Below are positions 1 to 64,000 of a stretch of 64,000 nucleotides of DNA, piece by piece (positions within the stretch are counted from its first letter, which is position 1; the number at the start of each line of letters is the position of its first letter). Made by a program: the position numbers and the translations under genes. A model generated the notes under the pieces. The model saw only the letters and a program-made list of their open reading frames with translations. It ran no database searches and had not been told where the DNA came from. Origin of the DNA: Methylobacterium aquaticum. GTDB lineage: Bacteria > Pseudomonadota > Alphaproteobacteria > Rhizobiales > Beijerinckiaceae. Where the stretch lies: assembly GCF_016804325.1 (NCBI RefSeq), contig NZ_CP043627.1, forward strand, positions 4,647,001-4,711,000, read 5' to 3'.

Positions 1-98
1 ACGAAGGCGTTGATCGGGACGAGAGCGCCGGCCACCGCGGCGGTGATGCCAATGGCGATGGCGGGCCAGCTATCGAGCGTTGCAATCGGATCCGCCAA
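1..98 (-). CDS. Small hydrophobic protein, partial (prophage late block)
   Basis: This is the first 32 codons of a minus-strand gene that runs off the left edge of the window. I chose the TTG codon at 98-96 because a GGAGG stands 7 bases upstream and the frame then stays open to the edge. The fragment begins MADPIATLDSW and continues into a hydrophobic stretch (about residues 13-30) that could be one membrane helix. It overlaps the end of the upstream gene by 29 bases, as is common in phage late operons. Function is unknown. A small membrane protein next to lysis genes could be a holin or spanin accessory, but nothing seen here proves that. Confidence 0.45.
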   Translation of the reverse strand, partial: MADPIATLDSWPAIAIGITAAVAGALVPINAF

Positions 99-669
99 GG
101 CGCCGCCTCCTCTCCTCAGCCTGCGCCTCGGCCGCCGCACGCCGCCTCTTCCGCAGCCCGAACGTGTCCTCGGCCGCCATGTCGGAGGCGGCCCGGCCGG
201 AGGAGTGCAGCTCTGCGATGGCGAAGACCGAGAACATCGCGATGCCGATATTGGCCGGCGGGTAGGCAAGGGCGAAGCCGACGAACAGCGCCAGCCAGAA
301 AGCGAATCCGCCCACGCACCCGATGGTACGGACGAAGCTCGTTTCCCGACCGCGTCGCCCATTGATGATCAGCGCGGCGAGCCGTGCCGAGCCGACCAGG
401 ACCGAGATCGTACCGGCCTGCGCCTCGGTCACGAACGAGGCGATCACCCGCCACTGCGGCCCGACGAAGGTCTGCGCCGGGGAGAGGATCACGAGGCCGA
501 CCGTGACCATGATGGCGCTCAGCCACACCTCGGCCCATCGGGTCTGTCCGTAGCGGACGGCGCGGCGGATGCGCTCGTTGAGGACGGGATCGGGATCGTA
601 GTGGAGCATCGTTCCGTCATGCCAGGGGGCGAGGTAAGCCAGCCAGCAGCGACCGCGGTTGAAGCGCAT
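70..669 (-). CDS. Multi-spanning membrane protein of the prophage late block
   Basis: A 199-residue protein with about four hydrophobic segments (near residues 47-62, 88-104, 117-136 and 138-150) and a strongly basic, coiled C-terminus rich in R, K and E. The start at 669 has a good AGGAG ribosome site 7 bases upstream. I recognise no named family. Its position downstream of the endolysin suggests a membrane protein of the phage lysis or cell-surface module, but that is inference. The plus-strand frames across this stretch look like shadows of this gene. Confidence 0.6.
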   Translation of the reverse strand: MRFNRGRCWLAYLAPWHDGTMLHYDPDPVLNERIRRAVRYGQTRWAEVWLSAIMVTVGLVILSPAQTFVGPQWRVIASFVTEAQAGTISVLVGSARLAALIINGRRGRETSFVRTIGCVGGFAFWLALFVGFALAYPPANIGIAMFSVFAIAELHSSGRAASDMAAEDTFGLRKRRRAAAEAQAEERRRRLGGSDCNAR

Positions 670-705
670 GGCGCGTCTCCTGATGCTGCTGGCTGGTGGC
701 GGGAG

Positions 706-1401
706 CTACTTCACCGTCGCCGGCAGGCGCGCCAGGATCGGCTCCAGGATCAGCGCCGCGGACGAATTCTCGTCGAGGTGCATGGCCCGGAACAGCCGCT
801 TGGCGATCTCGGCCGGACCGCCCACCGCATCGATGATCTTGGAGGGCGTGCTGTCGATGATCCGCTGGAGCGCGACGGCGAGCACCTGGGAGCCGACCGG
901 CACCGTCAGCTTGGCGTCCTTGGTGGCGCCCTGCACGGCGTTGATGCCGTAGTCCAGCCCGGTCTGGATCGTCGCCTCGATACGCTTCTGGCTGATGAAG
1001 AGCGTCGCCCAGGGCGCCAGCTTCGCGAGTGCGGCCGAGGCGACGCCGCCAAGGATCGTGACGGCGACCGAGGCGACCGAGGGCATCGCCGCCGCCAGCC
1101 AGGCGCCCCAGGGTAGATCGACCGACGTGCCGCCGACCGTGGCGACCTCGGCGGCGAACGCCGGCCCGGCGATGACGGCGATCAGCGCCGCGACCAGGAT
1201 GCCGAGGATGGGCGGCCGGACCCGGGCAGCGAGGCAGACGCCGCCGGCCAGCGCGAGCGCGCCGATGAGCACGAGGCCGAAGGCGAGGCCGTGGGCCGGG
1301 TTGCCGCCGATGGGCAGCATCTCGGCGATCGGGCCGGCGCCGGCCATGGCGGGAGAGCAGACGCAGGCGAGCGCCGGCGCCGCGAGGATGATGCGGTGCA
1401 T
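706..1401 (-). CDS. Exported or membrane prophage protein of unknown function
   Basis: 231 residues. The chosen ATG at 1401 gives a clear signal-peptide start (MHRIILAAPALACVC, with an A-M-A-like cleavage region near residue 20). Two more hydrophobic segments follow (about 40-60 and 68-85). The C-terminal half is helical and ends PILARLPATVK. AGGA lies about 8 bases upstream of the start. The frame is open further upstream to 1773, but that part is antisense-like and overlaps the next gene, so I left it out. It is co-oriented with the endolysin and neighbours. No family is recognised. Confidence 0.55.
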   Translation of the reverse strand: MHRIILAAPALACVCSPAMAGAGPIAEMLPIGGNPAHGLAFGLVLIGALALAGGVCLAARVRPPILGILVAALIAVIAGPAFAAEVATVGGTSVDLPWGAWLAAAMPSVASVAVTILGGVASAALAKLAPWATLFISQKRIEATIQTGLDYGINAVQGATKDAKLTVPVGSQVLAVALQRIIDSTPSKIIDAVGGPAEIAKRLFRAMHLDENSSAALILEPILARLPATVK

Positions 1402-1546
1402 GTTGATGATCCTGGTGGGGGATGTCCCGTTTTCCGGCCTCATCTGAGGAGGCAGAAGGGACAAGGTGCTCGGCTGGCCCGGCCGGCGCGGGTATTTGAT
1501 CGCCCGGCCTGCGCAGGCAAACCCTTCGGGAATTCCGAAGGGTTGG

Positions 1547-1867
1547 TCAGGCGGCGCGGCCCGGGCGCCGGTCGAAGCGCGTGCTGATTTCGTCGCGGAA
1601 CTTGTCGATGCCACCGACCATGATGGGCGACCAGTTGCCGGATTTCTGCGCCTCAGCCACCGCGGCGTCGTATTCCGCGAGCGGCATGAAGTGAACGCGT
1701 TCGGATTTCTGCGTCCACTCGACCGCCGCAGCGATTTCAGGAAAACCGTAGCCGCACCACTGCTTGAGTTCATCGAGGCTGTGGCGGAGATATTGCAGGC
1801 GGTCTGCGGTGTCGGCCGCCTCCTTGAAGGCTTCCGGGCAGATCAGCTTCGCGAGCCAGCGTCGCAT
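1547..1867 (-). CDS. Hypothetical prophage protein
   Basis: 106 residues, starting at an ATG at 1867 with AGGAG 6 bases upstream. The protein is soluble, with an N-terminal helical part (MRRWLAKLICPEAFKEAAD) and several aromatic residues in the middle (WCGYGFPEI, FMPLAEYDAA). It ends in a basic tail. It lies between two other small late genes on the same strand. Function is unknown. The good ribosome site and compact spacing support it as a real gene. Confidence 0.55.
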   Translation of the reverse strand: MRRWLAKLICPEAFKEAADTADRLQYLRHSLDELKQWCGYGFPEIAAAVEWTQKSERVHFMPLAEYDAAVAEAQKSGNWSPIMVGGIDKFRDEISTRFDRRPGRAA

Positions 1868-1916
1868 TGCGCTCTCCTGTTGAGGGGTGAACTACCCGGA
1901 AATCCCGGGCGGTTGG

Positions 1917-2171
1917 TCATCGCGTCCGCCGCCCGCCGAGCGCCTGGCACCGGTCCAGCGCCTCGGTGATCGCCGCAGCGACAAGGATCTGGATGCGGGC
2001 CGTGCGGAGGGCGCCGGGCTGGAGCGTGCAGAGGTCGCCGATCTCCCGCGCGGCAGCGAGTGCCAGGGCGTCCACCGGCGGGTCCTGCGCGTCGCCGAGT
2101 GGCATCGGCCCGGTGAGCCGGGCCGGCAGGACCGGCTCGTTCGGCGGGGTGAGGCGGCGGGCGCGCATCAT
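1917..2171 (-). CDS. Hypothetical prophage protein coupled to the endolysin gene
   Basis: 84 residues. The ATG at 2171 overlaps the stop of the endolysin gene by four bases (ATGA), an arrangement typical of translational coupling. The product is mostly helical, with an alanine-rich centre (VDALALAAAREIGDL) and a basic C-terminus (GGRRTR). No membrane segment is clear. I recognise no domain. Since it directly follows the endolysin it may have a lysis-related role, which I cannot demonstrate. Confidence 0.5.
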   Translation of the reverse strand: MMRARRLTPPNEPVLPARLTGPMPLGDAQDPPVDALALAAAREIGDLCTLQPGALRTARIQILVAAAITEALDRCQALGGRRTR

Positions 2172-2866
2172 GCCTCGCTTACGCCCGACCGGGCGCCAGC
2201 AATCGTGGTCGGGAGCTTCATCGCCACCGGCAGCGGCATATCGGCCGGCCAGCGGAAGGAGGTGAACTCGGACCGCTTGAACCCAGCGATCGACACAGCA
2301 TCGCCCTGGTTCCCGCCGAGCAGGTAGATGGTCGAGGCGTTGGCGCCGACGACCAGGCCGACGTGACCCTGCCAGGAGCCGCCCGCACGCTTCTTGGTGG
2401 CGATGCAGCCGAGGGCGGGATCCTTCAGCCCGACGCCCCATGTCTCATAGGACCGCGCTGCGAGGCTGCCGGAGGGCGTCTGACCCGCCCGCTTCAGCAT
2501 GGCTCCGACGAAAGCCGCACACCAGGCGGTGGCGTCGTCCTTGACCCCGGAGAAGCCGGCGTCGGCGAAGTACCGGACCACAACCGGATTGTTCGCCTTG
2601 CCGACGCCCTCGTGAGTGCCAACCTCGTGCGCCGCTAGGGCGAGCCACGCCGGCTGCTCGGGCTCGGCTCGGCGCTCGGTAAGATCGACGCTGCCCAGTG
2701 CCTTGACCGTGAGCGGCCCGGCGATCCCGTCCGCGACGAGGCCGGCCGAGCGCTGAAACGCGGTCACGGCTGTGATGGTACGGGGGCCGGCGTCACCATC
2801 GGCGCCGCCCGGCCCGAGGTCATAGCCGCGCGCGATCAGAGCGCGCTGGATCTCAGCGATCGTCAT
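2168..2866 (-). CDS. Phage endolysin: peptidoglycan-binding domain plus CHAP/TIGR02594-type hydrolase
   Basis: 232 residues. Residues 1-60 form a PG_binding_1 repeat (ALIARGYDLGPGGADGDAGPRT, then TAFQRSAGLVADGIAGP). Residues about 72-215 match a cysteine amidase/peptidase of the TIGR02594/CHAP type, with the probable catalytic Cys116 in TAWCAAFVGAML and His168 in WQGHVGLVVG. Such enzymes cut peptidoglycan for host lysis. There is no signal peptide, so export would need a holin or a companion membrane protein, and several small membrane-protein genes follow. The start has GGAG 7 bases upstream. The gene lies directly after the terminase remnant, which is abnormal for a complete phage and fits loss of the structural genes. 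Confidence 0.82.
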   Translation of the reverse strand: MTIAEIQRALIARGYDLGPGGADGDAGPRTITAVTAFQRSAGLVADGIAGPLTVKALGSVDLTERRAEPEQPAWLALAAHEVGTHEGVGKANNPVVVRYFADAGFSGVKDDATAWCAAFVGAMLKRAGQTPSGSLAARSYETWGVGLKDPALGCIATKKRAGGSWQGHVGLVVGANASTIYLLGGNQGDAVSIAGFKRSEFTSFRWPADMPLPVAMKLPTTIAGARSGVSEA

Positions 2867-2950
2867 CAGGATCTCCAGATTGTCGTGGGTGGTGCGGCGC
2901 CGCCTACGGCCGGATCACGGTTCGCGTAGCTGGCGGACCGGGCGCGGCCA

Positions 2951-3484
2951 TCAGACGAGCACGCCGTAATAGTCGCGCCACTGCTGCATGAGGTTCTTCA
3001 TCTCAGCAGGCAGAAGGGCGCGGTTCCAGATCATCGTGCGCCCGGCGCGACCGCGCCACGACCCGGAGGCCACCTTCGCGCCCCAGAACGTCCATCGGGC
3101 ACCCGGGTACCGGAGCGAGCGACGCCCGAGCGGCCCCCACTCCCATGCCTGCCAGAGGACCGAGGTCAGGAGCGACTTCGACGAGCCGGGCGGGACGTTG
3201 ATGAGGAGCCGGTTGATTCGCCCGTCTGAGACCGCCTCGAGGTGGGCGCAGATCGCATCGAGGTGCCAGTTCCAGACGAGCGGCGTGTTCGGTTCGAGCA
3301 CATGCCACGCCTCCCGCACGAAGCCCGCCAGGGTCTGGCACCGGGCCCGGATCCGCTCCGCATCCTGCGCCAGCGCCTGCCGCTCGCGCTCAGCCGCCCG
3401 CCGGGCCTTCTCCTCCCTCACCATCCTCAGCAGCACCGCCGGCGGCGCCGGCAAGGCGACCGAAGAAAGCTTCGAGGGCATCAA
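2951..3484 (-). pseudogene. Terminase large subunit N-terminus fused to the end of a lectin-fold (LamG-like) protein
   Basis: 177 codons. Residues about 20-125 match the N-terminal ATPase part of a phage terminase large subunit, including a Walker A-like NVPPGSSKSLL followed by LWQAWEWGPLG. A complete large subunit is about 450-550 residues and should continue with Walker B and a nuclease domain. Instead the frame changes character near 3105-3120 and ends with IWNRALLPAEMKNL, the kind of last strand seen in LamG/concanavalin A-like domains of phage tail proteins. I read this as an in-frame deletion joining terminase to a distal tail gene. The start could also be the ATG at 3424. The product cannot be a working packaging motor. 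Confidence 0.6.
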
Positions 3485-3745
3485 GCTGCTCGGGTGAGGC
3501 GTTGGTCAGGTCGGCGTTGGCGATCGGGATGGCTCCGCCGCCGGGGCCAGCGTGCTGCACCGAGGCAAGGCGGGGGTGCATAAAGGGAGCAGCCTTCTCG
3601 GCAGCCGTGAACCGGTGCTGGTCGTAGGGCATCGTGCCGCGCAGCACGCCGAGCATGTAGTCGAGCGGGGTCAGGCCGTCGGCGATCAGCCGCTCAGCCG
3701 CCTCGCGTGTCTTCTGCGTGATGGCGCCCGGCTTGCGGCCGGCGC
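3390..3745 (-). pseudogene. Terminase small-subunit-like protein, 5' truncated
   Basis: The minus-strand frame reads GRKPGAITQKTREAAERL, then a YMLGVLR segment, a MHPRLASVQH motif, and an acidic Gly/Ala-rich tail ending EGPAGG. This fits the small terminase (DNA-recognition) proteins of alphaproteobacterial prophages. It overlaps the 5' end of the large-subunit fragment by 95 bases. No plausible start codon lies in frame close upstream, and near 3745 the minus frame loses its protein-like character, just where a plus-strand gene begins without a start. The 5' end has therefore been lost at a deletion or rearrangement junction. Confidence 0.55.
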
Positions 3746-4361
3746 CACCGAGCAGACGATCGCCCGCCTGACGCGGGAGCGTGACGAGGCAGAAGCCGAT
3801 CGCGATGCGCTGTTGGCCGCCATCGGCTTCAAACCCGGCCCGCTCGGCACCGAGCTTCGGCGCAAGGTGATCCTGGACGATGCGGGTGGCCTGCGCGGCG
3901 CCATGGTGAAGGCGCGTCGCGAGGCGGCAGATGTCCAGTGTGACGCGGATCTCTGGACCATGCGGATGCTGGAGGAGTGGCCGGGCGACACGCTGTTGCT
4001 GCGGCTGTGGCGCCAACGCCGCGAGGCCGTGAAGCGGGCCAAGGCAGCCGAAGCCGCCCTCGCGGAAAGCGAGCGCAAGAGGGGGGAGCGCCCCGGCGCC
4101 TGTCCCGAGGTTGCCATGGCGAATGCCGGCCGCGCCGAAGCCCAGGCAGCCCACCTTCGCAGCCTCGATCGCCTCGCGGCTCTTGGAGACGACCTGCACC
4201 GCGCCAAGACCCAGGCCGTACAACTCGTTGACCTCCAGCGTGCTGGCGAGCGCTGCGGCCTCACGCTCGGCCAAGCCGACATTCTGTGGTCCGGGGCGCT
4301 TGAGGCTCGAACCGCTCGTCTCGCCACCCCCACCCAGGAGACACCCCATGTCGAGAGCTGA
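3745..4361 (+). pseudogene. Coiled-coil prophage protein fragment, no intact start
   Basis: The plus frame from about 3745 reads TIARLTRERDEAEADRDALL, then a run of charged, leucine-rich helices (REAVKRAKAAEAALAESERK) up to about 4100, typical of small coiled-coil phage proteins. It starts abruptly with no start codon or ribosome site, head to head with the truncated terminase gene. From about 4100 to 4349 both strands look codable: the minus frame gives GCLLGGGGETSG and LEVNELYGLGLGAVQ with high GC3. A second junction near 4100 is thus possible, and my assignment of the last 250 bases is uncertain. Confidence 0.4.
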
Positions 4362-4476
4362 CGATCTGCGGGCGCTGCTGGCGAGGGTGGAGAGACCATG
4401 CCGTCCGTCCTGGACGTACCGGAGGGCGGTCCTCCTCCCCGCCCTCATCACCCAGGAGGTCGAGAATGACCGGTGA
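4348..4476 (+). CDS. Small prophage protein
   Basis: 42 residues beginning MSRADDLRALLARVE, preceded by a good AGGAG 7 bases upstream of the ATG. The N-terminus resembles the start of short phage proteins of this clade, but the rest (RPCRPSWTYRRAVLL) does not, so it may be frameshifted or truncated after the first helix. Its end overlaps the start of the next gene. Function unknown. Confidence 0.4.
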   Translation: MSRADDLRALLARVERPCRPSWTYRRAVLLPALITQEVENDR

Positions 4477-4732
4477 ACGCGGCTACCTCGACACGGACAC
4501 CGTGACGGCGGCCGACATTCGCCGGGCGTGGCCGCACATGCGGGAGGCCTGCGGACTGGTCTCCACATCGGCTTGCCGGGACGAGCTGATCCGGCAGGCT
4601 GTGCGGTTCGCCAAGGCTCGGCGCGATGGCTGGATCCCGCCCAGCCCCGATCGGCCGAACCGTGCAGCCCTGTTCGAGGCGGCGGCTTTCCAAGCCCCCA
4701 CCCCGACCCTGAAGAGGGAGGGGCAGTCGTGA
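4466..4732 (+). CDS. Hypothetical prophage protein
   Basis: 88 residues, ATG at 4466 with AGGAG about 8 bases upstream. The protein is soluble and helical, with motifs such as DIRRAWPHMREACG and DELIRQAVRFAKA. No domain is recognised. It overlaps the preceding gene by 11 bases and its stop overlaps the next start by four (GTGA), so it belongs to a tightly packed plus-strand early operon running 4348-7199 toward the integrase. Confidence 0.55.
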   Translation: MTGERGYLDTDTVTAADIRRAWPHMREACGLVSTSACRDELIRQAVRFAKARRDGWIPPSPDRPNRAALFEAAAFQAPTPTLKREGQS

Positions 4733-5148
4733 CTCAGCCTGTCCGCCTCCAACTCTCGCGCCGGAAGGGCTTTGACCTCCAAGCGCACAGCCGATCCATG
4801 AACGGGCTGCCGGCTGTCAACGTGGCGCGGCCCACGCTCTTCGGGAACCCGTTCGTCCACGCTACCGACACGGCGCAGGCGGTCGAGGCATTCCGGCGCT
4901 ACTGCCGCGGTGGGACGCAGAGCTTCGAGATGGGACCGGACGGGCTCCAGTTTGCCCGGAACGTTCACGCGAACGGCCTGCACTACGCCTGGCCCGAGTG
5001 GCTGCGCACTGTCGGTCTGCCGCGACTCGCTGGTCATAATGCGGCCTGCTGGTGCCGGGCCGGCGACCCCTGCCATGCCGACGTGCTGCTCGAACTCGCC
5101 GCCGGCCTCTCCTGCGAAGCGATCCCGGAGCCCTCCCATGACCGATAG
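4729..5148 (+). CDS. DUF4326 domain protein
   Basis: 139 residues from a GTG start at 4729 that overlaps the previous stop; an AGGGAGGGG purine block lies just upstream. The core shows the DUF4326 pattern: RPTLFGNPF near residue 34, VEAFRRYC near 53, and the C-terminal LAGHNAACWCRAGDPCHADVL with its conserved C-W-C and CHAD motif. DUF4326 proteins are common on phages and plasmids and have no settled function; the paired cysteines suggest metal binding. It overlaps the following gene by 11 bases. Confidence 0.75.
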   Translation: MTQPVRLQLSRRKGFDLQAHSRSMNGLPAVNVARPTLFGNPFVHATDTAQAVEAFRRYCRGGTQSFEMGPDGLQFARNVHANGLHYAWPEWLRTVGLPRLAGHNAACWCRAGDPCHADVLLELAAGLSCEAIPEPSHDR

Positions 5149-5359
5149 CACCAAGGCAGGGCTGCGCGTCCTCATCGCAGGACTGGAGCGGCCCGACCCC
5201 GAGATGATCGCCGCAGCGTGGGATACGTGGCGCCCGCGGCACGGCGGCAAAATGGGACCGGGCCCGGCATTCGTCGAGGCGATCCAGGCAGCAAACCGGG
5301 TTCTTCTCTCCCGCGCCCGCGCCTCCGGTATCCCGGTCCAGGGAGGTGAGGATGACTGA
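5138..5359 (+). CDS. Hypothetical prophage protein
   Basis: 73 residues, ATG at 5138 with CGGAG upstream. The sequence is soluble, with IAAAWDTWRPRHG and FVEAIQAANRVLL as its clearest segments. A short protein with this shape is often found among the early genes of alphaproteobacterial prophages, but I know no function. It overlaps both flanking genes by a few bases, supporting membership of the same transcript. Confidence 0.5.
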   Translation: MTDSTKAGLRVLIAGLERPDPEMIAAAWDTWRPRHGGKMGPGPAFVEAIQAANRVLLSRARASGIPVQGGEDD

Positions 5360-5758
5360 CCTCAACCAGCAACTCGACGAGATCCGCCGCCGTGTCCGCA
5401 TGATCGACGGCGAGTTGACCCGCCTCGGCATGGCGACAGACCCTGCTCTTCGGTGGGTGCCGGCCGAGACGCTGCGGATGCACCTCGACATGGCGGCAAT
5501 GGAAATGCGCGATTACGTGGCCGGGCTTGGGGCGCTCCCGCACAGCCGGCCAGCATTGCGCAGGTCGAGGCCGACAACGCCATGCTTCGCGATGCGCTGT
5601 CTTGGTACGGCGAACAGGCGCGGCTCTGCCGCCTCGTCCACTCGGAGGGCGATGCCGGCCGGCAGGCTCTGGACGCCGATGGCGGCACCCGAGCCCGGGT
5701 TGCCCTGGCGCGCCGGCCCCGCCCCACCGCCCCGGCCCCAGAACAAGAGGAGGGGTAG
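5352..5758 (+). pseudogene. Coiled-coil prophage protein with apparent -1 frameshift
   Basis: From the ATG at 5352 (GGAGG 5 bases upstream) the frame reads MTDLNQQLDEIRRRVRMIDG and MAAMEMRDYVAGL. From about 5535 protein-like sequence continues only in the neighbouring frame: ASIAQVEADNAMLRDALSWYG, then a LCRLVHSEGDAGR motif, to a stop at 5758. Restoring one G in the GGGG at 5529-5532 would join them into one protein of about 135 residues. It could instead be two overlapping genes, but the second half lacks its own ribosome site. Function unknown; probably a helical DNA-metabolism accessory of the phage. Confidence 0.5.
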
Positions 5759-5761
5759 AGG

Positions 5762-6007
5762 ATGACCGAGAACGAAGCTGCGTTGCCCGACCAGACGAAG
5801 AACGGCCCGGCTCCCGATGGTGAGCGGCTGACGCTCTGGGTCGAGGAATGCCCATCCGGGATGTTTGTTGTGACATCGCCAAACCCGCGCGGTCTGCTCT
5901 GCACTGGGCAGACGATGGCCGAGGCCTTGGCCGAGGTGCCGACTGTTCTCGCGCTCCTGGCCCGCGCGCAAGCCGAGGTCGACGGCGGCTCCGGCGGACT
6001 GCACTAG
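5762..6007 (+). CDS. Small HicB/DUF1902-like protein
   Basis: 81 residues with a strong ribosome site (GAGGAGGGG then AGG directly before the ATG). The central part, RLTLWVEECPSGMFVVTSPNPRG followed by GQTMAEALAEVPTVLALL, has the strand-strand-helix pattern of HicB-like and DUF1902 proteins, which resemble antitoxins with a partial RNase-H-like fold. No adjacent HicA-type toxin is seen, so a toxin-antitoxin role is not supported here. It sits in the early operon just before the excisionase. Confidence 0.55.
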   Translation: MTENEAALPDQTKNGPAPDGERLTLWVEECPSGMFVVTSPNPRGLLCTGQTMAEALAEVPTVLALLARAQAEVDGGSGGLH

Positions 6008-6030
6008 CCCTACCCCAAAAGGAGACTGAC

Positions 6031-6333
6031 GTGGCGAGCGACACCTACACCCCGGACGAGGTCGCGAAGCGCTGGAAGTGCTCGGCCGCCCACGTGCGCA
6101 ACCTCATCACCAACGGCGAACTCGAAGCTTTCCGGCTCGGCGGCAAACTTCTACGCATCAAGGGGTCAGCGATCGAGGACTACGAGCGATGCCAGAGTAC
6201 AAGCTGCAGCGGTTCCGAGGAGGGTGGGCCTGCTCTGCCTACGAAGGCGGAAAGCGAATTAGCCGCCAGGGACTTAAGAGCCGCGATGCGGCAAGCGCGG
6301 CAGCGGAGTTCGCCCGCGTCGTCGCGGAACTGA
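6031..6333 (+). CDS. Excisionase-like helix-turn-helix protein (HTH_17)
   Basis: 100 residues from a GTG at 6031 with AAAAGGAG 7 bases upstream. The N-terminus, YTPDEVAKRWKCSAAHVRNL then ITNGELEAFRLGGKLLRIKG, is a MerR-like winged helix typical of recombination directionality factors (Xis/AlpA type). Such proteins bend DNA at the attachment sites and tip the integrase toward excision. Its 3' third overlaps the 5' end of the integrase gene by 145 bases in another frame. The N-terminal domain is complete, so it may still be functional. Confidence 0.78.
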   Translation: MASDTYTPDEVAKRWKCSAAHVRNLITNGELEAFRLGGKLLRIKGSAIEDYERCQSTSCSGSEEGGPALPTKAESELAARDLRAAMRQARQRSSPASSRN

Positions 6334-7199
6334 CGCGCCCCGTCGATCCGACTGTGAAGGAACTGTGGGAGGCCTACTGCGCCGACAAGGCCGGACGGCG
6401 GATCGCGAAGAACATGGCCGCCTCAGGCCGGATCGTTCTGCCGTTCTTCGGGCACATGAAGCCAGAGGACATCACGATCAAGGTGTGCCGCGCCTACATC
6501 GCCAAGCGCAGCGCCTTGGGCCGGAAGAACGGCTCGATCCGCACGGAGATGAACCAACTGCGCACCGCCCTGCTCTGGGCCGAGAAGGCGCGGTTGATCA
6601 CCAAGGCGCCAGCCATGGAAATGCCGCCGGCCTCGACGCCCAAGGAGCGGCACCTGACCAGGGCGGAATTCGACGCGCTGCTGTCGGCCGCGAGCACGCC
6701 GCACCTCGTGCTCTACCTGCACCTCGCCATCGCCACGGCGGGAAGGAACGCAGCCATCCTGGAGCTCACATGGGACCGCGTGAATTTCGAGCGTAACCTG
6801 ATCTACCTCGGCGTGAAGGATGCCCTGCGGCCAAGGAAGGGGCGAGCGACCGTCCCCATGACGGACACGGTTCGCGCCGCGCTCTTCGCGGCTAAGGAGG
6901 GCGCTCGGACCGACCATGTCATCGAGTGGGCAGGCGAGCCGGTGAAGAGCGTTCGGACCGCGCTCGGCAAGGCGGCGGCGCGGGCGAAGATTGTCGGCCT
7001 GTCACCGCACGTGCTGCGGCACTCGGCGGCCGTCTGGATGGCGGAGGATGGCGCCTCGATGAGCGAGATCGCGACCTACCTTGGTCACAGCGACGACAAA
7101 ATCACGCAGAGGGTCTACGCCAAGTTGAGCCCAACGCACCTGCGAAGAGCGTCGCAAGCGCTCGAAGTCGGGCGGCCCCGGCTGCGAACGGTGGGATGA
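6189..7199 (+). CDS. Tyrosine recombinase (prophage integrase)
   Basis: 336 residues from the ATG at 6189 (GAGGA upstream), a usual length for phage integrases. Residues 1-50 are a short arm-binding-like domain (MPEYKLQRFRGGWACSAYEGG), about 55-145 the SAM-like core-binding domain, and about 160-325 the catalytic domain. Visible catalytic residues are Arg near 186 (TAGRNAAILELTW), His274 and Arg277 (SPHVLRHSAA), His near 300 (YLGHSDDK) and the nucleophile Tyr near 309 (RVYAK). All are intact, so the enzyme may be active. It points at the 3' end of the tRNA-Thr gene 90 bases away, the usual arrangement for tRNA integration. Confidence 0.93.
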   Translation: MPEYKLQRFRGGWACSAYEGGKRISRQGLKSRDAASAAAEFARVVAELTRPVDPTVKELWEAYCADKAGRRIAKNMAASGRIVLPFFGHMKPEDITIKVCRAYIAKRSALGRKNGSIRTEMNQLRTALLWAEKARLITKAPAMEMPPASTPKERHLTRAEFDALLSAASTPHLVLYLHLAIATAGRNAAILELTWDRVNFERNLIYLGVKDALRPRKGRATVPMTDTVRAALFAAKEGARTDHVIEWAGEPVKSVRTALGKAAARAKIVGLSPHVLRHSAAVWMAEDGASMSEIATYLGHSDDKITQRVYAKLSPTHLRRASQALEVGRPRLRTVG

Positions 7200-7224
7200 T
7201 CTGAACCTGTTGGGACGGTCGTCT

Positions 7225-7250
7225 GGGGTTCAAGGGTTCTGGTGAACCCC
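7225..7250 (+). terminator. Hairpin after the integrase gene
   Basis: An inverted repeat GGGGTTCA / TGAACCCC (7225-7232 with 7243-7250) with a 10-base loop lies 26 bases after the integrase stop. There is no T-run, so it is at best a Rho-assisted or weak terminator. It also lies near the attachment region and could be a recombinase or Xis arm site. Confidence 0.35.
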
Positions 7251-7290
7251 TGCGCAAACACTAGATCGAAGCCTAAGTGCTTGAAGAGAA

Positions 7291-7325
7291 TGGTGCCGCA
7301 AGAGGGATTCGAACCCCCGACCCCC
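7291..7325. other. Presumed prophage attachment-site core in the tRNA-Thr 3' half
   Basis: Tyrosine integrases of this type usually recombine within the T arm and 3' end of a tRNA gene, restoring the tRNA on insertion. The int gene ends 92 bases away and points at this end, so the crossover core should lie here. The matching direct repeat would be at the far end of the element, left of the window, and cannot be seen. Confidence 0.45.
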
Positions 7326-7366
7326 TCATTACGAATGAGGTGCTCTACCAGCTGAGCTATTGCGGC
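7291..7366 (-). tRNA. tRNA-Thr (CGT anticodon)
   Basis: Read on the minus strand, the gene starts GCCGCAATAGCTCAGC at 7366, has an anticodon stem CCTCA/TGAGG around the loop TTCGTAA (anticodon CGT, reading ACG), a T arm with GGTTCGAATCC, and the acceptor strand TTGCGGC that pairs with the 5' GCCGCAA. The discriminator is A and CCA is encoded at 7293-7291. Its 3' end faces the integrase. Confidence 0.95.
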
Positions 7367-7424
7367 GTCGACCAGGTCGGCTGGGCCGGCGGTCAGTGGC
7401 GTCCTCATACCCGCGGGGCGGGGG

Positions 7425-7469
7425 CTTGGCAAGGCTCTCCTTGGCAAGGCTCTCCTTGGCAAGGCTCTC
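7425..7469. repeat. Three perfect tandem copies of a 15-bp unit
   Basis: CTTGGCAAGGCTCTC occurs three times without change at 7425-7439, 7440-7454 and 7455-7469. The period is a multiple of three, so it would add five residues per unit in any frame reading through it. It lies between the tRNA and the TerB gene in sequence that I do not regard as coding. Confidence 0.9.
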
Positions 7470-7656
7470 GACGGGGTCCTCGGCCATGGGGGCGGTCCGC
7501 GATGCCGCGCCGGACCGTCCGGGGATTGAGGCGGCGCAGACCGCGGATGCAGGGCTCGGCGCCGCCGTCAGGCGCCCGGGGCGCTTGACGGTGGGCCGCC
7601 GATTCCGGACCATGGGTCAACCGCAAGTGCCAAGACCTCCTCGCGAAATCCCCGGA

Positions 7657-8139
7657 ATGCCCCTGATCGCCCGCCTTCGCGCCTATGCCGCCGAAATGTT
7701 CGGCACGCCCGCCTCGCCGCCCGACCCGGAGGCGGAGCAGCATCTCGCCGCCGTGACCCTGCTCGTCCACGTCGCGCGGGTCGACGGCACGCTCGCGGCG
7801 GTGGAGCGCGACCGGCTCGCGCGCCTGCTGATCCACCGCTTCGCGCCCACCGAGGCGGGGGCGCGGGCGCTGATCGAGCGGGCGATCAGCTTCGACAACG
7901 AGACCCGCGACGTGGCCGAGCTCGTCGAGCTGATCGGCCGCGACGTGCCGGAGGAGGAACGGCGCGGCCTCCTCGGCCTCGCCTGGGCGGTCGCCGCCGC
8001 CGACGGGCAGGTGCATGAATTCGAGGACGACCTCGTCTGGCGCGTCGGCCAGCTCCTCGGCTTCGACGATGCCGCGATCACCGCCACGCGGGCGGTCGCC
8101 CTGGCGGGGCTGCCGGCGCAGCAGGTGCCGGCCCGGTGA
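7657..8139 (+). CDS. TerB-family protein
   Basis: 160 residues. The body (residues about 25-150) matches the TerB fold: LAAVTLLVHVARVDGTLAAVE, then LLGLAWAVAAADGQVHEFED, both with the DG(x)hxxxE pattern that supplies acidic metal-binding residues on paired helices. TerB proteins are linked to tellurite resistance and membrane stress, but single copies outside ter operons have no clear role. I chose the ATG at 7657 because the family similarity begins there; the frame is open upstream across the tandem repeat. It is followed closely by the amidotransferase gene. Confidence 0.8.
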   Translation: MPLIARLRAYAAEMFGTPASPPDPEAEQHLAAVTLLVHVARVDGTLAAVERDRLARLLIHRFAPTEAGARALIERAISFDNETRDVAELVELIGRDVPEEERRGLLGLAWAVAAADGQVHEFEDDLVWRVGQLLGFDDAAITATRAVALAGLPAQQVPAR

Positions 8140-8146
8140 TTCGGCG

Positions 8147-8902
8147 ATGGTGAGTTCCGTCGTGATGCCGGAGCCCGGACGCCGGCCCGTGCTGCTGGTC
8201 CTGCACCAGGAGCAATCCACCCCCGGCCGCCTCGGCCGGCTGCTCCAGGAGCGCGGCTACCCCCTCGACATCCGCCGCCCCCGCTTCGGCGACCCGCTGC
8301 CGGAGACGATGCGGGACCATGCCGGCGCGGTGATCTTCGGCGGGCCGATGAGCGCCAACGACCCCGACGCCTTCGTGCGCCGGGAGATCGACTGGATCGA
8401 GGTGCCCCTGCGCGAGGAGCGCCCGTTCCTCGGCCTGTGCCTCGGCGCGCAGATGCTGGCGAAGTGCCTCGGCGCCACGGTCTGCGCCCATCCCAAGGGG
8501 CGGGCCGAGATCGGCTACTATCCCCTGCTGCCGACCGAGGCGGGGCGCGACTTCGCCGGCGAGATCGGCCAGCCCTGGCCGTCCCACGTCTATCACTGGC
8601 ACCGGGAGGGCTTCACCTGCCCGTCCGGCGCCGACACGCTCGCCACCGGCGACGATTTTCCGACCCAGGCGATCCGGGTCGGGCCGTCGGCCTTCGGCCT
8701 GCAGTTCCACCCCGAGGTCACCCACGCGATGATCTGCTGCTGGACCGTGCGGGCCGCCGAGCGCCTGCGCCTGCCCGGCGCGCAGGACCGGGCGCGGCAG
8801 ATCGAGGGCCGGTTCATGCATGACGGCCGCGTGGTGGCCTGGCTCGACGCCTTCCTCGACCACTGGCTCGCCGGGACGGGGAGCCCGCAGGCCGCATCAT
8901 GA
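8147..8902 (+). CDS. Class I glutamine amidotransferase-like protein
   Basis: About 251 residues. The central part has the GATase nucleophile elbow LGLCLGAQML, with the catalytic Cys, and the later FGLQFHPEVTH with the His and Glu of the triad. The N-terminal part (VIFGGPMSAND) also fits. Stand-alone GATase1 proteins of this kind (GuaA-like) hydrolyse glutamine or gamma-glutamyl compounds; the substrate is unknown. Neither possible start (ATG 8147 or ATG 8165) has a strong ribosome site. The stop overlaps the lrgA-like start by four bases, so the three genes are probably co-transcribed. Confidence 0.85.
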   Translation: MVSSVVMPEPGRRPVLLVLHQEQSTPGRLGRLLQERGYPLDIRRPRFGDPLPETMRDHAGAVIFGGPMSANDPDAFVRREIDWIEVPLREERPFLGLCLGAQMLAKCLGATVCAHPKGRAEIGYYPLLPTEAGRDFAGEIGQPWPSHVYHWHREGFTCPSGADTLATGDDFPTQAIRVGPSAFGLQFHPEVTHAMICCWTVRAAERLRLPGAQDRARQIEGRFMHDGRVVAWLDAFLDHWLAGTGSPQAAS

Positions 8903-9282
8903 TCCTCAGCCTGACCCTTCTGCTGCTCTGCCAGCTCGCCGGCGAGATCCTGGCCCGCGCCTTCGCGCTGCCGGTCCCGGGCCCGGTGGTCGGCATGGCC
9001 CTGCTCCTCGCGGTGCTCGCCTTGCGCGACCGGCGGCCCGGCGGGCTGCCGGCGCCGCTGACCGACGGCACGCTGGAGCGCACCGGCAAGGGACTGCTCG
9101 CCCATCTCTCGCTGCTGTTCGTGCCGGCGGGCGCCGGGGTGATCGGCCGGCTCGACGTGCTGGCCGCCCACGGCCTTGCGCTTGCGGTCTCGCTCGTGGT
9201 CTCGACGGCGGTCGCCCTCGTCGCCACGGTGCTGACCTTCTCCACCGTCGCCAAGTTCGTCGCCAAGCGGACCGGGCGATGA
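8899..9282 (+). CDS. CidA/LrgA family membrane protein
   Basis: 127 residues with four hydrophobic segments and the family motifs PVPGPVVGMALLL near residue 26 and LLFVPAGAGVI near 70. LrgA/CidA proteins are small holin-like membrane proteins that act with LrgB/CidB and affect murein hydrolase export, or in other species pyruvate transport and programmed lysis. The start overlaps the amidotransferase stop (ATGA) and the stop overlaps the lrgB start (ATGA), a clear two-gene unit. Confidence 0.9.
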   Translation: MILSLTLLLLCQLAGEILARAFALPVPGPVVGMALLLAVLALRDRRPGGLPAPLTDGTLERTGKGLLAHLSLLFVPAGAGVIGRLDVLAAHGLALAVSLVVSTAVALVATVLTFSTVAKFVAKRTGR

Positions 9283-9995
9283 CCGGGGATTTCGCCCTCT
9301 GGGTGTTCCTGTCGCGTACGCCGCTCCTGTGGCTCACCGTGACGCTCACGGCCTACGTCGTCGCCGACCGGGTCTCCGCCGCCACCGGGCGCCACCCCCT
9401 GGCGAACCCGGTGCTGCACGCGATCTGGATGGTCGGCCTGGTGCTGGTCGTCACCCGCACGCCCTACTCGGTGTATTTCGAGGGCGCGCAGTTCGTGCAC
9501 TTCCTGCTCGGCCCCGCCACGGTGGCGCTGGCGATCCCGCTCTACGAGCACCGCAAGACCGTGACGCGGGTCCTGGTGCCGATGCTCGCCGCGCTTCTCG
9601 TCGGCTCCACCGCCGCCCTCGTCACCGGCATCGGCACGGCGAAGCTCCTCGGCGTGCCGGACCCGATCCTGATCGCGCTGGCGCCGAAATCCGTCACCGC
9701 CAGCGTCGCCATGGGCATCACCTCGGCGCTCGGCGGCGACCCGACGCTGACCGCCGTGCTGGTGATCCTCACCGGCATCCTCGGCGCCATCATGGTGACG
9801 CCGCTCCTCGACCGTCTCGGCATCACGGATTACCGCGCCCGCGGCTTCGCGGCGGGGCTCGCCGCCCACGGCATCGGCACCGCCCGGGCCTTCCAGGTCA
9901 GCGAGGTCGCCGGCACCTTCGCGGGCATCGCCATGGGCCTCAACGCCTTTCTCACCGCGGTGCTGGTGCCGCTGGCGCTGGGATTCCTGCGCTAA
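9279..9995 (+). CDS. LrgB/CidB family membrane protein
   Basis: 238 residues, a normal length for LrgB. It shows the conserved LALAPKSVTASVAMGI-like segment (ALAPKSVTASVAMGITSALGG, residues about 128-148) and AHGIGTARAF near 195, with about seven hydrophobic segments. It works as the partner of the LrgA protein encoded just upstream. The 3' end overlaps the convergent FolC-type gene by four bases, so there is no room for a separate terminator between them. Confidence 0.92.
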   Translation: MTGDFALWVFLSRTPLLWLTVTLTAYVVADRVSAATGRHPLANPVLHAIWMVGLVLVVTRTPYSVYFEGAQFVHFLLGPATVALAIPLYEHRKTVTRVLVPMLAALLVGSTAALVTGIGTAKLLGVPDPILIALAPKSVTASVAMGITSALGGDPTLTAVLVILTGILGAIMVTPLLDRLGITDYRARGFAAGLAAHGIGTARAFQVSEVAGTFAGIAMGLNAFLTAVLVPLALGFLR

Positions 9996-11287
9996 GCCTG
10001 CGTCGATCCCCGCAACGCCCCGACGAGGTGGAGCGAGCCCGTCACCAGAAGCCAGCCGCCGCGCGCCGCCGCGAGGTCCGCCGCCTGGGCGAGGCCGGCC
10101 TCCGGGGTCGCCATCGCCTCGGCCTCCAGACCCGCGGCGGCGGCGAGCGCCCGGAGCGCAGCGGCGCCGTGGCCGCGCCGCTCCGGCATCTCGGTGCAGA
10201 CGACCGCCTCGGCGGACCGGGCGAGCGCCGAGAGGAAGCCCGCCGCATCCTTGTCCGCCGCCATCGCCACGAGCGCGATGCAGGGGCCGGAGAGGTCGGG
10301 CGCGCGGGCGAGGTCGCGCAGGACCGCCGCGAGGTTGAACGGGACGTGGGCGCCGTCGAGCACCACCGGCACCGGGCCGGCCGCCGTTGGAATCGTCCGC
10401 CGTTCGAGCCGCCCGGGCAGGCGGGCGCCGGCACGGGCTTCCGCGTCGAGGAGAGCGGCGCGCAACGGGAGGCAGTCGCGCCCGCGCGCGCCGCGGCGGC
10501 CGAGATGGTCGAGGACGAGGCCGGCGAGGGCCGCGTTCTCCTCGGCGATCGGGGCGCCCGGCGGGATCGCCGGCCGCAGGATCGGGCATGCGAGCGCGGC
10601 GGCGCGGGCGGCGGCGACCGCCCCGGCCTCGTCGTCGGGGTCGAGCGTGGTGACGAGGGCCGCCCCGGGCTTGAGGATGCCGACCTTCTCGGCCGCGATG
10701 GCCGCGCGGGTCTGCCCCAGAATTTCGGTATGTTCGAGGCCGACATTGGTGACGACCGCAACCTCGCCATCCACCGCATTGGTCGAATCGAGGCGCCCGC
10801 CGAGCCCGACCTCGATCACCGCCCAGTCGAGCCCGGCCTCGCCGAAGATCGCGAGGCCGGCGGCGGTCAGCACGTCGAACCAGGTCGCGTCCGCGCCCGC
10901 CGTGCCGTCGCGGCGCGCCGCCTCGTGGGCGTCGAGCGCCCGGGTCAGCGCCCGCGCGAGGGCGGCATCCGCGACCGGCCGGCCCTGGAGGCAGACCCGC
11001 TCGGTCACCGATTCGACGTGGGGCGAGGCGTAGCGTCCGACCCGGAGGCCCGCCCGCATCAGCCCGGCCTCGATCAGCGCGCAGACCGAGCCTTTGCCCT
11101 TGGTGCCGCCGACATGGATCACCCGCAAGGAGGCCTGCGGCGCGCCGAGCCGGGCCAGCAGGTCGCGCATCGGAGCGAGCCCGACCCGCATCCCGCCCCG
11201 CGGCCGCTTCTCCCAGTCGGTCAGGCGGTCGAGGCGGTCCAGGGTGGCGGGCAGGGGAGACGGGTCGGAGAGCGGGGGCGAGAACAT
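9992..11287 (-). CDS. folC: Folylpolyglutamate synthase/dihydrofolate synthase family ligase
   Basis: 431 residues from ATG 11287; a GTG at 11296 would add three. The Mur-ligase P-loop is HVGGTKGKGSVCALIE, slightly unlike the usual GTNGKGS. It is followed by RYASPHVES and by VIEVGLGGRLDSTNAV, the signature of the FolC family. Such enzymes add glutamate to dihydropteroate or folates. The altered P-loop and stand-alone position suggest this may be a second, divergent FolC-like ligase rather than the main FolC. It reads away from the Lrp-type regulator and converges with lrgB. Confidence 0.85.
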   Translation of the reverse strand: MFSPPLSDPSPLPATLDRLDRLTDWEKRPRGGMRVGLAPMRDLLARLGAPQASLRVIHVGGTKGKGSVCALIEAGLMRAGLRVGRYASPHVESVTERVCLQGRPVADAALARALTRALDAHEAARRDGTAGADATWFDVLTAAGLAIFGEAGLDWAVIEVGLGGRLDSTNAVDGEVAVVTNVGLEHTEILGQTRAAIAAEKVGILKPGAALVTTLDPDDEAGAVAAARAAALACPILRPAIPPGAPIAEENAALAGLVLDHLGRRGARGRDCLPLRAALLDAEARAGARLPGRLERRTIPTAAGPVPVVLDGAHVPFNLAAVLRDLARAPDLSGPCIALVAMAADKDAAGFLSALARSAEAVVCTEMPERRGHGAAALRALAAAAGLEAEAMATPEAGLAQAADLAAARGGWLLVTGSLHLVGALRGSTQA

Positions 11288-11528
11288 CGGCGTCACGGGT
11301 CACCCGTCGAGCGGTGCGGGGAGGGTGCCCAGGCGAGCGGCAGCGACGTCCCGCGCTCCCCGGTGGTTGGACCACCTTGAACCTCGCCAGTCACGCGGGA
11401 CAGCCCCCCATAAGAGACGAGCCGGCGGCGGGCAACCGACGCTCGTTCGCCGTCGCGTCACCTTGTGCCGGCCCCGGCGGGCGGGTACTCACCGGGGCTC
11501 CCTCCCGCCGCCAGGATCGCCCGCCACC

Positions 11529-12011
11529 TTGCCCGCCCGCCTCGACGCCATCGACTGGGCGATCCTCCGGGAGCTGCAGGCCGACGGCTCCATCACCAAC
11601 GTGGAGCTGGCCCGCCGCGTCGGCCTGTCGGCGCCGCCCTGCCTGCGCCGGGTCCGGGCGCTGGAGGAGGCCGGGATCATCCGCGGCTACCGCGCCCTGC
11701 TGGAGCCGAAGGCGCTGGGCTACGAGGTGGTGTGCTTCGCCATGGTGCAGCTCGCCGCGCAGGGCCAGGCGGAGCTCGCCGCCTTCGCGGCGCAGATGCG
11801 CGACTGGCCGATGGTGCGGGAATGCTGGACGCTCTCGGGCGAGACCGATTTCCTGCTCAAATGCGTCGCGCCGAATCTCGGCGCCTTCCAGCAGCTCGTC
11901 GGCCATCTGACCGGCCTGCCCAACGTGCGCACCGTGCGGACCGCGCTCGCCCTCGACCAGATCAAGGACGAGCCGATCGCACCCCTCGACGGAGCCGCGC
12001 CGGACGCGTGA
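11529..12011 (+). CDS. Lrp/AsnC family transcriptional regulator
   Basis: 160 residues from a TTG at 11529, chosen because the conserved domain starts at once (PARLDAIDWAILRELQADG). The winged helix is residues about 4-55 (SITNVELARRVGLSAPPCLRR), and the C-terminal RAM/ligand-sensing domain runs about 65-150 (MVRECWTLSGETDFLL). Such proteins sense amino acids and regulate amino-acid metabolism or export. No ideal ribosome site is visible, so the exact start is uncertain. It is divergent from the FolC-type gene with about 240 bases between, which would hold its promoter. Confidence 0.88.
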   Translation: MPARLDAIDWAILRELQADGSITNVELARRVGLSAPPCLRRVRALEEAGIIRGYRALLEPKALGYEVVCFAMVQLAAQGQAELAAFAAQMRDWPMVRECWTLSGETDFLLKCVAPNLGAFQQLVGHLTGLPNVRTVRTALALDQIKDEPIAPLDGAAPDA

Positions 12012-12263
12012 CGACGCGGCCGCTCGCGCCGCCTGCGTACAATTTAACCGTGAAGACTGCCTGTTGACGCCAGTCATGCCCGCGAATGAAGGTATGGTGA
12101 CGGCCGCGTTAGGCTATGATCCCGACGTGGAGCGACAATCCATCCGGACCGCCCCGACACGGCAATGAAACTTGAAGTTGTCGCAGTGAATGAAGATCGC
12201 GCGCGCGAGGTGCAATCCGACAGACACTCTTCGAGATGATTGCCCGATTTCCGAGACAGAGGG

Positions 12264-12668
12264 ATGACGATGCCTGACCGCCGAGACTCTCGTCGTCGTG
12301 ACCCCGATCGTCATGAGCCTCTCCGGCGAACGCCGTCACCGTCGCGGCGGGATCCGGATCGATCCCGGGAAGCGGCTCCCGGTGAGACGCCTGGCGCGAC
12401 CGCACTCGATCCGGTCAGCCTGTTCGCGGTTCCGATCGGGCGGACGACGAGCCCGCCGGGCGATCCCGTGCCGGTCACGCAGACGCTCTACCGCACCCCG
12501 GACCAGGGCTACGCGATCCGTACCTGCCTGCATCTCGGGAGCGATCCGACCTGCGACGTGATGATCTACGCCGACGAGGCGGCCTTGCGCGAGGCCCTGT
12601 CGGCCGGCGCCGACGGCCTCGACCAGGCATTGCTCGCTGCGGCGGGGCTGGACCGGAATGGGGTGTGA
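12264..12668 (+). CDS. Hypothetical protein with basic N-terminus
   Basis: 134 residues from ATG 12264 (AGAGGG 3 bases upstream); ATG 12270 is an alternative. The first 40 residues are very rich in R, D, S and P (RRDPDRHEPLRRTPSPS) and probably disordered. The second half (residues about 60-130) looks folded: SLFAVPIGRTTSPPGD, YRTPDQGYAIRTCLHLG and a helical tail EAALREALSAGADGLDQALL. I recognise no family. It stands alone between the Lrp gene and a repeat cluster. Confidence 0.55.
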   Translation: MTMPDRRDSRRRDPDRHEPLRRTPSPSRRDPDRSREAAPGETPGATALDPVSLFAVPIGRTTSPPGDPVPVTQTLYRTPDQGYAIRTCLHLGSDPTCDVMIYADEAALREALSAGADGLDQALLAAAGLDRNGV

Positions 12669-12769
12669 GGCTGAGATAGTGACGGTACTCGTCCGAACCC
12701 TCCCCCTCTGCGGGCTAGCGTATTCACACATCTCGGTCTGAGTGCTTTCCCCTTTGGAGGTAGCGCGCC

Positions 12770-13020
12770 TCTCCTCCCCAGGCGATCTCGGGCTTGCCCG
12801 AGATCGCTCAAGCTTGTGGGGAGGAGTTGGAGGTGGGGGTGGTGCCGGAGAAGCCTGAGCGGTGCCTTCTGCACCACCCCCACCCCTGACCCCTCCCCAC
12901 AAGGGGGAGGGGAAAGAACGTGACACTCACCCCTACCTCTCTCCCACACGGGAAAGGGGATCCCACGCTTGATTCTTAAAGGGATTCTACCCGGGCAGCC
13001 CCGCTCTCTGCGGGAAGGGG
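12770..13020. repeat. Cluster of nested palindromes in the 12669-13044 gap
   Basis: This gene-free stretch of 376 bases holds stacked inverted repeats. There is a perfect 12-bp stem GCGATCTCGGGC / GCCCGAGATCGC (12782-12793 with 12796-12807), and a larger unit 12814-12902 whose arms run TTGTGGGGAGG...GGTGGGGGTGGTGC and back. Then 12921-13020 is related to the sequence at 21424-21510 (CTCTCCCACACGGGA, GATCCC-CGCTTG, CCGGGCAGCCC). I see no gene here. Confidence 0.85.
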
Positions 13021-13044
13021 TCGCGCGCGCTCGACAGGCTCGCC

Positions 13045-14145
13045 TCACGCCACCGACGCCAACCCCGCCCGATACGCCTCGACCGCGCGCGCCAGAGAGA
13101 CATCCGGCAGCGCCCGCTCCGCCGCCTCCCGCAGGCGCGCCCGCCCTCCGGGATCGTCGAGGAGCGCCAGCGTCGTGCCCGCCCAGTCCGCGACATCCAG
13201 CGGCCGCACCGTGCCGCAGCCGCGGGCCTCCAGCAATTCGCGGGCGGCGCCCGAATGGGGCGAGGCGAGGACGGCGGTGCCGCTCTGCAACGCCTCGTTG
13301 ACCACGATGCCCCAGACGTCGCCGCGGCTCGGGAACAGCAGCAGCCGGGCGGAGGTATGGGCCTCGGCCAGGGCCGATTGCGCGAGGTAGCCGTCGAACC
13401 GGGCCGGGATGCCGGCCTCGTCAAGGCGCGCCGCCATCTCGGCGCGGAGCGGGCCATCGCCGGCCACCCGCACCCGCAACGGGCGCCCGGCGGCGGCGCA
13501 GGCCCGCATCACGTCGGTGAAGAACCGCGCGCCCTTCACCTCCTCGTTGAGGATGCCGCAGAACAGGACGTCGTAGGGCCGGGTCTCGGGATCGGGCAGG
13601 GGCGGCGCGGGCTCCCAGGCCGGGAAGAGCGGTGCGCGGTGGATTCTCTCGGGGGCGAGCCCGTAGGAGGAGAGCAAAGTCCGGCTGCCCTCGCTCGCGG
13701 CGAGGCCGAAGGCGGCGCCCGGCACGATCACCCGGCGCAAGACGCGGTGCGCCGCGGACCGGGCGCCGGGATCGGTCTCCGGTACCCCGTCGGTCCGGAT
13801 CGCGTAGGGGATGCGCAGGGCCCGGGCGGTCAGCGCTGCCATCGCCATGGTGGGCGAGAAGTCGTTGAGGATCACCGCCGAGGGCCGCATTTGCGCGAGG
13901 CGCGGGACGACGCTCGGATTGACGTAGAGGTTGCGGACCGCGTCGCGGTGCCAGCGCAGGCCCGGCAGCACGGCGAAGCGGTAGCCGTCCGCCGCCGCCA
14001 GGTCCCATTGCCGGGCGGGCTCCCGGGCCGCGCAGGCGAGCACGGTGAGCGGCCGGTCGAGGGCGGCGGCGAGCGCCCGGTACAGCACCTGGGTGTAGGG
14101 GGCGAGCGCGCCGGTCACCACCACGACGGGACGCTCAGCGGGCAC
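13045..14145 (-). CDS. Glycosyltransferase, GT-B fold (group 1)
   Basis: 366 residues, normal for GT4-like enzymes. The N-terminal Rossmann domain begins VVVVTGALAPYTQVLYRAL. The C-terminal donor-binding domain has LFCGILNEEVKGARFF near residue 195 and the diagnostic LLLFPSRGDVWGIVVNEALQSG with the E-x7-E region near 275-295. It would transfer a sugar from a nucleotide donor to a growing lipid-linked glycan on the cytoplasmic face. It overlaps the deacetylase gene by 11 bases on the same strand, so both are probably made together for the adjacent polysaccharide pathway. Confidence 0.88.
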   Translation of the reverse strand: MPAERPVVVVTGALAPYTQVLYRALAAALDRPLTVLACAAREPARQWDLAAADGYRFAVLPGLRWHRDAVRNLYVNPSVVPRLAQMRPSAVILNDFSPTMAMAALTARALRIPYAIRTDGVPETDPGARSAAHRVLRRVIVPGAAFGLAASEGSRTLLSSYGLAPERIHRAPLFPAWEPAPPLPDPETRPYDVLFCGILNEEVKGARFFTDVMRACAAAGRPLRVRVAGDGPLRAEMAARLDEAGIPARFDGYLAQSALAEAHTSARLLLFPSRGDVWGIVVNEALQSGTAVLASPHSGAARELLEARGCGTVRPLDVADWAGTTLALLDDPGGRARLREAAERALPDVSLARAVEAYRAGLASVA

Positions 14146-14923
14146 GGGGGGCTCCCATCAGGGCGTCGAGCTCGTGCAGGGGCCATTCCGGCTCGAGGAC
14201 GTGGCGGGGCATCGCGAAAGCATCGTCGGCGCCGGTGGCGACGCCGCGGCGGGTGGTGAAGAAGGTGGTGTAGCCCGCGCCGCGCGCCAGGGCGGGGTCG
14301 CGGCCCGGCCGGTAATCGCGCTCCGCGACGCCCCAGGGGCAGGCGAAGTGCCGGATCGGCCGGCCCAGGGCGGCTTCGAGCGCGGTCCGCGACCCGGCGA
14401 TCTCCCGCTCGGCCTCGGCATCGTCGAGGGTGGCGATGCGGGCGTGGCTCGCGCTGTGCGAGCCGATCTCCATCCCGGCGGCGAGCCAGTCGTCCACCAG
14501 GGCCCGGCCGGCATAGGGGCCGGGTGGGTTCTCCGGGGGGGCATCGAGCCAGTCGCCGACGAGGAACAGGATCGCCGGCACCCCGGCGGCGCGCAGGACC
14601 GGCAAGGCGACCTCGACCGTGTCGGCATAGCCGTCGTCGAAGGTGACGAGGAAGTGCCGCTCCCGCGCGATCTCGCCGGACGACAGGAGCGCCACCGCCT
14701 CGTCCGCCCCGACGAAGCGGCCGTGCCGCTGCAAGAAGGCGACCTGCGCCGCGAACCCGGCGCGATGACGCTCCGGGACGTGGTGGTAGCACAGGGTGTA
14801 GAGGCCCGGCGGGGCATGGGTGAGGCGCCGCCAGCGCGAAAGCCCGCGCAGCAGCAGGGCCCGGACCACGGGATTGTCGCGGGCGAGGGTCTTGAGGGAG
14901 TGCAGCATCCCGTCCGCCACCAT
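14135..14923 (-). CDS. Polysaccharide deacetylase (NodB-homology domain)
   Basis: 262 residues from ATG 14923; ATG 14908 is an alternative start. The NodB motifs are visible: LVTFDDGYADT near residue 80 (catalytic and metal-binding Asp pair), EIGSHSASHARIATL near 135 (metal-binding His residues) and FACPWGVAERD near 180. The family removes N-acetyl groups from GlcNAc-type residues in a polymer. In Caulobacter the comparable enzyme HfsH deacetylates holdfast and makes it cohesive. It is coupled with a glycosyltransferase gene and diverges from the FemAB-flippase-polymerase operon. Confidence 0.88.
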   Translation of the reverse strand: MVADGMLHSLKTLARDNPVVRALLLRGLSRWRRLTHAPPGLYTLCYHHVPERHRAGFAAQVAFLQRHGRFVGADEAVALLSSGEIARERHFLVTFDDGYADTVEVALPVLRAAGVPAILFLVGDWLDAPPENPPGPYAGRALVDDWLAAGMEIGSHSASHARIATLDDAEAEREIAGSRTALEAALGRPIRHFACPWGVAERDYRPGRDPALARGAGYTTFFTTRRGVATGADDAFAMPRHVLEPEWPLHELDALMGAPRAR

Positions 14924-15117
14924 CGAAAAGACGTCCGCCGTAGGTGAGACCGGCCCAGTGCAGGGACAATCCAAGAAAATCACGTAGACCGGGGAAACCC
15001 CGTCGATGGCGGCCGATCGCGCGTGCCGTTCGGCCCGCCGACGGGGGGCGCGGTGCGCCGCTTGCGTCCTGGCGGCATCAGATACGGACGATGTCACATC
15101 CTGGCACGGGACCATCC

Positions 15118-16131
15118 ATGACCAAGACGGAACGTGAGACGGGATTGCGGGTCCTGGCGGTCACCGATGTCCCGACCTGGGACGAAGCCGTGTGGGAGCA
15201 AGCCCGCGGCAGCATTTTCGCGGCGTCGGGCTGGGGTACCTACAAGTCCCGGCGCGGCGCGGCCATCGAGCGGCTGAGCGTCGTCGACGAGAACGGCGAC
15301 GTGATGGGCCTGGCACAGGTGCAGCGCCGCCGCCGCGGCCCGGTCCGGCATTTCTACGTCCAGGGCGGGCCGCTCCTGACCGCGAAGGGCGAGCGCCACG
15401 GCGAGGCCGTCCTGCGCGCGCTCCTCGCCCATCTGGACCTCGGGCCGCTGGATCTGCTGGTGGCGGATGCCAACCGTACCGAGAGCCCAGGCACGGTGCT
15501 GGGCCTGCTGGCGACGGGGTTCCGGCCTGTCACGACCGCCGGCAGGCATACCCTGGAGGTGGACCTCGCCGGCGGCCTCGACGCGGTGCAGGCCGGGATG
15601 GAGCAGCGCTGGCGCAAGGCCCTGCGCAAGGCCGAGCGCAACCCGGCCCTGACGGTGCGCTTCCTCGACGACCCGGCCGAGCGGCTGGCCGCCTTCGACG
15701 CCTTCACGACGATGTATGCCTTGCTCAAGAGCCGCAAGGGCTTCTCGAACGACTTCGATCCCGGAGCCTACCGCGACCTCGCGGCGAACGATCCGCGCCA
15801 CGTCATGCTCGAAGTGCGGGACGGCGAGGAACTGTGCCTGGTGCGGATCGCGCATCTCAGCCGCGACCGCTTCACCGACTTCTTCACCGCCTCGACCGAA
15901 CGGGCCAAGGCGAATGCCGCCGCCTATCTGGCCGTATGGAGCTTCATCCGCCGCGCCGCCGAGGAGGGGTGCCGGATCTTCGATTTCGGCGGCATCGACC
16001 CGGCCGGCAACCGGGGCGTCTACGACTTCAAGCGCGGGCTCACCCGCAACGTCGCGTCGAGCGGGCCGCTCTGGCTCCATGGCCGCCACCGCCTCGTCAC
16101 GGCGGCGGCCGGGGCGGTGCTCGCCCGGTGA
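15118..16131 (+). CDS. FemAB-like/GNAT acyltransferase of polysaccharide locus
   Basis: 337 residues with a duplicated GNAT fold as in FemAB/FemX proteins. Signatures include GSIFAASGWGTYKSRRG near the N-terminus, RWRKALRKAERNPALTV near 165 and the C-terminal FDFGGIDPAGNRGVYDFKRG near 285, the last being the usual FemAB ending. Members near polysaccharide clusters N-acylate amino sugars or peptide groups; Caulobacter HfsK is of this type. I prefer ATG 15118, though ATG 15091 is in frame. It overlaps the flippase gene by four bases, showing a common transcript. Confidence 0.85.
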   Translation: MTKTERETGLRVLAVTDVPTWDEAVWEQARGSIFAASGWGTYKSRRGAAIERLSVVDENGDVMGLAQVQRRRRGPVRHFYVQGGPLLTAKGERHGEAVLRALLAHLDLGPLDLLVADANRTESPGTVLGLLATGFRPVTTAGRHTLEVDLAGGLDAVQAGMEQRWRKALRKAERNPALTVRFLDDPAERLAAFDAFTTMYALLKSRKGFSNDFDPGAYRDLAANDPRHVMLEVRDGEELCLVRIAHLSRDRFTDFFTASTERAKANAAAYLAVWSFIRRAAEEGCRIFDFGGIDPAGNRGVYDFKRGLTRNVASSGPLWLHGRHRLVTAAAGAVLAR

Positions 16132-17429
16132 CGGTCTCGTCCGCCCTCCGGGCCCGCTTGCGCGGCCCGGCCCTGCTCTCGCTCCTCGACCAGGGGGCCG
16201 TGAGCGGCTTCGGCTTCCTCGCCGGCATCGCGGCGGCGCGCCTGGTCGACATGGAGGGGTTCGGGCGCTTCGCCCTCGTGCTCATCGTCGCGGGCTTCGC
16301 GCAGGGGCTGCACAATGCGCTGGTCACCGCGCCGCTGATGACGCTCGCCGGCTCCGTCCGCGATCCGGCCCGCTACGCCGCTTCGGTCGGCGCCGGCGCC
16401 GTCGCGCTGGCGGCGGTCTTGAGCCTCGGGGTCGCGGGGGTGCTCGCCCTGTACTTCTCGGCCCGCGGCGAGGAGGTCCCGGTCGGCCTCGTCGCGGCCG
16501 CCGGCGCGCTCACCCTGTCGCAGAACCTCCAGCTCACCGCCCGGCGGCTGCTCTTCGCCTATGACGGGGGCTCCAGGGCCCTCGCGATGGACGTGGCCCG
16601 GGCCGCGGCGGCCCCGCTTACGGTCGCCGTTCTGTGGGCGGCCGGGATCCCGCTCGATGCGGCGGGGCTCGTCGCCGTCCTGGCCGTGACGGCGTTCCTG
16701 ACGACGCTGCCCGTGCTCCTCCGCCAAGCCCCCCGCACCGGGCGCCGGCGCCTCGCGCTGACCGCCCGACGCCACTGGCAGATGGCCCGCTGGCTGCTGC
16801 CGGTCGTCCTCGTCACCTTCGGGCAGGAGCAGCTGATCTGGATCCTGGCCGGCGGTGCCCTCGGCGACGAAGCCCTCGGGGGCTTGCGGGCGGCCCAGTA
16901 CCTCGTCGGCCTCGTGCTGCTGATGCTCGCCGCCACCGAGAACGTGGTGCCGACGGGCGCCGGCCGCGCCTACGAGACCGGCGGCGAGCCGGCGCTGCGG
17001 GCCTATCTCCTCGGCGTCACCCGGCGCCTCGGGGTTCCGGTGGGCTTCCTCCTCGCCGTCGTGGCTTTCCCGGCGGATCTCTGGCTGCGCCTCGTCTTCG
17101 GTGCGCCCTACGCCGCCTACGCATCCTGCCTGCGCTGGCTGGCGCTCGGCGTGGTCTTCATCTTCCTGCGGGACATGGTGGCACAGATCTTCCGGGCGCG
17201 GCGTCGCACCGACGTGATCTTTCGTGCCTTCGCGGCCAGCCTCGCGGTGTCGCTGGTGCTGATCCAGCCGCTGCTCGCCCGCTACGGCGCCGTGGGTGCC
17301 GCGGCGGTCGTGGCCCTGGCGCACGGCGCCTCGCTCGTCGCCCTCGTGGCGGCCCTGGCGAAAGCCCCGGCGCCCCGAGCCCCGAGCCACACGGCCCAGG
17401 CCTCGAGCCCGGAGAGCCCGCGATGCTGA
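16128..17429 (+). CDS. Polysaccharide flippase (Wzx/MOP superfamily)
   Basis: 433 residues from a GTG at 16128 that overlaps the previous stop. The protein has about 12-14 hydrophobic segments, beginning LSLLDQGAVSGFGFLAGIAA and including LLPVVLVTFGQEQLIWIL and LRWLALGVVFIFLRDMVAQI. This is the pattern of Wzx-type transporters that flip undecaprenyl-linked repeat units to the periplasm. It stands between the FemAB-like modifier and the polymerase, the expected place for a Wzx in a Wzx/Wzy pathway. It ends in a Pro/Ala/Ser-rich tail that overlaps the next gene by seven bases. Confidence 0.87.
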   Translation: MTVSSALRARLRGPALLSLLDQGAVSGFGFLAGIAAARLVDMEGFGRFALVLIVAGFAQGLHNALVTAPLMTLAGSVRDPARYAASVGAGAVALAAVLSLGVAGVLALYFSARGEEVPVGLVAAAGALTLSQNLQLTARRLLFAYDGGSRALAMDVARAAAAPLTVAVLWAAGIPLDAAGLVAVLAVTAFLTTLPVLLRQAPRTGRRRLALTARRHWQMARWLLPVVLVTFGQEQLIWILAGGALGDEALGGLRAAQYLVGLVLLMLAATENVVPTGAGRAYETGGEPALRAYLLGVTRRLGVPVGFLLAVVAFPADLWLRLVFGAPYAAYASCLRWLALGVVFIFLRDMVAQIFRARRRTDVIFRAFAASLAVSLVLIQPLLARYGAVGAAAVVALAHGASLVALVAALAKAPAPRAPSHTAQASSPESPRC

Positions 17430-18796
17430 ACGCCCTCATCGCCGTCGCGGTCGCGACCTGGTTCACGGTCGCCTATCCGGTCCTGCGCCGCCGCCTCGAG
17501 ACCCATCTGCCGTCGGGCGGCGCGCCCCTGTTCTGGCCGCTGGCGCTCACGGTGGTGTTCGCCTTCATGCCGCTCGTCTTCACGGTGCCGCGCGAGGACG
17601 GCAACGCCGTGCTGGAGCAGGGTCTGACGGCCTCGAACCTCGTCACCATCGTGCTCACCGGCCTCACGGCCTTCTACCTCGTCGTGAAGGTCGCGGCCGA
17701 CCGCCGCGTGCTGCTCCTGCCCTTCGCGATGCCCTACCTGCCGTTCACCCTGATGATCCTGGTGAACGGGATGAGCGCCGCCTGGTCGATCGTGCCGACC
17801 TACACGCTCTACCGCACCGCGGAACTGGCGGTGTTCACCCTCTCGTCGATCCTGATCTTCGACCGGCCGGACATCCGCCACCGCCTGGCCGACATCCTGG
17901 CGATGGTGACGCTCGCCTGGCTGGCCGCGGTGACGCCGGAGATCCTCCAGAGCCTGGCCTCGGGCATCGTGTTCTCCTCGGCCAAGAACAACATGATGCC
18001 GCTGGTCTGCGCGCTGCTGGGCTTTGCCGCCTGGTTCGGGCCGCCCAACCGGCGCCGCGGCCGCTACCTGGTCCTGGCCGCGATCGGCTTCGTCGTCGCG
18101 GGCTCGGCCGCCTCCACGGGGGCGCTGATCGGCGTCGGCCCGGCCCTGATGATCGCCTCGCGGCGCCCAGGCATCCGCGTCGCGGGCATCGTGCTGGCGC
18201 TCGTCTCGATCGCGCTGTTCCTGTTCCTGATGGTCGGCCTGTCGAGCTTTCCCGCGCTCCTCGATGCCCTCTCGGTCATCCTCCAGAAGCCCCGGGTGGA
18301 GCTCGCCAACGCCACCGGCCGCGGCCAGTTCTGGCCGACCTTCATCGCGGCGACGCAGGACCGCCTGCTCGGCTCCGGCTTCTCGGCCGCCGACCGCTTC
18401 GTGCAGCTCCTGATCCCGACTACCGAACTCGCCGACGAGCTCGGCCGCGACGCGGTGTTCATCACCAGCTCGCACAACATGTTCCTGAGCGCCTGGGCCG
18501 GCACCGGGATCATCGGCCTGTCCTTCGCGATCATGACCCTGATCGAGCCGATCCGCTTCGCCGCCCGCACCGATCGCGGCACCCGCCGCATCGTCGCCTG
18601 CCTGATCCTGATGCTCGCCCTCAACGGGCTGACCACGCCCGGGTTGTTCCAGGACTGGAACGTCAACGTGCTGGCCTACGTGGCGGTGCTCGCCACCGCG
18701 CGGGCGGCGCGGCGCGAGGCCGAGGCCGGCCGACGGGAGATCGCCGCTCCGCTCCCGTCCCCACGGGGGACGGGTCGGGCCTGGCCCGCGGCTTGA
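17423..18796 (+). CDS. O-antigen polymerase/ligase-like membrane protein (Wzy-type)
   Basis: 457 residues with about 11-12 hydrophobic helices and one large periplasmic loop (about residues 285-365) carrying NATGRGQFWPTFIAATQD and ITSSHNMFLSAWAGTG. The second motif, with its conserved His, is the hallmark of the Wzy_C/O-antigen ligase fold. Such proteins join repeat units into long chains in the periplasm. ATG 17423 follows a GGAGAG site. It overlaps the flippase gene and is followed after 97 bases by the Wzc-like gene, so polymerase and length regulator are probably coexpressed. Confidence 0.88.
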   Translation: MLNALIAVAVATWFTVAYPVLRRRLETHLPSGGAPLFWPLALTVVFAFMPLVFTVPREDGNAVLEQGLTASNLVTIVLTGLTAFYLVVKVAADRRVLLLPFAMPYLPFTLMILVNGMSAAWSIVPTYTLYRTAELAVFTLSSILIFDRPDIRHRLADILAMVTLAWLAAVTPEILQSLASGIVFSSAKNNMMPLVCALLGFAAWFGPPNRRRGRYLVLAAIGFVVAGSAASTGALIGVGPALMIASRRPGIRVAGIVLALVSIALFLFLMVGLSSFPALLDALSVILQKPRVELANATGRGQFWPTFIAATQDRLLGSGFSAADRFVQLLIPTTELADELGRDAVFITSSHNMFLSAWAGTGIIGLSFAIMTLIEPIRFAARTDRGTRRIVACLILMLALNGLTTPGLFQDWNVNVLAYVAVLATARAARREAEAGRREIAAPLPSPRGTGRAWPAA

Positions 18797-18893
18797 AGCG
18801 CAGGCGGCAAAGGGCCTGCCTGCCGCTCCGATCGTCCCGGAATGGTACAGGTCCGACCCGCAGCGAGAGCCTTTGGGGAGCCTCGGGCCCATC

Positions 18894-21029
18894 ATGACCA
18901 TGGTCGAGAATGTCCGCAGCGGGCTGCTCGTCGGCGCCGCCCCGCGGGAGGGACAGGAAGACGGGGAGCGCACGCGGGAGCCCTGGTTCCTCGATCCGCG
19001 GGAGATCCTGCGCACCGTGCGCCTGCGCTGGTTCACGGTGCTCCTGCCCGTGCTCCTGTGCCTCGGCCTCGCCGCGGCCTGGATGCACCTGAACCCGCCG
19101 CTCTACACCGCCTCGACGCAGATCCTGATCGACCCGCGCGGGTTGCAGGTGGTCAAGGACGGCCTGACCCCGCCGGACCAGGCGAGCGACGCGAGCCTGC
19201 TCTTCGTCGACAGCCAGCTCCGGGTGCTCACCTCCGACGACGTGCTCGGCCGCGTGGTGGACCGGTTCGACCTCGCCCGCGACCCCGAGTTCCAGGGCCG
19301 CTTCACCCTGGTCGGCGCGGCCCGCGACCTCGTCGCGCGCATCACCGGGCGCACCGAGCCGCCGGTCGAGCCCCGGCTGACGGCGCTCCGCATCCTGCGC
19401 GACCGGGTCGGGGCGCGGCGCCTGGAGCGCAGCTTCGTGCTGGAGCTCGGCGTGACCTCCGACGACCGGGAGAAGGCCGCCCGCCTCGCCGGCGGCATCG
19501 CCGAGACCTACCTCGCCCGCGATGCCGCCACCCGCTCCGAGACGACCCGCAAGGCCGGCGCGGCGATCGAGAGCCGGCTCGCCGAGCTGCGGGCCGACCT
19601 GCGCAAGGCCGAGGACAAGGCGCAGGCGTTCCGGGCCAAGCACAACCTCGTCGGCACCCGCACCCAGCTGGTGAGCGAGCAGCAGCTGACCCAGTTGAGC
19701 GAGCAGCTCGGCGCTGCCCGCGCCCGGGCGCTCGAGGCCGGCTCCCGGATGCGCCAGGTCGAGGGCGTGCTCACCGGCGGGCGCTTCGATTCCGCCAACG
19801 AGATCGTCACCAACCCGACCATCACCGCCTTGCGCGGCCAGCTCGCCGGCGTCGAGCGCCTGCGCGCCGATGCCGAGGAGACGCTGGGCAAGCGCCATCC
19901 GAGCTACATGGCGGCTCTGGTGCAGGAGAAGGCCCTGCGCGCGGCGATCGAGGCCGAGATCCGCCGCATCGCGGCGGCGAGCCGCAACGACTTCGAGGCC
20001 GCCCAGGCGAGCGCGAAGGTGCTGGCCACCACGCTGGAGCGGCGCAAGGCCGATGCCTTGAAGGTCGGCGACGACTTCGTGCAGCTGCGCGAGCTGGAGC
20101 GCCAGGCCGATGCGAGCCGGGCGGTCTACGAGGCCTTCCTGGTCCGCGCCCGGGAGTTGCAGGAGCAGCAGCGCCTCGACACCTCGGCCTCGCGGATCAT
20201 CTCGGCCGCCTCGCCGCCGGAGAAGCGCATCGGCCCGCCGACGCCAGTCCTGTTCGTGGCCGCCCTCGTCGCCGGCTCGGGGCTGGGCCTCGTCGGCGCC
20301 CTCGCGCTCGAACTGCTCGCCGGCCGGGTCCGCTCGCGCCGGCGCCTGGAAGGCCATCTCGGCCGCTCCGGCCTCGATGCCCTGCCGCGTGCCCCCCGCA
20401 CGGCCGCGAAGGCCGCCGCCCTCAAGGCCGATTTCGGCAGCGCCCGGGGCGATCTTCCCTACGAGGTGGCGGTCTCGCGCCTGCGCCACCGCCTCGCCGC
20501 CGCCGAACCGGGGGCCAAGCCCCTCGTCGTCCTCGTCACCGCGGGCGACGACCGGGCCGGCAAGTCGGTGCTGGCCCGCTCGCTCGCCCTCTCGGCGGCG
20601 GCCGACCGTGAGCGGGTGATCCTGGTCGATGCCGACCCCAAGGGGCTGCTCACCCGCGACCTCGGGGCCGCCGCGCCCCGGGACCTCGCCGGCCTCCTGC
20701 GCAGCCGCGCGCCGCTGGGCGACGCCCTGGTGACCCTGCCGTCCGGCCTCAGGGTGCTGCCCCGCCCCGCCGGCCTGCCGCGGGACCTCGCCGGCAACCT
20801 CGCCGACGCGCTCCTGCGCAGCGACGCCGACCTCGTCGTGGTCGATCTCGGCCTCGTCGGCGGCGACGTGGTGACCGAGCGCCTGATCGCCGAGGAGCGC
20901 ATCCCGATGCTGCTGCTCGCCGTCAGCGCGCGGCGCAGCCGGTTCTCGGCGGTGGACCGGGCGCTCAAGGCGATCGGCCCAGGCCGGCGGCCGCGGGTGG
21001 TGGTGACGGATGCGGATTTGCGGGAGTAG
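18894..21029 (+). CDS. Wzc/GumC-like polysaccharide co-polymerase with tyrosine-kinase-type ATPase domain
   Basis: 711 residues from ATG 18894 (GGGGAG 13 bases upstream; TTG 18873 is possible). One helix near 45-65 and another near 460-480 bracket a long periplasmic part with a Wzz motif (LYTASTQILIDPRG) and extended coiled coils. The C-terminal domain has a P-loop GDDRAGKS near 560, a Walker A' aspartate pair in LVDADPKG and a Walker B-like LVVVDLGLV. It ends VVVTDADLRE with no tyrosine cluster, so autophosphorylation of a C-terminal tail is unlikely. Role: chain length and export control, like HfsA/HfsB or ExoP. Confidence 0.88.
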   Translation: MTMVENVRSGLLVGAAPREGQEDGERTREPWFLDPREILRTVRLRWFTVLLPVLLCLGLAAAWMHLNPPLYTASTQILIDPRGLQVVKDGLTPPDQASDASLLFVDSQLRVLTSDDVLGRVVDRFDLARDPEFQGRFTLVGAARDLVARITGRTEPPVEPRLTALRILRDRVGARRLERSFVLELGVTSDDREKAARLAGGIAETYLARDAATRSETTRKAGAAIESRLAELRADLRKAEDKAQAFRAKHNLVGTRTQLVSEQQLTQLSEQLGAARARALEAGSRMRQVEGVLTGGRFDSANEIVTNPTITALRGQLAGVERLRADAEETLGKRHPSYMAALVQEKALRAAIEAEIRRIAAASRNDFEAAQASAKVLATTLERRKADALKVGDDFVQLRELERQADASRAVYEAFLVRARELQEQQRLDTSASRIISAASPPEKRIGPPTPVLFVAALVAGSGLGLVGALALELLAGRVRSRRRLEGHLGRSGLDALPRAPRTAAKAAALKADFGSARGDLPYEVAVSRLRHRLAAAEPGAKPLVVLVTAGDDRAGKSVLARSLALSAAADRERVILVDADPKGLLTRDLGAAAPRDLAGLLRSRAPLGDALVTLPSGLRVLPRPAGLPRDLAGNLADALLRSDADLVVVDLGLVGGDVVTERLIAEERIPMLLLAVSARRSRFSAVDRALKAIGPGRRPRVVVTDADLRE

Positions 21030-21074
21030 GGGGATGCCGTTCTCCCAAGACGTTGCTGTTTAGGGGAAAGAACA

Positions 21075-21312
21075 GGCGCGGGTTTCCCCCTCCCCCCTCT
21101 GCGGGGGAGGGTGGCCTGCGGCGAGTGCGCAGCACTCGTGCCAGGCCGGGAGAGGGGACGCCGCTTCCGGATAAGACTGGACCGTTCTGAAGGGCGCCAT
21201 CTGGAACAGCGTCGCGCTGCCCCTCTCGGCGGGACTGCGTCCCGCTGCCCCGGCTCCGCCGGTCACCCTCCCCCGCAGAGGCAGGGCTGTCCGGGGAAAA
21301 CTGTGGCGCGCC
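21075..21312 (+). repeat. Terminal-inverted-repeat element, family A, copy 1
   Basis: One of three related elements in this window. It starts GGCGCGGGTTTCCC, goes into CCTCCCCCCTCTGCGGGGGA, has a core with CGCCGCTTCCGGA and GTCGCGCTGCCCCTCTC, and closes with the inverse of its start. Each end is also a hairpin by itself. The 628-base gap 21030-21657 holds this element and the compound palindrome after it, and no gene. Confidence 0.85.
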
Positions 21313-21512
21313 TCCCCTCTCCCGTGTGGGAGAGGGGTCGGGGGTGAGGGTGACGCGCTTCCGTGCAAGGCTGTAAACGTTGTGCTGGCAGCTCTACGGT
21401 ACGCGCTATACGCGGCACCGTAGCACCCTCACCCCTACCCCTCTCCCACACGGGAGAGGGGATCCCGCGCTTGGTTCTAAAGGGGATTTTCCCCGGACAG
21501 CCCTGCCGCACA
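21281..21512. repeat. Large compound palindrome, family B
   Basis: GCAGGGCTGTCCGGGGAAAA at 21281-21300 is matched exactly by its inverse at 21487-21506. Inside, 21313-21352 (CTCTCCCGTGTGGGAGAGG...GTGAGGGTG) is matched by 21424-21463. Related single arms lie at 12921-13020 and, inverted and diverged, at 36210-36272. The left end is shared with family A copy 1. Confidence 0.85.
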
Positions 21513-21657
21513 GGGGGGAGGGAAAACCCGCGCCTCGACTGTCCCCGGATCGCCTCGGTCACGAGGTAAAGACGATTCAGGCGCCTCATATCGCGACTCG
21601 AGGCGCGACAGGGCCGCATCCCGCCCCCGAACCCGCCAGGCTCCGAGACACCCCACC

Positions 21658-23645
21658 ATGCGGACCCTGCTCCTCCTCGCCGCCCTCCTCGCCGCCCCCC
21701 GGCCATGGCCGCCCCGATCGAGATCCGGGTCGCCGCCGAGGGCGCGCGGCCCTCGCCGGGCGGCACCGCCACCCTCGCCGAGGCCCTGGGTGAAGCCCGC
21801 CGCCGGCGCGCCCGCGATCCCGGCGCGGCGATCGTCGTCGCGCTGTCCTCCGGCACGCACCGCCTCGCCGCCCCCGTGCGGCTCGGGAGCCAGGATGGCG
21901 GCAAAGCCGGGGCGCCGCTGGTGATCCGCGGCCCCGCCGACGGGTCGGCCCGCCTCGTCGGCAGCCGGCGCCTCGCGCCGGTTCCGCTCGATCCGGCGCT
22001 GGCGGCCCGCCTGCCGGCGGCGGCGCGGGGCCATGTCCGGGCCTACCGGCTGCCCCCCTCGGCCAAGGCGCCGGCGCGAATCCAGGCGCCGATCGTCCTC
22101 AACGGTCCGCCGACACCCCCCGCCTTCGAGGTCTTCGACGGCGAGGGCGCGATGCATCCGGCGCGCTGGCCGGCGGAGGGCTTCGCCAAGGCCGAAGGCG
22201 GCGACGGGCCGGCCTTCACCGTGTCGGGCCTCCCGCCGGGCGCGCTCAGTGGCGAGCCCGACCTGTGGGCGGAAGGCTATTGGCGCTGGGGCTGGCTGTT
22301 CGAGGCGCTGCCGGTGATCCGCACCGCGCCGACGGGAGCGGGCACGCGCCTTACCCTCGACCGCACGCCCTACGAGGGCATCCGCCCGGGCGCGCCCGTC
22401 CGCCTCGTCCACCTGCTCGCCGGCCTCGACCGGCCCGGGACGTGGTGGCGCGACGCGAAGGCCGGGATCTTGCTCGCCTGGCCGCGGGGGGCCGAGGAGA
22501 CCGTCGAGGTGTCGGTCGCCGAGACGCTGCTGTCGGTCGAGGGCGCGTCCCACCTGCGGGTCGAATCGCTGCGCCTCGCCATGGCCCGGGGCGACCTCGT
22601 GACCGTACGCGGCGGGCGCGACGTGGTGATCGCCGACAGCGTGCTCTCGCTGACCGGCGGGCGCGGGGCGGTGTTCACGGGCACGCAAGACAGCGGGCTC
22701 CAGCGCTGCGACATCGCCGGGACCGGTGCCGAGGGCGTGGTGCTCTCGGGCGGCGACCGGCGCACGCTCACCCCCGGCGGGCTGTTCCTGCGCGACAGCC
22801 GGCTTACCGGCTACGCCCGCCGGGAGCGGACGCAGCACCCGGCCGTTGCGCTGGACGGCGTCGGCGCCGAGGTGGCGGGCAACTACATCCACGATTCGCC
22901 GGCCTACGCGGTCCACATCCGCGGCAACGACCACCGGGTGACGGGGAACGAGGTCGCCAACCTGCTCGCCGGGGCCACCGATAGCGGGGCGATCTATTCC
23001 GGCCGGGACTGGACCGCCCGGGGCGGCGTGATCGCGAACAACCTCCTGCACGACATCCGGGGCGGGCCCGAGACCGAGGTGAAGGGGGTCTACCTCGACG
23101 ACATGGCGAGCGGGTTCACCGTCACCGGCAACCTCTTCCTGCGGGTCGACCAGCCGGTCTTCCTCGGCGGCGGGCGCGACAACCGCGTCGATGGCAACGT
23201 CTTCGTCGCGTCGAGCCCGGCGATCCACGTCGATTCCCGCGGGCAGACCTGGGCCCGCGACGCGGTCACCGATCCGCAATCGGAGTTGCGCGCCGCCTAT
23301 GCGGCGATGCCGGTCGAGTCCCCGGTCTGGCGGGCGCGCTACCCGCGCCTCCCCGGCCTGCTCTACGACCGCCCGGCGGTCGCGACCGGCAACGTCGTCA
23401 CCGACAACCTGATCGTCCTGAGCGATCCCCCCCGCTTCACCGATGGCGGCGAGGCGGCCGAGCAGAATCTGGCCCGCAACCGCGGCCCGGCGAAGATCCC
23501 CGCCGGTCTGGAGGCGCTGGCACGGACCTCGGTGAACCCGGCGGATTTCGCCGGGCTCGCCGTCGGCAGCGGCGTCAGACTGCCGACGATCCCGTTCGAT
23601 CGGATGCGCCGCTCCGCGACGGCCGGGGCGCCTTTCGGGCGCTGA
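21658..23645 (+). CDS. Secreted right-handed parallel beta-helix protein, signal peptide out of frame
   Basis: The main frame is open from ATG 21705 to 23645 (646 residues) and starts MAAPIEIRVAAEG. The middle (residues about 280-520) has regularly spaced hydrophobic-Asn rungs such as NYIHDSPAYAVHIRGNDHRV and GNEVANLLAGATDSGAIYSG, typical of pectate-lyase-like beta-helices (lyases, epimerases, deacetylases). Just upstream in another frame is a perfect signal peptide start, ATG 21658, MRTLLLLAALLAAP. One more C in the C6 run at 21695-21700 would join them and give an A-M-A|A cleavage site. It may trim or modify the neighbouring polysaccharide. The 3' end overlaps the convergent WecG gene by 71 bases. 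Confidence 0.75.
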
Positions 23646-24405
23646 CCGCATCCCGCGCCGCGATCAGGAGGAAGCGCGGGATCGTGTCCAGGTAGCGCCG
23701 CCACAGGCGCCGGGGCTCGCGGGCGAGGCGATAGGCCCATTCGAGCCCGGCGACCTGGAGCATCTTCGGGGCCCGCGGGATGCGCCCGGTCGCGACGTCG
23801 AAGGCCGCACCCACTCCCATGGCGATGGTGCCCGGCAGGTAGGGGGCATGCGCCGCCATGAACAATTCCTGCTTCGGGGTGCCGAGGCCGACCCAGACGA
23901 TCTGCGCCCCGGACGCACGGATGCGCTCGCGCATCGCCTCGGTCTCGGCCTCGGAGAGGGGGCGGAAGGGCGGGGTCTCGACACCGGCGACCTGGAGGCC
24001 CGGTATCCGGGCCCGCATCGTCGTGGCGAGCAGGTCGGCGACGCCCTCGCCCCCGCCGAGGAAGTAGTGGCGCCAGCCCGTATCCGCGCCGGCCCGGCAC
24101 AGGGCCTCGACCGATTCGATCCCCGGCACCTGCTGCGTGGCGGCAAGGCCCCGCCAGCGGCCGATCCAGCTCACCGGACGGCCATCGGCACAGACCAGCA
24201 AGGCCTCGTGATGGGCGGCGCGCAACGCCTCGTCCGTCTGCGCGCGCACGACGCCGTGGGCATCGCGAAAGACCACGAAGGTGCCGGGCTGGCCCGGCCC
24301 GGCGGCGAGCCGGCGCCCGACCGACGCGATCAGCCCGTCCATGTCGATGGCCGAGACCGGAACGCCACCGATCGTGAAGGAGGAGACGAGGGGATCGTGT
24401 GCCAC
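23575..24405 (-). CDS. WecG/TagA/CpsF family glycosyltransferase
   Basis: 276 residues from a GTG at 24405; the family similarity begins at FTIGGVPVSAIDMDGL. Diagnostic segments are VCADGRPVSWIGRWRG near residue 70, HYFLGGGEGVADLL near 105, VWVGLGTPKQELFMAAH near 160 and MGVGAAFDVATGRIPRAP near 185. WecG/TagA enzymes transfer ManNAcA or ManNAc to lipid-linked GlcNAc; Caulobacter HfsJ belongs here. It is 5 bases downstream of the glycosyltransferase gene, so the two form one minus-strand unit. Its last 24 codons overlap the end of the beta-helix gene on the other strand. Confidence 0.87.
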   Translation of the reverse strand: MAHDPLVSSFTIGGVPVSAIDMDGLIASVGRRLAAGPGQPGTFVVFRDAHGVVRAQTDEALRAAHHEALLVCADGRPVSWIGRWRGLAATQQVPGIESVEALCRAGADTGWRHYFLGGGEGVADLLATTMRARIPGLQVAGVETPPFRPLSEAETEAMRERIRASGAQIVWVGLGTPKQELFMAAHAPYLPGTIAMGVGAAFDVATGRIPRAPKMLQVAGLEWAYRLAREPRRLWRRYLDTIPRFLLIAARDAVSARKAPRPSRSGASDRTGSSAV

Positions 24406-24410
24406 TGAGG

Positions 24411-25618
24411 TCAGGTTCCCGTTCTGGTGGAGGACGCGGACGGCCCTGCCGCACGGGCGGCGACGGCGTCGCGGTAGATGTCGAGGAGGGCGCGGGTGGC
24501 GACGTCCTCGTGCCACTCGCGCTCGTAGACGGTGCGGGCCGCCCGCCCCATGGCGGCCGCCGCCGCGGGATCGCCCGCGATGCGCGCGAGCGCGCGTCCG
24601 AGATCGGACGCGTCGCCTGGCTCGGCGAGGAGCCCCGTCGCGCCGTCGGCGACGAGGCCCGCGAGCGCCCCGATGCGCGAGGCGACGACCGGGGTGCCGG
24701 CGGCGAAGGCCTCCGCCACCACCATCGGCAGCCCCTCGTACCAGAGCGACGGCACGACGAGGGCCGCGGCCCGCGCCATCGCCGCCTGGACCGCGTCCGG
24801 GGGCAGGGCGCCCGTCAGGTCGAGGGCAGGGTGATCGGCGAGGGCGCCCGCGAGCGGTCCCTCGCCGATCACCGTGATCCGCGCGCCCGCCCGGGCAGCC
24901 GCCTCGGCCAGCACGGTCACGCCCTTCTCGGGGCTGAGCCGGCCAACATAGAGGAGACCCCGGCGCGGCCCGTCCGCGGGCGGCCCCGGATCGGGCAGCC
25001 CGTTCGGCCGGATGCGGATTTTTTCCGCCGGGAACCCCGCCGCGACGAAGCGCTCGCGGGCAAACGGCGTGAGCGCGATGAAGCGGTCGACGTCCCGCCG
25101 CCAGGTCCCGGCCCGGCGATGGTGGTCGATCATCCGGGCGACCGCGAGCGTGCCGACCCGCGAGCCGCGATAGCAGGCGAACTGCACCGCCCGGTAGGGC
25201 GAGCCGGTGACGCAGATCTCGCACGGCGCGCCGTCCCGCATCAGGAAGGCGTTGGCGCAGATCAGGCGGTAATTGTGCAGCGTCTGCACCGTGGCGAAGT
25301 CGGCCGCACGCGCCGCCGCGTGGATGCCGGGCGAGAGCAGCGGGAAGAAGTTGTGGACGTGGACCACGTCCGGCGCGAAGCGGCGCGCCGCCGCCATCAC
25401 CCGGGCGATGCCGTCGGGCGCATGCGTCGCCGCGACCGCCGCCCGCAGGCGCGCGAGCCCGGAATCGATCGCCTCGTTGTCGAGGAACACCGCCTCGACG
25501 GCGCAGCCCGCCCGTTCGAGGGCGGCGAGGTCCCGGGCCACGGCGGCATCCTCGCCGCCGCGGACCTGGTAGCGGTTGTGGGCGACGAGGATGCGCAGCT
25601 TTGGGGGGCGGTGGTCAT
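24411..25618 (-). CDS. Glycosyltransferase family 4, apparent frameshift just after the start
   Basis: The readable frame from a GTG at 25541 gives 376 residues, but the true N-terminus lies upstream: KLRILVAHNRYQVRGGED is in the same frame yet has no start codon before the stop at 25664-25662. An ATG at 25618 (MTTAP) is in the neighbouring frame. One more G in the G6 run at 25603-25608 would join them to MTTAPPKLRILVAHNRY. The rest is a normal GT4: VVHVHNFFPLLSPGI, LYVGRLSPEKGVTVLAEAA, and VVPSLWYEGLPMVVAEAFA with the E-x7-E motif. It is coupled to the WecG gene and probably extends the same glycan. Confidence 0.75.
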
Positions 25619-25674
25619 CGGGGGTGCCCGTGCGCGTCCGTGCCGGTGATCGGCGGGGCGTTCAGCGGGACGAC

Positions 25675-25897
25675 ATGGCGCGGGTCTCTCCCTCCCCCCT
25701 CTGCGGGAAAGGGTGACCTGCGGCGAGTGCGCAGCACTCGTGCCAGGCCGGGCGAGGGGGCGCCGCTTCCGGATAAAACCGAACCGTTCTGAAGGGTATT
25801 CCCTGGACGGGCGTCGCGCTGCCCCTCTCGGCGGGACTTCGTCCCGCTGCGCTCGCCACCCTCCCCCGCAGAGGGGGGAGGGGGAAAACCGCGCCAT
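25675..25897 (+). repeat. Terminal-inverted-repeat element, family A, copy 2
   Basis: The clearest copy. It begins ATGGCGCGGGT and ends CCGCGCCAT, with inner arms CCCTCCCCCCTCTGCGGG and CCCGCAGAGGGGGGAGGG. Its core (GCGAGTGCGCAGCACTCGTG, then CGCCGCTTCCGGATAA) is nearly identical to copy 1. It sits between two minus-strand polysaccharide genes. The rest of the gap, 25898-26393, holds no gene that I can support. Confidence 0.85.
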
Positions 25898-26393
25898 CTT
25901 GGCTCATGACGGCCCTGCGCCGCCGAAGCCGAATCCCGCAGGGACGCACCATCGTGGCCGATCCGTACCATCCTGGTCGTCACCGCTCCCATCCCGCTCT
26001 CCGCGCTCCGCCCAGGACAATAGACCGCTCGCCTTGGCGAGCTGGAGCGATCCCATGGCGAGATCATCCGGCCCGGTGCCGCCGTCATCCCGAAGAGATT
26101 CGGGGCGATAGCCGACCGGACGGCATGGAAATAACGCGTTACGTGATGGAAATTCAGTTGCGGAGGACTACCGACAGCAAGAAATCGGGCCGTTCCGACA
26201 CATCTCGTCGGACCGATCGGGAACGAACCGTCCCTGACAGGCCAAAATCCTGCAGAAGGATTCCGCTGCGATCACAGCGACCTACCCGCACTCCGCCACG
26301 GCCGGGGGGCCGTCGGCCCAAACGGGCCGCCGGCGCCGGGCGCCGTCCGGGGTGTGACGCGATGTCCGGGCCGTCAGCCCCGGTCGCCACCCG

Positions 26394-27379
26394 TCAAGAC
26401 CGTCCCCCGGCCAGGATCGCCTCGACGACCTCCTGCACCTCCAGCGCCTCGCCCAAGGTCGCAAGCGCGTGGGGTTCGCCCCTCGTCATCCGCACCACGC
26501 CCTCGAGCTGGCGCCGCAGGGCGATCGGGCGGGCGCGCTCGTTCGGGATCGCGTCGGGCGCGGGCGCAAAGGTGCCGTCCCGTTCCTGCCGCTCGGCGAT
26601 CGCCCAGTCGCGCAGGCGGATCGTCCCGGCCTCGCCCTCCAGCGTCCAGGTGTTGTGGTCGTCGAGGGTCGTCTCGCCGACCCGGCCGCGCAGGACCACC
26701 GGCACGGCGCCGGCCCGGAACGTCGCATCGACGGCGCGCTCGGACCGGCCGGGCTCCGGAAACACGGCCTGCGCCTGAAGCTCCCGCAGGGGCCCGAGCA
26801 GGCGGCGGCTGAGGAACAGGAAATGCGACACCACCTCGCGGGTGAAGCCGCCCTCCTGCGGCGCGTCGAGCCAGCCGGCGGCGTCGCTCTGCCAGCCCCG
26901 CGGCCAGCGGGCGAAGGCGACCTCGATGGTCAGGCGGCGGGGCGTGCCGACGGCGCCATCGGCGATCCACTGCGCCAGGGTGGCGACACCGAGGGAGGAG
27001 GCGAAGGGGAAGTTCACCGCCCCGCGCTCGCCGGCCGTCGCCACGAAGTCGCGGGCCTCGGCGAGGTCGACGGCGAGGGGCTTCTCGCAGAAGACGCTCC
27101 GCCCTGCGGCCAGGGCCGCCCGGGCATGGCCGAGATGAGAGGCCGGCGGGGAGGCGATGTAGACGCACGCGCTCGCCGCCACGACCGAGGCGGCCTCCGT
27201 CACGAGCGGCAGGTCGGGGAGCGCGCGGCGATGCGCGCCCGCGCCGCCGGGTCCGGGTCCCACAGGGCCGCGATCCGGACCGGGCCTTCGTCCTGCCCGA
27301 GGACGGCGTTCAGCATGCGCTCGCCCATGATGCCGGCGCCGATGATGCCGAGGGCGAGGGGTGGGGAGGGCTGGCGCAT
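26394..27379 (-). pseudogene. Gfo/Idh/MocA family oxidoreductase with apparent frameshift
   Basis: From ATG 27379 (AGGAG 6 bases upstream) the frame reads MRQPSPPLALGIIGAGIMGE, a Rossmann GxGxxG start, to about residue 52 and then stops soon after. From about 27215 downward the neighbouring frame continues with VYIASPPASHLGHARAAL, FCEKPLAVDLAEAR (the EKP motif with its catalytic Lys) and a C-terminal domain ending at 26394. One more base in the G4 run at 27216-27219 restores a single 328-residue protein. These NAD(P)-dependent enzymes modify sugars, for instance making UDP-sugar acids. It is probably a donor-sugar enzyme for the polysaccharide locus. Confidence 0.72.
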
Positions 27380-27612
27380 CGGGGCTCCTGGATGGGGTGT
27401 GCTCGTCATAAGGCCGAACAGGCGGGGAGGGAACGCGCCCTGGCAGCACCCGCACGGGCAGGAGCGATGCGCCGGACGCGAGGGCGGCGCGCAGCCGCGA
27501 GGCTTGCCCCGGTGATTAACGGTGCGTTAACCACCCGCGCCGTCGGCACGCCGTTCGCACCTCCTCCTGCGCGCGGGGAATCGGGTGTCCCGCTCCGGGA
27601 GAGAGTGTTTCC

Positions 27613-27858
27613 ATGTGGCACAATGCCGTCGGGTTTCTCGCCGTCGCCGTCTCGGTCGCGCTGATCGTCCGGCATTTCGGCGCCCCCCGGGCCGTGATCT
27701 ACGGCTTCGTGATCACCGGGCTCGGCGCCTCCGTGGCGACGGTGCTGCTCGCCGACGTCTACACCGTCGATCCGGGGCGGAGCCGTGCTTCGGCTTTCAC
27801 GACGCAGATGCCGCCGGTCCCGGGCCGCGACGCCCACGAGATCCGCGGCTGGCGCTGA
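27613..27858 (+). CDS. Small membrane protein
   Basis: 81 residues, with GGGAGAGAG upstream of the ATG at 27613. Two hydrophobic helices (about 5-20, AVGFLAVAVSVALIV, and 28-48, VIYGFVITGLGASVATVLLA) are followed by a soluble tail of some 30 residues rich in P, R and T. I recognise no family. A pair of TTAAC-type motifs lies in the 150 bases before it. It stands alone between the oxidoreductase and the cyclase-TPR gene. Confidence 0.6.
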   Translation: MWHNAVGFLAVAVSVALIVRHFGAPRAVIYGFVITGLGASVATVLLADVYTVDPGRSRASAFTTQMPPVPGRDAHEIRGWR

Positions 27859-28052
27859 CCCTCCGGAACGGCGCGACCCCGGCGATCGTCAGGCCGCAGC
27901 CGAGGAGCCGCACCCATCCGGCCGGGCGGGTCGTGACGCCGATCCGGCCGTCGTAGGGCACACTCGGCGAGGATGGCGATCACGGCGACGGGCTCCGGCC
28001 CGGAGCCTCGTCAGCACCGCGCAGGTTCTTGGATCCGAGCGTGTCACCCGCG

Positions 28053-29957
28053 TCACCGCTCCGGCAGGCCGGCCCGGCGCAATCCGTCGTAGATCCGCTC
28101 GCGCTGGGCGAGGAAGGTCGGGTCGCCCGAGGTCAGCTTGCGGTAGCGCGCGATCGTGTAGCCGGGCCGGAGCGTCAGGAACCGGGCGAGGGAGGCCCGC
28201 GCCTCCGCCTCCCGGCCGAGCCGCGCGAAGGCGCAGGCGAGGTAGAGATGCGGGAAGTCGAAGAGCGGGTTCACCGCGGCCGCGCGTTGCAGGGCCGGGA
28301 TCGCCGCCTCGTCCCGGCCGAGATGGAGCTTTGCCAGCCCGTCCCGCGCCAGCCACGCGCCGACCAGCGGGTCCTTCGGGCTCAGGCGGAGGGCCGCCGC
28401 GATGTCGGCCTCCGTCTCCTCCGCCCGGCCGAGGAAGATGTGGATCAGCCCGCGATAGGCATGCGCCCGGGCGAAGCTCGGGTTGAGGGCGAGCACCCGG
28501 TCGAAGGCGGCCAGCGCCTCGGGGTAGCGGGCCCGGGCGCGCAGGGTCTCGCCGCGCAGGTAATGCGCGAAGGGATGGGTCGGGTCGTCCCGCAGCACGG
28601 CGGCGACGGCCTGCTCGGCCCGGTCGAGATCGCCCTCGCGCTCGCCCGTCCAGCCGTTCAGCACCCCGTCGACCAGCACCTCGGCGAGGCCCAGCCGGGC
28701 ATGGGCGTTGACGGGATCGAGGGCGAGGGCGCGCTCGAACAGGGGCCGGGCCCCGGCATGGTTCTCCCGGGCGAAGGGCCGGTTGAGCAGGGCCTGGCCG
28801 CGCATGACGAGGTCGACCGCATCGGCCGGGTGGCCGGCGCGCCCTTGCGTGGCGGCTTCCAGCAGGCGGATGCCGAGCGCCCGGCCGACCTGGGCGATCA
28901 GCGCGTCCTGCGCGGCGGCGAGATCGGCGCGTGCGCCGTCGAAGCGGTCGGCCCAGAGGGCGGCGCCGGTCTCGACGTCGGTGAGCTGCACGGCGAAGCG
29001 CACCTGCCCGGCGCCGTGGCGCAGGCTGCCCTGCACGACGTAGCGCACCCCGAGCTCCCGGCCGACGGCGCGAGGCGCGACCGGCCGCCCCTCGTAGGAC
29101 CGGGCCGTGCCGTGGGCGATGACGAAGGTGCCGGGCGCCCGGGCGAGATCGGCGGAGAGGTCCTCGGCGATCTGCTCGGCGAGGTAATCCTGCTCCGGGT
29201 CGCCGCTCTGGTTGGCGAGCGGCAGGACGACGAGGGACAGAGGCGGCCGCGCGGGCTCGCCCGAAACGGTCGGCGTACCGGCCGGCGACGCCATCCCCCG
29301 ACGCTCGGGCGCGACGTGGGGCCAGGCCAGGCCCCCGGCGAGGCCGAGGCCTGCGAGGAGCAGGGCGGCGAGGGCGGGCCGCGGGAGCCGGATCCGCGAC
29401 ACGGCCGCCTCCGGCGACGGCACGGCGTAGATGCGCACCGGCCGGGCGATGTTCTTGAGGCGCTGCGCGCCGAGATCGACGAAGCGGATGTCGGGCCGGT
29501 CGCTCACTTCCCGGTAGGCGGCTTCCGAGAGGCGCAGGCCCCCGGGCTCGGCCGCCGCCTGCAGGCGGGCCGCGATGTTGACGCCGTCGCCGAACAGGTC
29601 GCCCTCGTGCACCATCACGTCGCCGAGATGGATGCCGATGCGCAGGCGGAACCGCCCCGCATGCCCCTTGGCCTCGGCGAGCGCCCGCTGGACAGCCAGG
29701 GCGCAGGCGACGGCATCCGGCACGCGGGCGAACTCGGCGAGCACGCTGTCCCCCGCCGTGTTGGCGATCCGTCCGTGATGCGCCGAGATCAGATGGTCGG
29801 CGATCTTGCGGGTGGCCTGGAGGGCCTGCATGGCGCCGCGCTCGTCGTCGTGCATCGCCTTCGAATAGCCGGCGATGTCGGCGGCGAAGATCGCCGCCGG
29901 ACGACGCTCCGGGGTCGGCCATTCCGGTGCGGCGGACCGGTTCGTCCGCTCGCTCAC
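28053..29957 (-). CDS. Adenylate/guanylate cyclase domain protein with TPR repeats
   Basis: 634 residues from GTG 29957 (TTG 29978 would add seven). Residues about 20-165 are a class III cyclase domain: AAIFAADIAGYSKAM with the metal-binding Asp, NTAGDSVLAEF, and LRIGIHLGDVMVHEGDLFGD. One hydrophobic helix follows near 195-212. Then comes a CadC-like/FlgO-type domain (LVVLPLANQSGDPEQDYLAEQ, residues about 240-370) and TPR repeats (ALDPVNAHARLGLAEVL, LALNPSFARAHAYRGLIHI). It is a common rhizobial architecture, anchored in the inner membrane. Whether it makes cAMP is unproven. It is divergent from the chemoreceptor gene. Confidence 0.88.
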   Translation of the reverse strand: MSERTNRSAAPEWPTPERRPAAIFAADIAGYSKAMHDDERGAMQALQATRKIADHLISAHHGRIANTAGDSVLAEFARVPDAVACALAVQRALAEAKGHAGRFRLRIGIHLGDVMVHEGDLFGDGVNIAARLQAAAEPGGLRLSEAAYREVSDRPDIRFVDLGAQRLKNIARPVRIYAVPSPEAAVSRIRLPRPALAALLLAGLGLAGGLAWPHVAPERRGMASPAGTPTVSGEPARPPLSLVVLPLANQSGDPEQDYLAEQIAEDLSADLARAPGTFVIAHGTARSYEGRPVAPRAVGRELGVRYVVQGSLRHGAGQVRFAVQLTDVETGAALWADRFDGARADLAAAQDALIAQVGRALGIRLLEAATQGRAGHPADAVDLVMRGQALLNRPFARENHAGARPLFERALALDPVNAHARLGLAEVLVDGVLNGWTGEREGDLDRAEQAVAAVLRDDPTHPFAHYLRGETLRARARYPEALAAFDRVLALNPSFARAHAYRGLIHIFLGRAEETEADIAAALRLSPKDPLVGAWLARDGLAKLHLGRDEAAIPALQRAAAVNPLFDFPHLYLACAFARLGREAEARASLARFLTLRPGYTIARYRKLTSGDPTFLAQRERIYDGLRRAGLPER

Positions 29958-30567
29958 GGTGATTCGTCCGCGCCGCAAGCCACGACGGCACGGCTCCCCG
30001 CATCCGCGGCATCGTCAGATAATCGTGCCCGGAAAGACGAGACATCCCACGAGGCGACATCAATCACGTCGGCGATCATCGAGAGCGACCTCCCTTTCCT
30101 TCCCCGGACCGGTCTCGCCCGAGATTTCCCTCGGATCCGGGATTCGGAATCGATTAGACCGATGTCGACGACGCGGGGCGGATCGACGTCCGTACCGATC
30201 CCGGACCGAGACCGGTGCATCGGCACGGCTGTGCCGGTAGCATGGTGCGAATACCGGAAGATTGCGTCCCGGTAACATGGTCCGACTGCGCGCGGCGAAG
30301 CGTCTGATCTTCAGCGAATTTGGGAGCCGCGGGATCGGCCGGCGCCACGCGGCGGCCTCAGGCGCGAGGCAGCGGCCTTGGGCACGAGGCGCATGCCGCC
30401 GAATTCCGCAGATCGGGACCACCGCGGCGGCTGCCGTACAGCATCCGTACTTGGTTCCCCAGCGGAGCGAAAAATATCGGCGATGTCGCGTTCGGGCCTG
30501 AAAACAGTTTTTTAAGAAAATAACCTCAACCTAACCCCGATAAGATATTCCTCCTATCCATGAAGAT
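29958..30567. other. Gene-free divergent intergenic region
   Basis: 610 bases between two divergently read genes. I see no credible coding frame. The final 70 bases before the chemoreceptor gene are unusually AT-rich for this genome (TTTTTTAAGAAAATAACC, then GATAAGATATTCCTCC) and are the likely promoter and leader for that gene. Confidence 0.5.
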
Positions 30568-32268
30568 ATGGGTCAAGTGATGCTCAGGCTCAGCATCGGG
30601 CGCAAGCTGGCTTTGTCATCCGCCGTCACGGCCGTGTTCGTCGGTGGCGCCGTCTACAATCAATGGTCGAGCAACACCGAGATCAGCGCGGCGAACGACG
30701 CGGTGGCCCGGGAAGAGACCATCCTGCGGGGGATCTCGCAGGCGCAGCTCGCGGTCAGCCGCATCCAGCTGAGCTACCGGTCCGTCGAGCTGGCGCGCAG
30801 TGCCGCCGCGGCCGATGCGGCCGTGACGGCGGCGCAGGACGAGGCGGGCGCCGCCGCCAAGGGGCTGGAGCGGCCGATCGCCATCGCCCTCAAGCCGGAC
30901 GTGCTGCGCGAGAGCGAGCGCGGCGTGCGGGACCTCGCCGCCGCGGTGAAGGATTTCGCCCAGCAGGGCCGGGCTGACCTCTACGGCCGGCCGGTCGACG
31001 CGGCGGCGGCCGCTGCCTCCCGCGACCGGATCGCCGCGCTCCTCGGACGGACCGAGAAGACCATCGGCGAATCGGTCGAGAACGCCAACCGCTTCACGCA
31101 CGAGGCGATGAAGGCGGCTGCCGAGCGGATCGCCTCGGCGACGCGGATCGGCCTCTTGGCCGGCGCGGCGATGCTGCTGAGCCTGCTCGCCGCGGGCGTG
31201 GTGCTGATGCTCAACATCCAGCGCCCGATCCTGCGGCTGGTCGCGGTGCTGGAACGGATGGCGGCCGGCGACGTCGATGCCACCATCGCCGAGAGCCGGC
31301 GTGGCGACGAGATCGGGGCGCTGGGCCGCGCCGTCGAAGACATCAAGGCGATGGTCGCCCGCAAGGCGGCGGAGGATGCGGAGCGCCGCCAGATCGCCGA
31401 TGCCGCCGCCGCCGCGGCCCGGCAGCGCGCGACCCTGGAACTGGCCGACACCTTCGAGGCGGCGGTCGGCGACGTCGTCCGCACGGTCTCGTCATCCGCC
31501 ACCGAGCTTCAGGCCACCGCCCGCTCGATGTCGTCGATGGCGGCCGAGACCGCGTCGCAATCGACGAGCGTCGCCGCGGCGGCCGAGGAGGCGGCGACCA
31601 ATGTCGGCACCGTCGCGGCGGCGGCCGAGGAGCTCGGCGCCTCGATCTCGGAGATCGGCCGCCAGGTCGAGGGCTCGGCCGGGCTCGCCCAGGCCGCGGT
31701 CGGCGAGGCCGACAGGACCGGCCAGCTCGTCCAGGCGCTGAAGGCCACCTCGACCCGGATCGGCGACATGGTCGGGCTGATCTCGAACATCGCCAGCCAG
31801 ACCAACCTGCTGGCGCTGAACGCCACGATCGAGGCGGCGCGCGCCGGCGAGGCGGGCCGCGGCTTCGCGGTGGTCGCCGCCGAGGTGAAGGAACTGGCCA
31901 ACCAGACCGCCCGCGCGACGGAGGAGATCGCCCGCCAGATCGGCGAGGTCCAGGGCGTCACCGATCAGACGGTCGGGGCGATCGGCTCGATCACCTCCCG
32001 GATCCGCGAGATCGACACCGTGGTGACCTCCATCGCGGCGGCGGTCACCCAGCAGGGCGCGGCGACGCAGGAGATCGTGCGCAACGTCTCGCAGGCCTCG
32101 GTCGGCACGAGCGCGGTGACCGGCACCATCGCGGGTGTGGCCCAGGCCTCCGAATCGACCGGGATGGCGGCGAGCCGGGTGCTGACCTCGGCCTCGGACC
32201 TGTCGCGCCAATCGGAGCATCTCTCCGAAGAGGTCCACCGCTTCCTCGCGACCGTGCGGGCGGCCTAA
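30568..32268 (+). CDS. Methyl-accepting chemotaxis protein
   Basis: 566 residues. An N-terminal helix (about 10-28) and a second one near 190-212 ([20 protein letters not shown]) frame a periplasmic four-helix ligand domain. A HAMP domain follows ([20 protein letters not shown], about 215-265), then the cytoplasmic signalling domain with the highly conserved tip [20 protein letters not shown] near 400. It should bind CheA/CheW and control flagellar rotation; the ligand is unknown. ATG 30568 or ATG 30580 may be the start. The stop codon TAA coincides with the target duplication of the MITE inserted after it. Confidence 0.93.
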
Positions 32269-32391
32269 TACCAACGGTCGTTGCAAACGACCTTTGGTTC
32301 CGTTCTCGAATTTTCGTCAAGCCCCTGGTTTGGCATAGAAAATCCGAGATAGCTCAATGGCCCGATGCGTCAGCATCTCGGGCCATTGGCA
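32269..32391. mobile_element. 123-bp MITE-like element, family D, copy 1
   Basis: Ends TACCAACGG and CCATTGGCA are imperfect inverted repeats. The element is flanked by TAA on both sides (32266-32268 and 32392-32394), a 3-bp target duplication in which the left TAA is the stop codon of the chemoreceptor gene. It matches 60188-60310 in inverse orientation. An internal hairpin AATGGCCCGATGC / GCATCTCGGGCCATT forms one end. It has no coding capacity. Confidence 0.85.
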
Positions 32392-32477
32392 TAAGGCGCG
32401 AGCGACCCCGCGAAGGGGGGGACGAATCCCGCCGGTCCGGGGCCGATGCCCGGGCCGGCTTGCCGTCCTCGCGCGGG

Positions 32478-33080
32478 TCAGGCCTTCGGACCGTCGTCCC
32501 CGGGCGAGGAATCGGGCGCGGGAGAATCGGGGGCAGGGGAGTCGGGGGCAGGCGAGCCGGGCGGCGAATCGGGACCCGGGGTCGCGGGCGGGACGTGGTC
32601 CTTGCGCCACTGGGCGAACAGGCTCTGGAGCACCGCGACGGTGTCGCGCACCGCCTTGGCCTCGTCGTCGACGGAGACGCCCTCGGAGACGGAATTGCGC
32701 GTCGTCAGCACGGCGCGCGCCTCGATCTCGCCCAGGCGCTCGAGAAAGTCGGGACGCGAGGCGAGCAGGTCGAGGGCGTCGCCCATGGCGGTGGCGAGGG
32801 TCGTGGCGAGAAGCCCCGCGGTCGCGACGTCGCCGACCGAGGCCTCGTAGGGCTCCGGGGTCTCGTCCTCGTCCTCGTCCTCCTCGGCGGCGGCCTGCAA
32901 GCCCTCGACCAGGGCCTCGACCAGCTCGACCGCGGTGTCCTCCGGCACGGCGAGCCGCAGGGCGACATCGATCTCGTCGCCGCTGAAGCCGGCGGTGCCC
33001 AGGGTGACCTGCAGGATGCCCGGCCGGCGCAGGCTCAAGGCCATCAGGGTGTTGGCGTAGATGGTGGGCGCGTCCGGCAT
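32478..33080 (-). CDS. Conserved acidic hypothetical protein with PAPDS repeats
   Basis: 200 residues, starting MPDAPTIYANTLMALSLRRP. A folded N-terminal part (1-65) is followed by an acidic stretch AAAEEDEDEDETPEPYE, a helical part (about 95-165, MGDALDLLASRPDFLERLGE) and a disordered tail with PAPDS repeated three times in a 15-base period. There is no signal peptide and no known domain. It stands alone upstream, on the same strand, of a 190-base gap before minE. Function unknown. Confidence 0.6.
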   Translation of the reverse strand: MPDAPTIYANTLMALSLRRPGILQVTLGTAGFSGDEIDVALRLAVPEDTAVELVEALVEGLQAAAEEDEDEDETPEPYEASVGDVATAGLLATTLATAMGDALDLLASRPDFLERLGEIEARAVLTTRNSVSEGVSVDDEAKAVRDTVAVLQSLFAQWRKDHVPPATPGPDSPPGSPAPDSPAPDSPAPDSSPGDDGPKA

Positions 33081-33273
33081 GACCTCGACCTCTTCCCGGG
33101 CAGGCGCGGGGATCCCGCTGCCTGCCCGGCCTATATCGCGCTCCGGCGCCCGCGGCGACGGGGCCTGAGCGGACTTGCCTCGGCGGGCCGACGCAAGTCC
33201 GCTCAGGCTCCCGTCGCATCGCAGATTTTCGTCGCAAAACCGGCGGTCGCCTTTGCGAAATCTGCCGGGGCTG

Positions 33274-33543
33274 TCACGCGCTGGCGAGCCGCGCGACCTT
33301 GTTGTCGGGAAGCTCGATGTCGACGCCGAGGGTCGAGACGGCGTCGCCCCGCTCCATCGTCACCTTCACCTTCTCCTGGTCGATGGCGACGTGCTTGGCG
33401 ATCACCGCCAGGATCTCCTCGCGCAGGATCGCCACCAGGTCCGAGCGGCCGAAGGCGGTGCGCTCGTGGGCCAGCAGGATCTGAAGGCGCTCGCGCGCCA
33501 CCGGCGCCGTCCCGCGCCGCGACAGGAAGCTCAGCAGGTTCAT
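33274..33543 (-). CDS. minE: Cell division topological specificity factor MinE
   Basis: 89 residues, normal for MinE. The N-terminal membrane/MinD-binding helix (MNLLSFLSRRGTAPVARERL, then LQILLAHERTAF) and the C-terminal topological domain (VDIELPDNKVARL) are both clear. MinE drives MinD oscillation from pole to pole so that MinC blocks division away from midcell. The ATG at 33543 overlaps the minD stop by four bases; it is the last gene of minCDE. Confidence 0.96.
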   Translation of the reverse strand: MNLLSFLSRRGTAPVARERLQILLAHERTAFGRSDLVAILREEILAVIAKHVAIDQEKVKVTMERGDAVSTLGVDIELPDNKVARLASA

Positions 33544-34355
33544 GCCGCCCTCCGGGTGAACAGCTTGCCCAGGAGCGAGCGCTTGTCGCTCGGCACGGTC
33601 ATCGGCACGGTCTCGCCCTTCAGGCGGCGCACGGCGTCGGCATAGGCCCGGGCCGGCGCGCTCTGGGGCGCGTTCAGCGTCACGGGGCTGCCGAGGTTCG
33701 AGGCCTTCAGCACCTCCTCGCTCTCCGGGATCACGGCGAGGAGCGGGATCGACAGGATCTCCAGGACGTCGTCGATCTTCAGCATCTCGCCGCGCTCGGC
33801 CCGGTTGGGGTCGTAGCGGGTGAGGATCAGGTGCTTCTCCAGCCGCTCGCCCTTCTCGGCGCGCTCGGTCTTGGAATCGAGCAGCCCGATGATCCGGTCG
33901 GAATCGCGCACCGAGGAGACCTCGGGGTTGGTCACGACCACCGCGATGTCGGCGTGGCGCATGGCGAGCGTCGCCCCGCGCTCGATGCCGGCCGGGCTGT
34001 CGCAGATGATCCAGTCGAACTTCTCGCGCAACTCGCCGACGACGCGGGCGACGCCCTCGTCGGTGAGCGCGTCCTTGTCGCGGGTCTGCGAGGCGGGCAG
34101 CAGCGAGAGCGTGTCGATGCGCTTGTCGCGGATCAGCGCCTGGGGCAGCTTGGCGTCGCCCTGGACGACGTTGATGAGATCGTAGACGACCCGGCGCTCG
34201 GCGCCCATGATGAGGTCGAGGTTGCGCAGGCCCACGTCGAAGTCGACGACGCAGACGCTCTGGCCGGTCTTGGCCAGGGCGGCCCCCAAGGCCGCCGTCG
34301 TGGTGGTCTTGCCCACCCCTCCCTTGCCGGATGTCACCACGATGACCTTGGCCAT
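33540..34355 (-). CDS. minD: Septum site-determining ATPase MinD
   Basis: 271 residues. It shows the deviant Walker A motif SGKGGVGKTTTTAALG at residues 9-24, VVDFDVGLRNLDLIMG (switch region) and the typical amphipathic membrane-targeting C-terminus SLLGKLFTRRA. MinD binds membrane as an ATP dimer and recruits MinC; MinE triggers hydrolysis. The start at 34355 is fixed by the family's MAKVIVVTSGKGG. It is 116 bases from minC and overlaps minE. Confidence 0.97.
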   Translation of the reverse strand: MAKVIVVTSGKGGVGKTTTTAALGAALAKTGQSVCVVDFDVGLRNLDLIMGAERRVVYDLINVVQGDAKLPQALIRDKRIDTLSLLPASQTRDKDALTDEGVARVVGELREKFDWIICDSPAGIERGATLAMRHADIAVVVTNPEVSSVRDSDRIIGLLDSKTERAEKGERLEKHLILTRYDPNRAERGEMLKIDDVLEILSIPLLAVIPESEEVLKASNLGSPVTLNAPQSAPARAYADAVRRLKGETVPMTVPSDKRSLLGKLFTRRAA

Positions 34356-34471
34356 GGATCCCCCTTGATCGTTTGCTGTCGGAAGTCGCGGCCGGCGCGG
34401 CCGCTGCGTGTGTTTTCTTGAGTCTCGCCCCGTCCGCGGATCGTTGCCGCGGGGCCCCCGGAGCGGTGTTG

Positions 34472-35176
34472 TCAGTCGAGCGCGGCGGTGCGCATCGAGT
34501 CGCCGTCGAGCCAGACCTGGACGGCGCGGCCGCGCAGGGTCGGGTCGAGGTCGTCGGCGGTGCGGTAGAGGCCGTCGATGGCGAGCAGTTCGGGCTCGAA
34601 CTTGCGGCAGAAGATGCGCGCGCCCGGCGAGCCGGCGGCCCCCGCGATGGCACGGCCCCGCAAGGCCCCGTAGATGTGGATCGAGCCGCCGGCGATGACC
34701 TCGGCGCCGGAGGCCACCGAGCCCATCACGGTCACGTCGCCCTCGGGGAACAGGATCGCCTGGCCGGAGCGCACGGGGCTCTCCAGCATCAGCGACTTCG
34801 CGCCCGTCACCCGCTCGACCGGGGCGGCGGCCGGCGCCTCGCCGGGCATCGCCACCTCGCCGGAGGGACGGCCGCCGTTGAGCGGCGGCGGCATCCCGGG
34901 TCCGAGCGAGCCCGCTCCCGCGCCCTCGATCCCCATGATCGGGATCTCGCGGGCGTTGAGGGCGGTCACCAGGTCCTTGAGCGCGTCCCGGCTCGGCGCC
35001 AGGGCCGTCACGTCGAGGATCACGGCGCGGCCGGCGAAGAAGGCCGGAGAGCGCCTGGCAAGGGCGTCGAGGTCGGCGAGCCAATCCTCGATCGGCGCCT
35101 CGGGTGCCAACACGACCGCCAGGAACGAGCGGCCACGGAAGCGAATCGGCGGGCGGGTTTGGGTCTGGCTGGTCAC
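34472..35176 (-). CDS. minC: Septum site-determining protein MinC
   Basis: 234 residues. The N-terminal FtsZ-acting domain (FRGRSFLAVVLAPEAPIEDW, up to about 105) is joined by a Pro/Gly/Ala linker to the C-terminal beta-helix domain (SGQAILFPEGDVTVMGSVASGAEVIAGGSIHIYG, given here in overlapping parts), which binds MinD. MinC stops FtsZ assembly away from midcell. It is the first gene of the minCDE operon and has a TTAACC-rich leader upstream at 35180-35240. Confidence 0.94.
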   Translation of the reverse strand: MTSQTQTRPPIRFRGRSFLAVVLAPEAPIEDWLADLDALARRSPAFFAGRAVILDVTALAPSRDALKDLVTALNAREIPIMGIEGAGAGSLGPGMPPPLNGGRPSGEVAMPGEAPAAAPVERVTGAKSLMLESPVRSGQAILFPEGDVTVMGSVASGAEVIAGGSIHIYGALRGRAIAGAAGSPGARIFCRKFEPELLAIDGLYRTADDLDPTLRGRAVQVWLDGDSMRTAALD

Positions 35177-35250
35177 GTCTTTACGACTCGTTACCAGCCC
35201 ATCAGGCGCGCTCGATGGTTAGCGAATGGTTAACGGCGGTAAGGAAGTGT

Positions 35251-36075
35251 TCATCTTTGCGCGGAGGCCGAGGCCAGCGTGGCTTCGATGTGGCGCGCAT
35301 ACCCCGGTTCCAGCCGAAGGCTGCGGGCGAGGTGGTCGAGATAGGCCCGCTCCTGGGGCGTGTCGACGCTGATCGCCATCAGGGAGGCGGCGTAGATCTC
35401 GCTCGCCTGTTCCGGGTTGCGGGCGAGGCGCGCCACCGCCTCGACGTCCACGGGCGCGCGCAGGGCATCCATCAGGAAGGCCTTGTCGTCGGCATCGAGA
35501 GCGTGGCGGTCCATCTCGCCGAAAATGCGGCTCTGCTCCTCCGGATCGATGTGGCCGTCGGCCTTGGCGGCGGTGATCATCGCGATCAGGAGCGCGCGGG
35601 AGCGGTCCTCCTCGTCGGCCGGCGAGGCGACCGCGAAGCGCGTGCCGCCGAGCATCCGGGCCGCATCGTCGGCGGAGGGAATGAAGCCGCCAGCCCGTGC
35701 GGGTGCGGCGCCGCCGCGCTGGCCCTGGTTCGCCTGCCAGCTCTGGTAGGCCTGGTACGCCAGGGTGGCGATGAGGGCGAGGCCGCCGGCGCGCCCGGCG
35801 CCCATTCCTCCGCTCAACCCGCCTCCGCCCAACCCGCCGGGCATCCCGAACCCCCCGCCGCCGCGCCGGCTGCCGAGGACCAGCGAGGCGAGGCCGCCGA
35901 GGATCGCCGCCTTGCCGCCCCCGCCGCCGAGGGACCGGGCGACCTGTTCGAGGGGGGAGGGCGCGTGCCCGTACCCGCCTTGGCCGTAGGACGATGGGCC
36001 GGGATGGCCGCCGAAGGACCCGCCCCGGCCGGAGCCGCCGAGGAACTGGTCGAGCAGGCGCTTGGCGTCGAACAT
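35251..36075 (-). CDS. DUF533/TerB-type inner membrane protein
   Basis: 274 residues from ATG 36075 (GGAGGGAGCCCCG upstream). The first 110 residues are very rich in glycine, with one or two hydrophobic segments (AAILGGLASLVLGS, GLALIATLAYQAYQSW). The C-terminal part (about 155-265) is a TerB-like helical domain: LIAMITAAKADGHIDPEEQ and LDHLARSLRLEPGYARHIE. This is the DUF533 (YebE-like) architecture, inner-membrane proteins of unknown function often induced by envelope stress. It is oriented toward minCDE, 75 bases away, and may be transcribed with it. Confidence 0.82.
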   Translation of the reverse strand: MFDAKRLLDQFLGGSGRGGSFGGHPGPSSYGQGGYGHAPSPLEQVARSLGGGGGKAAILGGLASLVLGSRRGGGGFGMPGGLGGGGLSGGMGAGRAGGLALIATLAYQAYQSWQANQGQRGGAAPARAGGFIPSADDAARMLGGTRFAVASPADEEDRSRALLIAMITAAKADGHIDPEEQSRIFGEMDRHALDADDKAFLMDALRAPVDVEAVARLARNPEQASEIYAASLMAISVDTPQERAYLDHLARSLRLEPGYARHIEATLASASAQR

Positions 36076-36589
36076 CGGGGCTCCCTCCGGTACGAGTCGA
36101 CGAGATGGGGTGCAGGGGCGCTGCCGCAAGGGCCTGCCGATTCGCACGACGCCCCTGAAATCCAAGTCGTTGTAGACTATGACGCTTCACCCTTCCCACG
36201 AGGGCGGGATCGTCCGGGGAAAACCCTCAAGGAATCAAGCGCTGGATCCTCTCTCCCGTGGGCAGAGAGGAGTCATGTCCCCGTGCGTGGTGTCGCTGAC
36301 CACCTCGTTCTGCGGCCTCAGCCGTTGTGGACCCCGAGTTTTTTCAACGTCATCAAATCCAGGGATGACTTGGAAAGATGTCGGCATGTGCGCAGATTGA
36401 TATACGATGTTGCCTGATTCGATTTCTGTTAAGGGGATTACAAACGTATAATATTCACGATTTAATTTGATAATACTGTGATTCCGGATCCCGAGTTTCG
36501 CTGCGCGGCTCCGGAATGACCGGAGGGTGCCAGATCGGCGGGGCGAACCCAGCAGGTTCCCGGTTTCGCCCCGCTGATCGAACGGTCCG
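36076..36589. other. Gene-free region with repeat fragments
   Basis: 514 bases without a supported gene. 36210-36272 is a diverged, inverted family B arm (GTCCGGGGAAAACCCTC, AATCAAGCGCTGGATCC). 36483-36531 (TTCCGGATCCCGAGTTTCGC, then GGCTCCGGAATGACCGG) is related to 59067-59117. The stretch 36400-36475 is AT-rich. As the TonB receptor gene ends at 36590, these palindromes may act as its transcription end. Confidence 0.6.
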
Positions 36590-38896
36590 TCAAAAGGTCA
36601 GCTTCATCCCCCCGACGACGCTCCGCGGCGCGCCAGCGAAGATCGAGCCGGTGGTGGTCGCGAGCACGCCGGCCCCGTTCTGCAAGCCGGTCACGGCGCT
36701 GATCGAGTTCGCCAGGGGCTGGGCCGAGGCGATGTACGTCGTGTCGAGGATGTTGCGCACCTCGACGTAGAGGCTCAGGCGCTTGGCGTAAGCACCGATC
36801 AGGTCGGTGTCGTAGTGGACGTTGGCGTTGACGATCGCGTAGCCCGGCGCCTTGAGCAGGTTGGCGTTGTCGAGGAAGAAGCCGTCCTGGTAGACCGCCT
36901 CGACGAAGGCGCCGAGGCCCTTCAGCGGTCCCGACGGCTGGTCGTAGCCGATCCGGGCGAGGAGCTGGTGGGCCGGCACGCCGGGGATCAGGCGCCCGGC
37001 CCGGTCGAACCGGGCGGTCAGGCTGCCGGCGCTCAGTTGCTCGACGTAGCGGGTATAGAACTGGTCGTTGAGGCTGTAGGCCGCAACCGCCCGCCAGCCG
37101 GGGGAGAAGGCCCATTCCGCCCCCGCCTCGATGCCGCGATGCTCGGAGGCCGGGGCGTTGAAGGTGTAGCTGAGCAGGCCCGCTCCCGGCGACTGGGTGA
37201 CGAGCTCGTTGCGAAAAAACTCGTAGAACCCGGTCAGGCTCAGCCGCAAATCGGGCAGGGGCGACCAGTCGGCGCCGAGATCGACACCGAGATTGGTCTG
37301 GGTGCGCAGGTCGGTGTTGTTGCCCGGCACGCCGGCCGGCGTCACGAACAGCGCGCTCGCGGCCGGCGTCGCGTAGCCGGTGGCGACGCGGCCGCGGAAC
37401 GCCCATGCCGGATCGGGCCGGTAGACCAGGGCGAGTTCCGGCGCCACGTTGAGGAAGCTGCGGTCGATGTCGGCGACCGCCGTCCGCATGCCGGCGGCGG
37501 AATACGCGTAGGTGAGGGTGCGGCCCTTGAGCCAGGTGTTCTCGGCCGAGACGCCGAGCACGCCGGTCCAGCGCTCCGACAGGGCGATTTCGGCCCGGGC
37601 CCGGCCGCCGAGATTCGACTGCACCGCCTCCTGGTTGCTGGTCAGCGCGCCGAGGCGCGGGCCGCCATAGGGCGCCCGGTTGTACAGGGCGATGTGGTTG
37701 TCGATGGCGCTGTAGGACAGGGCCGCGTAGCCGACCGTCGGCAGCCCGAACAGCTCGGTGCGATGGGTGATGTCGGAGAGGATCGTGTAGGACGGATAGC
37801 TGCCGCGCGAGGACGAGGTGTAGAACGGCTGGTTGAAGTTGCGCTCGTCGAAGCCGATTTGCGTGCGCCAGGTGGTGTTGGCGTCGATGTCGTGCTCCCA
37901 GCGGCCGGCGATGATCGTGCGCCGGTCCTTGCGGCCGAAGGCGCCCTCGTCGGCCGTCACCGGCACCATGGCGCCGAAGGCGCCGTTGCCGAAGAGGTTG
38001 AAGGTGGTGCAGCCGGGCGCCGCGGTGGCCGCCGCCGCGCAGCCGCGCTGGTAGGGGTTGATCCGGTATTGCGCCAGCGAGGAGCGGGCCGGAAGGTCGG
38101 CGTCGAGGGTGTTGTTGACGACCTTCAGGGTGAAGCGGTTGTCCGGGGTCGGCGTGTAGCTCGCCAGCAGGTTGACGGTCTGGGTATTGGCGCTGGCATG
38201 GTCCTGGTAGCCGTTGAGGCGGTAATCGCTGGCAAACAGGCTGATCTCGGCGGGGCCGCTCACGCCGCCGACCGTGAAGTAGTTGTTCAGGGTGCCGAAG
38301 CTGCCGGCATCGACGCCGATCTCGTAGCCGTCGATCTCGCGTCCGGTGCGGGTGCGGAAGGCGAGCGCACCGCCGGTGGCGTAGTTGCCGAACAACGCGG
38401 ATTGCGGCCCGCGGAAGACGTCGACCCTGGAATAGGCCCGCGGATCGGTGAGGTCGAAGCGCGAGGCGCCGTCGGGCTGCGTCATGACGAAGCCGTCCTC
38501 CAGCACCACCATGTTCTTGACGACGCCAGTCGAGCGGGCGTTGTTGCCGCGGATCGACACCACCACGTCGCGCGGCCCGTTGCCCTGGCGCACGGTGACG
38601 CCGGGGCTGTTGACGAGGACCTGGCCGATGCTGGTCGCCGGCCGGTTGGCGATCACGTCCTGCCGGCCGATTGCCGTGACGATCTCGCCGACCGGGTGCT
38701 CGATCACGCTCGGGGCCGCGCCGGGCGGCGCGGCGACGCCGAAGGCCGGTCTGAGGGCCGCGCCGGATCCCGCCACGGAGATCTCGTCGAGGGCGATGGT
38801 GTCGGGTGCGCCCTGCGACAGGGCGGCGGAGGGGGCCAGCGTGAGGAGGAGGGCGAGCGCGCGGGGACGCAGGCCGGGACCGGGGAGGGACGGCAT
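36590..38896 (-). CDS. TonB-dependent outer membrane receptor
   Basis: 768 residues from ATG 38896, with a signal peptide (ALALLLTLAPSAALSQ) and a TonB-box-like DEISVAG near residue 37. The plug domain is about 65-190 (VLVNSPGVTVRQGNGPRDVV, VFRGPQSALFGNYATGGALA). The 22-strand barrel follows and ends with a terminal Phe (VVGGMKLTF), the outer membrane insertion signal. It imports a ligand such as a ferric or copper complex using TonB energy. It is followed upstream on the same strand by PepSY and DUF2946 genes, a context that suggests metal acquisition. The ribosome site is weak. Confidence 0.92.
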   Translation of the reverse strand: MPSLPGPGLRPRALALLLTLAPSAALSQGAPDTIALDEISVAGSGAALRPAFGVAAPPGAAPSVIEHPVGEIVTAIGRQDVIANRPATSIGQVLVNSPGVTVRQGNGPRDVVVSIRGNNARSTGVVKNMVVLEDGFVMTQPDGASRFDLTDPRAYSRVDVFRGPQSALFGNYATGGALAFRTRTGREIDGYEIGVDAGSFGTLNNYFTVGGVSGPAEISLFASDYRLNGYQDHASANTQTVNLLASYTPTPDNRFTLKVVNNTLDADLPARSSLAQYRINPYQRGCAAAATAAPGCTTFNLFGNGAFGAMVPVTADEGAFGRKDRRTIIAGRWEHDIDANTTWRTQIGFDERNFNQPFYTSSSRGSYPSYTILSDITHRTELFGLPTVGYAALSYSAIDNHIALYNRAPYGGPRLGALTSNQEAVQSNLGGRARAEIALSERWTGVLGVSAENTWLKGRTLTYAYSAAGMRTAVADIDRSFLNVAPELALVYRPDPAWAFRGRVATGYATPAASALFVTPAGVPGNNTDLRTQTNLGVDLGADWSPLPDLRLSLTGFYEFFRNELVTQSPGAGLLSYTFNAPASEHRGIEAGAEWAFSPGWRAVAAYSLNDQFYTRYVEQLSAGSLTARFDRAGRLIPGVPAHQLLARIGYDQPSGPLKGLGAFVEAVYQDGFFLDNANLLKAPGYAIVNANVHYDTDLIGAYAKRLSLYVEVRNILDTTYIASAQPLANSISAVTGLQNGAGVLATTTGSIFAGAPRSVVGGMKLTF

Positions 38897-38955
38897 CAGA
38901 GGAATCTCGTGGAATGGGAGGGGCGGCGCGGTCAGCGCCGGCAAGCCGGTGGGCG

Positions 38956-40350
38956 TCAGGCCGTCGCGGGGCGACGGAACCCGCGGCGCAGGCCGAGGAA
39001 CGCGGCATCGAGGGCGATCATCGCGAGGATCGCCAGCCCGGTGAGGGGAAAGACGATCCCGAACGCGACGACGAGCCCGGTGACGGCCCCGACCGCCCGG
39101 CGGTCGTCGGGCCAGGCCGGCACGCCGAGGCGGCCCTTGGGGCGGCGCTTCCGCCACATCACCGCAGCGGTCACCGCGAGCAGGATCGTCGCGAGGCAGA
39201 AGGCCAGCATCAGGAACTGGTTGAGCCGCCCGGCGACCTCGCCCTTGTGCAGCCCGATCCCGTACTGGATCCCGCGCCCGACGATCCCGATGTCGCCGAA
39301 CCGCACGTTGACCAGCGGCTGACCCGTATACTGGTCGAGGGAGATCATCCGCTGGCGGGTGACGTCGCGCGGATAGGCGGCGGCGGCGTAGACTCCCGCC
39401 GGCCCCTCCGGCAAGGCGAGCTCGTAGCCGGCCGGCATGCCGAGACCGCTCAGGATCGCGGCCGCCCGGTCGATGCCGATCGGCACCCCGTCGCGGGCGT
39501 CCGAGCGCGGCAGCGGCGCATCCTCGAGCGCCCAGCCGGTCTGGTCGAGCACCGCGCCCATCGGCACCGTCGAGACCGGCAATCCGGCCCAGAGCGCGGT
39601 CGGCTGGCCGAGGCCTGCCCGGTTCGACACCGCCCGGAACTGGTCGCCCCACAGGATCGACCAGGGCAGGCCGGTGGCGGCGAGGAAGAACAGGCCGGCC
39701 CCGGCGGCAAAGCCGGTGACGGCGTGCAGGTCGCGCCACCACACCCGCTTGCCCGGCGTGCCGCGCACCGAGACGATTCCGCCCCCTTGCCCACCCCCTT
39801 GCCCGCCGCCACGCCTGCGCGGCCACCACAGGTAGATCCCGCTGAGCACCAGGATCAGCGTGAAGCCGGCGACGACCTCAATCAGCCCGTTCGCCACCGG
39901 CCCGAACATCGCCAGGCTGTGCAGCCGGCGCACCACCATCATCGCCTCGTCGTTGCGCCCGACCCGGTCGAGAACGGCGCCGTCATAGGGGTCGAGATAG
40001 ACGAGGGTCTTTCCCGAGGGGCCCACCATGGTGACGACGCTCGAGCGGTCGGGCGCCTCCGGGCTCGCATAGGTGGTCGGCCGGGCATCCGGCACCGCAT
40101 CGGCGGCGATGAAGACCAGCCGCTCCGGCGACAGGGGCGGCGTCGCCCGCACCGGCACGAGGATGCGATGGGAAAAAAGCGTGCGGTTGATCTCGTCCTT
40201 GAACAGGTAGACCGAGCCGGTGACCGACAGGAGGATCAGGAACGGCAGGCAGAGGAGGCCGGCATAGAAATGCCAGCGCCACACCGCGCGATGGACGGCA
40301 TCACGCAGGCGCGCGCGCCCCGGGAGGGCGGCGGAGGAAGGGAGGGTCAT
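38956..40350 (-). CDS. PepSY-associated transmembrane protein (ferric-reductase-like)
   Basis: 464 residues from ATG 40350. The N-terminus VHRAVWRWHFYAGLLCLPFLI with its His residues, a LHSLAMFGPVANGLIEVVAG segment near 150, RDLHAVTGFAAGAGLFFLA near 215 and LHKGEVAGRLNQFLML near 370 are the signatures of PepSY_TM proteins. These are four-to-five-helix membrane proteins with heme-binding-like histidines, associated with reductive release of iron from siderophores taken up by TonB receptors. The gene lies 59 bases upstream of the receptor gene on the same strand, so the two are probably one unit. Confidence 0.9.
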   Translation of the reverse strand: MTLPSSAALPGRARLRDAVHRAVWRWHFYAGLLCLPFLILLSVTGSVYLFKDEINRTLFSHRILVPVRATPPLSPERLVFIAADAVPDARPTTYASPEAPDRSSVVTMVGPSGKTLVYLDPYDGAVLDRVGRNDEAMMVVRRLHSLAMFGPVANGLIEVVAGFTLILVLSGIYLWWPRRRGGGQGGGQGGGIVSVRGTPGKRVWWRDLHAVTGFAAGAGLFFLAATGLPWSILWGDQFRAVSNRAGLGQPTALWAGLPVSTVPMGAVLDQTGWALEDAPLPRSDARDGVPIGIDRAAAILSGLGMPAGYELALPEGPAGVYAAAAYPRDVTRQRMISLDQYTGQPLVNVRFGDIGIVGRGIQYGIGLHKGEVAGRLNQFLMLAFCLATILLAVTAAVMWRKRRPKGRLGVPAWPDDRRAVGAVTGLVVAFGIVFPLTGLAILAMIALDAAFLGLRRGFRRPATA

Positions 40351-40399
40351 GGGACCTGAGGATCCGGGAGGGCGACCGATCGGGCGGATGAGGGCGCGA

Positions 40400-40762
40400 T
40401 CAGGCCTGCGGCGGTCCTCGGGGGCTGGCATGGGTGTCGGGCGGGGCCCGGGCCGGGCTCTCGTCGATGGCGGGCGGGAAACGGTCGGCCGGGATGGGAT
40501 CGTCCCAGGCGATCCCGAAGGCGAGCAGGACCGGTGCGGCGAGGGCGACGTGGTGGGCCGCGACGCAGCACGCCAGGGCGCAACGTGGGACGGCCTGCGG
40601 CGCCCCGTCCGTCCCGTCGTAATGACAGATCACCGGCCATGAGGCCGCCTGGGCCGGCACGGGGGCCAGCGCACCGAGCAGCACCTGCAGGCACAGCGCG
40701 TAGAGCGCGACCACCGCGATGGTCGCGCGACCGATCGACCGTGTCGGCAGGTTCACGCGCAT
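40400..40762 (-). CDS. DUF2946-like small membrane/exported protein
   Basis: 120 residues: an N-terminal helix that may be a signal anchor (TIAVVALYALCLQVLLGAL), a short central part with HYDGTDGAPQ and cysteines in PRCALACCVAAHH, a second hydrophobic stretch, and a Pro-rich tail. Cys/His-rich DUF2946 proteins occur next to TonB receptors and copper or iron genes. Its cysteines and histidines (CHYDG, CALACC, HH) could bind a metal during transfer. It is the first gene of the three-gene set and its role is inferred from the context. Confidence 0.7.
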   Translation of the reverse strand: MRVNLPTRSIGRATIAVVALYALCLQVLLGALAPVPAQAASWPVICHYDGTDGAPQAVPRCALACCVAAHHVALAAPVLLAFGIAWDDPIPADRFPPAIDESPARAPPDTHASPRGPPQA

Positions 40763-41089
40763 GAGGCGAGGTAGGCCGGCCGGCCCGATTGCGTCAATGA
40801 CGAAGGCGGCGGCGGAGACGAATTTCCGGCGGGTGGTGCCGCGTTCCCCGCACGAGCCATCGGGCCGGATGCGGAATCGATGATCCGGGGCAGTATCTGC
40901 AACGCCGCCTCGGCATCATGCCCCATCCCTGTATTCGCGATGACGACGCAATCAGGAATGCCAATACATCCCGGGAAACCCAGCGGCACCTCGACTCCGT
41001 TTTGTTGCTTAACCGGGAATTAACTCTGATCGTCGATCGTCGGACTCAACGTTCACCAGTGGCCCGATGCGGCCGGCGGGACACAGGTC
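40763..41089. other. Divergent intergenic region
   Basis: 327 bases between the DUF2946-type gene and a plus-strand coiled-coil gene. I see no gene. A promoter-like AT-richer part, TTTTGTTGCTTAACCGGG then AATTAACTCTGATCG, lies at about 41000-41035 and is the likely start of the plus-strand transcript. No Fur-box-like palindrome is evident. Confidence 0.4.
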
Positions 41090-41626
41090 ATGGGACTCGA
41101 CGTCTTCGGGAGCATCCGCGCGACACGGCCGAGCAGCGAGTGCGATTGGCTCGAGCAGAGCTTCGTTGCCAATCTCGGCGAGGTGATCCAGTCGGTCGGG
41201 GCCATGAACGAGCGCGAGGGATTGACGCCGGTCGACGGCGCCTCGTCGCCGCGGGATTGGGACGCGCTGATCGCGCATGTGCGGAAAGCCGCGCATGAGC
41301 CGGGCACGCCCGGGGTCGCGGCTTCTCAGGTCCGCCAGCGCGAGGCGCAGGCCCAGGCGCTGCTGCGCAGCGCGCATCGGCGGCTCGACGAGGCGGCCGC
41401 GCGGGAGGCCGAGGCGGAGGCGCGGGTCGAGGCGGCCGAAGGCCGGGCGCGCGCGGCAGAGCTACGGGCAGCTGCGATGATCGAGGCGGCCGAGGCCCGG
41501 GCGCGCCAGGCGGAGGAAGCCGCCCGCAGCGCCCTCGACTGGCTGCAGCGCCTGCGGCAGGCGGAGGCCGGCTCGGGACCGGCCGTGCCGCGACCGCCCG
41601 CGCTGCGGCTTCGGCGTATCGCCTGA
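41090..41626 (+). CDS. Coiled-coil hypothetical protein
   Basis: 178 residues from ATG 41090. The first 75 residues look globular (MGLDVFGSIRATRPSSECDW, VIQSVGAMNEREGLTP, WDALIAHVRKAAHE). Residues about 80-160 form a nearly uninterrupted Ala/Glu/Arg coiled coil (REAQAQALLRSAHRRLDEAA, RVEAAEGRARAAELRAAAMI). The C-terminus is basic. No known domain. The upstream AT-rich element supports independent transcription. What follows to 42519 is degenerate sequence. Confidence 0.6.
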   Translation: MGLDVFGSIRATRPSSECDWLEQSFVANLGEVIQSVGAMNEREGLTPVDGASSPRDWDALIAHVRKAAHEPGTPGVAASQVRQREAQAQALLRSAHRRLDEAAAREAEAEARVEAAEGRARAAELRAAAMIEAAEARARQAEEAARSALDWLQRLRQAEAGSGPAVPRPPALRLRRIA

Positions 41627-42519
41627 CGGGGGAGGCGGGCTCTCTCGGATTGCCTCCGAGACGAAGCGGGCTGCGCGCGATCCGGGGACGGCAACTGGCG
41701 CGCGAGACCCCCTCTCTCTGCCGGCCGTGAACCGACCCGGGTTTGCCAGAGGCTGCAGCTTCCGAGCGGATGGAGCCGTGACGAAGCGACCAGTCCCGTT
41801 TTCTTGGTCGGGACGGCGGGGCTGGTGCAACACTCGGCGCGGCTCGCATTCCTTGGCTCTACGGCACACCGAGCCCTCGGCTGGAGCCGGCATCGAGCCG
41901 TCGGTCGGTTATCTCCCTCCCGCCGAGCCCGAAGCGCGCGATCATGCTCATGTCGGCGGCCAAGCCTCGGTCGCCCGACCCAGGACACGCAGCCTCCGTC
42001 AAATCCGAAGCGGCTCAGCGGCGGGGCCGTGCGAGGTGGCCGCGGCGGTAGGGATGCGGAACTCGCCCGGGCCCGCCTACTCGCCCGACTTTAATTCGAT
42101 CGAGCAGGCATTTGCCAGGATCGAGGCGCTGCTGCACCCCGCGCGAATGCCGCCGCATCATCACAGCAGCCGGCGGCGATGCAGACTGGGATCAACGCGT
42201 CGTCATTGATATCGGACAGGTCAATGCTCCGGACCAGCGCCTGATTATAGCGTCACGGTACATGACAGGCCCGTTTACGTGTTGCTTCGGCCCTTCCCAC
42301 CCGCGAACTCGGGATGGTGCCGTGGGTGGGTAGGGCCCCAGGACCGGCAGACTTCAAGTCACTGTCACGTCGGTGCGCAACGCAACCAAGCACTGTTTTA
42401 GAGCAATTCACGGTCGCGCTGCAATCGCGAAGCTCTCCAGGCCTTTGATTTCGCCGCATTTTCTGCGACGAAACGAGAACCTGATCGGACGAAGCGTTGG
42501 CCTGCCGGCGCAAGTCTGC
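41627..42519. other. Degenerate region without intact genes
   Basis: 893 bases in which no frame has a start, ribosome site and protein-like content together. The only recognisable piece is an IS630 transposase scrap near 42075-42142. Base composition is visibly lower in GC toward 42150-42480 than in flanking genes. It looks like an old insertion site that has decayed. Confidence 0.6.
42075..42142 (+). pseudogene. IS630-family transposase relic
   Basis: The plus frame reads AYSPDFNSIEQAFARIEALL, which matches the strongly conserved catalytic-region motif Y-S-P-D-(L/F)-N-P-I-E of IS630/Tc1 transposases, including the last catalytic acidic residue. The expected sequence before and after is absent or out of frame, and no terminal repeats are visible. 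Only a scrap of the transposase remains. Confidence 0.7.
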
Positions 42520-42912
42520 TCAGTGCATCACCCGGCGCACATGCGGCGAATCGAGCGAGAAGGCGGGGATCGCCGCCTCGAAGCTGTCGCCGTCGGCGGT
42601 TGCCATGGTGTAGGTCCCCTCCATCGTGCCGTCGGGCGTCGTGAGGGGGCAGCCGCTGGTGTAGCTGAACGACTCGCCGGGGCCGAGCACCGGCTGCTTG
42701 CCGACGACGCCGGCACCGCGCACCTCCTGCATCTCGCCGCGACCGTCGACGATGCGCCAGTGGCGGGAGCGCAGTTGCACCTGCTCGCTGCCGTTGTTGG
42801 TGATCTCCACCGTATAGGCGAAGAAGTAGCGTCCGCTGTCGGGCGAGGATTCCTCCTCGACGAAGCGCGGCTGCACGGACACGCTGATGCCGCGGGTCTC
42901 TGCCTTGTACAT
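42520..42912 (-). CDS. apaG: Co2+/Mg2+ efflux-associated protein ApaG
   Basis: 130 residues, the usual ApaG length, with an immunoglobulin-like fold: ISVSVQPRFVEEESSP, FAYTVEITNNGSEQVQLRSR, HWRIVDGRGEMQEVRGAGVV and the conserved FSYTSGCPLTTPDGTMEGTY. ApaG is a small cytosolic protein linked to Co2+ resistance in enterics; its molecular role is unclear. It is the only gene on its strand here and diverges from the membrane protein gene at 43046. Confidence 0.95.
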   Translation of the reverse strand: MYKAETRGISVSVQPRFVEEESSPDSGRYFFAYTVEITNNGSEQVQLRSRHWRIVDGRGEMQEVRGAGVVGKQPVLGPGESFSYTSGCPLTTPDGTMEGTYTMATADGDSFEAAIPAFSLDSPHVRRVMH

Positions 42913-43045
42913 CAGGGAACCTCCGCTGGCGGCCCCGCGGGCAAGCGCGACGGCCGACGGGGGTCGTGGTACGTCCGGCCTTCCGGATCGTCAATCGCCG
43001 CCGACCGCGGTCGGTAATCCTGCACGAGGCGCGCCCGTTCCCTCC

Positions 43046-43567
43046 ATGAGTCCCACCAGAAGTCCATCGATCCGGCTTCCTCGCCCGTCCACAGCCGTCG
43101 CGGGCCTCGCCGCCGCGGCGGCCCTGGCGCTCGGTGCCGATCCCGTCGCCCTCGCGCTCCTCGCCCTCTGGTGCGGGCTGACGCTCTTCGCGGCGCATCG
43201 GGGCCTGGCGGGGGAGGGGCCCTGGATCCGCATCGCCCTCGCCCTGGCGCTGGCGTGGCGGGCGCCCGGCGGGCCGGCGGCGGCGCTCGTTCTCGCGCTC
43301 CTTCTCGAGATCGCGGGGGCGCGGCTCGCCGCCTGGGCGGCGGCCCGGACCGGAACGGCGCTTCCGGGCCTCGACCTGCACTCGCTGATCCTCGCAGGCG
43401 GGCGGGGCGCCGACCTCCTCGCAGCCCTCGCCTTCGCCGCCCTGATCCTGTGGCCCGACCGGCTGCCGCCGATCGCCAGCGCGCTTGCCGGCCTCACCGC
43501 CATGGGGGCGATCGCCCGGGCGAGCCTCGCGGTCGCGGTGATGCGGGGGGTGCGCGACGAGACGTAG
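43046..43567 (+). CDS. Small alanine/leucine-rich membrane protein
   Basis: 173 residues from ATG 43046. It has about five hydrophobic segments (AVAGLAAAAALALGADP, ALALLALWCGLTLFA, AAALVLALLLEIAGARLAAW, DLLAALAFAALILW, ASLAVAVMRG) separated by short Arg/Gly loops. There is no recognised domain and no clear ribosome site (CCCTCC precedes the ATG). The frame is open upstream but loses protein character there. Function unknown. It lies 61 bases before dcd on the same strand. Confidence 0.5.
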   Translation: MSPTRSPSIRLPRPSTAVAGLAAAAALALGADPVALALLALWCGLTLFAAHRGLAGEGPWIRIALALALAWRAPGGPAAALVLALLLEIAGARLAAWAAARTGTALPGLDLHSLILAGGRGADLLAALAFAALILWPDRLPPIASALAGLTAMGAIARASLAVAVMRGVRDET

Positions 43568-43628
43568 GGCTCTTCACCTCATCGAAACCCTGGCCTACGA
43601 CAATATCCCCTTCGAGGATGGACGGGTC

Positions 43629-44714
43629 ATGGTGAAGCTCGAGGACGGGATTCAATCGGCGGAGAGCATCGTGGCGCTGGCCGATGCCGGAATTATCCGG
43701 CCCGCCAGCCCCTTCGCGGACGACCAGGTCCAGCCGGCGAGCCTCGACCTGCGCTTGGGCAACCGGGCGTGGCGGGTGCGGGCGAGCTTCCTGCCGGGGC
43801 GTACCCGCGACGTCGCCGCCTGCCTCGACAAGCTGAAGCTGCACGAGATCGACCTGCGCCAGGGCGCGGTGCTGGAGACCGGCTGCGTCTACATCGCCGA
43901 GCTCCAGGAGGGCCTGGCCCTGCCGCCGGACCTCGCCGCGAGCGCGAATCCCAAAAGCTCGACCGGGCGGATCGACGTGTTCACCCGTGTCATCACCGAC
44001 CAGGCGCGGGAATTCGACATGGTCGAGGCCGGCTATGCCGGGCCGCTCTTCGCCGAGATCTCGCCGCGCACCTTCCCGGTGCTGGTCCGCACCGGCTCGC
44101 GCCTGTCGCAGCTGCGCTTCCGCCGCGGCGCGGTGCGGCTCGACGATGCCGCGCTCGCGCGCCTGCATGCGGCGACCCCGCTGGTCGATTCGTCCGATCC
44201 CTCGTTCCAGGGCGGCGTCGCGGTCTCGGTCGACCTCTCGGGTTTCGACGGGCTGATCGGCTACCGCGCCAAGCGCCATACCGGCCTCGTCGACGTCGAC
44301 CGGCCGCGCTCCTATCCGGCAGCGGAGTTCTGGGAGCCTCTGCGGGCCGACGGCTCCGGCACCCTGATCCTCGATCCGGGCCAGTTCTACATCCTGGCCT
44401 CGAAGGAGGCGGTGCAGGTGCCGCCGGATTTCGCCGCCGAGATGGTGCCGTTCGATCCCCTGGTGGGCGAGTTCCGGGTCCATTACGCGGGCTTCTTCGA
44501 TCCCGGTTTCGGCCATGCCGAGGCCGGCGGCACCGGCGCCCGCGCAGTGCTCGAGGTGCGCTCCCGCGACGTGCCGTTCATGCTGGAGGACGGCCAGATC
44601 GTCGGCCGCCTCGTCTACGAGCGCATGGCCCAGCGCCCGGCCGCCCTCTACGGCAGCGCCGCCGGCTCGAACTACCAGGCGCAGGGGCTGAAGCTCTCGA
44701 AGCACTTCATCTGA
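43629..44714 (+). CDS. dcd: dCTP deaminase, double-length alphaproteobacterial form
   Basis: 361 residues, about twice the length of E. coli Dcd, as in many alphaproteobacteria where two dUTPase-like folds are joined in one chain. The first half has QPASLDLRLGNRAWRVRASF and ANPKSSTGRIDVFTRVITD, followed by AGYAGPLFAEISPRTFPVL. The second half repeats the fold (FYILASKEAVQVPPDFAAEM, GEFRVHYAGFFDPGFGH). The enzyme converts dCTP to dUTP, feeding dTTP synthesis. No neighbour shares its pathway. Confidence 0.93.
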   Translation: MVKLEDGIQSAESIVALADAGIIRPASPFADDQVQPASLDLRLGNRAWRVRASFLPGRTRDVAACLDKLKLHEIDLRQGAVLETGCVYIAELQEGLALPPDLAASANPKSSTGRIDVFTRVITDQAREFDMVEAGYAGPLFAEISPRTFPVLVRTGSRLSQLRFRRGAVRLDDAALARLHAATPLVDSSDPSFQGGVAVSVDLSGFDGLIGYRAKRHTGLVDVDRPRSYPAAEFWEPLRADGSGTLILDPGQFYILASKEAVQVPPDFAAEMVPFDPLVGEFRVHYAGFFDPGFGHAEAGGTGARAVLEVRSRDVPFMLEDGQIVGRLVYERMAQRPAALYGSAAGSNYQAQGLKLSKHFI

Positions 44715-44844
44715 CCCTCGCACCAGGCGATTGTCCCGGGACCGGGGGCGCAGTGCGATCGGGCCCGTCGAGACGATTGCCGCGACGGGTCCTGCGCCCC
44801 ATTCGCGCCCTGGGAGGCCGCTTTCTCCACTGACGGCCTACCCG

Positions 44845-45555
44845 TCAGCCCGCCGCGGCCTCGTCGAGCAGCCACAAAGTCTCGCCCCGGGCCCTGGCGT
44901 GGCCCGCCGGCAGGTCCTCGCCGGAAGCGATCCGGGCGAGCGGCGCCCGCTTGCCCGCGCCGGTGACCAGGAACAGCATCAGCGGCGTGGCAGCGAGCGC
45001 CGGCAGGGTCAGGCTCACCCGCGGCACGAAGGGGGCAAGCCCCGCCTCCGGCACCGCCACCACCCAGGCCTCCCCCTCCCGCGCCTCGGGCTTGCCCGGA
45101 AACAGCGAGGCGGTGTGGCCGTCCTCGCCGAGGCCGAGGAGCACGAGGTCGAAGAGCGGCCGGGCGGGGGCGAGCCGGTCGGCCCCGTACCAGGTCTGCA
45201 ACGCCGAAGCGTAGGCCTCGGCGCAGGCCTGCGGGGTGCGGTCGGTCGGGATCGGGTGCAGGTGGCCGTCGGGGACGAGATCCCCGAACGCCTCCTCGGC
45301 CAGGCGCCGGTTGCTGCCGGCCTCCGGCCGGTCCCCGACGCGCTCGTCGCCGAAGAACCAGTGCAGGCGCCCCCAGGGGAGGCGGTCGCGAAACTCCGGC
45401 CCGGCGAGCAGCCGGTACAGGAGCTTCGGGGTCGAGCCGCCCGACAGGCAGATCCCGACCCGGCCCGCCTTCGCCCCCGCCACCGCGACCAGCCGCCCGG
45501 CCGCCGCCCGGGCGACCGCGTCGGGATCGGGCAGTACCTCGCGACGGCCGGTCAT
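44845..45555 (-). CDS. pgl: 6-phosphogluconolactonase
   Basis: 236 residues of the DevB/Pgl family: VGICLSGGSTPKLLYRLL near residue 32, LHWFFGDERVGDRPEAGSNR near 64 and DLVLLGLGEDGHTASLFPG near 137, all conserved. It hydrolyses 6-phosphogluconolactone, the second step of the oxidative pentose phosphate and Entner-Doudoroff routes. The start overlaps the zwf stop by four bases, so it is translated from the same message, last in the order tal-pgi, gnd, zwf, pgl. Confidence 0.95.
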   Translation of the reverse strand: MTGRREVLPDPDAVARAAAGRLVAVAGAKAGRVGICLSGGSTPKLLYRLLAGPEFRDRLPWGRLHWFFGDERVGDRPEAGSNRRLAEEAFGDLVPDGHLHPIPTDRTPQACAEAYASALQTWYGADRLAPARPLFDLVLLGLGEDGHTASLFPGKPEAREGEAWVVAVPEAGLAPFVPRVSLTLPALAATPLMLFLVTGAGKRAPLARIASGEDLPAGHARARGETLWLLDEAAAG

Positions 45556-47084
45556 GACCCGTGCTCCAGCGAGCGCCAGGCCCGGCCCTCGCGGGTCAGA
45601 AGCTCGCCGGCCGCCTCCGGCCCGGCGCTGCCGGCCTCGTAGGGCAGGGTTTCCAACTTGCCCGACGCCGCCGCGTCGAGGATCGGCTGGACGATGCGCC
45701 AGCCGGCCTCGATCATGTCGGCGCGCTGGAACAGCGTCGGGTCGCCGATCATCGCGTCGTAGATCAGGGTCTCGTAGCCGGTGCTCGGCTCGGTCTTGAA
45801 GTAGTCCTTGTAGCAGAACCGCATGTCGACGCTGCCGAGCCGCACCGCCGGGCCCGGGATCTTGGCGCCGAATTGCAGGGAGATGCCCTCGTCGGGCTGC
45901 AATTGCAGCACCAGCCAGTTCGGCACGTCCTCATGCACGTTGGTGCCCTTGAACAGCGAGAGCGGCGCCTGCTTGAAGCGGATGGCGATCTCGGTGTCGC
46001 GCCGGGTCATCGCCTTGCCGGTACGCAGGTAGAACGGCACCCCGGCCCAGCGCCAGTTGTCGATGCCGAGCCTGAGGGCCACGAAGGTCTCGGTGTCGCT
46101 GTCGGCGGCGACGTCCGGTTCCTCGCGGTAATCCCTGACCGCCTTCCCCTGGACCTCGCCGGCCGTGTAACGGCCCCGCACCGCATCCTCGACCTTGGCC
46201 GAGGGGGTGGCGAGCAGCACCTCCTCCTTCTTGTCGCGGACGGCCTCGGCCTCGAACGAGATCGGCGGCTCCATCGCCACCAGGGTGTAGAGCTGGAACA
46301 GGTGGTTCGGCACCATGTCGCGCAGCGCGCCGGTGGCCTCGTAGAACTTCCCCCGTCCCTCGACGCCGACGGTCTCGGCGACGGTGATCTGCACGTGGTC
46401 GATGTGGTCGCGGTTCCACAGCGGCTCGAACAGGCCGTTGCCGAACCGGAACGCCATGATGTTCTGCACCGTCTCCTTGCCGAGGAAGTGGTCGATGCGG
46501 AAGATCTGGTCCTCGGACAGGACCTTCAGGATGTCGGCATCGAGCTTTTCGGCGGACGGGAGGTCGTGGCCGAACGGCTTCTCGATGATGACCCGGCGCC
46601 AGCGATCCTCACCCTGTTCGGTCAGCCCGGCCTCGCCGAGCTTGGCGATGGTCGGCCCGAACAGGCCGGCGGCGACCGCGAGGTAGAACAGGACGTTGCC
46701 GCCGTCCTGCTTGCCCGAGATGTCGGCGATGGTGCCCTTCAGCGCCTCGAACGAGGCCGATTCCGACAGGTCGCCCGAGCGGTAATGGACCCGCCCGACG
46801 AGGTCGGTCCACACCCCCTCGTCGAACGCGCCGCCGCCGGCCTCACCGCCCTTGGCGGTGATGAAGCCGCGCACGGTCTCGCTCAGCTCGGAGCGGAATT
46901 CCTCGGACGACATCTCCGACCGGCTGACGCCGATCACCGAGAAGTCTTTCGGCAGGAGGCCCCAGCGGCCGAGATTGTACAAGGCCGGCATCAAGAGCCG
47001 GTGGGTGAGGTCGCCGGTCGCCCCGAAGATCACGAGCGTGCAGGCGGGCGGGGGCGCGGCCCCCTCGGCCATGGACGAGGTCAT
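45552..47084 (-). CDS. zwf: Glucose-6-phosphate 1-dehydrogenase
   Basis: 510 residues. The NADP-binding start is [19 protein letters not shown], and the active-site signature is [19 protein letters not shown] near residue 196, with the catalytic His in RIDH. It oxidises glucose 6-phosphate to the lactone, making NADPH. The stop overlaps the pgl start, and the start overlaps the gnd stop by four bases. MTSSM offers two possible ATGs, and I used the first. Confidence 0.97.
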
Positions 47085-48055
47085 TTCAGCTCCTGGTGGC
47101 CGCCGAAGCCCTTGCGCATCGCCGAGAGCAGCTTGTCGGCGTAGGTCGCCTCCTGGCGCGAGCGGAAGCGGGCGTAGAGCGCGGCGGACAGAACGTGGGC
47201 CGGGACGGCCTCCTCGATCGCGGCGTTCAGCGTCCAGCGGCCCTCGCCGGAATCGGCGACGTGGCCCGAGAAGGCGTCGAGATTCTCGTCGCCGGCCAGC
47301 GCCGTGGCGGTGAGGTCGAGGAGCCAGGACGAGACCACGCTGCCCCGGCGCCAGACCTCGGCGATGTCGCCGATATTGAGGTCGAAGCGCTGCGCCTCCG
47401 GCAATTCCGAGGAATTGGCGTGCTTGAGGATGTCGAAGCCCTCGGCATAGGCCTGCATCAGGCCGTACTCGATGCCGTTATGGATCATCTTGACGAAGTG
47501 GCCGGCGCCGCTCGGGCCGGCATGGATGTAGCCGTGCTCGGCGCGGGGATCGCGGCCGTCGCGGCCCGGGGTGCGCGTCACCTCGCCGAGGCCCGGCGCG
47601 AGCGTCTTGAAGATCGGGTCGAGCCGGTCGACCGCCGCCTTGTGGCCGCCGATCATCATGCAGTAGCCGCGCTCGAGGCCCCAGACACCGCCGGAGGTGC
47701 CGACATCGACGTAGTGCAGGCCTTTTTCGTCGAGGGCGGCGGCGCGGCGGATGTCGTCCTTGTAGAACGAGTTGCCGCCATCGATGATGACGTCGTCCGG
47801 CTGCATCAGGCCGGCGATCTTCATCACCGTCACTTCGGTCGGGTCGCCCGCCGGCAGCATCACCCAGGCGGTGCGCGGCACGTCCAGCTTCGCGACGAAA
47901 TCCTCGAGGCTGTCGGCGCCGATTGCGCCCTCCTGCACCAGGGCCGCCACGGCCTTGGGATCCTGGTCGAACACCACGGCTTTGTGCCCGTTGCGCAGGA
48001 GCCGCCGGACGATGTTGCCGCCCATCCGACCGAGACCGACCATGCCGAGTTGCAT
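47081..48055 (-). CDS. gnd: 6-phosphogluconate dehydrogenase, decarboxylating (short YqeC-like form)
   Basis: 324 residues, the short class of decarboxylating 6-phosphogluconate dehydrogenases rather than the 470-residue GndA. It has the Rossmann start [16 protein letters not shown], the conserved [17 protein letters not shown] near 93, [20 protein letters not shown] near 116 and the catalytic [19 protein letters not shown] with its Lys near 181. It makes ribulose 5-phosphate, CO2 and NAD(P)H. It overlaps zwf, and upstream a long perfect palindrome separates it from tal-pgi. Confidence 0.95.
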
Positions 48056-48126
48056 CGTGTCACTCCTCGCCGGCGAGGCCGGGGCCGGCGGCCCGTGGGC
48101 ATGGGGCCCTATTGCATGACTGGCGC

Positions 48127-48182
48127 GGTCTCCCTCCGGGCGATCCCGGGCCGGCCCGGGATCGCCCGGAGAGGGGAGACCG
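48127..48182 (-). terminator. Perfect 36-bp palindrome between tal-pgi and gnd
   Basis: TCCGGGCGATCCCGGGCC (48135-48152) is followed directly by its exact inverse (48153-48170), and the flanks GGTCTCCC and GGGGAGACC extend the stem with a small bulge. No T-run follows. It may terminate or attenuate tal-pgi transcripts, or protect the 5' end of the gnd-zwf-pgl message. Confidence 0.6.
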
Positions 48183-48192
48183 GTTGCTAGCC

Positions 48193-51024
48193 CTAACTAA
48201 GCGCCGACTTCAGCCGGTCGAGTCCCTTGGCCACATCGCCCTTGATGTGGACGCGCAAGGCCCGCCGCCCCCGCTCGGACAGCACGCCGAAATCGCCCCG
48301 CGCCTGCGCGGCGATCACGGTGGCAAAGCCCAGACTGCGACCGGGGATGGCGAGATCGGGCGCCTCTGAGGTGATCTGGAGGAAGACGCCGCTGTCGGGC
48401 CCGCCCTTGTAGGCCTGGCCGGTCGAGTGCAGGAAGCGCGGCCCGAACTCGGCGCAGGTCGCGACGTGTTTGGCGTCGCGCAAGGCCAACCGGGTCTCCT
48501 GGAGCACCGCCAGGTGTTCCGGGTTGCGGGTGACGTAGGCGAGCAGCGCGACGTAGTCGCCGGCCCCGATCCGCCCTCCTTGAGCCTTGATCCAGCTCAC
48601 CGGGTCGGAGCCCGCACCCGCCTTGCGCAAGGCGTCCGCATTGGCCGCATCGGTGTAGAGCGCGAAGGTCTCGTCCTCCGCCACCGGCGTCTCGGCCGGC
48701 AGCGCGCCGTCCTTCTCGGCGGCCGAGAACAGCTCGCGGGTCTTGATCTTGCTCGCCTCGACGTCGGGCTGGTCGAACGGGTTGATGCCGAGCACCGCGC
48801 CCGCCACCGCCGTGGCGATCTCGAAGCGGAAGAATTCCTGCGGCAGGCTCGCCTTCGAGGCGAGGGCGATCCGCACCACCGGGTGGCCGGCCTGCTCCAA
48901 CGCCGTGACGGCGGCATCCTGGGCGGCGTCGGCGCCGTCATCGAGGCGCAGGTACACGAAGACCCGGTCCGAGCCGTAGGCGGCGGGCGCGGCCAGGGGC
49001 TCGTTCTCGATCGGGATCAGGCCCTTGCCCTGCTTGCCGGTCGATTCGGCGATCAGCTGCTCGGCCCAGGCGCCGAAGGTGTCGATGCCCTTCGATGCGA
49101 CGAGCGTGACCTTGTCGCGGCCCTGCTCGGTGGCCGCCTTGCCCAGCACCAGGCCGAGCTGCACCGCCGGGTTCAGGTCCGGCGGCACGTCGGAGCCGCA
49201 GGAGCGCACCATGGTGCGGGCACTCTCCAGGAACGCCGTCACGTCGAGGCCCATGGCGGCGGCCGGCACCAGGCCGAAGGCCGAGAGCACCGAATAGCGC
49301 CCGCCGATCTGCTTCACGCCGTAGAAGATGTGCCGGAAGCCGTCATCCTTGGCCGCCTTCTCCATCGCCGAGCCCGGATCGGTCACGGCGACGAAGTGGC
49401 GTCCGGCCTTGTCGGGCCCGACCACGTCGCGCATCCGGCCGAGGAAGTAATCGCGGAAGACGTTCGGCTCGAGCGTGGAGCCCGACTTCGAGGCGACGAT
49501 GAACAGGGTGCGCTCGAGGTTCACCGCCGCCTCGACCGCCCGGACCTCGTCCGGATCGGTCGAATCGAGGATGCGCAGGCGCGGGAAGCCGGGCTGCTGG
49601 CCATAAGTTTCGGCCAGCACCTCCGGGCCGAGGCTGGAGCCGCCCATGCCGAGCACCACCGCATCGGTGAAGCCTTCCTGCTTCACTTCCGAACTGAAGG
49701 CGGCGTAGTCGGCGGCCTTCTTCGACTCGTCCTCGACGATGGTGAGCCAGCCGAGCCACTGCGCCTCGTCGGCGCCGCTCCACACGCTGGCGTCGCGCTG
49801 CCACAGGCGGCGCACCAGGCCATCCTTGCGCCAGGTCTCGATCGCCTGCTTCACCGGCTCGTCGAGGCTGCCGAGCGAGAGCGCCTGCCGGTCGAGACCG
49901 GTCCCCAGGAATTTCTGCCGCTTGCCGGCAACGGCCCCCAGCAGCTTGTCGGCGGCATCGACGAAGAGCTGCACGCCCTCCTCGACGAGCTGGCGCGCCA
50001 CCGCGTCGAGGTCGATACCGGTCTTGGCGAGGTGGGCCAGCACCCGCTCGGCCTCGTCGACACCTTCTTCCAGGCTCGCCCGGACCTTCCCGTGATCGCG
50101 GAACGCATCCATCGTCGCGGGCGGGATGGTGTTGACGGTGTTGGGGCCGATCAATTCCTCGACGTAGAGCACGTCGGAATAGGCCTTGTTCTTCACGCCG
50201 GTGGAGGCCCAGAGCAGGCGCTGCGGATGCGCGCCCTTCTCCGCGAGCGTCTGCCAGCGATCGCCTGAGAACAGTCGCTTGTAGCGCCGATAGGCGAGCT
50301 TGGCGTTGGCGATCGCCACCTTGCCCTTGAGGCCTTCCAGCGCGGCCTTCTCGTCCGGGTCGTTGGCCGCAGAGATCTTCTCGTCGAGGAGCTTGTCCAC
50401 CGCGGCGTCGATGCGGCTGATGAAGAAGCTCGCGACGCTGGCGATCCGGCCGATGTCGCCGCCGCTCGCCGAAAACGTTTCCAGGCCCTCGATATAGGCG
50501 TTGGCCACCTGCTCGTAGGCGTCCTGCGCGAAGAGCAGCGTGACGTTGATGTTGATGCCGTCCGCCGTCAGGTCGCGGATCGCCGGGATGCCCTCGGGGG
50601 TGGCCGGTACCTTCACCATCAGGTTGTCGCGGGCGACGGCCTTGTGGAGGCGGCGCGCCTCGTCCAGCGTCTCGGCGGTGTTCAGCGCCAGGTAGGGCGA
50701 CACTTCGAGACTCACGAAACCGTCCTGGCCGCCGCTCGCGTCGTAGACCGGGCGCAGCACGTCCGCCGCCGCCTGGATGTCGGCGATGGCCAGGCCCTCG
50801 TAGAGGTCGATCACCCGCTGGTCGCCGGCCGCCTTGAGCGCGTCGTCGTACTCGTCCGAGTGGCCGATCGCCTTCTCGAAGATCGCCGGGTTCGAGGTGA
50901 CCCCGCGCAGGCCGTCCTCGTCGACCAGGCGCTTGAGGCCACCGTCCTGGACGAAGCCCCGGGCGACGAAATCGAGCCAGACGGCCTGGTCCTGTTCGGC
51001 GTGCAGCGTCTTGAGCGGGTTCAT
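48193..51024 (-). CDS. Bifunctional transaldolase/glucose-6-phosphate isomerase
   Basis: 943 residues, a natural fusion. Residues 1-370 are transaldolase: [33 protein letters not shown], and [19 protein letters not shown] with the Schiff-base Lys. Residues about 385-943 are phosphoglucose isomerase: [20 protein letters not shown] near 455 and [20 protein letters not shown] near 507. It interconverts sugar phosphates at the junction of the pentose phosphate pathway and glycolysis. It is the first gene, upstream of gnd-zwf-pgl, so all enzymes of the oxidative branch sit together. Confidence 0.95.
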
Positions 51025-51140
51025 GCCTGCGGTCTCCGCGTGTTTGCCGCAGATGTGGACCGGAAGGAGCCGCTGTCCAGGGGGAGGGCCCGAGAGAAGC
51101 TTGGCCGTTCGCAGGAAAAGCGCCCGGGCCTTCGCCTACG

Positions 51141-51515
51141 TCAACGCCGCGCGGGCCAGAGTGCCGAGACGGCCACCATGACCCAGCCGAGGATCAGGAT
51201 CAGGCCGCCGCTCGGCGCCGCCATCGGGAAGAGCGGCTGCTGCAGGAACGCCCGGACCGAGAGGTCGCCGGAGAACAGCGCGAGGCCGAGCGCCAGGGCG
51301 AAGCCCGCCACGCGGACCACGACCGGGTGGGCGTGACCGCTGCCGGCGAGGAGCGCGAGGGCGAGGAGGGCAGGGGCGTGAAAGAGCAGGAACTGCGCGG
51401 CGGTCGCGAGGCTCGTCGCCCCGGCGATGTGGGCGGCCGCGGCCGACAACCCGACGCCGAGGGCGCCGGCGAGGCCGGCGAGCGCCAGGAGCCCTCGGTC
51501 GGCCGGCCGCATCAC
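51141..51515 (-). CDS. DUF423 family membrane protein
   Basis: 124 residues with four hydrophobic helices and the family pattern: [18 protein letters not shown] near the start, [20 protein letters not shown] near 38, a [12 protein letters not shown] segment near 78 and [20 protein letters not shown] near the end. DUF423 (YgdD-like) proteins are small inner membrane proteins of unknown function. The start overlaps the engB stop by four bases, so it is cotranscribed with the ribosome and membrane biogenesis genes upstream. Confidence 0.9.
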
Positions 51516-52183
51516 GCGTCCCCGCGCTCGGAGAGCAGCCGGGCGATGCTGGCGCGCAGGTCGGTGACGCCGTCGTCGGTGCGGCTCGAGGTCAGGATGA
51601 TCTCCGGGTACGCCGCCGGCCGCCGGGCGATCGCCGCCTTCGTCGCGTCGAGGCGGGCCTCGATCTCGTGCTTCTTGAGCGCGTCCGACTTGGTGAGCAC
51701 GATCTGGTAGGAAACCGCGGCCTTGTCGAGCCCGTCCAGCACCTCGGCGTCGTTCGGCTTGATGCCGTGGCGCGAGTCGATCAGCACGTAGACCCGGGCG
51801 AGGTTGGCCCGGCCGCGCAGGTAGGCATGGATCAGCTCGGTCCAGGCCGCGACCTTCGCCTTCTCGACCGCGGCGTAGCCGTAGCCCGGCATGTCGACGA
51901 GGACGAGCTTGCCGCCGCCCACGTCGAAGAAGTTGAGCTGCTGGGTGCGCCCCGGCGTGTGCGAGGTGCGCGCCAGCGCGTTGCGGCCGGTGAGCGCGTT
52001 GATCAGGCTCGACTTGCCGACGTTGGAGCGGCCCGCGAAGGCGATCTCGTGGCCGCGCATCGGCGGCAGGATCTCGAGCTTGTCGGCGGCGTAGAAGAAA
52101 TCGGCGGTGCCGGCGAAGAGCAGCCGCCCCGCTTCACGCAGGGCGGCTTCCTTCTCGGCCTCGGTCTGAGGCTGGTCCTGCAT
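51512..52183 (-). CDS. engB: Ribosome biogenesis GTPase EngB (YihA/YsxC)
   Basis: 223 residues. All G motifs are present: G1 [19 protein letters not shown] near residue 48, G3 [10 protein letters not shown] near 96, and G4 [12 protein letters not shown] near 163; the [12 protein letters not shown] segment near 78 carries the G2 Thr. EngB assists large-subunit ribosome assembly. It lies 13 bases after yidC on the same strand, as in many bacteria, within the rpmH-rnpA-yidC-engB operon. Confidence 0.96.
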
Positions 52184-52196
52184 CGTGGCCCTCGGC

Positions 52197-54032
52197 TCAG
52201 CTCTTGGCCTTCGCGGCCTTCGGCCGGGAGAACGTCGAGCGCAGGTTGTCCCACAGCTCCACCTTCACCCCGTTGCGCCGCATGATCACGTATTGCTGGA
52301 TCACCGACAGGGTGTTGTTCCACGCCCAGTAGATCACCAGGCCGGCCGGGAACGAGCCGAGCATGAAGGTGAAGATGATCGGCATGAAGGTGAAGACCTG
52401 AGCCTGGACCGGGTCCGGCGGCGTCGGGTTCATCTTCATCTGCACGAACATCGTGATACCCATGATGATGGGCCAGATGCCGAGGTGGAGGAAGTCCGGC
52501 GGGGTGTAGGGCAGGAGGCCGAACAGGTTGAACAGCGAGGTCGGGTCCGGCGCCGCGAGGTCGCGGATCCAGCCGAAGAACGGCGCGTGCCGCATCTCGA
52601 TGGTGACGAACAGCACCTTGTAGAGCGAGAAGAAGACCGGGATCTGCACCAGCACCGGCCAGCAGCCGGCGACCGGGTTGATCTTCTCCTTCTTGTACAG
52701 CTCCATCATCGCCTGCTGCTGCTTCACCTTGTCGTCGGCGTAGCGCTCGCGGATGGCGGTCATCTCCGGCTGGACGGCCTTCATCTTGGCCATCGAGACG
52801 TAGGAGCGGTTGGCGATCGGCAGGAACAGCAGCTTCAGCAGGAGGGTGACGACCAGGATCGAGACGCCGAAATTGCCGAACAGGTGGTAGAAGAAGTCCA
52901 GCGCCTTGAACATCGGCTTGGTGATGAAGTAGAACCACCCCCAATCGATCAGCAGGTCGAAGCGCTTGATGCCGATCGACTTCTCGTAGCCGTCGATGGT
53001 GCCGACCTCCTTGGCGCCGGCGAAGAGGTGCTGCTGCGCCTCGATGCTGGCGCCGGGGGCGAGCTGCCTGGCCTCGCCGAGGCTGCTCGCCTGGTAGACC
53101 TTGGTGGCGCCCTCGTCGCGCTCGGTGAACGAGCCGGTATAGGGGGTCTTCTGGTCCGGGATCGCGGTCGCGGCCCAGTACTTGTCGGTGATGCCGAGGA
53201 AGCCGCCGGTCACGCCGGTCCAGGACTGGCCGCGGGTGCCGGGCGCGCCGAGCGGGTTGTCCTTGGCGAGCTTGTCGTAGGTGACTTCCTGCAGGCCCTT
53301 GTCGCCCAAGACGCCGATCATGCCCTCGTGCAAGACGTAGTAGCCCTGCGTGTGCGGCTTGCCCCAGCGCGAGACGAGGCCGTACGGGTAGAGGGTGGCG
53401 GCGGTGCCGCCCTTGTTCTCGACCGCGTCGGCGACCGTGAACATGAACTTGTCGTCGACAGAGATGGTGCGGCGGAAGGTGAGGCCGGCGCCGTTGTCCC
53501 AGGTCAGGACCAGGGGCTTCTGCGGCGTCAGCACGTCGCCCTCGGCGGTCCATTCGGTGTTGCCGTCCGGCACCTTGGCGCCGCCCTGGCTGACCCAGCC
53601 GAACTCGGCGTAGTACGGGTTGGCCGAGCCGGTCGGCGAGAGCAGCACGATGCGCGGCGAGGAATTGTCGACGGTCTCGTGGTAGTTCTTCAGCGACACG
53701 TCGTCGATGCGGCCGCCCTTGAGCGCGATCGAACCGGCGAGCGCCGGGGTGTCGATCCGCACCCGGGCCGAGCGGGCGAGCGCCTCCTCGCGGGTCGCCG
53801 CGAGCGCCGGGTTGCCGCCGGGCGCGCCCGGCAGGGTTCCGGGCACCGGGGCGGCGGGGCCGCCCTCGCGGGGGCTCGCCGCCGGGCCGTCCTTCGCGGC
53901 CTGCGCCTGCTTGGCCGCCTGCTCCTGACGCTGCCGCTCGACCTGCGGCGCGCTGACGAAGTAGTTCCAGCCGAGCAGCACCGCCAGCGACAGCGCCACG
54001 GCGATGATCATGTTCGTCTTGTCGTTACCCAT
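52197..54032 (-). CDS. yidC: Membrane protein insertase YidC
   Basis: 611 residues. An N-terminal helix ([19 protein letters not shown]) is followed by a low-complexity linker (Q/A/P-rich, 30-80), the large periplasmic domain (about 85-370) and the conserved insertase core with [20 protein letters not shown] near 392, [20 protein letters not shown] near 450 and further helices to about 585. It inserts and folds inner membrane proteins, alone or with SecYEG. It is between rnpA and engB, the common arrangement. Confidence 0.97.
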
Positions 54033-54143
54033 GGACCCGCGACGCCTGCCGCCAAAAGAGCGGGACCGAGGGCGGGCCTGGCAGCCCGCTTCCCGGCCCT
54101 CACGACCAACACGACGAGGCGATTCCGGCTTCCCGGGATCGCC

Positions 54144-54668
54144 TCATGAATTCCGTTCCTGCGGCCCCGATACCGGGGCCTTCCCCGGTGCGTCCGGGGC
54201 CCGCCTGCCCGATCCCGGCTTGCCCGGATCCGGCCTGCCCAAATCCGGCCGGCCCTTGCCGCGACCCGGCCGCGCGCCCTCAGGCGAGGGCGGCTTCGGC
54301 CAGCGCGGCTTCGTCACCACGCCGAGCGCCTGGGCGACATCCTCGACCAGTTGCGCGAAGGGCGCCCCGAGGGCGTCGCGCCGACCGATCAGGACCACGT
54401 CCGCCGGCTTGTCCCGCTGCGCCGGACCGGCCTGCTCGGCCGCGAGCCGGGCCGCGACCTTGAGGCGGCGGCGGATCCGGTTGCGCTCGGTCGCGTGGCC
54501 CTCGCGCTTCGTCACGGTGAAGCCCACGCGCAAGCCGCCCGGCGGTCCATCGTCCCGCAGGCGGCCCTGTGCCGTCAGACGCTCGGTATGGAAACGGCGG
54601 GCCTTGGCCGCCGCCAGATAGTCCGGGCGCCGGGTGATCCGGCCGATCGGCGGCGAAGCACCGGTCAT
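54144..54668 (-). CDS. rnpA: Ribonuclease P protein component with C-terminal extension
   Basis: 174 residues, about 50 more than usual. The RnpA core is residues about 10-120: GRITRRPDYLAAAKARRFHT, RVGFTVTKREGHATERNRIR with the RNR motif, and DVVLIGRRDALGAPFAQLVE. The extension (from about 125) is rich in P, G, R and K and repeats DPGKPG-like units (RPDLGRPDPGKPGSG). RnpA binds the RNase P RNA and helps process the 5' end of tRNAs. It follows rpmH in the classic order. Confidence 0.94.
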   Translation of the reverse strand: MTGASPPIGRITRRPDYLAAAKARRFHTERLTAQGRLRDDGPPGGLRVGFTVTKREGHATERNRIRRRLKVAARLAAEQAGPAQRDKPADVVLIGRRDALGAPFAQLVEDVAQALGVVTKPRWPKPPSPEGARPGRGKGRPDLGRPDPGKPGSGRRAPDAPGKAPVSGPQERNS

Positions 54669-54714
54669 CGCGGCGCTCCGGTCAACGCGGCGCTTGCAGG
54701 CACCGCGAGGCGCC

Positions 54715-54849
54715 TTACGCCGACAGACGCTTGCGGCCGCGGGCGCGGCGGGCGGCGATCACCTTGCGGCCGCCGACGGTGGCCATGCGGGCACGGAAGC
54801 CGTGGCGGCGCTTGCGCACGAGCTTCGACGGTTGATAGGTTCTCTTCAC
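54715..54849 (-). CDS. rpmH: 50S ribosomal protein L34
   Basis: 44 residues from a GTG at 54849 with GGAGAA 7 bases upstream: [20 protein letters not shown], then a [20 protein letters not shown] segment, ending RLSA. This is the complete L34 sequence, very basic and of exact family length. It is a structural protein of the large ribosomal subunit. It is the first gene of the rpmH-rnpA-yidC-engB-DUF423 operon. Confidence 0.97.
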
Positions 54850-55066
54850 GGCTCGTTCTCCGAAGGCCGGGGCCGGCCCTGCGCGTCGCGCTGCCGAGGC
54901 CCTCGTGGTCCAGAATGTCTTGGCGAAAGCGAACCGCGCCCGAATGGGGCGCGGTCACGACGCGCCGGTGTATGGCGGAATGGCCCCCGCGAGTCAATCG
55001 CGTTAAGGATCGCGCGAGGGGCCCGGCGAGGGGCCAGGGCAGGACGCCCGCACGCAGGGGACGCCG

Positions 55067-55258
55067 ATGTTCGACGATGCCGAGATCCGCAAGCCGGCGC
55101 ATGCCGCCCACCAGGTCGGCCAGGACCTCGCCGCCCTGTCCGTTTCCGACCTCGACGAGCGGATCGAACTCCTGCGCCGGGAGATCGCCCGGATCGAGGA
55201 GGACCGGCGGCGCAAGCAGGCCTCGCAGGAGGCGGCCCGGGCGGTGTTCAAGTTCTGA
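55067..55258 (+). CDS. DUF1192 family small protein
   Basis: 63 residues from ATG 55067. It has the DUF1192 pattern: a short N-terminal MFDDAEIRKPAHAAHQVGQD and then an amphipathic helix with the conserved LSVSDLDERIELLRREIARI. Length and layout match the family, small cytosolic proteins of alphaproteobacteria with unknown function. It reads away from rpmH, and its promoter would lie in the 217 bases between them. A family A repeat begins 120 bases downstream. Confidence 0.85.
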   Translation: MFDDAEIRKPAHAAHQVGQDLAALSVSDLDERIELLRREIARIEEDRRRKQASQEAARAVFKF

Positions 55259-55377
55259 AGCGGGACGGGACGGGGGCGGCGTGTCCCGTTCCGGGGCAGG
55301 GATGCCGTGGCGAAAGGGCGGATGTCTCGCCGATACCGCGCCGCGGGCGACGGCCGGCGGTCCGGGAAAAGGAGACC

Positions 55378-55572
55378 GGCGCGGGTTCACCCCTCCCCCC
55401 TCTGCGGGGGAGGGTGGCCTGCGGAGCAGGCCGGGAGAGAGGGGGCGCCGCTTCCGGAGACGTCGCGACCGTCATGACGGGCGCCACCTGGACCATCGTC
55501 GCGCTGCCCCTCTCCCGGCTCACTGCGTTCGCCACCCTCCCCCGCAGAGGGGGGAGGGAACAGGCCAGCGCC
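55378..55572 (+). repeat. Terminal-inverted-repeat element, family A, copy 3
   Basis: Starts GGCGCGGGTTCACC and CCCTCCCCCCTCTGCGGG, keeps the core CGCCGCTTCCGGAGACGTCG and GCGCTGCCCCTCTCCCGG, and ends CCGCAGAGGGGGGAGGGA then GCGCC. It is in the same orientation as copies 1 and 2 but lacks the GTGCGCAGCAC hairpin. The 745-base gap 55259-56003 holds this repeat, the sRNA candidate and the rcdA leader. Confidence 0.82.
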
Positions 55573-55689
55573 CGACCTTCACGGGATTTCTCGCAGTCCG
55601 TCCCACCGGCTGTTGCCCCGAGCTCCCTGCGCCGCCACCGCTTTCCCGACTCTGCCCCGGCCCCATTAACCATTTTTTAAGCCTTCCGG

Positions 55690-55801
55690 GCGATAACCAT
55701 GTCGGTCCAGCTTTCTGGATGTCGAGTGGTCTCTGTCCACTCTGTTTGATGCCTCCCTGTACGACTCTTTCAGCCGCCCCCCGTGGGCGGCTTTCTTTTT
55801 T
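55690..55801 (+). ncRNA. Candidate small RNA ending in a strong intrinsic terminator
   Basis: No open frame precedes the strong terminator at 55772-55801, so the transcript it ends must be non-coding or very short. Upstream lie an AT-rich TTAACCATTTTTTAAG near 55665-55680 (possible promoter), CTTTCTGGATGTCGAGTGG, a small hairpin AGTGG/CCACT, and an unpaired GATGCCTCCCTGTACGACTC whose CCTCCC could pair with Shine-Dalgarno sequences. This layout is like short alphaproteobacterial regulatory RNAs (for example the suhB/MmgR type), though I cannot confirm the family. Confidence 0.6.
55772..55801 (+). terminator. Rho-independent terminator
   Basis: Stem AGCCGCCC / GGGCGGCT (55772-55779 with 55785-55792), loop CCCGT, followed by TTCTTTTTT. 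It is a textbook intrinsic terminator on the plus strand. Confidence 0.92.
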
Positions 55802-56003
55802 CCCGCCGCTTCGCCTCGTTAACCACGATTTTCCGGAATTCCTTGGGATCGCCCGTCCCCCGCCCGCGTTGACGTTAAGGTTAATCAATCGTTGACGGCG
55901 CGCGATCCGCGTCATGGCGCTATCGTTGCGCCAGACAGCCCGAGCGCACCGTGAATGTCCCGTATCGAGGCGGGACCGGCGTCGCGGTGGCACAGGAGGG
56001 ATC

Positions 56004-56528
56004 ATGGGCGTGATGGACGTGATGTTTCGGGACGAGCAGCCCACCGTGCGGTTCGGCGAGACCTTCGTGGCCTCCGAGAGCTTCAAGATGCTGTTTCGCG
56101 AGGGCATGACCCTCGTGGAGGAGACGGCGGCCTATCTCGACGGTCCCGGCCGCGATGAATCGCGTCTGCTCGCCCGCCACGCCGCCCTGACCTATGCCAG
56201 CGAGAGCATGCGGCTCACCACCCGTCTGATGCAGATCGCGTCCTGGCTGCTCGTGCAGCGCGCCGTGTCCGAGGGCGAGCTGAGCCTGAGCGAGGCCGCC
56301 GAGGAGAAGACCCGGGTCCGCCTCTCGAATTCCGAGCCGAACGAGGGCGGCGCGGTCCTGATTGCCGAGCTGCCGCTGTCGCTCCAGGCCCTGATCGCCC
56401 AGTCGAAGCGCCTGCATGCCCGCATCATCCACCTCGATCGCCTGATCTCCGACGACCGCCCGACCCCGGAGCCGCGGGTGAGCCCGGTCTTCGCCCAGCA
56501 CGACATGCTGCGGGTGGCGTTCGGCTGA
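56004..56528 (+). CDS. rcdA: DUF1465 protein, RcdA-type regulator of CtrA degradation
   Basis: 174 residues from ATG 56004, with AGGAGGG 7 bases upstream. It matches DUF1465: VASESFKMLFREGMTLVEET near residue 22, ARHAALTYASESMRLTTRLM near 56, SWLLVQRAVSEGELSLSEAA near 79 and a RLSNSEPNEGGA segment near 110. In Caulobacter this family is RcdA, an adaptor that with CpdR and PopA brings CtrA and other substrates to the ClpXP protease during the cell cycle. It ends before a two-way terminator shared with rpmE. Confidence 0.88.
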   Translation: MGVMDVMFRDEQPTVRFGETFVASESFKMLFREGMTLVEETAAYLDGPGRDESRLLARHAALTYASESMRLTTRLMQIASWLLVQRAVSEGELSLSEAAEEKTRVRLSNSEPNEGGAVLIAELPLSLQALIAQSKRLHARIIHLDRLISDDRPTPEPRVSPVFAQHDMLRVAFG

Positions 56529-56603
56529 CGAGAGCGTCAGGGGAGGGCGCGGCCCTCCCCGGCGTCAAAATCCTGGAAGACCGTCCCGGGGGATCCGGGC
56601 ACG

Positions 56604-56637
56604 AAAAAAGCCCCGGCCGCGAGGCCGGGGCTTTTTT
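56604..56637. terminator. Bidirectional Rho-independent terminator
   Basis: AAAAAAGCCCCGGCC (56604-56618), loop GCGA, then the inverse GGCCGGGGCTTTTTT to 56637. It has a U-run on either strand and so serves both the rcdA transcript and the convergent rpmE transcript. Confidence 0.95.
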
Positions 56638-56657
56638 CGCGCGAACGAGGCCGCTGC

Positions 56658-56963
56658 TTACTTCTTGGTGAACGAGATGCCGGCGAAGCGCGAGTTGAAG
56701 CGCGACAGGCGGCCGCCGCGGTCCAGCAGCTTCTGCTCGCCGCCGGTCCAGGCCGGGTGCGTGCTCGGGTCGATGTCGAGGTTGAGGGTGTCGCCCTCCT
56801 TGCCGTAGGTGGAGCGCGTCATGAACGAGCTGCCGTCGGTCAGCACCACCTTGATGAAGTGGTAGTCCGGGTGCTCGGTCGCGGTGCGGGCCACCTTGGC
56901 GACTGCGACCGACTTGCCGGCGGGGATTGCCTGCTTGGCGGCGGGGGCTGCTTGCTTTGCCAT
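56658..56963 (-). CDS. rpmE: 50S ribosomal protein L31 with N-terminal extension
   Basis: 101 residues; most L31 proteins have about 70-75. The core starts at [20 protein letters not shown] and has [20 protein letters not shown] and [20 protein letters not shown], ending FAGISFTKK. The extra N-terminus (about 30 residues, [20 protein letters not shown]) is lysine/alanine-rich. The ATG at 56963 has AGGA 7 bases upstream, so the extension seems real, although a GTG internal start ([12 protein letters not shown]) would give the normal size. There is no CxxC zinc motif. It ends at the shared terminator. Confidence 0.93.
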
Positions 56964-57109
56964 GACGAATTCCTACAGAGTGCGACCCGCGCCGAACGCT
57001 CCGCTTCGGGCCGCGGCCATTGATCGCGCGTAATCGGATGAGCGGCGGCCTATACCTCACCTCCGTGCGCCAAACAAGCGCCGGCACCCCGGACAGCACG
57101 ACAGTTCAG

Positions 57110-58915
<1,806 letters not shown>

Positions 58916-58969
58916 CCCAGGCCGGAGAGCCACCCGGGACCCGGCCACCGGCTATCGCACCCTCCGCGT

Positions 58970-59117
58970 CGTTCCGGGGCCGCGAAAGCGGCGCCCGGAC
59001 TCAGGTGCCGCGGCGGGTGGAGAAGGAAGCGGGATGCGCTCCGCTCCTTTCTGAACCTCCTGCGTTTCCGGATCCCGGGCTCCGCTTTCGCGGCCCCGGG
59101 ATGACCCGGAGGGTGGC
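58970..59117. repeat. Inverted repeat pair, family C
   Basis: GTTCCGGGGCCGCGAAAGCGG near 58974-58994 is matched by CCGCTTTCGCGGCCCCGGGA at 59082-59101. The second half (59067-59117) is related to 36483-36531. It fills most of the gap between the ABC exporter and the OmpA-like gene and may end both convergent transcripts. Confidence 0.75.
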
Positions 59118-59163
59118 AGGATGGTCGGGCGGGAGGACCGAAACCGTGCGATCGGGTTTTTGT

Positions 59164-60177
59164 CTACCGCTCCGTCAGCTTCATCTCGATCCGCCGGTTG
59201 CGGGCATAGGCCTCCTCGCTCGTCCCGACATCGACGGGCTGGAACTCGCCGAAGGCGCCGGCGAGCAGGCGCTGGGGCGGGATGCCCTTTCCGACCAGGT
59301 ACTGCACGACCGCGATGGCGCGTGCCGCCGACAGCGCCCAGTTCGACGGGAATTGCGAGGAATTGATCGGCCGCGCATCGGTATGGCCGTCGACCCGCAG
59401 CACCCACGGGATGTCGGCCGGGATCTGCCGGTTGAGCTCCAGGATCGCGCCGGCGATCCGGTCGATCTCCGGCCCGGCCTCGGGCTTGAGCACCGCCTGG
59501 CCGGCGGAGAACAGCACCTCGGATTGCAAGACGAAGCGGTCGCCGACGATGCGGATGTCGGGGCGGTTGCCGAGGATCTGGCGCAGGCGCCCGAAGAAAT
59601 CCGAGCGGTAGCGCGCGAGTTCCTGCACCCGTTGCGCCAGAGCCACGTTGAGGCGGCTGCCGAGGTCGGCGATGCGGGCCTGGCTCTCGCGGTCCCGGGT
59701 CTCGGACGCCGCGAGCGCGTCCTCCAGCGCCGCGAGCTGCTGGCGCATCGCCGCGATCTGCTGGTTCAGGAGATCGACCTGGTTGAGCGCCCGGGTGGCG
59801 GCACCCTTCTCGGCGTCGAGCTGGCGGCCGAGCTCGGCCGCCTTGCCCTCCGCGCCCTGGCCGCTGGCGAGCAGGTCCTGCAACCGCTTGCGCTCGGCCT
59901 CGGAGCCCTGGAGGTTCGCCCGCAGGGACGCGGCGCTCTCCTCCATCGCCCGCTTGCCCGAGCGCTCCAGCGCCAGCAGGTCGGTGAGTTCGGAGATCTG
60001 CCGGTTGAGCCGTTCCAGCACCGTGTCGCGGCCCGACAATTCCTGCGACAGGAAGAACTGGCCCGTGACGAAGATGGTGAGCAGGAAGACGACCGAGAGC
60101 AGCAGCGTCGTCAGCGCGTCGACGTAGCCGGGCCAGACATTGAGGGCGCGGTCGCGCCGGACGAGGCGGCCGGCCAT
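59164..60177 (-). CDS. OmpA/MotB-like peptidoglycan-binding protein with coiled coil
   Basis: 337 residues from ATG 60177. One membrane helix near 18-40 (GYVDALTTLLLSVVFLLTIF) is followed by a long coiled coil (about 48-190) and a C-terminal OmpA-like domain (about 215-337) with LFSAGQAVLKPEAGPEIDRI, DGHTDARPI, ALSAARAIAVVQYLVGKGI and ARNRRIEMKL. This is the MotB-type design: anchored in the inner membrane and gripping murein. Its partner is the ExbB-like gene upstream, from which it is now separated by a MITE. The upstream in-frame sequence (MARCVSILGHWYE) comes from that MITE and I excluded it. Confidence 0.88.
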   Translation of the reverse strand: MAGRLVRRDRALNVWPGYVDALTTLLLSVVFLLTIFVTGQFFLSQELSGRDTVLERLNRQISELTDLLALERSGKRAMEESAASLRANLQGSEAERKRLQDLLASGQGAEGKAAELGRQLDAEKGAATRALNQVDLLNQQIAAMRQQLAALEDALAASETRDRESQARIADLGSRLNVALAQRVQELARYRSDFFGRLRQILGNRPDIRIVGDRFVLQSEVLFSAGQAVLKPEAGPEIDRIAGAILELNRQIPADIPWVLRVDGHTDARPINSSQFPSNWALSAARAIAVVQYLVGKGIPPQRLLAGAFGEFQPVDVGTSEEAYARNRRIEMKLTER

Positions 60178-60187
60178 CAGGGACTCA

Positions 60188-60310
60188 TACCAATGGCCCA
60201 AGATGCTGACGCATCGGGCCATTGAGCCATCTCGAATTGTCTATGCCAAGCCAGAGGCTTGACGAAAATTCGAGAACGGAACCAAAGGTCGTTTCCAACA
60301 ACCGTTGGTA
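60188..60310. mobile_element. 123-bp MITE-like element, family D, copy 2
   Basis: Ends TACCAATGG and CCGTTGGTA are inverted repeats. TCA flanks it on both sides (60185-60187 and 60311-60313), a 3-bp target duplication. It is the inverse of 32269-32391 with a moderate number of changes. It lies 10 bases upstream of the OmpA-like start and 18 bases after the ExbB-like stop. Confidence 0.87.
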
Positions 60311-60328
60311 TCACTCCACCGTCTCGAC

Positions 60329-61366
60329 TCACTCCACCTTCTCCCTGGCGAGGCGGTCGAGCACCTGCTTCAGCTCGCGCTCGCGGTTGGCCTGCGCCTC
60401 GACCCAGTCGCGGATCATCTGCTGCTCGGCCCGCATGTGCTGGACGAGGCCCTGGATGCCCTCGGCGAGGTTCGCCATCGCCTGGGTGCTGGCCCGACCA
60501 TGCGCCGTGCTGTCGCCGACGAGGGTGCCGAGCCGCGTCATCGCGTCGGCGATGTCCTTGAGCACCGCGTCGCCCCGCGGCGGAGGCTCGGGCGGGCGCG
60601 GGGGAGCGGGGAGGGCCGCCGCCGCCGGCACCGTGACGGGAACCGGCACCGGGGCCGGCGCCGGGCCGGCGGCGGTGACGAGCCAGTCCTCGAGCTCGTT
60701 GTAGAACCGGTTATGGGCCTGCCCCGCCTGGAGGTCGAGGAAGCCGATCACCAGGGAGCCGGCGAGGCCGAACAAGGAGGCCGAGAAGGCGAGGCCGATG
60801 CCAGACAGCGGCACCGCGAGGCCGCTCTTCAATTCGTCGAACATCACCGCCGCGTCGCCGCCGCCGGCCCGCATCGACCGGATCACGCCGCCGACCGCCG
60901 ACAGCGTGTCGATCAGGCCCCAGAAGGTGCCGAGCAGGCCGAGCAGGATCAGGAGGCCGCCGATATAGCGCAGGATCTCGCGCCCCTCGTCGAGCCGCGA
61001 GGCCACGCTGTCGAGGAGCGGCTGGAACTGCCCTTGCGGGTGCGGACGCCCGGCCCGCGCCTCCCGGAGCGCGGGCGCCAGGGCGCCGAGCACCCGCGGC
61101 GTGCCGGGATCGGCGGCGCCGGTGGCGGTGCGGTTGGCGAAGCGCACCTCGCGGAACAGGCGCTGCACCTGCCCGAAGGCCATGATGATGGCGATCAGCG
61201 TCGCGCCGAGGATCAGGCCGTTGAGGCCCGGATTGGCCATGAAGGCCGGCACGATCTGGCGATAGAGCACGAAGGCCAGGAAGCCGGCCAGCGTCAGGAA
61301 CACCACCATGCGGACGAGGTAGATCCGCGGCGATGTCAGGGGAGGGGACGCTGCGCTCGCCGCCAT
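60329..61366 (-). CDS. MotA/TolQ/ExbB-like proton channel protein
   Basis: 345 residues. Helices near 20-40 (MVVFLTLAGFLAFVLYRQIV), 48-66 (LNGLILGATLIAIIMAF), 135-155 (YIGGLLILLGLLGTFWGLID) and 185-205 (GIGLAFSASLFGLAGSLVIG) form the ExbB/MotA-type core, with the GTFWGLI segment typical of the family. The C-terminal tail (about 225-345) has a Pro-rich linker and a long cytoplasmic coiled coil (DWVEAQANRERELKQVLDRL). It probably makes a proton-driven motor with the OmpA-like protein encoded downstream. The task of the motor is unknown. Confidence 0.85.
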   Translation of the reverse strand: MAASAASPPLTSPRIYLVRMVVFLTLAGFLAFVLYRQIVPAFMANPGLNGLILGATLIAIIMAFGQVQRLFREVRFANRTATGAADPGTPRVLGALAPALREARAGRPHPQGQFQPLLDSVASRLDEGREILRYIGGLLILLGLLGTFWGLIDTLSAVGGVIRSMRAGGGDAAVMFDELKSGLAVPLSGIGLAFSASLFGLAGSLVIGFLDLQAGQAHNRFYNELEDWLVTAAGPAPAPVPVPVTVPAAAALPAPPRPPEPPPRGDAVLKDIADAMTRLGTLVGDSTAHGRASTQAMANLAEGIQGLVQHMRAEQQMIRDWVEAQANRERELKQVLDRLAREKVE

Positions 61367-61504
61367 CGCGGGCCGTACTCACTGTCGCGGGGTCACCCCC
61401 TGCCTCGCGTGGCGGGGGCCGCCCGCACTGTGCCGGGTGCGGCTTGGCCGATCAAGCCGAAGCCTCGGGAGTGCCCGGGGGATCTTTGGGTGAGTCCAAA
61501 GGAT

Positions 61505-62326
61505 TCAGTCCCAGTGCCGCGGCCAGGTTTCCTCGAGATGCGGCCCGAGCCGCACCGGGCTCACCCGCCGGGCGAGGCCGGTGGCGTCGTCGGTCTCGAC
61601 CGCGATGCCGCAGAGCGTGCCCTCGCCGGTCGCGGCCTCGAGCCGGCTGCCGGGCGTCTTCTGCAGGAAGCGGCGCACCGGCTCGTCCTTCTGCATGCCC
61701 AGCACCGAATCGTAGTCGCCGCACATGCCGACATCCGACATGTAGGCGGTGCCGCCCGGCAGGATGCGGTGGTCGGCGGTCGGCACGTGGGTGTGGGTGC
61801 CGACGACGAGGCTCGCCCGTCCGTCGAGGAACCAGCCGAAGGCCTCCTTCTCGCTCGTCGCCTCGGCGTGGACGTCGACGATCACCGCGTCGGCGGCGTC
61901 GCGCAAGGGGCAGGCCGACAACTCGCGCTCGGCCGCCGCGAAGGGGTCGTCGAGGGGATCGAGGAAGATCCGCCCCATCACGTTGACGACGAGGACCCGG
62001 GCGCCCGCCCGCGTCTCCACCACCGTGGCGCCGCGGCCCGGCGTGCCGGGCGGGTAGTTCGCCGGGCGCACGAGGCGCGGCTGGCGGGCGATGAACACCA
62101 TCGCCTCGCGCTGGTCGAAGGAGTGGTTGCCGAGCGTCACCGCGTCGGCGCCGGCATTGATCAGTTCGTCACAGATGCTCTCGGTGATGCCGAAGCCGCC
62201 GGCGGCGTTCTCGCCGTTGATCACCACGCAGTCGAGGCGCCAGCGCTCGCGCAGGGCCGGCAAGCGCTCGCTCACCGCCAGGCGGCCCGGCCGGCCGACG
62301 ATGTCGCCGAGGAAGAGGAGGCGCAT
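61505..62326 (-). CDS. YmdB-type metallophosphoesterase (TIGR00282)
   Basis: 273 residues from ATG 62326, with GGAAGAGGAGG-like purines directly upstream of the ATG in the coding sense. It starts MRLLFLGDIVGRPGR, then has VVINGENAAGGFGITESICD, VTLGNHSFDQREAMVFI and the C-terminal VVGTHTHVPTADHRILPGG with metal-binding histidines. Members are binuclear metal phosphodiesterases; Bacillus YmdB hydrolyses cyclic nucleotides and affects biofilm. The gene follows the cyclo-ligase gene by 8 bases on the same strand, so they are probably transcribed together. Confidence 0.92.
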   Translation of the reverse strand: MRLLFLGDIVGRPGRLAVSERLPALRERWRLDCVVINGENAAGGFGITESICDELINAGADAVTLGNHSFDQREAMVFIARQPRLVRPANYPPGTPGRGATVVETRAGARVLVVNVMGRIFLDPLDDPFAAAERELSACPLRDAADAVIVDVHAEATSEKEAFGWFLDGRASLVVGTHTHVPTADHRILPGGTAYMSDVGMCGDYDSVLGMQKDEPVRRFLQKTPGSRLEAATGEGTLCGIAVETDDATGLARRVSPVRLGPHLEETWPRHWD

Positions 62327-62334
62327 GGCGGGGT

Positions 62335-62925
62335 TCAGTCTCCGGTGGGGTGGATCAGGCCCGCCTCGGTGACGATCGCGTCGAGGGGCCTGTCGTGCGG
62401 GCCGTCCGGCACGCGGGGGGTTTCCTGGGCCGAAAAGGCGATGCCGAGGGCGAGCGCAGGCACAGGTGCGTCGAGGCGCGCCAGCGCCCGGTCGTAATAG
62501 CCCTTGCCGTAGCCGATGCGGTGGCCGCGCCGGTCGAAGGCGGCGAGCGGCACCAGCAGCACGCGGGGATCGACGATCCGTGCGTCGGGCCCGGGCTCGC
62601 TCAGGCCGAACCCGCCGGGGCTGAGCGCGTCGCCCTCGGCGGCGAGGCGGAACACCAGCCCGTCCGGCGTGACCTGCGGCAGGGCCACGGCCTGCCCGCG
62701 GGCGCGCAAACGCGCGATCAGCGGCCGCAGGTCGACCTCGCTGCGGATCGGCCAATAGGCCGAGACCACGTCGGCCCTCGCCACCTCGGGAAGGGACAGG
62801 ATCGTCTCGGCGATGCGGCGGGAGGCGTCCTCGCGGGCCTCGACCGCCAGCCCGTCCCGCCGCGCCAGGGCGGCTTTGCGCAAGGCGGCCTTGTCCGGGG
62901 GAGCGGGGGAAACGTCCGTCGTCAT
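62335..62925 (-). CDS. 5-formyltetrahydrofolate cyclo-ligase
   Basis: 196 residues from ATG 62925. The family signatures are the N-terminal KAALRKAALARRDGL with the substrate-binding Arg/Lys, YWPIRSEVDLRPLIA near residue 58 and VPLAAFDRRGHRIGYGKGYY near 125, the last with the ATP-binding GYGKGYYD loop. It turns 5-formyl-THF into 5,10-methenyl-THF using ATP. A 6S RNA candidate lies directly upstream on the same strand, which is a widespread arrangement (ssrS-ygfA). Confidence 0.94.
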   Translation of the reverse strand: MTTDVSPAPPDKAALRKAALARRDGLAVEAREDASRRIAETILSLPEVARADVVSAYWPIRSEVDLRPLIARLRARGQAVALPQVTPDGLVFRLAAEGDALSPGGFGLSEPGPDARIVDPRVLLVPLAAFDRRGHRIGYGKGYYDRALARLDAPVPALALGIAFSAQETPRVPDGPHDRPLDAIVTEAGLIHPTGD

Positions 62926-62956
62926 GTCAGTCCAGCGCGGAGCCACGAGAGCCGTT

Positions 62957-63072
62957 GGAGAATCGATCCCGGGAAACCTACGAAGTAGGTGGGCGCCGTT
63001 ATGCCCCGGTCCACGGACCAGGGCAGTGACAGCTCCCGAGGGAGTCGATAAGGCCCCGGGGATATTGTCTCC
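62957..63072 (-). ncRNA. ssrS: 6S RNA candidate
   Basis: The minus strand begins GGAGACAATATCCCCGGG and ends CCCGGGATCGATTCTCC, giving a closing stem GGAGA...TCTCC, AAT...ATT, ATCC-CCGGG...CCCGGGAT. Inside are a bubble and a central hairpin CTGGTCCGTGGACCGGGG, then a CACCTACTTCGTAGGTTTCC hairpin like the 3' part of alphaproteobacterial 6S RNAs. Its place just before the 5-formyl-THF cyclo-ligase gene is the classic 6S location. 6S RNA binds the sigma70-type polymerase in stationary phase. Exact ends are uncertain by 10-25 bases; true 6S RNAs are often longer. Confidence 0.72.
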
Positions 63073-63216
63073 TGACGAGAGCCGCAGCCCCGCCGACCCA
63101 TGTAGCGCTGCCGAGGCGGTTGCGAAAGGGGGCGGATGGGGGATTCGGAGCCGAGGGGCGCAGCGAGGGTGGGGGCTGCATCTCGCTCGACCGCGGCGTC
63201 GAAACTATCCCGCCCG

Positions 63217-63342
63217 CGACCTCATCCTGAGGTGTCAGTCGATCGCAGATCGACTGACCTCGAAGGAGGGCTCCAGAAGCCTCGGTGCTCTCTGGAGCCC
63301 TCCTTCGAGGCTCCCTTCCGGTCGCACCTCAGGATGAGGTCG
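63217..63342. repeat. Three-hairpin palindromic repeat
   Basis: Outer arms CGACCTCATCCTGAGGTG and CACCTCAGGATGAGGTCG enclose two perfect hairpins: CAGTCGATC/GATCGACTG (63236-63244 with 63248-63256) and a 20-bp stem CCTCGAAGGAGGGCTCCAGA with its inverse (63258-63277 and 63291-63310). It can form a cruciform with three stems. I believe this is a dispersed repeat of the Methylobacterium/Bradyrhizobium group. No gene lies in 63073-63426. Confidence 0.9.
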
Positions 63343-63426
63343 CAGGTTGGAGTGTCTTTACGATGCGATCTGACTCAAGCCTCATCGGATGAACTAGCAG
63401 ATGCTCAACAACCTCTCCAGGACCCC

Positions 63427-63846
63427 ATGAGCCCACAAGCCGTCCTTGCCCCCGTCTTCGTCCAGGTACTGTTGACCTTCTGCCTGCTGCTCTGGACCGG
63501 ACGGGTGCGCTTCGCCGCGGCGCGGGCCGGCGCCGTGAAGCTCAAGGACATCTCGCTCGGCGAGCGCAGCTGGCCGGCGCCGGTGCAGCAGGTCTCGAAC
63601 GCCTTCGCCAACCAGTTCGAACTGCCGGTGCTGTTCTACGTCCTGACCGGCTTCGCGCTCGCGACGGGGAAGGCCGATCACCTCTTCGTCGGCCTCGCCT
63701 GGCTGTTCGTGCTGACCCGGCTCGTCCATGCGGGGATCTACGCCACGAGCAACGTGGTGATCCGGCGCTTCCAGGCCTTTCTCGCCGGGGCGATCGTCCT
63801 GATGGCGATGTGGGCGATCTTCGCCGTCAGGATCCTCCTCGCCTGA
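63427..63846 (+). CDS. MAPEG family membrane protein
   Basis: 139 residues from ATG 63427 (AGGA 5 bases upstream). Four hydrophobic helices, and the MAPEG pattern with the inward-facing RVRFAAARAGAVKLKDISLG, then SNAFANQFELPVLFYVLTGF near 56 (the conserved N-x-x-E-x-P-V region) and AWLFVLTRLVHAGIYATSNV near 88. MAPEG proteins include microsomal glutathione transferases and relatives; bacterial members are mostly uncharacterised. It lies after the three-hairpin repeat and no other gene follows in the remaining 154 bases. Confidence 0.88.
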   Translation: MSPQAVLAPVFVQVLLTFCLLLWTGRVRFAAARAGAVKLKDISLGERSWPAPVQQVSNAFANQFELPVLFYVLTGFALATGKADHLFVGLAWLFVLTRLVHAGIYATSNVVIRRFQAFLAGAIVLMAMWAIFAVRILLA

Positions 63847-64000
63847 AGCCGGCTTCTCGCCATCCCGGCGCGAGGAGGGTAAGGGGCACGCAGCGTCTCT
63901 CACGAAACTCCCGGCCACCATCGTCGCTGGCGGTAGCGGCGCCGGTGCGGCGGGAGTGTCGCGAGGACATTCAGTAGCGCGGGGCCCGCGGCGGCGGGTT

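Follow-up and report, generated by a model that had tools for sequence, protein, structure and literature searches.

What polysaccharide a 14-kb gene cluster of Methylobacterium aquaticum assembles, and why the cluster encodes a putatively secreted beta-helix protein and neither an exporter nor a priming enzyme, was addressed by computational analysis of a 64-kb stretch of DNA (the window). A first-pass annotation had proposed a holdfast-like locus. Methylobacteria inhabit leaves, soil and man-made surfaces, and a search of the literature turned up no publication describing a Wzy-type polysaccharide locus in this group.

The locus encodes a Wzy-dependent polysaccharide module

Gene calling with Pfam and NCBIfam searches recovered all the genes named in the first-pass annotation at about its coordinates, and its domain calls (NodB, FemAB, Wzx, Wzy, Wzc-like, WecG, two GT4, beta-helix and Idh/MocA) were borne out, that of Wzx by a structure model. 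The gene cluster at 13.0-27.5 kb of the window is a Wzy-dependent polysaccharide module with the following features:

13045..14145, minus strand: gtA, GT4-type glycosyltransferase, 366 aa (Pfam Glyco_trans_1_4, 64.1 bits)
14135..14923, minus strand: deac, NodB-type polysaccharide deacetylase (Polysacc_deac_1, 80.7 bits; alternative start 15115)
15091..16131, plus strand: fem, FemAB/GNAT-type acyltransferase (Acetyltransf_6, 52.1 bits; FemAB, 46.1 bits)
16128..17429, plus strand: wzx, lipid-linked oligosaccharide flippase (10 predicted hydrophobic segments; structural match WzxE)
17423..18796, plus strand: wzy, O-antigen-ligase-family polymerase (Wzy_C, 40.2 bits; 9 hydrophobic segments)
18894..21029, plus strand: wzc, chain-length co-polymerase fused to a P-loop ATPase (Wzz, 33.1 bits)
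21058..21248, strand not given: intergenic repeat (other copy at 25660-25850, 86% identical)
21705..23645, plus strand: bhx, GH141-like beta-helix protein (Beta_helix, 37.5 bits)
23575..24441, minus strand: wecG, WecG/TagA/CpsF (GT26) transferase (Glyco_tran_WecG, 189.3 bits; TIGR00696, 142.2 bits)
24411..25541, minus strand: gtB, GT4-type glycosyltransferase, 376 aa (Glyco_trans_1_4, 93.7 bits)
26394..27455, minus strand: idh, Gfo/Idh/MocA-family oxidoreductase (GFO_IDH_MocA, 46.1 bits, from residue 82 on)

The matches to Polysacc_deac_1, Acetyltransf_6, FemAB, Wzy_C, Wzz, Glyco_tran_WecG, Beta_helix, GFO_IDH_MocA and, in two proteins, GT4 domains all exceeded the cut-offs of their Pfam families, and wecG also passed that of TIGR00696 (69 bits). 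The best NCBIfam match of fem, the XrtA-associated FemAB family (35.1 bits), was under its cut-off, as were the GNVR and CbiA matches of wzc in Pfam and its 207-bit match to TIGR01005; the Wzc-like protein has no tyrosine after residue 523. No match to wzx was found in Pfam or NCBIfam; its predicted structure (pLDDT 85.8) best matched the lipid III flippase WzxE (E 4.2e-7, TM 0.70/0.73), followed by MurJ. The deac motifs FDDGY, H...H, FACPWG and MPRH were retained in 8 of 8 aligned rows, and we take FDDGY and H...H to be the metal and catalytic motifs of a NodB-type (CE4) deacetylase. Wzx, Wzy and a co-polymerase are thus all present alongside glycosyltransferases, the combination that marks a Wzy-dependent exopolysaccharide pathway.

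Relationship to holdfast and polar adhesin loci

The proposed holdfast link had been drawn from family membership, with the proviso that best profile matches outside the Hfs and Upp proteins would count against it, and on the Hfs side this is what was found. In a model search with the ten module proteins, the HfsH model, which has a cut-off of 400, gave deac 23.8 bits, less than the PgaB (47.3), PdaB and NodB models did, while wzx had no HfsF match and gtA and gtB had no HfsG match. A control hfs cluster from another alphaproteobacterium (L080) scored 400, 248 and 207 bits on HfsF, HfsG and HfsH, values that are themselves below the strict NCBI cut-offs, and when its 17 called proteins were compared by BLASTP with the ten of the module, a single weak match resulted, Wzc to HfsA (25%, 38 bits). 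The best HfsF match in the genome of M. aquaticum reached 59 bits and lies at 3.74 Mb. Profile-profile probabilities against hfs proteins, from shallow alignments against single sequences, were 2.7% and, for deac and HfsH, 17%; because the latter alignment lines up the NodB motifs, the two are distant members of one family. As judged by these sequence comparisons, descent does not support calling the module a holdfast locus: no HfsF, HfsG or HfsH relationship rises above background, and holdfast identity by orthology was rejected.

The module shares Wzy-type assembly, a deacetylase, an acyltransferase and a WecG-family transferase with the Caulobacter hfs system, but HfsA and HfsB are separate in L080 and fused in one protein here, and the hfs cluster contains the exporter that the module lacks. 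HfsG is a GT2-like holdfast transferase, whereas gtA and gtB are of the GT4 type. This difference in transferase type, together with the absence of orthology and the presence of the module in only a minority of the genus sample, makes it unlikely that the module produces a holdfast- or UPP-type polar adhesin through a non-orthologous, functionally equivalent pathway. On the other hand, such an adhesin would agree with the functional classes listed in the first-pass annotation and with a WcaJ-type enzyme of the genome that matches the HfsE model (325 bits, below the cut-off of 750), the holdfast being thought to start from UndPP-Glc (PMC11340318). It would also agree with the complementation of hfsJ by WecG genes of R. 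leguminosarum, B. ovis and P. inhibens (PMC11340318), and with the UPP system (uppABCDEF) of rhizobia, whose Wzy-type pathway is likewise incomplete and split, uppC lying separately in Bradyrhizobium (PMC4018554, PMC12727192); UPP, which we liken to the module by description, differs in that its cores hold the priming and export genes. The WecG of the window is nearer to an HfsJ candidate (119 bits) than one paralogue is (101 bits for a second WecG of the genome; two compared), but its identity to that candidate, itself inferred from its genome, is about 37%, near the family background. In a 15-sequence tree with few well-supported branches, it groups with the WecGs of bhx loci (100/100), apart from the HfsJ candidate.

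The module, including bhx, is conserved in relatives

Counterparts of the ten module genes, about 74-92% identical over their main segments, occur in the same order in five Methylobacterium loci (L020, L021, L022, L025 and L027), and L026 also holds all ten with one block inverted; because of this recurrence, the cluster is not a chance arrangement. Linkage is kept across Methylobacterium, Methylorubrum and Lichenibacterium. With a neighbour-gene threshold of 35% identity and 150 bits, 26 of the 27 named relative loci have one or more further module genes beside bhx (the exception is L028), so that the earlier description of an "added" beta-helix protein misplaced the emphasis, bhx being a conserved member of the module. 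In the 18 of these 27 loci whose flanks extend at least 9 kb each way, the genes found near bhx were wzx (15), wzc (15), deac (14), gtA, fem and wzy (12 each), wecG and gtB (5 each) and idh (4).

Among the genomes of 61 relatives, bhx was present in 11 and a strong wzy match in nine (ten matched, G008 being left out as weak), with both in eight. Three genomes (G001, G029 and G044) have bhx without a wzy match, yet gtA adjoins bhx in them; in G044, from a different family, the row reads WecG, a GT4-like gene, a deacetylase, bhx, gtA and a second deacetylase (the GT4-like gene and second deacetylase identified by eye). Across 14 loci, and with no control for the species tree, loci whose bhx copies are more alike also tend to be more alike in five module genes (Spearman 0.67-0.83). 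A class-wide search found a full-length bhx match in the genome of M. aquaticum only, and weak partial matches in 6 of the other 384 genomes.

Export and priming functions are probably encoded elsewhere

The 64-kb window contains no match to PF02563 (Wza) or PF02397 (priming), as the first-pass annotation had stated, and its deduction that the system is split across loci held as well: four PF02563 and three PF02397 matches lie in the genome outside the window, and no exporter or priming gene was detected in the flanks of the 27 relative loci by tblastn with eight queries at E 1e-6 (five Wza-type, including HfsD, and three priming), a search that would overlook proteins of greater divergence and genes lying further out than the flanks. 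The WcaJ-type enzyme at 3.30 Mb (L049) is a good candidate for priming; it scores 484 bits on the WcaJ model (cut-off 411) and adjoins a Wza and a second Wzc.

Co-occurrence across genomes did not single out one exporter for the module. Of 37 genomes of the genus, 25 contain a match above 500 bits to the unlinked Wza at 4.80 Mb (L050), the others holding fragments or little, which makes this Wza far commoner than the module. Close relatives (87-91%) of a Wza-HlyD protein (L048) occur in only three other genomes; because these form one clade and all carry the module, clade and module are inseparable for this exporter. We also considered, and discarded, a WecA-type priming enzyme close to the window: of the two PF00953 matches, one lies 39 kb upstream of the locus and is MraY in a cell-division cluster, and the other, a WbpL/WecA-like protein, lies at 3.41 Mb (both named by eye from gene context).

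The missing Wza, together with a Wzy from the O-antigen ligase family, would also suit a module that makes O-antigen or another LPS-linked glycan. We regard this as very improbable, since Wza-type proteins are present elsewhere in the genome and the co-polymerase has a P-loop ATPase part, with best matches to the exopolysaccharide transport family TIGR01005 and to EpsF; to our knowledge, O-antigen Wzz proteins lack such a part.

bhx is a predicted GH141-like hydrolase

A GH141 fold is indicated for bhx by profile search, structure model (pLDDT 86.5), Foldseek and VIA. BT_1002 was the top match by profile (E 3.8e-12), Foldseek and VIA, at 19% identity, and 480 residues were aligned, compared with 270-373 for nearly all other matches listed. 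In the model, a strand-rich stretch at about residues 127-285 appears to sit where BT_1002 has an inserted beta-sandwich (residues 109-295; PMC10154630). The published catalytic pairs are D523/D564 in BT_1002 and D540/D577 in Xyn141E (PMC10154630, PMC5593877, PMC12786026), with spacings of 41 and 37 residues; the spacing of the candidate pair in bhx, D441/D480 (numbering follows window:21660-23642), is 39. Both motifs are present in 27 of 27 named loci and in 10 of 10 further relatives (L009-L018), and the pairing of the two residues with Asp residues of a related structure shows up solely in a profile alignment to PDB 9rx2, in which the core has an E of 0.073.

In our reading, bhx is probably a hydrolase that cuts the module's own polymer. 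It is somewhat unlikely that it is instead an epimerase, a lyase or a polysaccharide-binding protein: the fold is common to AlgE epimerases, PL6 lyases, RbmB and AlgG, and known enzymes align weakly with its core, but the concordant ranking of BT_1002, the long alignment and the position of the strand-rich stretch argue for GH141. The substrates of known GH141 members are RG-II, xylan or fucoidan (PMC10154630, PMC5593877, PMC12786026), whereas bhx is encoded in a synthesis locus. BT_1002 and Xyn141E share with bhx the whole-length fold and an N-terminal sequence match, and the candidate Asp pair of bhx is spaced much like theirs.

Proposed pathway and precedents

Our preferred explanation, which we hold to be reasonably probable, is a Wzy-dependent exopolysaccharide module that is primed and exported from other loci and whose polymer is cut by its own GH141-like hydrolase. 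A phosphoglycosyltransferase encoded elsewhere would start a lipid-linked unit, to be extended by WecG, gtA and gtB, flipped by Wzx, polymerised by Wzy under length control by the Wzc-like protein, and exported by a Wza encoded elsewhere; the NodB deacetylase and the FemAB-type enzyme would modify amino sugars. Finally, bhx would be secreted to the periplasm or the outside and cut the same polymer through the candidate GH141-type pair D441/D480, which might set chain length or stiffness, or clear misplaced polymer.

The promonan (prm) system of Sphingomonas sp. LM7 is comparable, being Wzy-dependent with a WecG-family transferase, Wzx, Wzy, a co-polymerase, an acyltransferase and secreted glycosyl hydrolases in the cluster, among them the GH16 protein PrmQ, whose deletion alters colony form (PMC11340318). 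Unlike the module, prm encodes a Wza and a priming enzyme within the cluster, its transferases are of the GT2 type and its hydrolases belong to GH16 and GH10, and the available text of that report names no deacetylase or beta-helix protein for it (PMC11340318). Pantoea stewartii and Vibrio each cut their own exopolysaccharide with a beta-helix enzyme: WceF, a hydrolase whose gene lies inside the EPS synthesis cluster (PMC7949094), and RbmB (PMC11637428), respectively. The former is similar to phage tailspikes and the latter is a lyase, whereas BT_1002 is the better match for bhx.

More tentatively, and with less confidence than in the pathway itself, a GH141-type hydrolase may have been recruited into exopolysaccharide synthesis, within a "headless" module that always lacks exporter and priming genes and plugs into a shared WcaJ-Wza locus, such that one surface export line could be switched between polymers by acquiring modules. 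The locus offers a test case for whether polysaccharide modules without exporters use one common export line. It also provides a second setting for GH141, synthesis instead of degradation, and a candidate enzyme that could cut a methylobacterial biofilm polymer.

Frame breaks and repeats in this assembly

As deposited, idh is frame-broken, three-frame reading placing its N-terminal Rossmann part in a different frame; the gene is uninterrupted in 9 of 9 relative copies examined. Similarly, the signal-peptide ATG of bhx at 21658 is out of frame with the remainder of the gene in this assembly, and in frame in relatives such as L019-L022, L024 and L026. wecG is convergent with bhx, the two overlapping by 71 bases, and the two copies of the intergenic repeat flank bhx-wecG-gtB.

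Gene content of the polysaccharide module

The ten genes named by the first-pass annotation were all located, across 13.0-27.5 kb of the window (G000:C1:4647001-4711000, from a 7.28-Mb genome assigned to Methylobacterium because its nearest named relatives are Methylobacterium aquaticum, M. frigidaeris, M. tarhaniae, M. platani, M. terricola and their kin), in the following layout:

gtA (GT4) and deac (NodB-type deacetylase): minus strand, 11-base overlap
fem (FemAB/GNAT), wzx, wzy, then wzc: divergent from gtA-deac, short overlaps between fem, wzx and wzy
bhx (beta-helix): plus strand, tail to tail with wecG, 71-base overlap
wecG and gtB (GT4), overlapping, then idh (Gfo/Idh/MocA)

The NodB motifs of deac are kept in all eight aligned rows. 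Wzx gave no matches in a family-model search, and its predicted structure is that of a flippase, with WzxE and MurJ as nearest structures. The Wzc-like protein contains a P-loop ATPase part; its last tyrosine lies at or before residue 523 of 711, which makes a conventional tyrosine autokinase unlikely. In idh as deposited, the start is in the wrong frame and the Rossmann motif in another (break around 27100-27300), with intact copies in 9 of 9 relatives, and the signal peptide of bhx is out of frame with the remainder close to a run of C (21658-21710). Both breaks could be assembly errors or real.

The beta-helix gene and the block structure of the module

A scan of named genomes carrying bhx provided 27 loci, and tblastn was used to compare their gene orders. 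In 26 of them bhx has one or more further module genes nearby; L028 has none. Where both flanks were 9 kb or longer (18 loci), the neighbors of bhx were wzx (15), wzc (15), deac (14), gtA (12), fem (12), wzy (12), wecG (5), gtB (5) and idh (4). In a genome from another family (G044), WecG, a GT4-like gene, a deacetylase, bhx, gtA and a second deacetylase are consecutive. This linkage argues that the beta-helix protein is integral to the module and not, as the first-pass annotation had it, an addition. The gene is narrowly distributed: among 385 genomes drawn from the class, a full-length match was found in the window's own genome only, and of 61 relatives' genomes, 11 had bhx, 9 a strong wzy match and 8 both.

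Gene order further indicates that the module is built of blocks. The block gtA-deac-fem-wzx-wzy-wzc moves or inverts as a unit, being inverted in locus L026 and separate from bhx in genome G024; bhx-wecG-gtB-idh forms a second block in the window's clade, and in most Methylorubrum loci bhx directly follows wzc.

Two pairs of intergenic repeats (21058-21248 with 25660-25850, 191 bases, 86% identical; 12923-13004 with 21425-21506, 82 bases, 87% identical) sit at borders of the blocks found inverted or displaced in relatives, and might mediate these rearrangements. A conserved neighbor on the minus strand (28056-29978), which also adjoins idh in L026, encodes a protein that partially matches, below cut-off, a TPR protein model and the adenylate-cyclase end of a LipJ model.

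Relationship to holdfast clusters

The first-pass annotation had also linked the module to the Caulobacter holdfast through family membership. The NCBIfam models for HfsE, HfsF, HfsG and HfsH were used (NCBI cut-offs of 700, 500 and 400 bits for HfsF, HfsG and HfsH, respectively), and no protein in 190 genomes of the class exceeded the HfsH cut-off. In the control set, the HfsF cut-off was passed by the Caulobacter genome only, and that of HfsH by one of the four control genomes that matched. As a yardstick we took the hfs cluster to which the HfsH search led, in another alphaproteobacterium (G155). Its HfsF, HfsG and HfsH genes are adjacent to one another, with Wza, Wzy and Wzc-type genes nearby, and score 400, 248 and 207 bits, all below the NCBI cut-offs. 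BLASTP of the ten module proteins against the 17 called proteins of this cluster gave one weak match (Wzc-HfsA, 38 bits). In the window's own genome, the sole HfsH match was the window deacetylase (23 bits) and the best HfsF match (59 bits) lay elsewhere, at 3.74 Mb. These sequence comparisons do not support holdfast membership by descent.

The window WecG shares about 37% identity with the single WecG of G155, presumably HfsJ (119 bits, versus 101 bits for one paralogue of its own genome). A 15-sequence tree, few of whose branches are well supported, places it with the WecGs from bhx loci, away from the presumed HfsJ. WecGs of R. leguminosarum, B. ovis and P. inhibens are reported to complement hfsJ, and those of promonan and E. 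coli to be unable to replace HfsJ (PMC11340318).

Export and priming genes

As the first-pass annotation had noted, the window lacks an exporter and a priming transferase: of the four Wza-type and three PF02397 genes in the genome, none falls within these 64 kb. Eight tblastn queries, five of them Wza-type and three priming enzymes, likewise found none in the 27 relative loci, so over the flanks covered this lack is constant. A locus at 3.30 Mb combines a GT4, a short Wza and a second Wzc with a WcaJ-type priming enzyme, which scores 484 bits on the WcaJ model (cut-off 411) and 325 bits on that of HfsE, and we infer that this locus is the best candidate partner of the module.

Two similar Wza-type proteins are encoded at G000:C1:4795901-4797067 and 2528704-2529933, with no polysaccharide genes recognized by eye around them; the former is matched at more than 500 bits in 25 of the 37 genomes from its genus.

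Proposed pathway

In the pathway that we propose, with both step order and partners inferred, a WcaJ-type enzyme encoded at another locus would start a lipid-linked unit, which WecG and the GT4 enzymes would extend, Wzx would flip and Wzy, with the Wzc-like protein, would polymerize. The polymer would be deacetylated by deac, acylated by fem, exported via a Wza encoded elsewhere and cut by the GH141-like putative hydrolase bhx. Precedents for cutting of a system's own polymer are WceF of the stewartan cluster (PMC7949094), RbmB (PMC11637428) and PrmQ of promonan, the loss of which is reported to give rugose colonies (PMC11340318). The points of most interest are the presence of a predicted GH141-like hydrolase inside a synthesis locus and the recurring lack of export and priming genes.

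An aminoacyl-ligase cassette near relative modules

Close to the polysaccharide module, either next to bhx or upstream of wzy-wzc-bhx, six relative loci (L036, L037, L038, L039, L041 and L052) carry a cassette encoding an amino acid--[acyl-carrier-protein] ligase, a small carrier-like protein, an AMP-ligase, an SDR and a GNAT-like protein; none was seen in the window or the remaining fetched loci. The L038 ligase scored 472 bits on its NCBIfam model (cut-off 357) and matched PDB 3mey (E 1.9e-135). In an unrelated alphaproteobacterium (L082:9016-18442), a similar cassette adjoins an HfsH-family deacetylase (154 bits). These two settings suggest that the cassette ligases may feed aminoacyl decoration of a polysaccharide.
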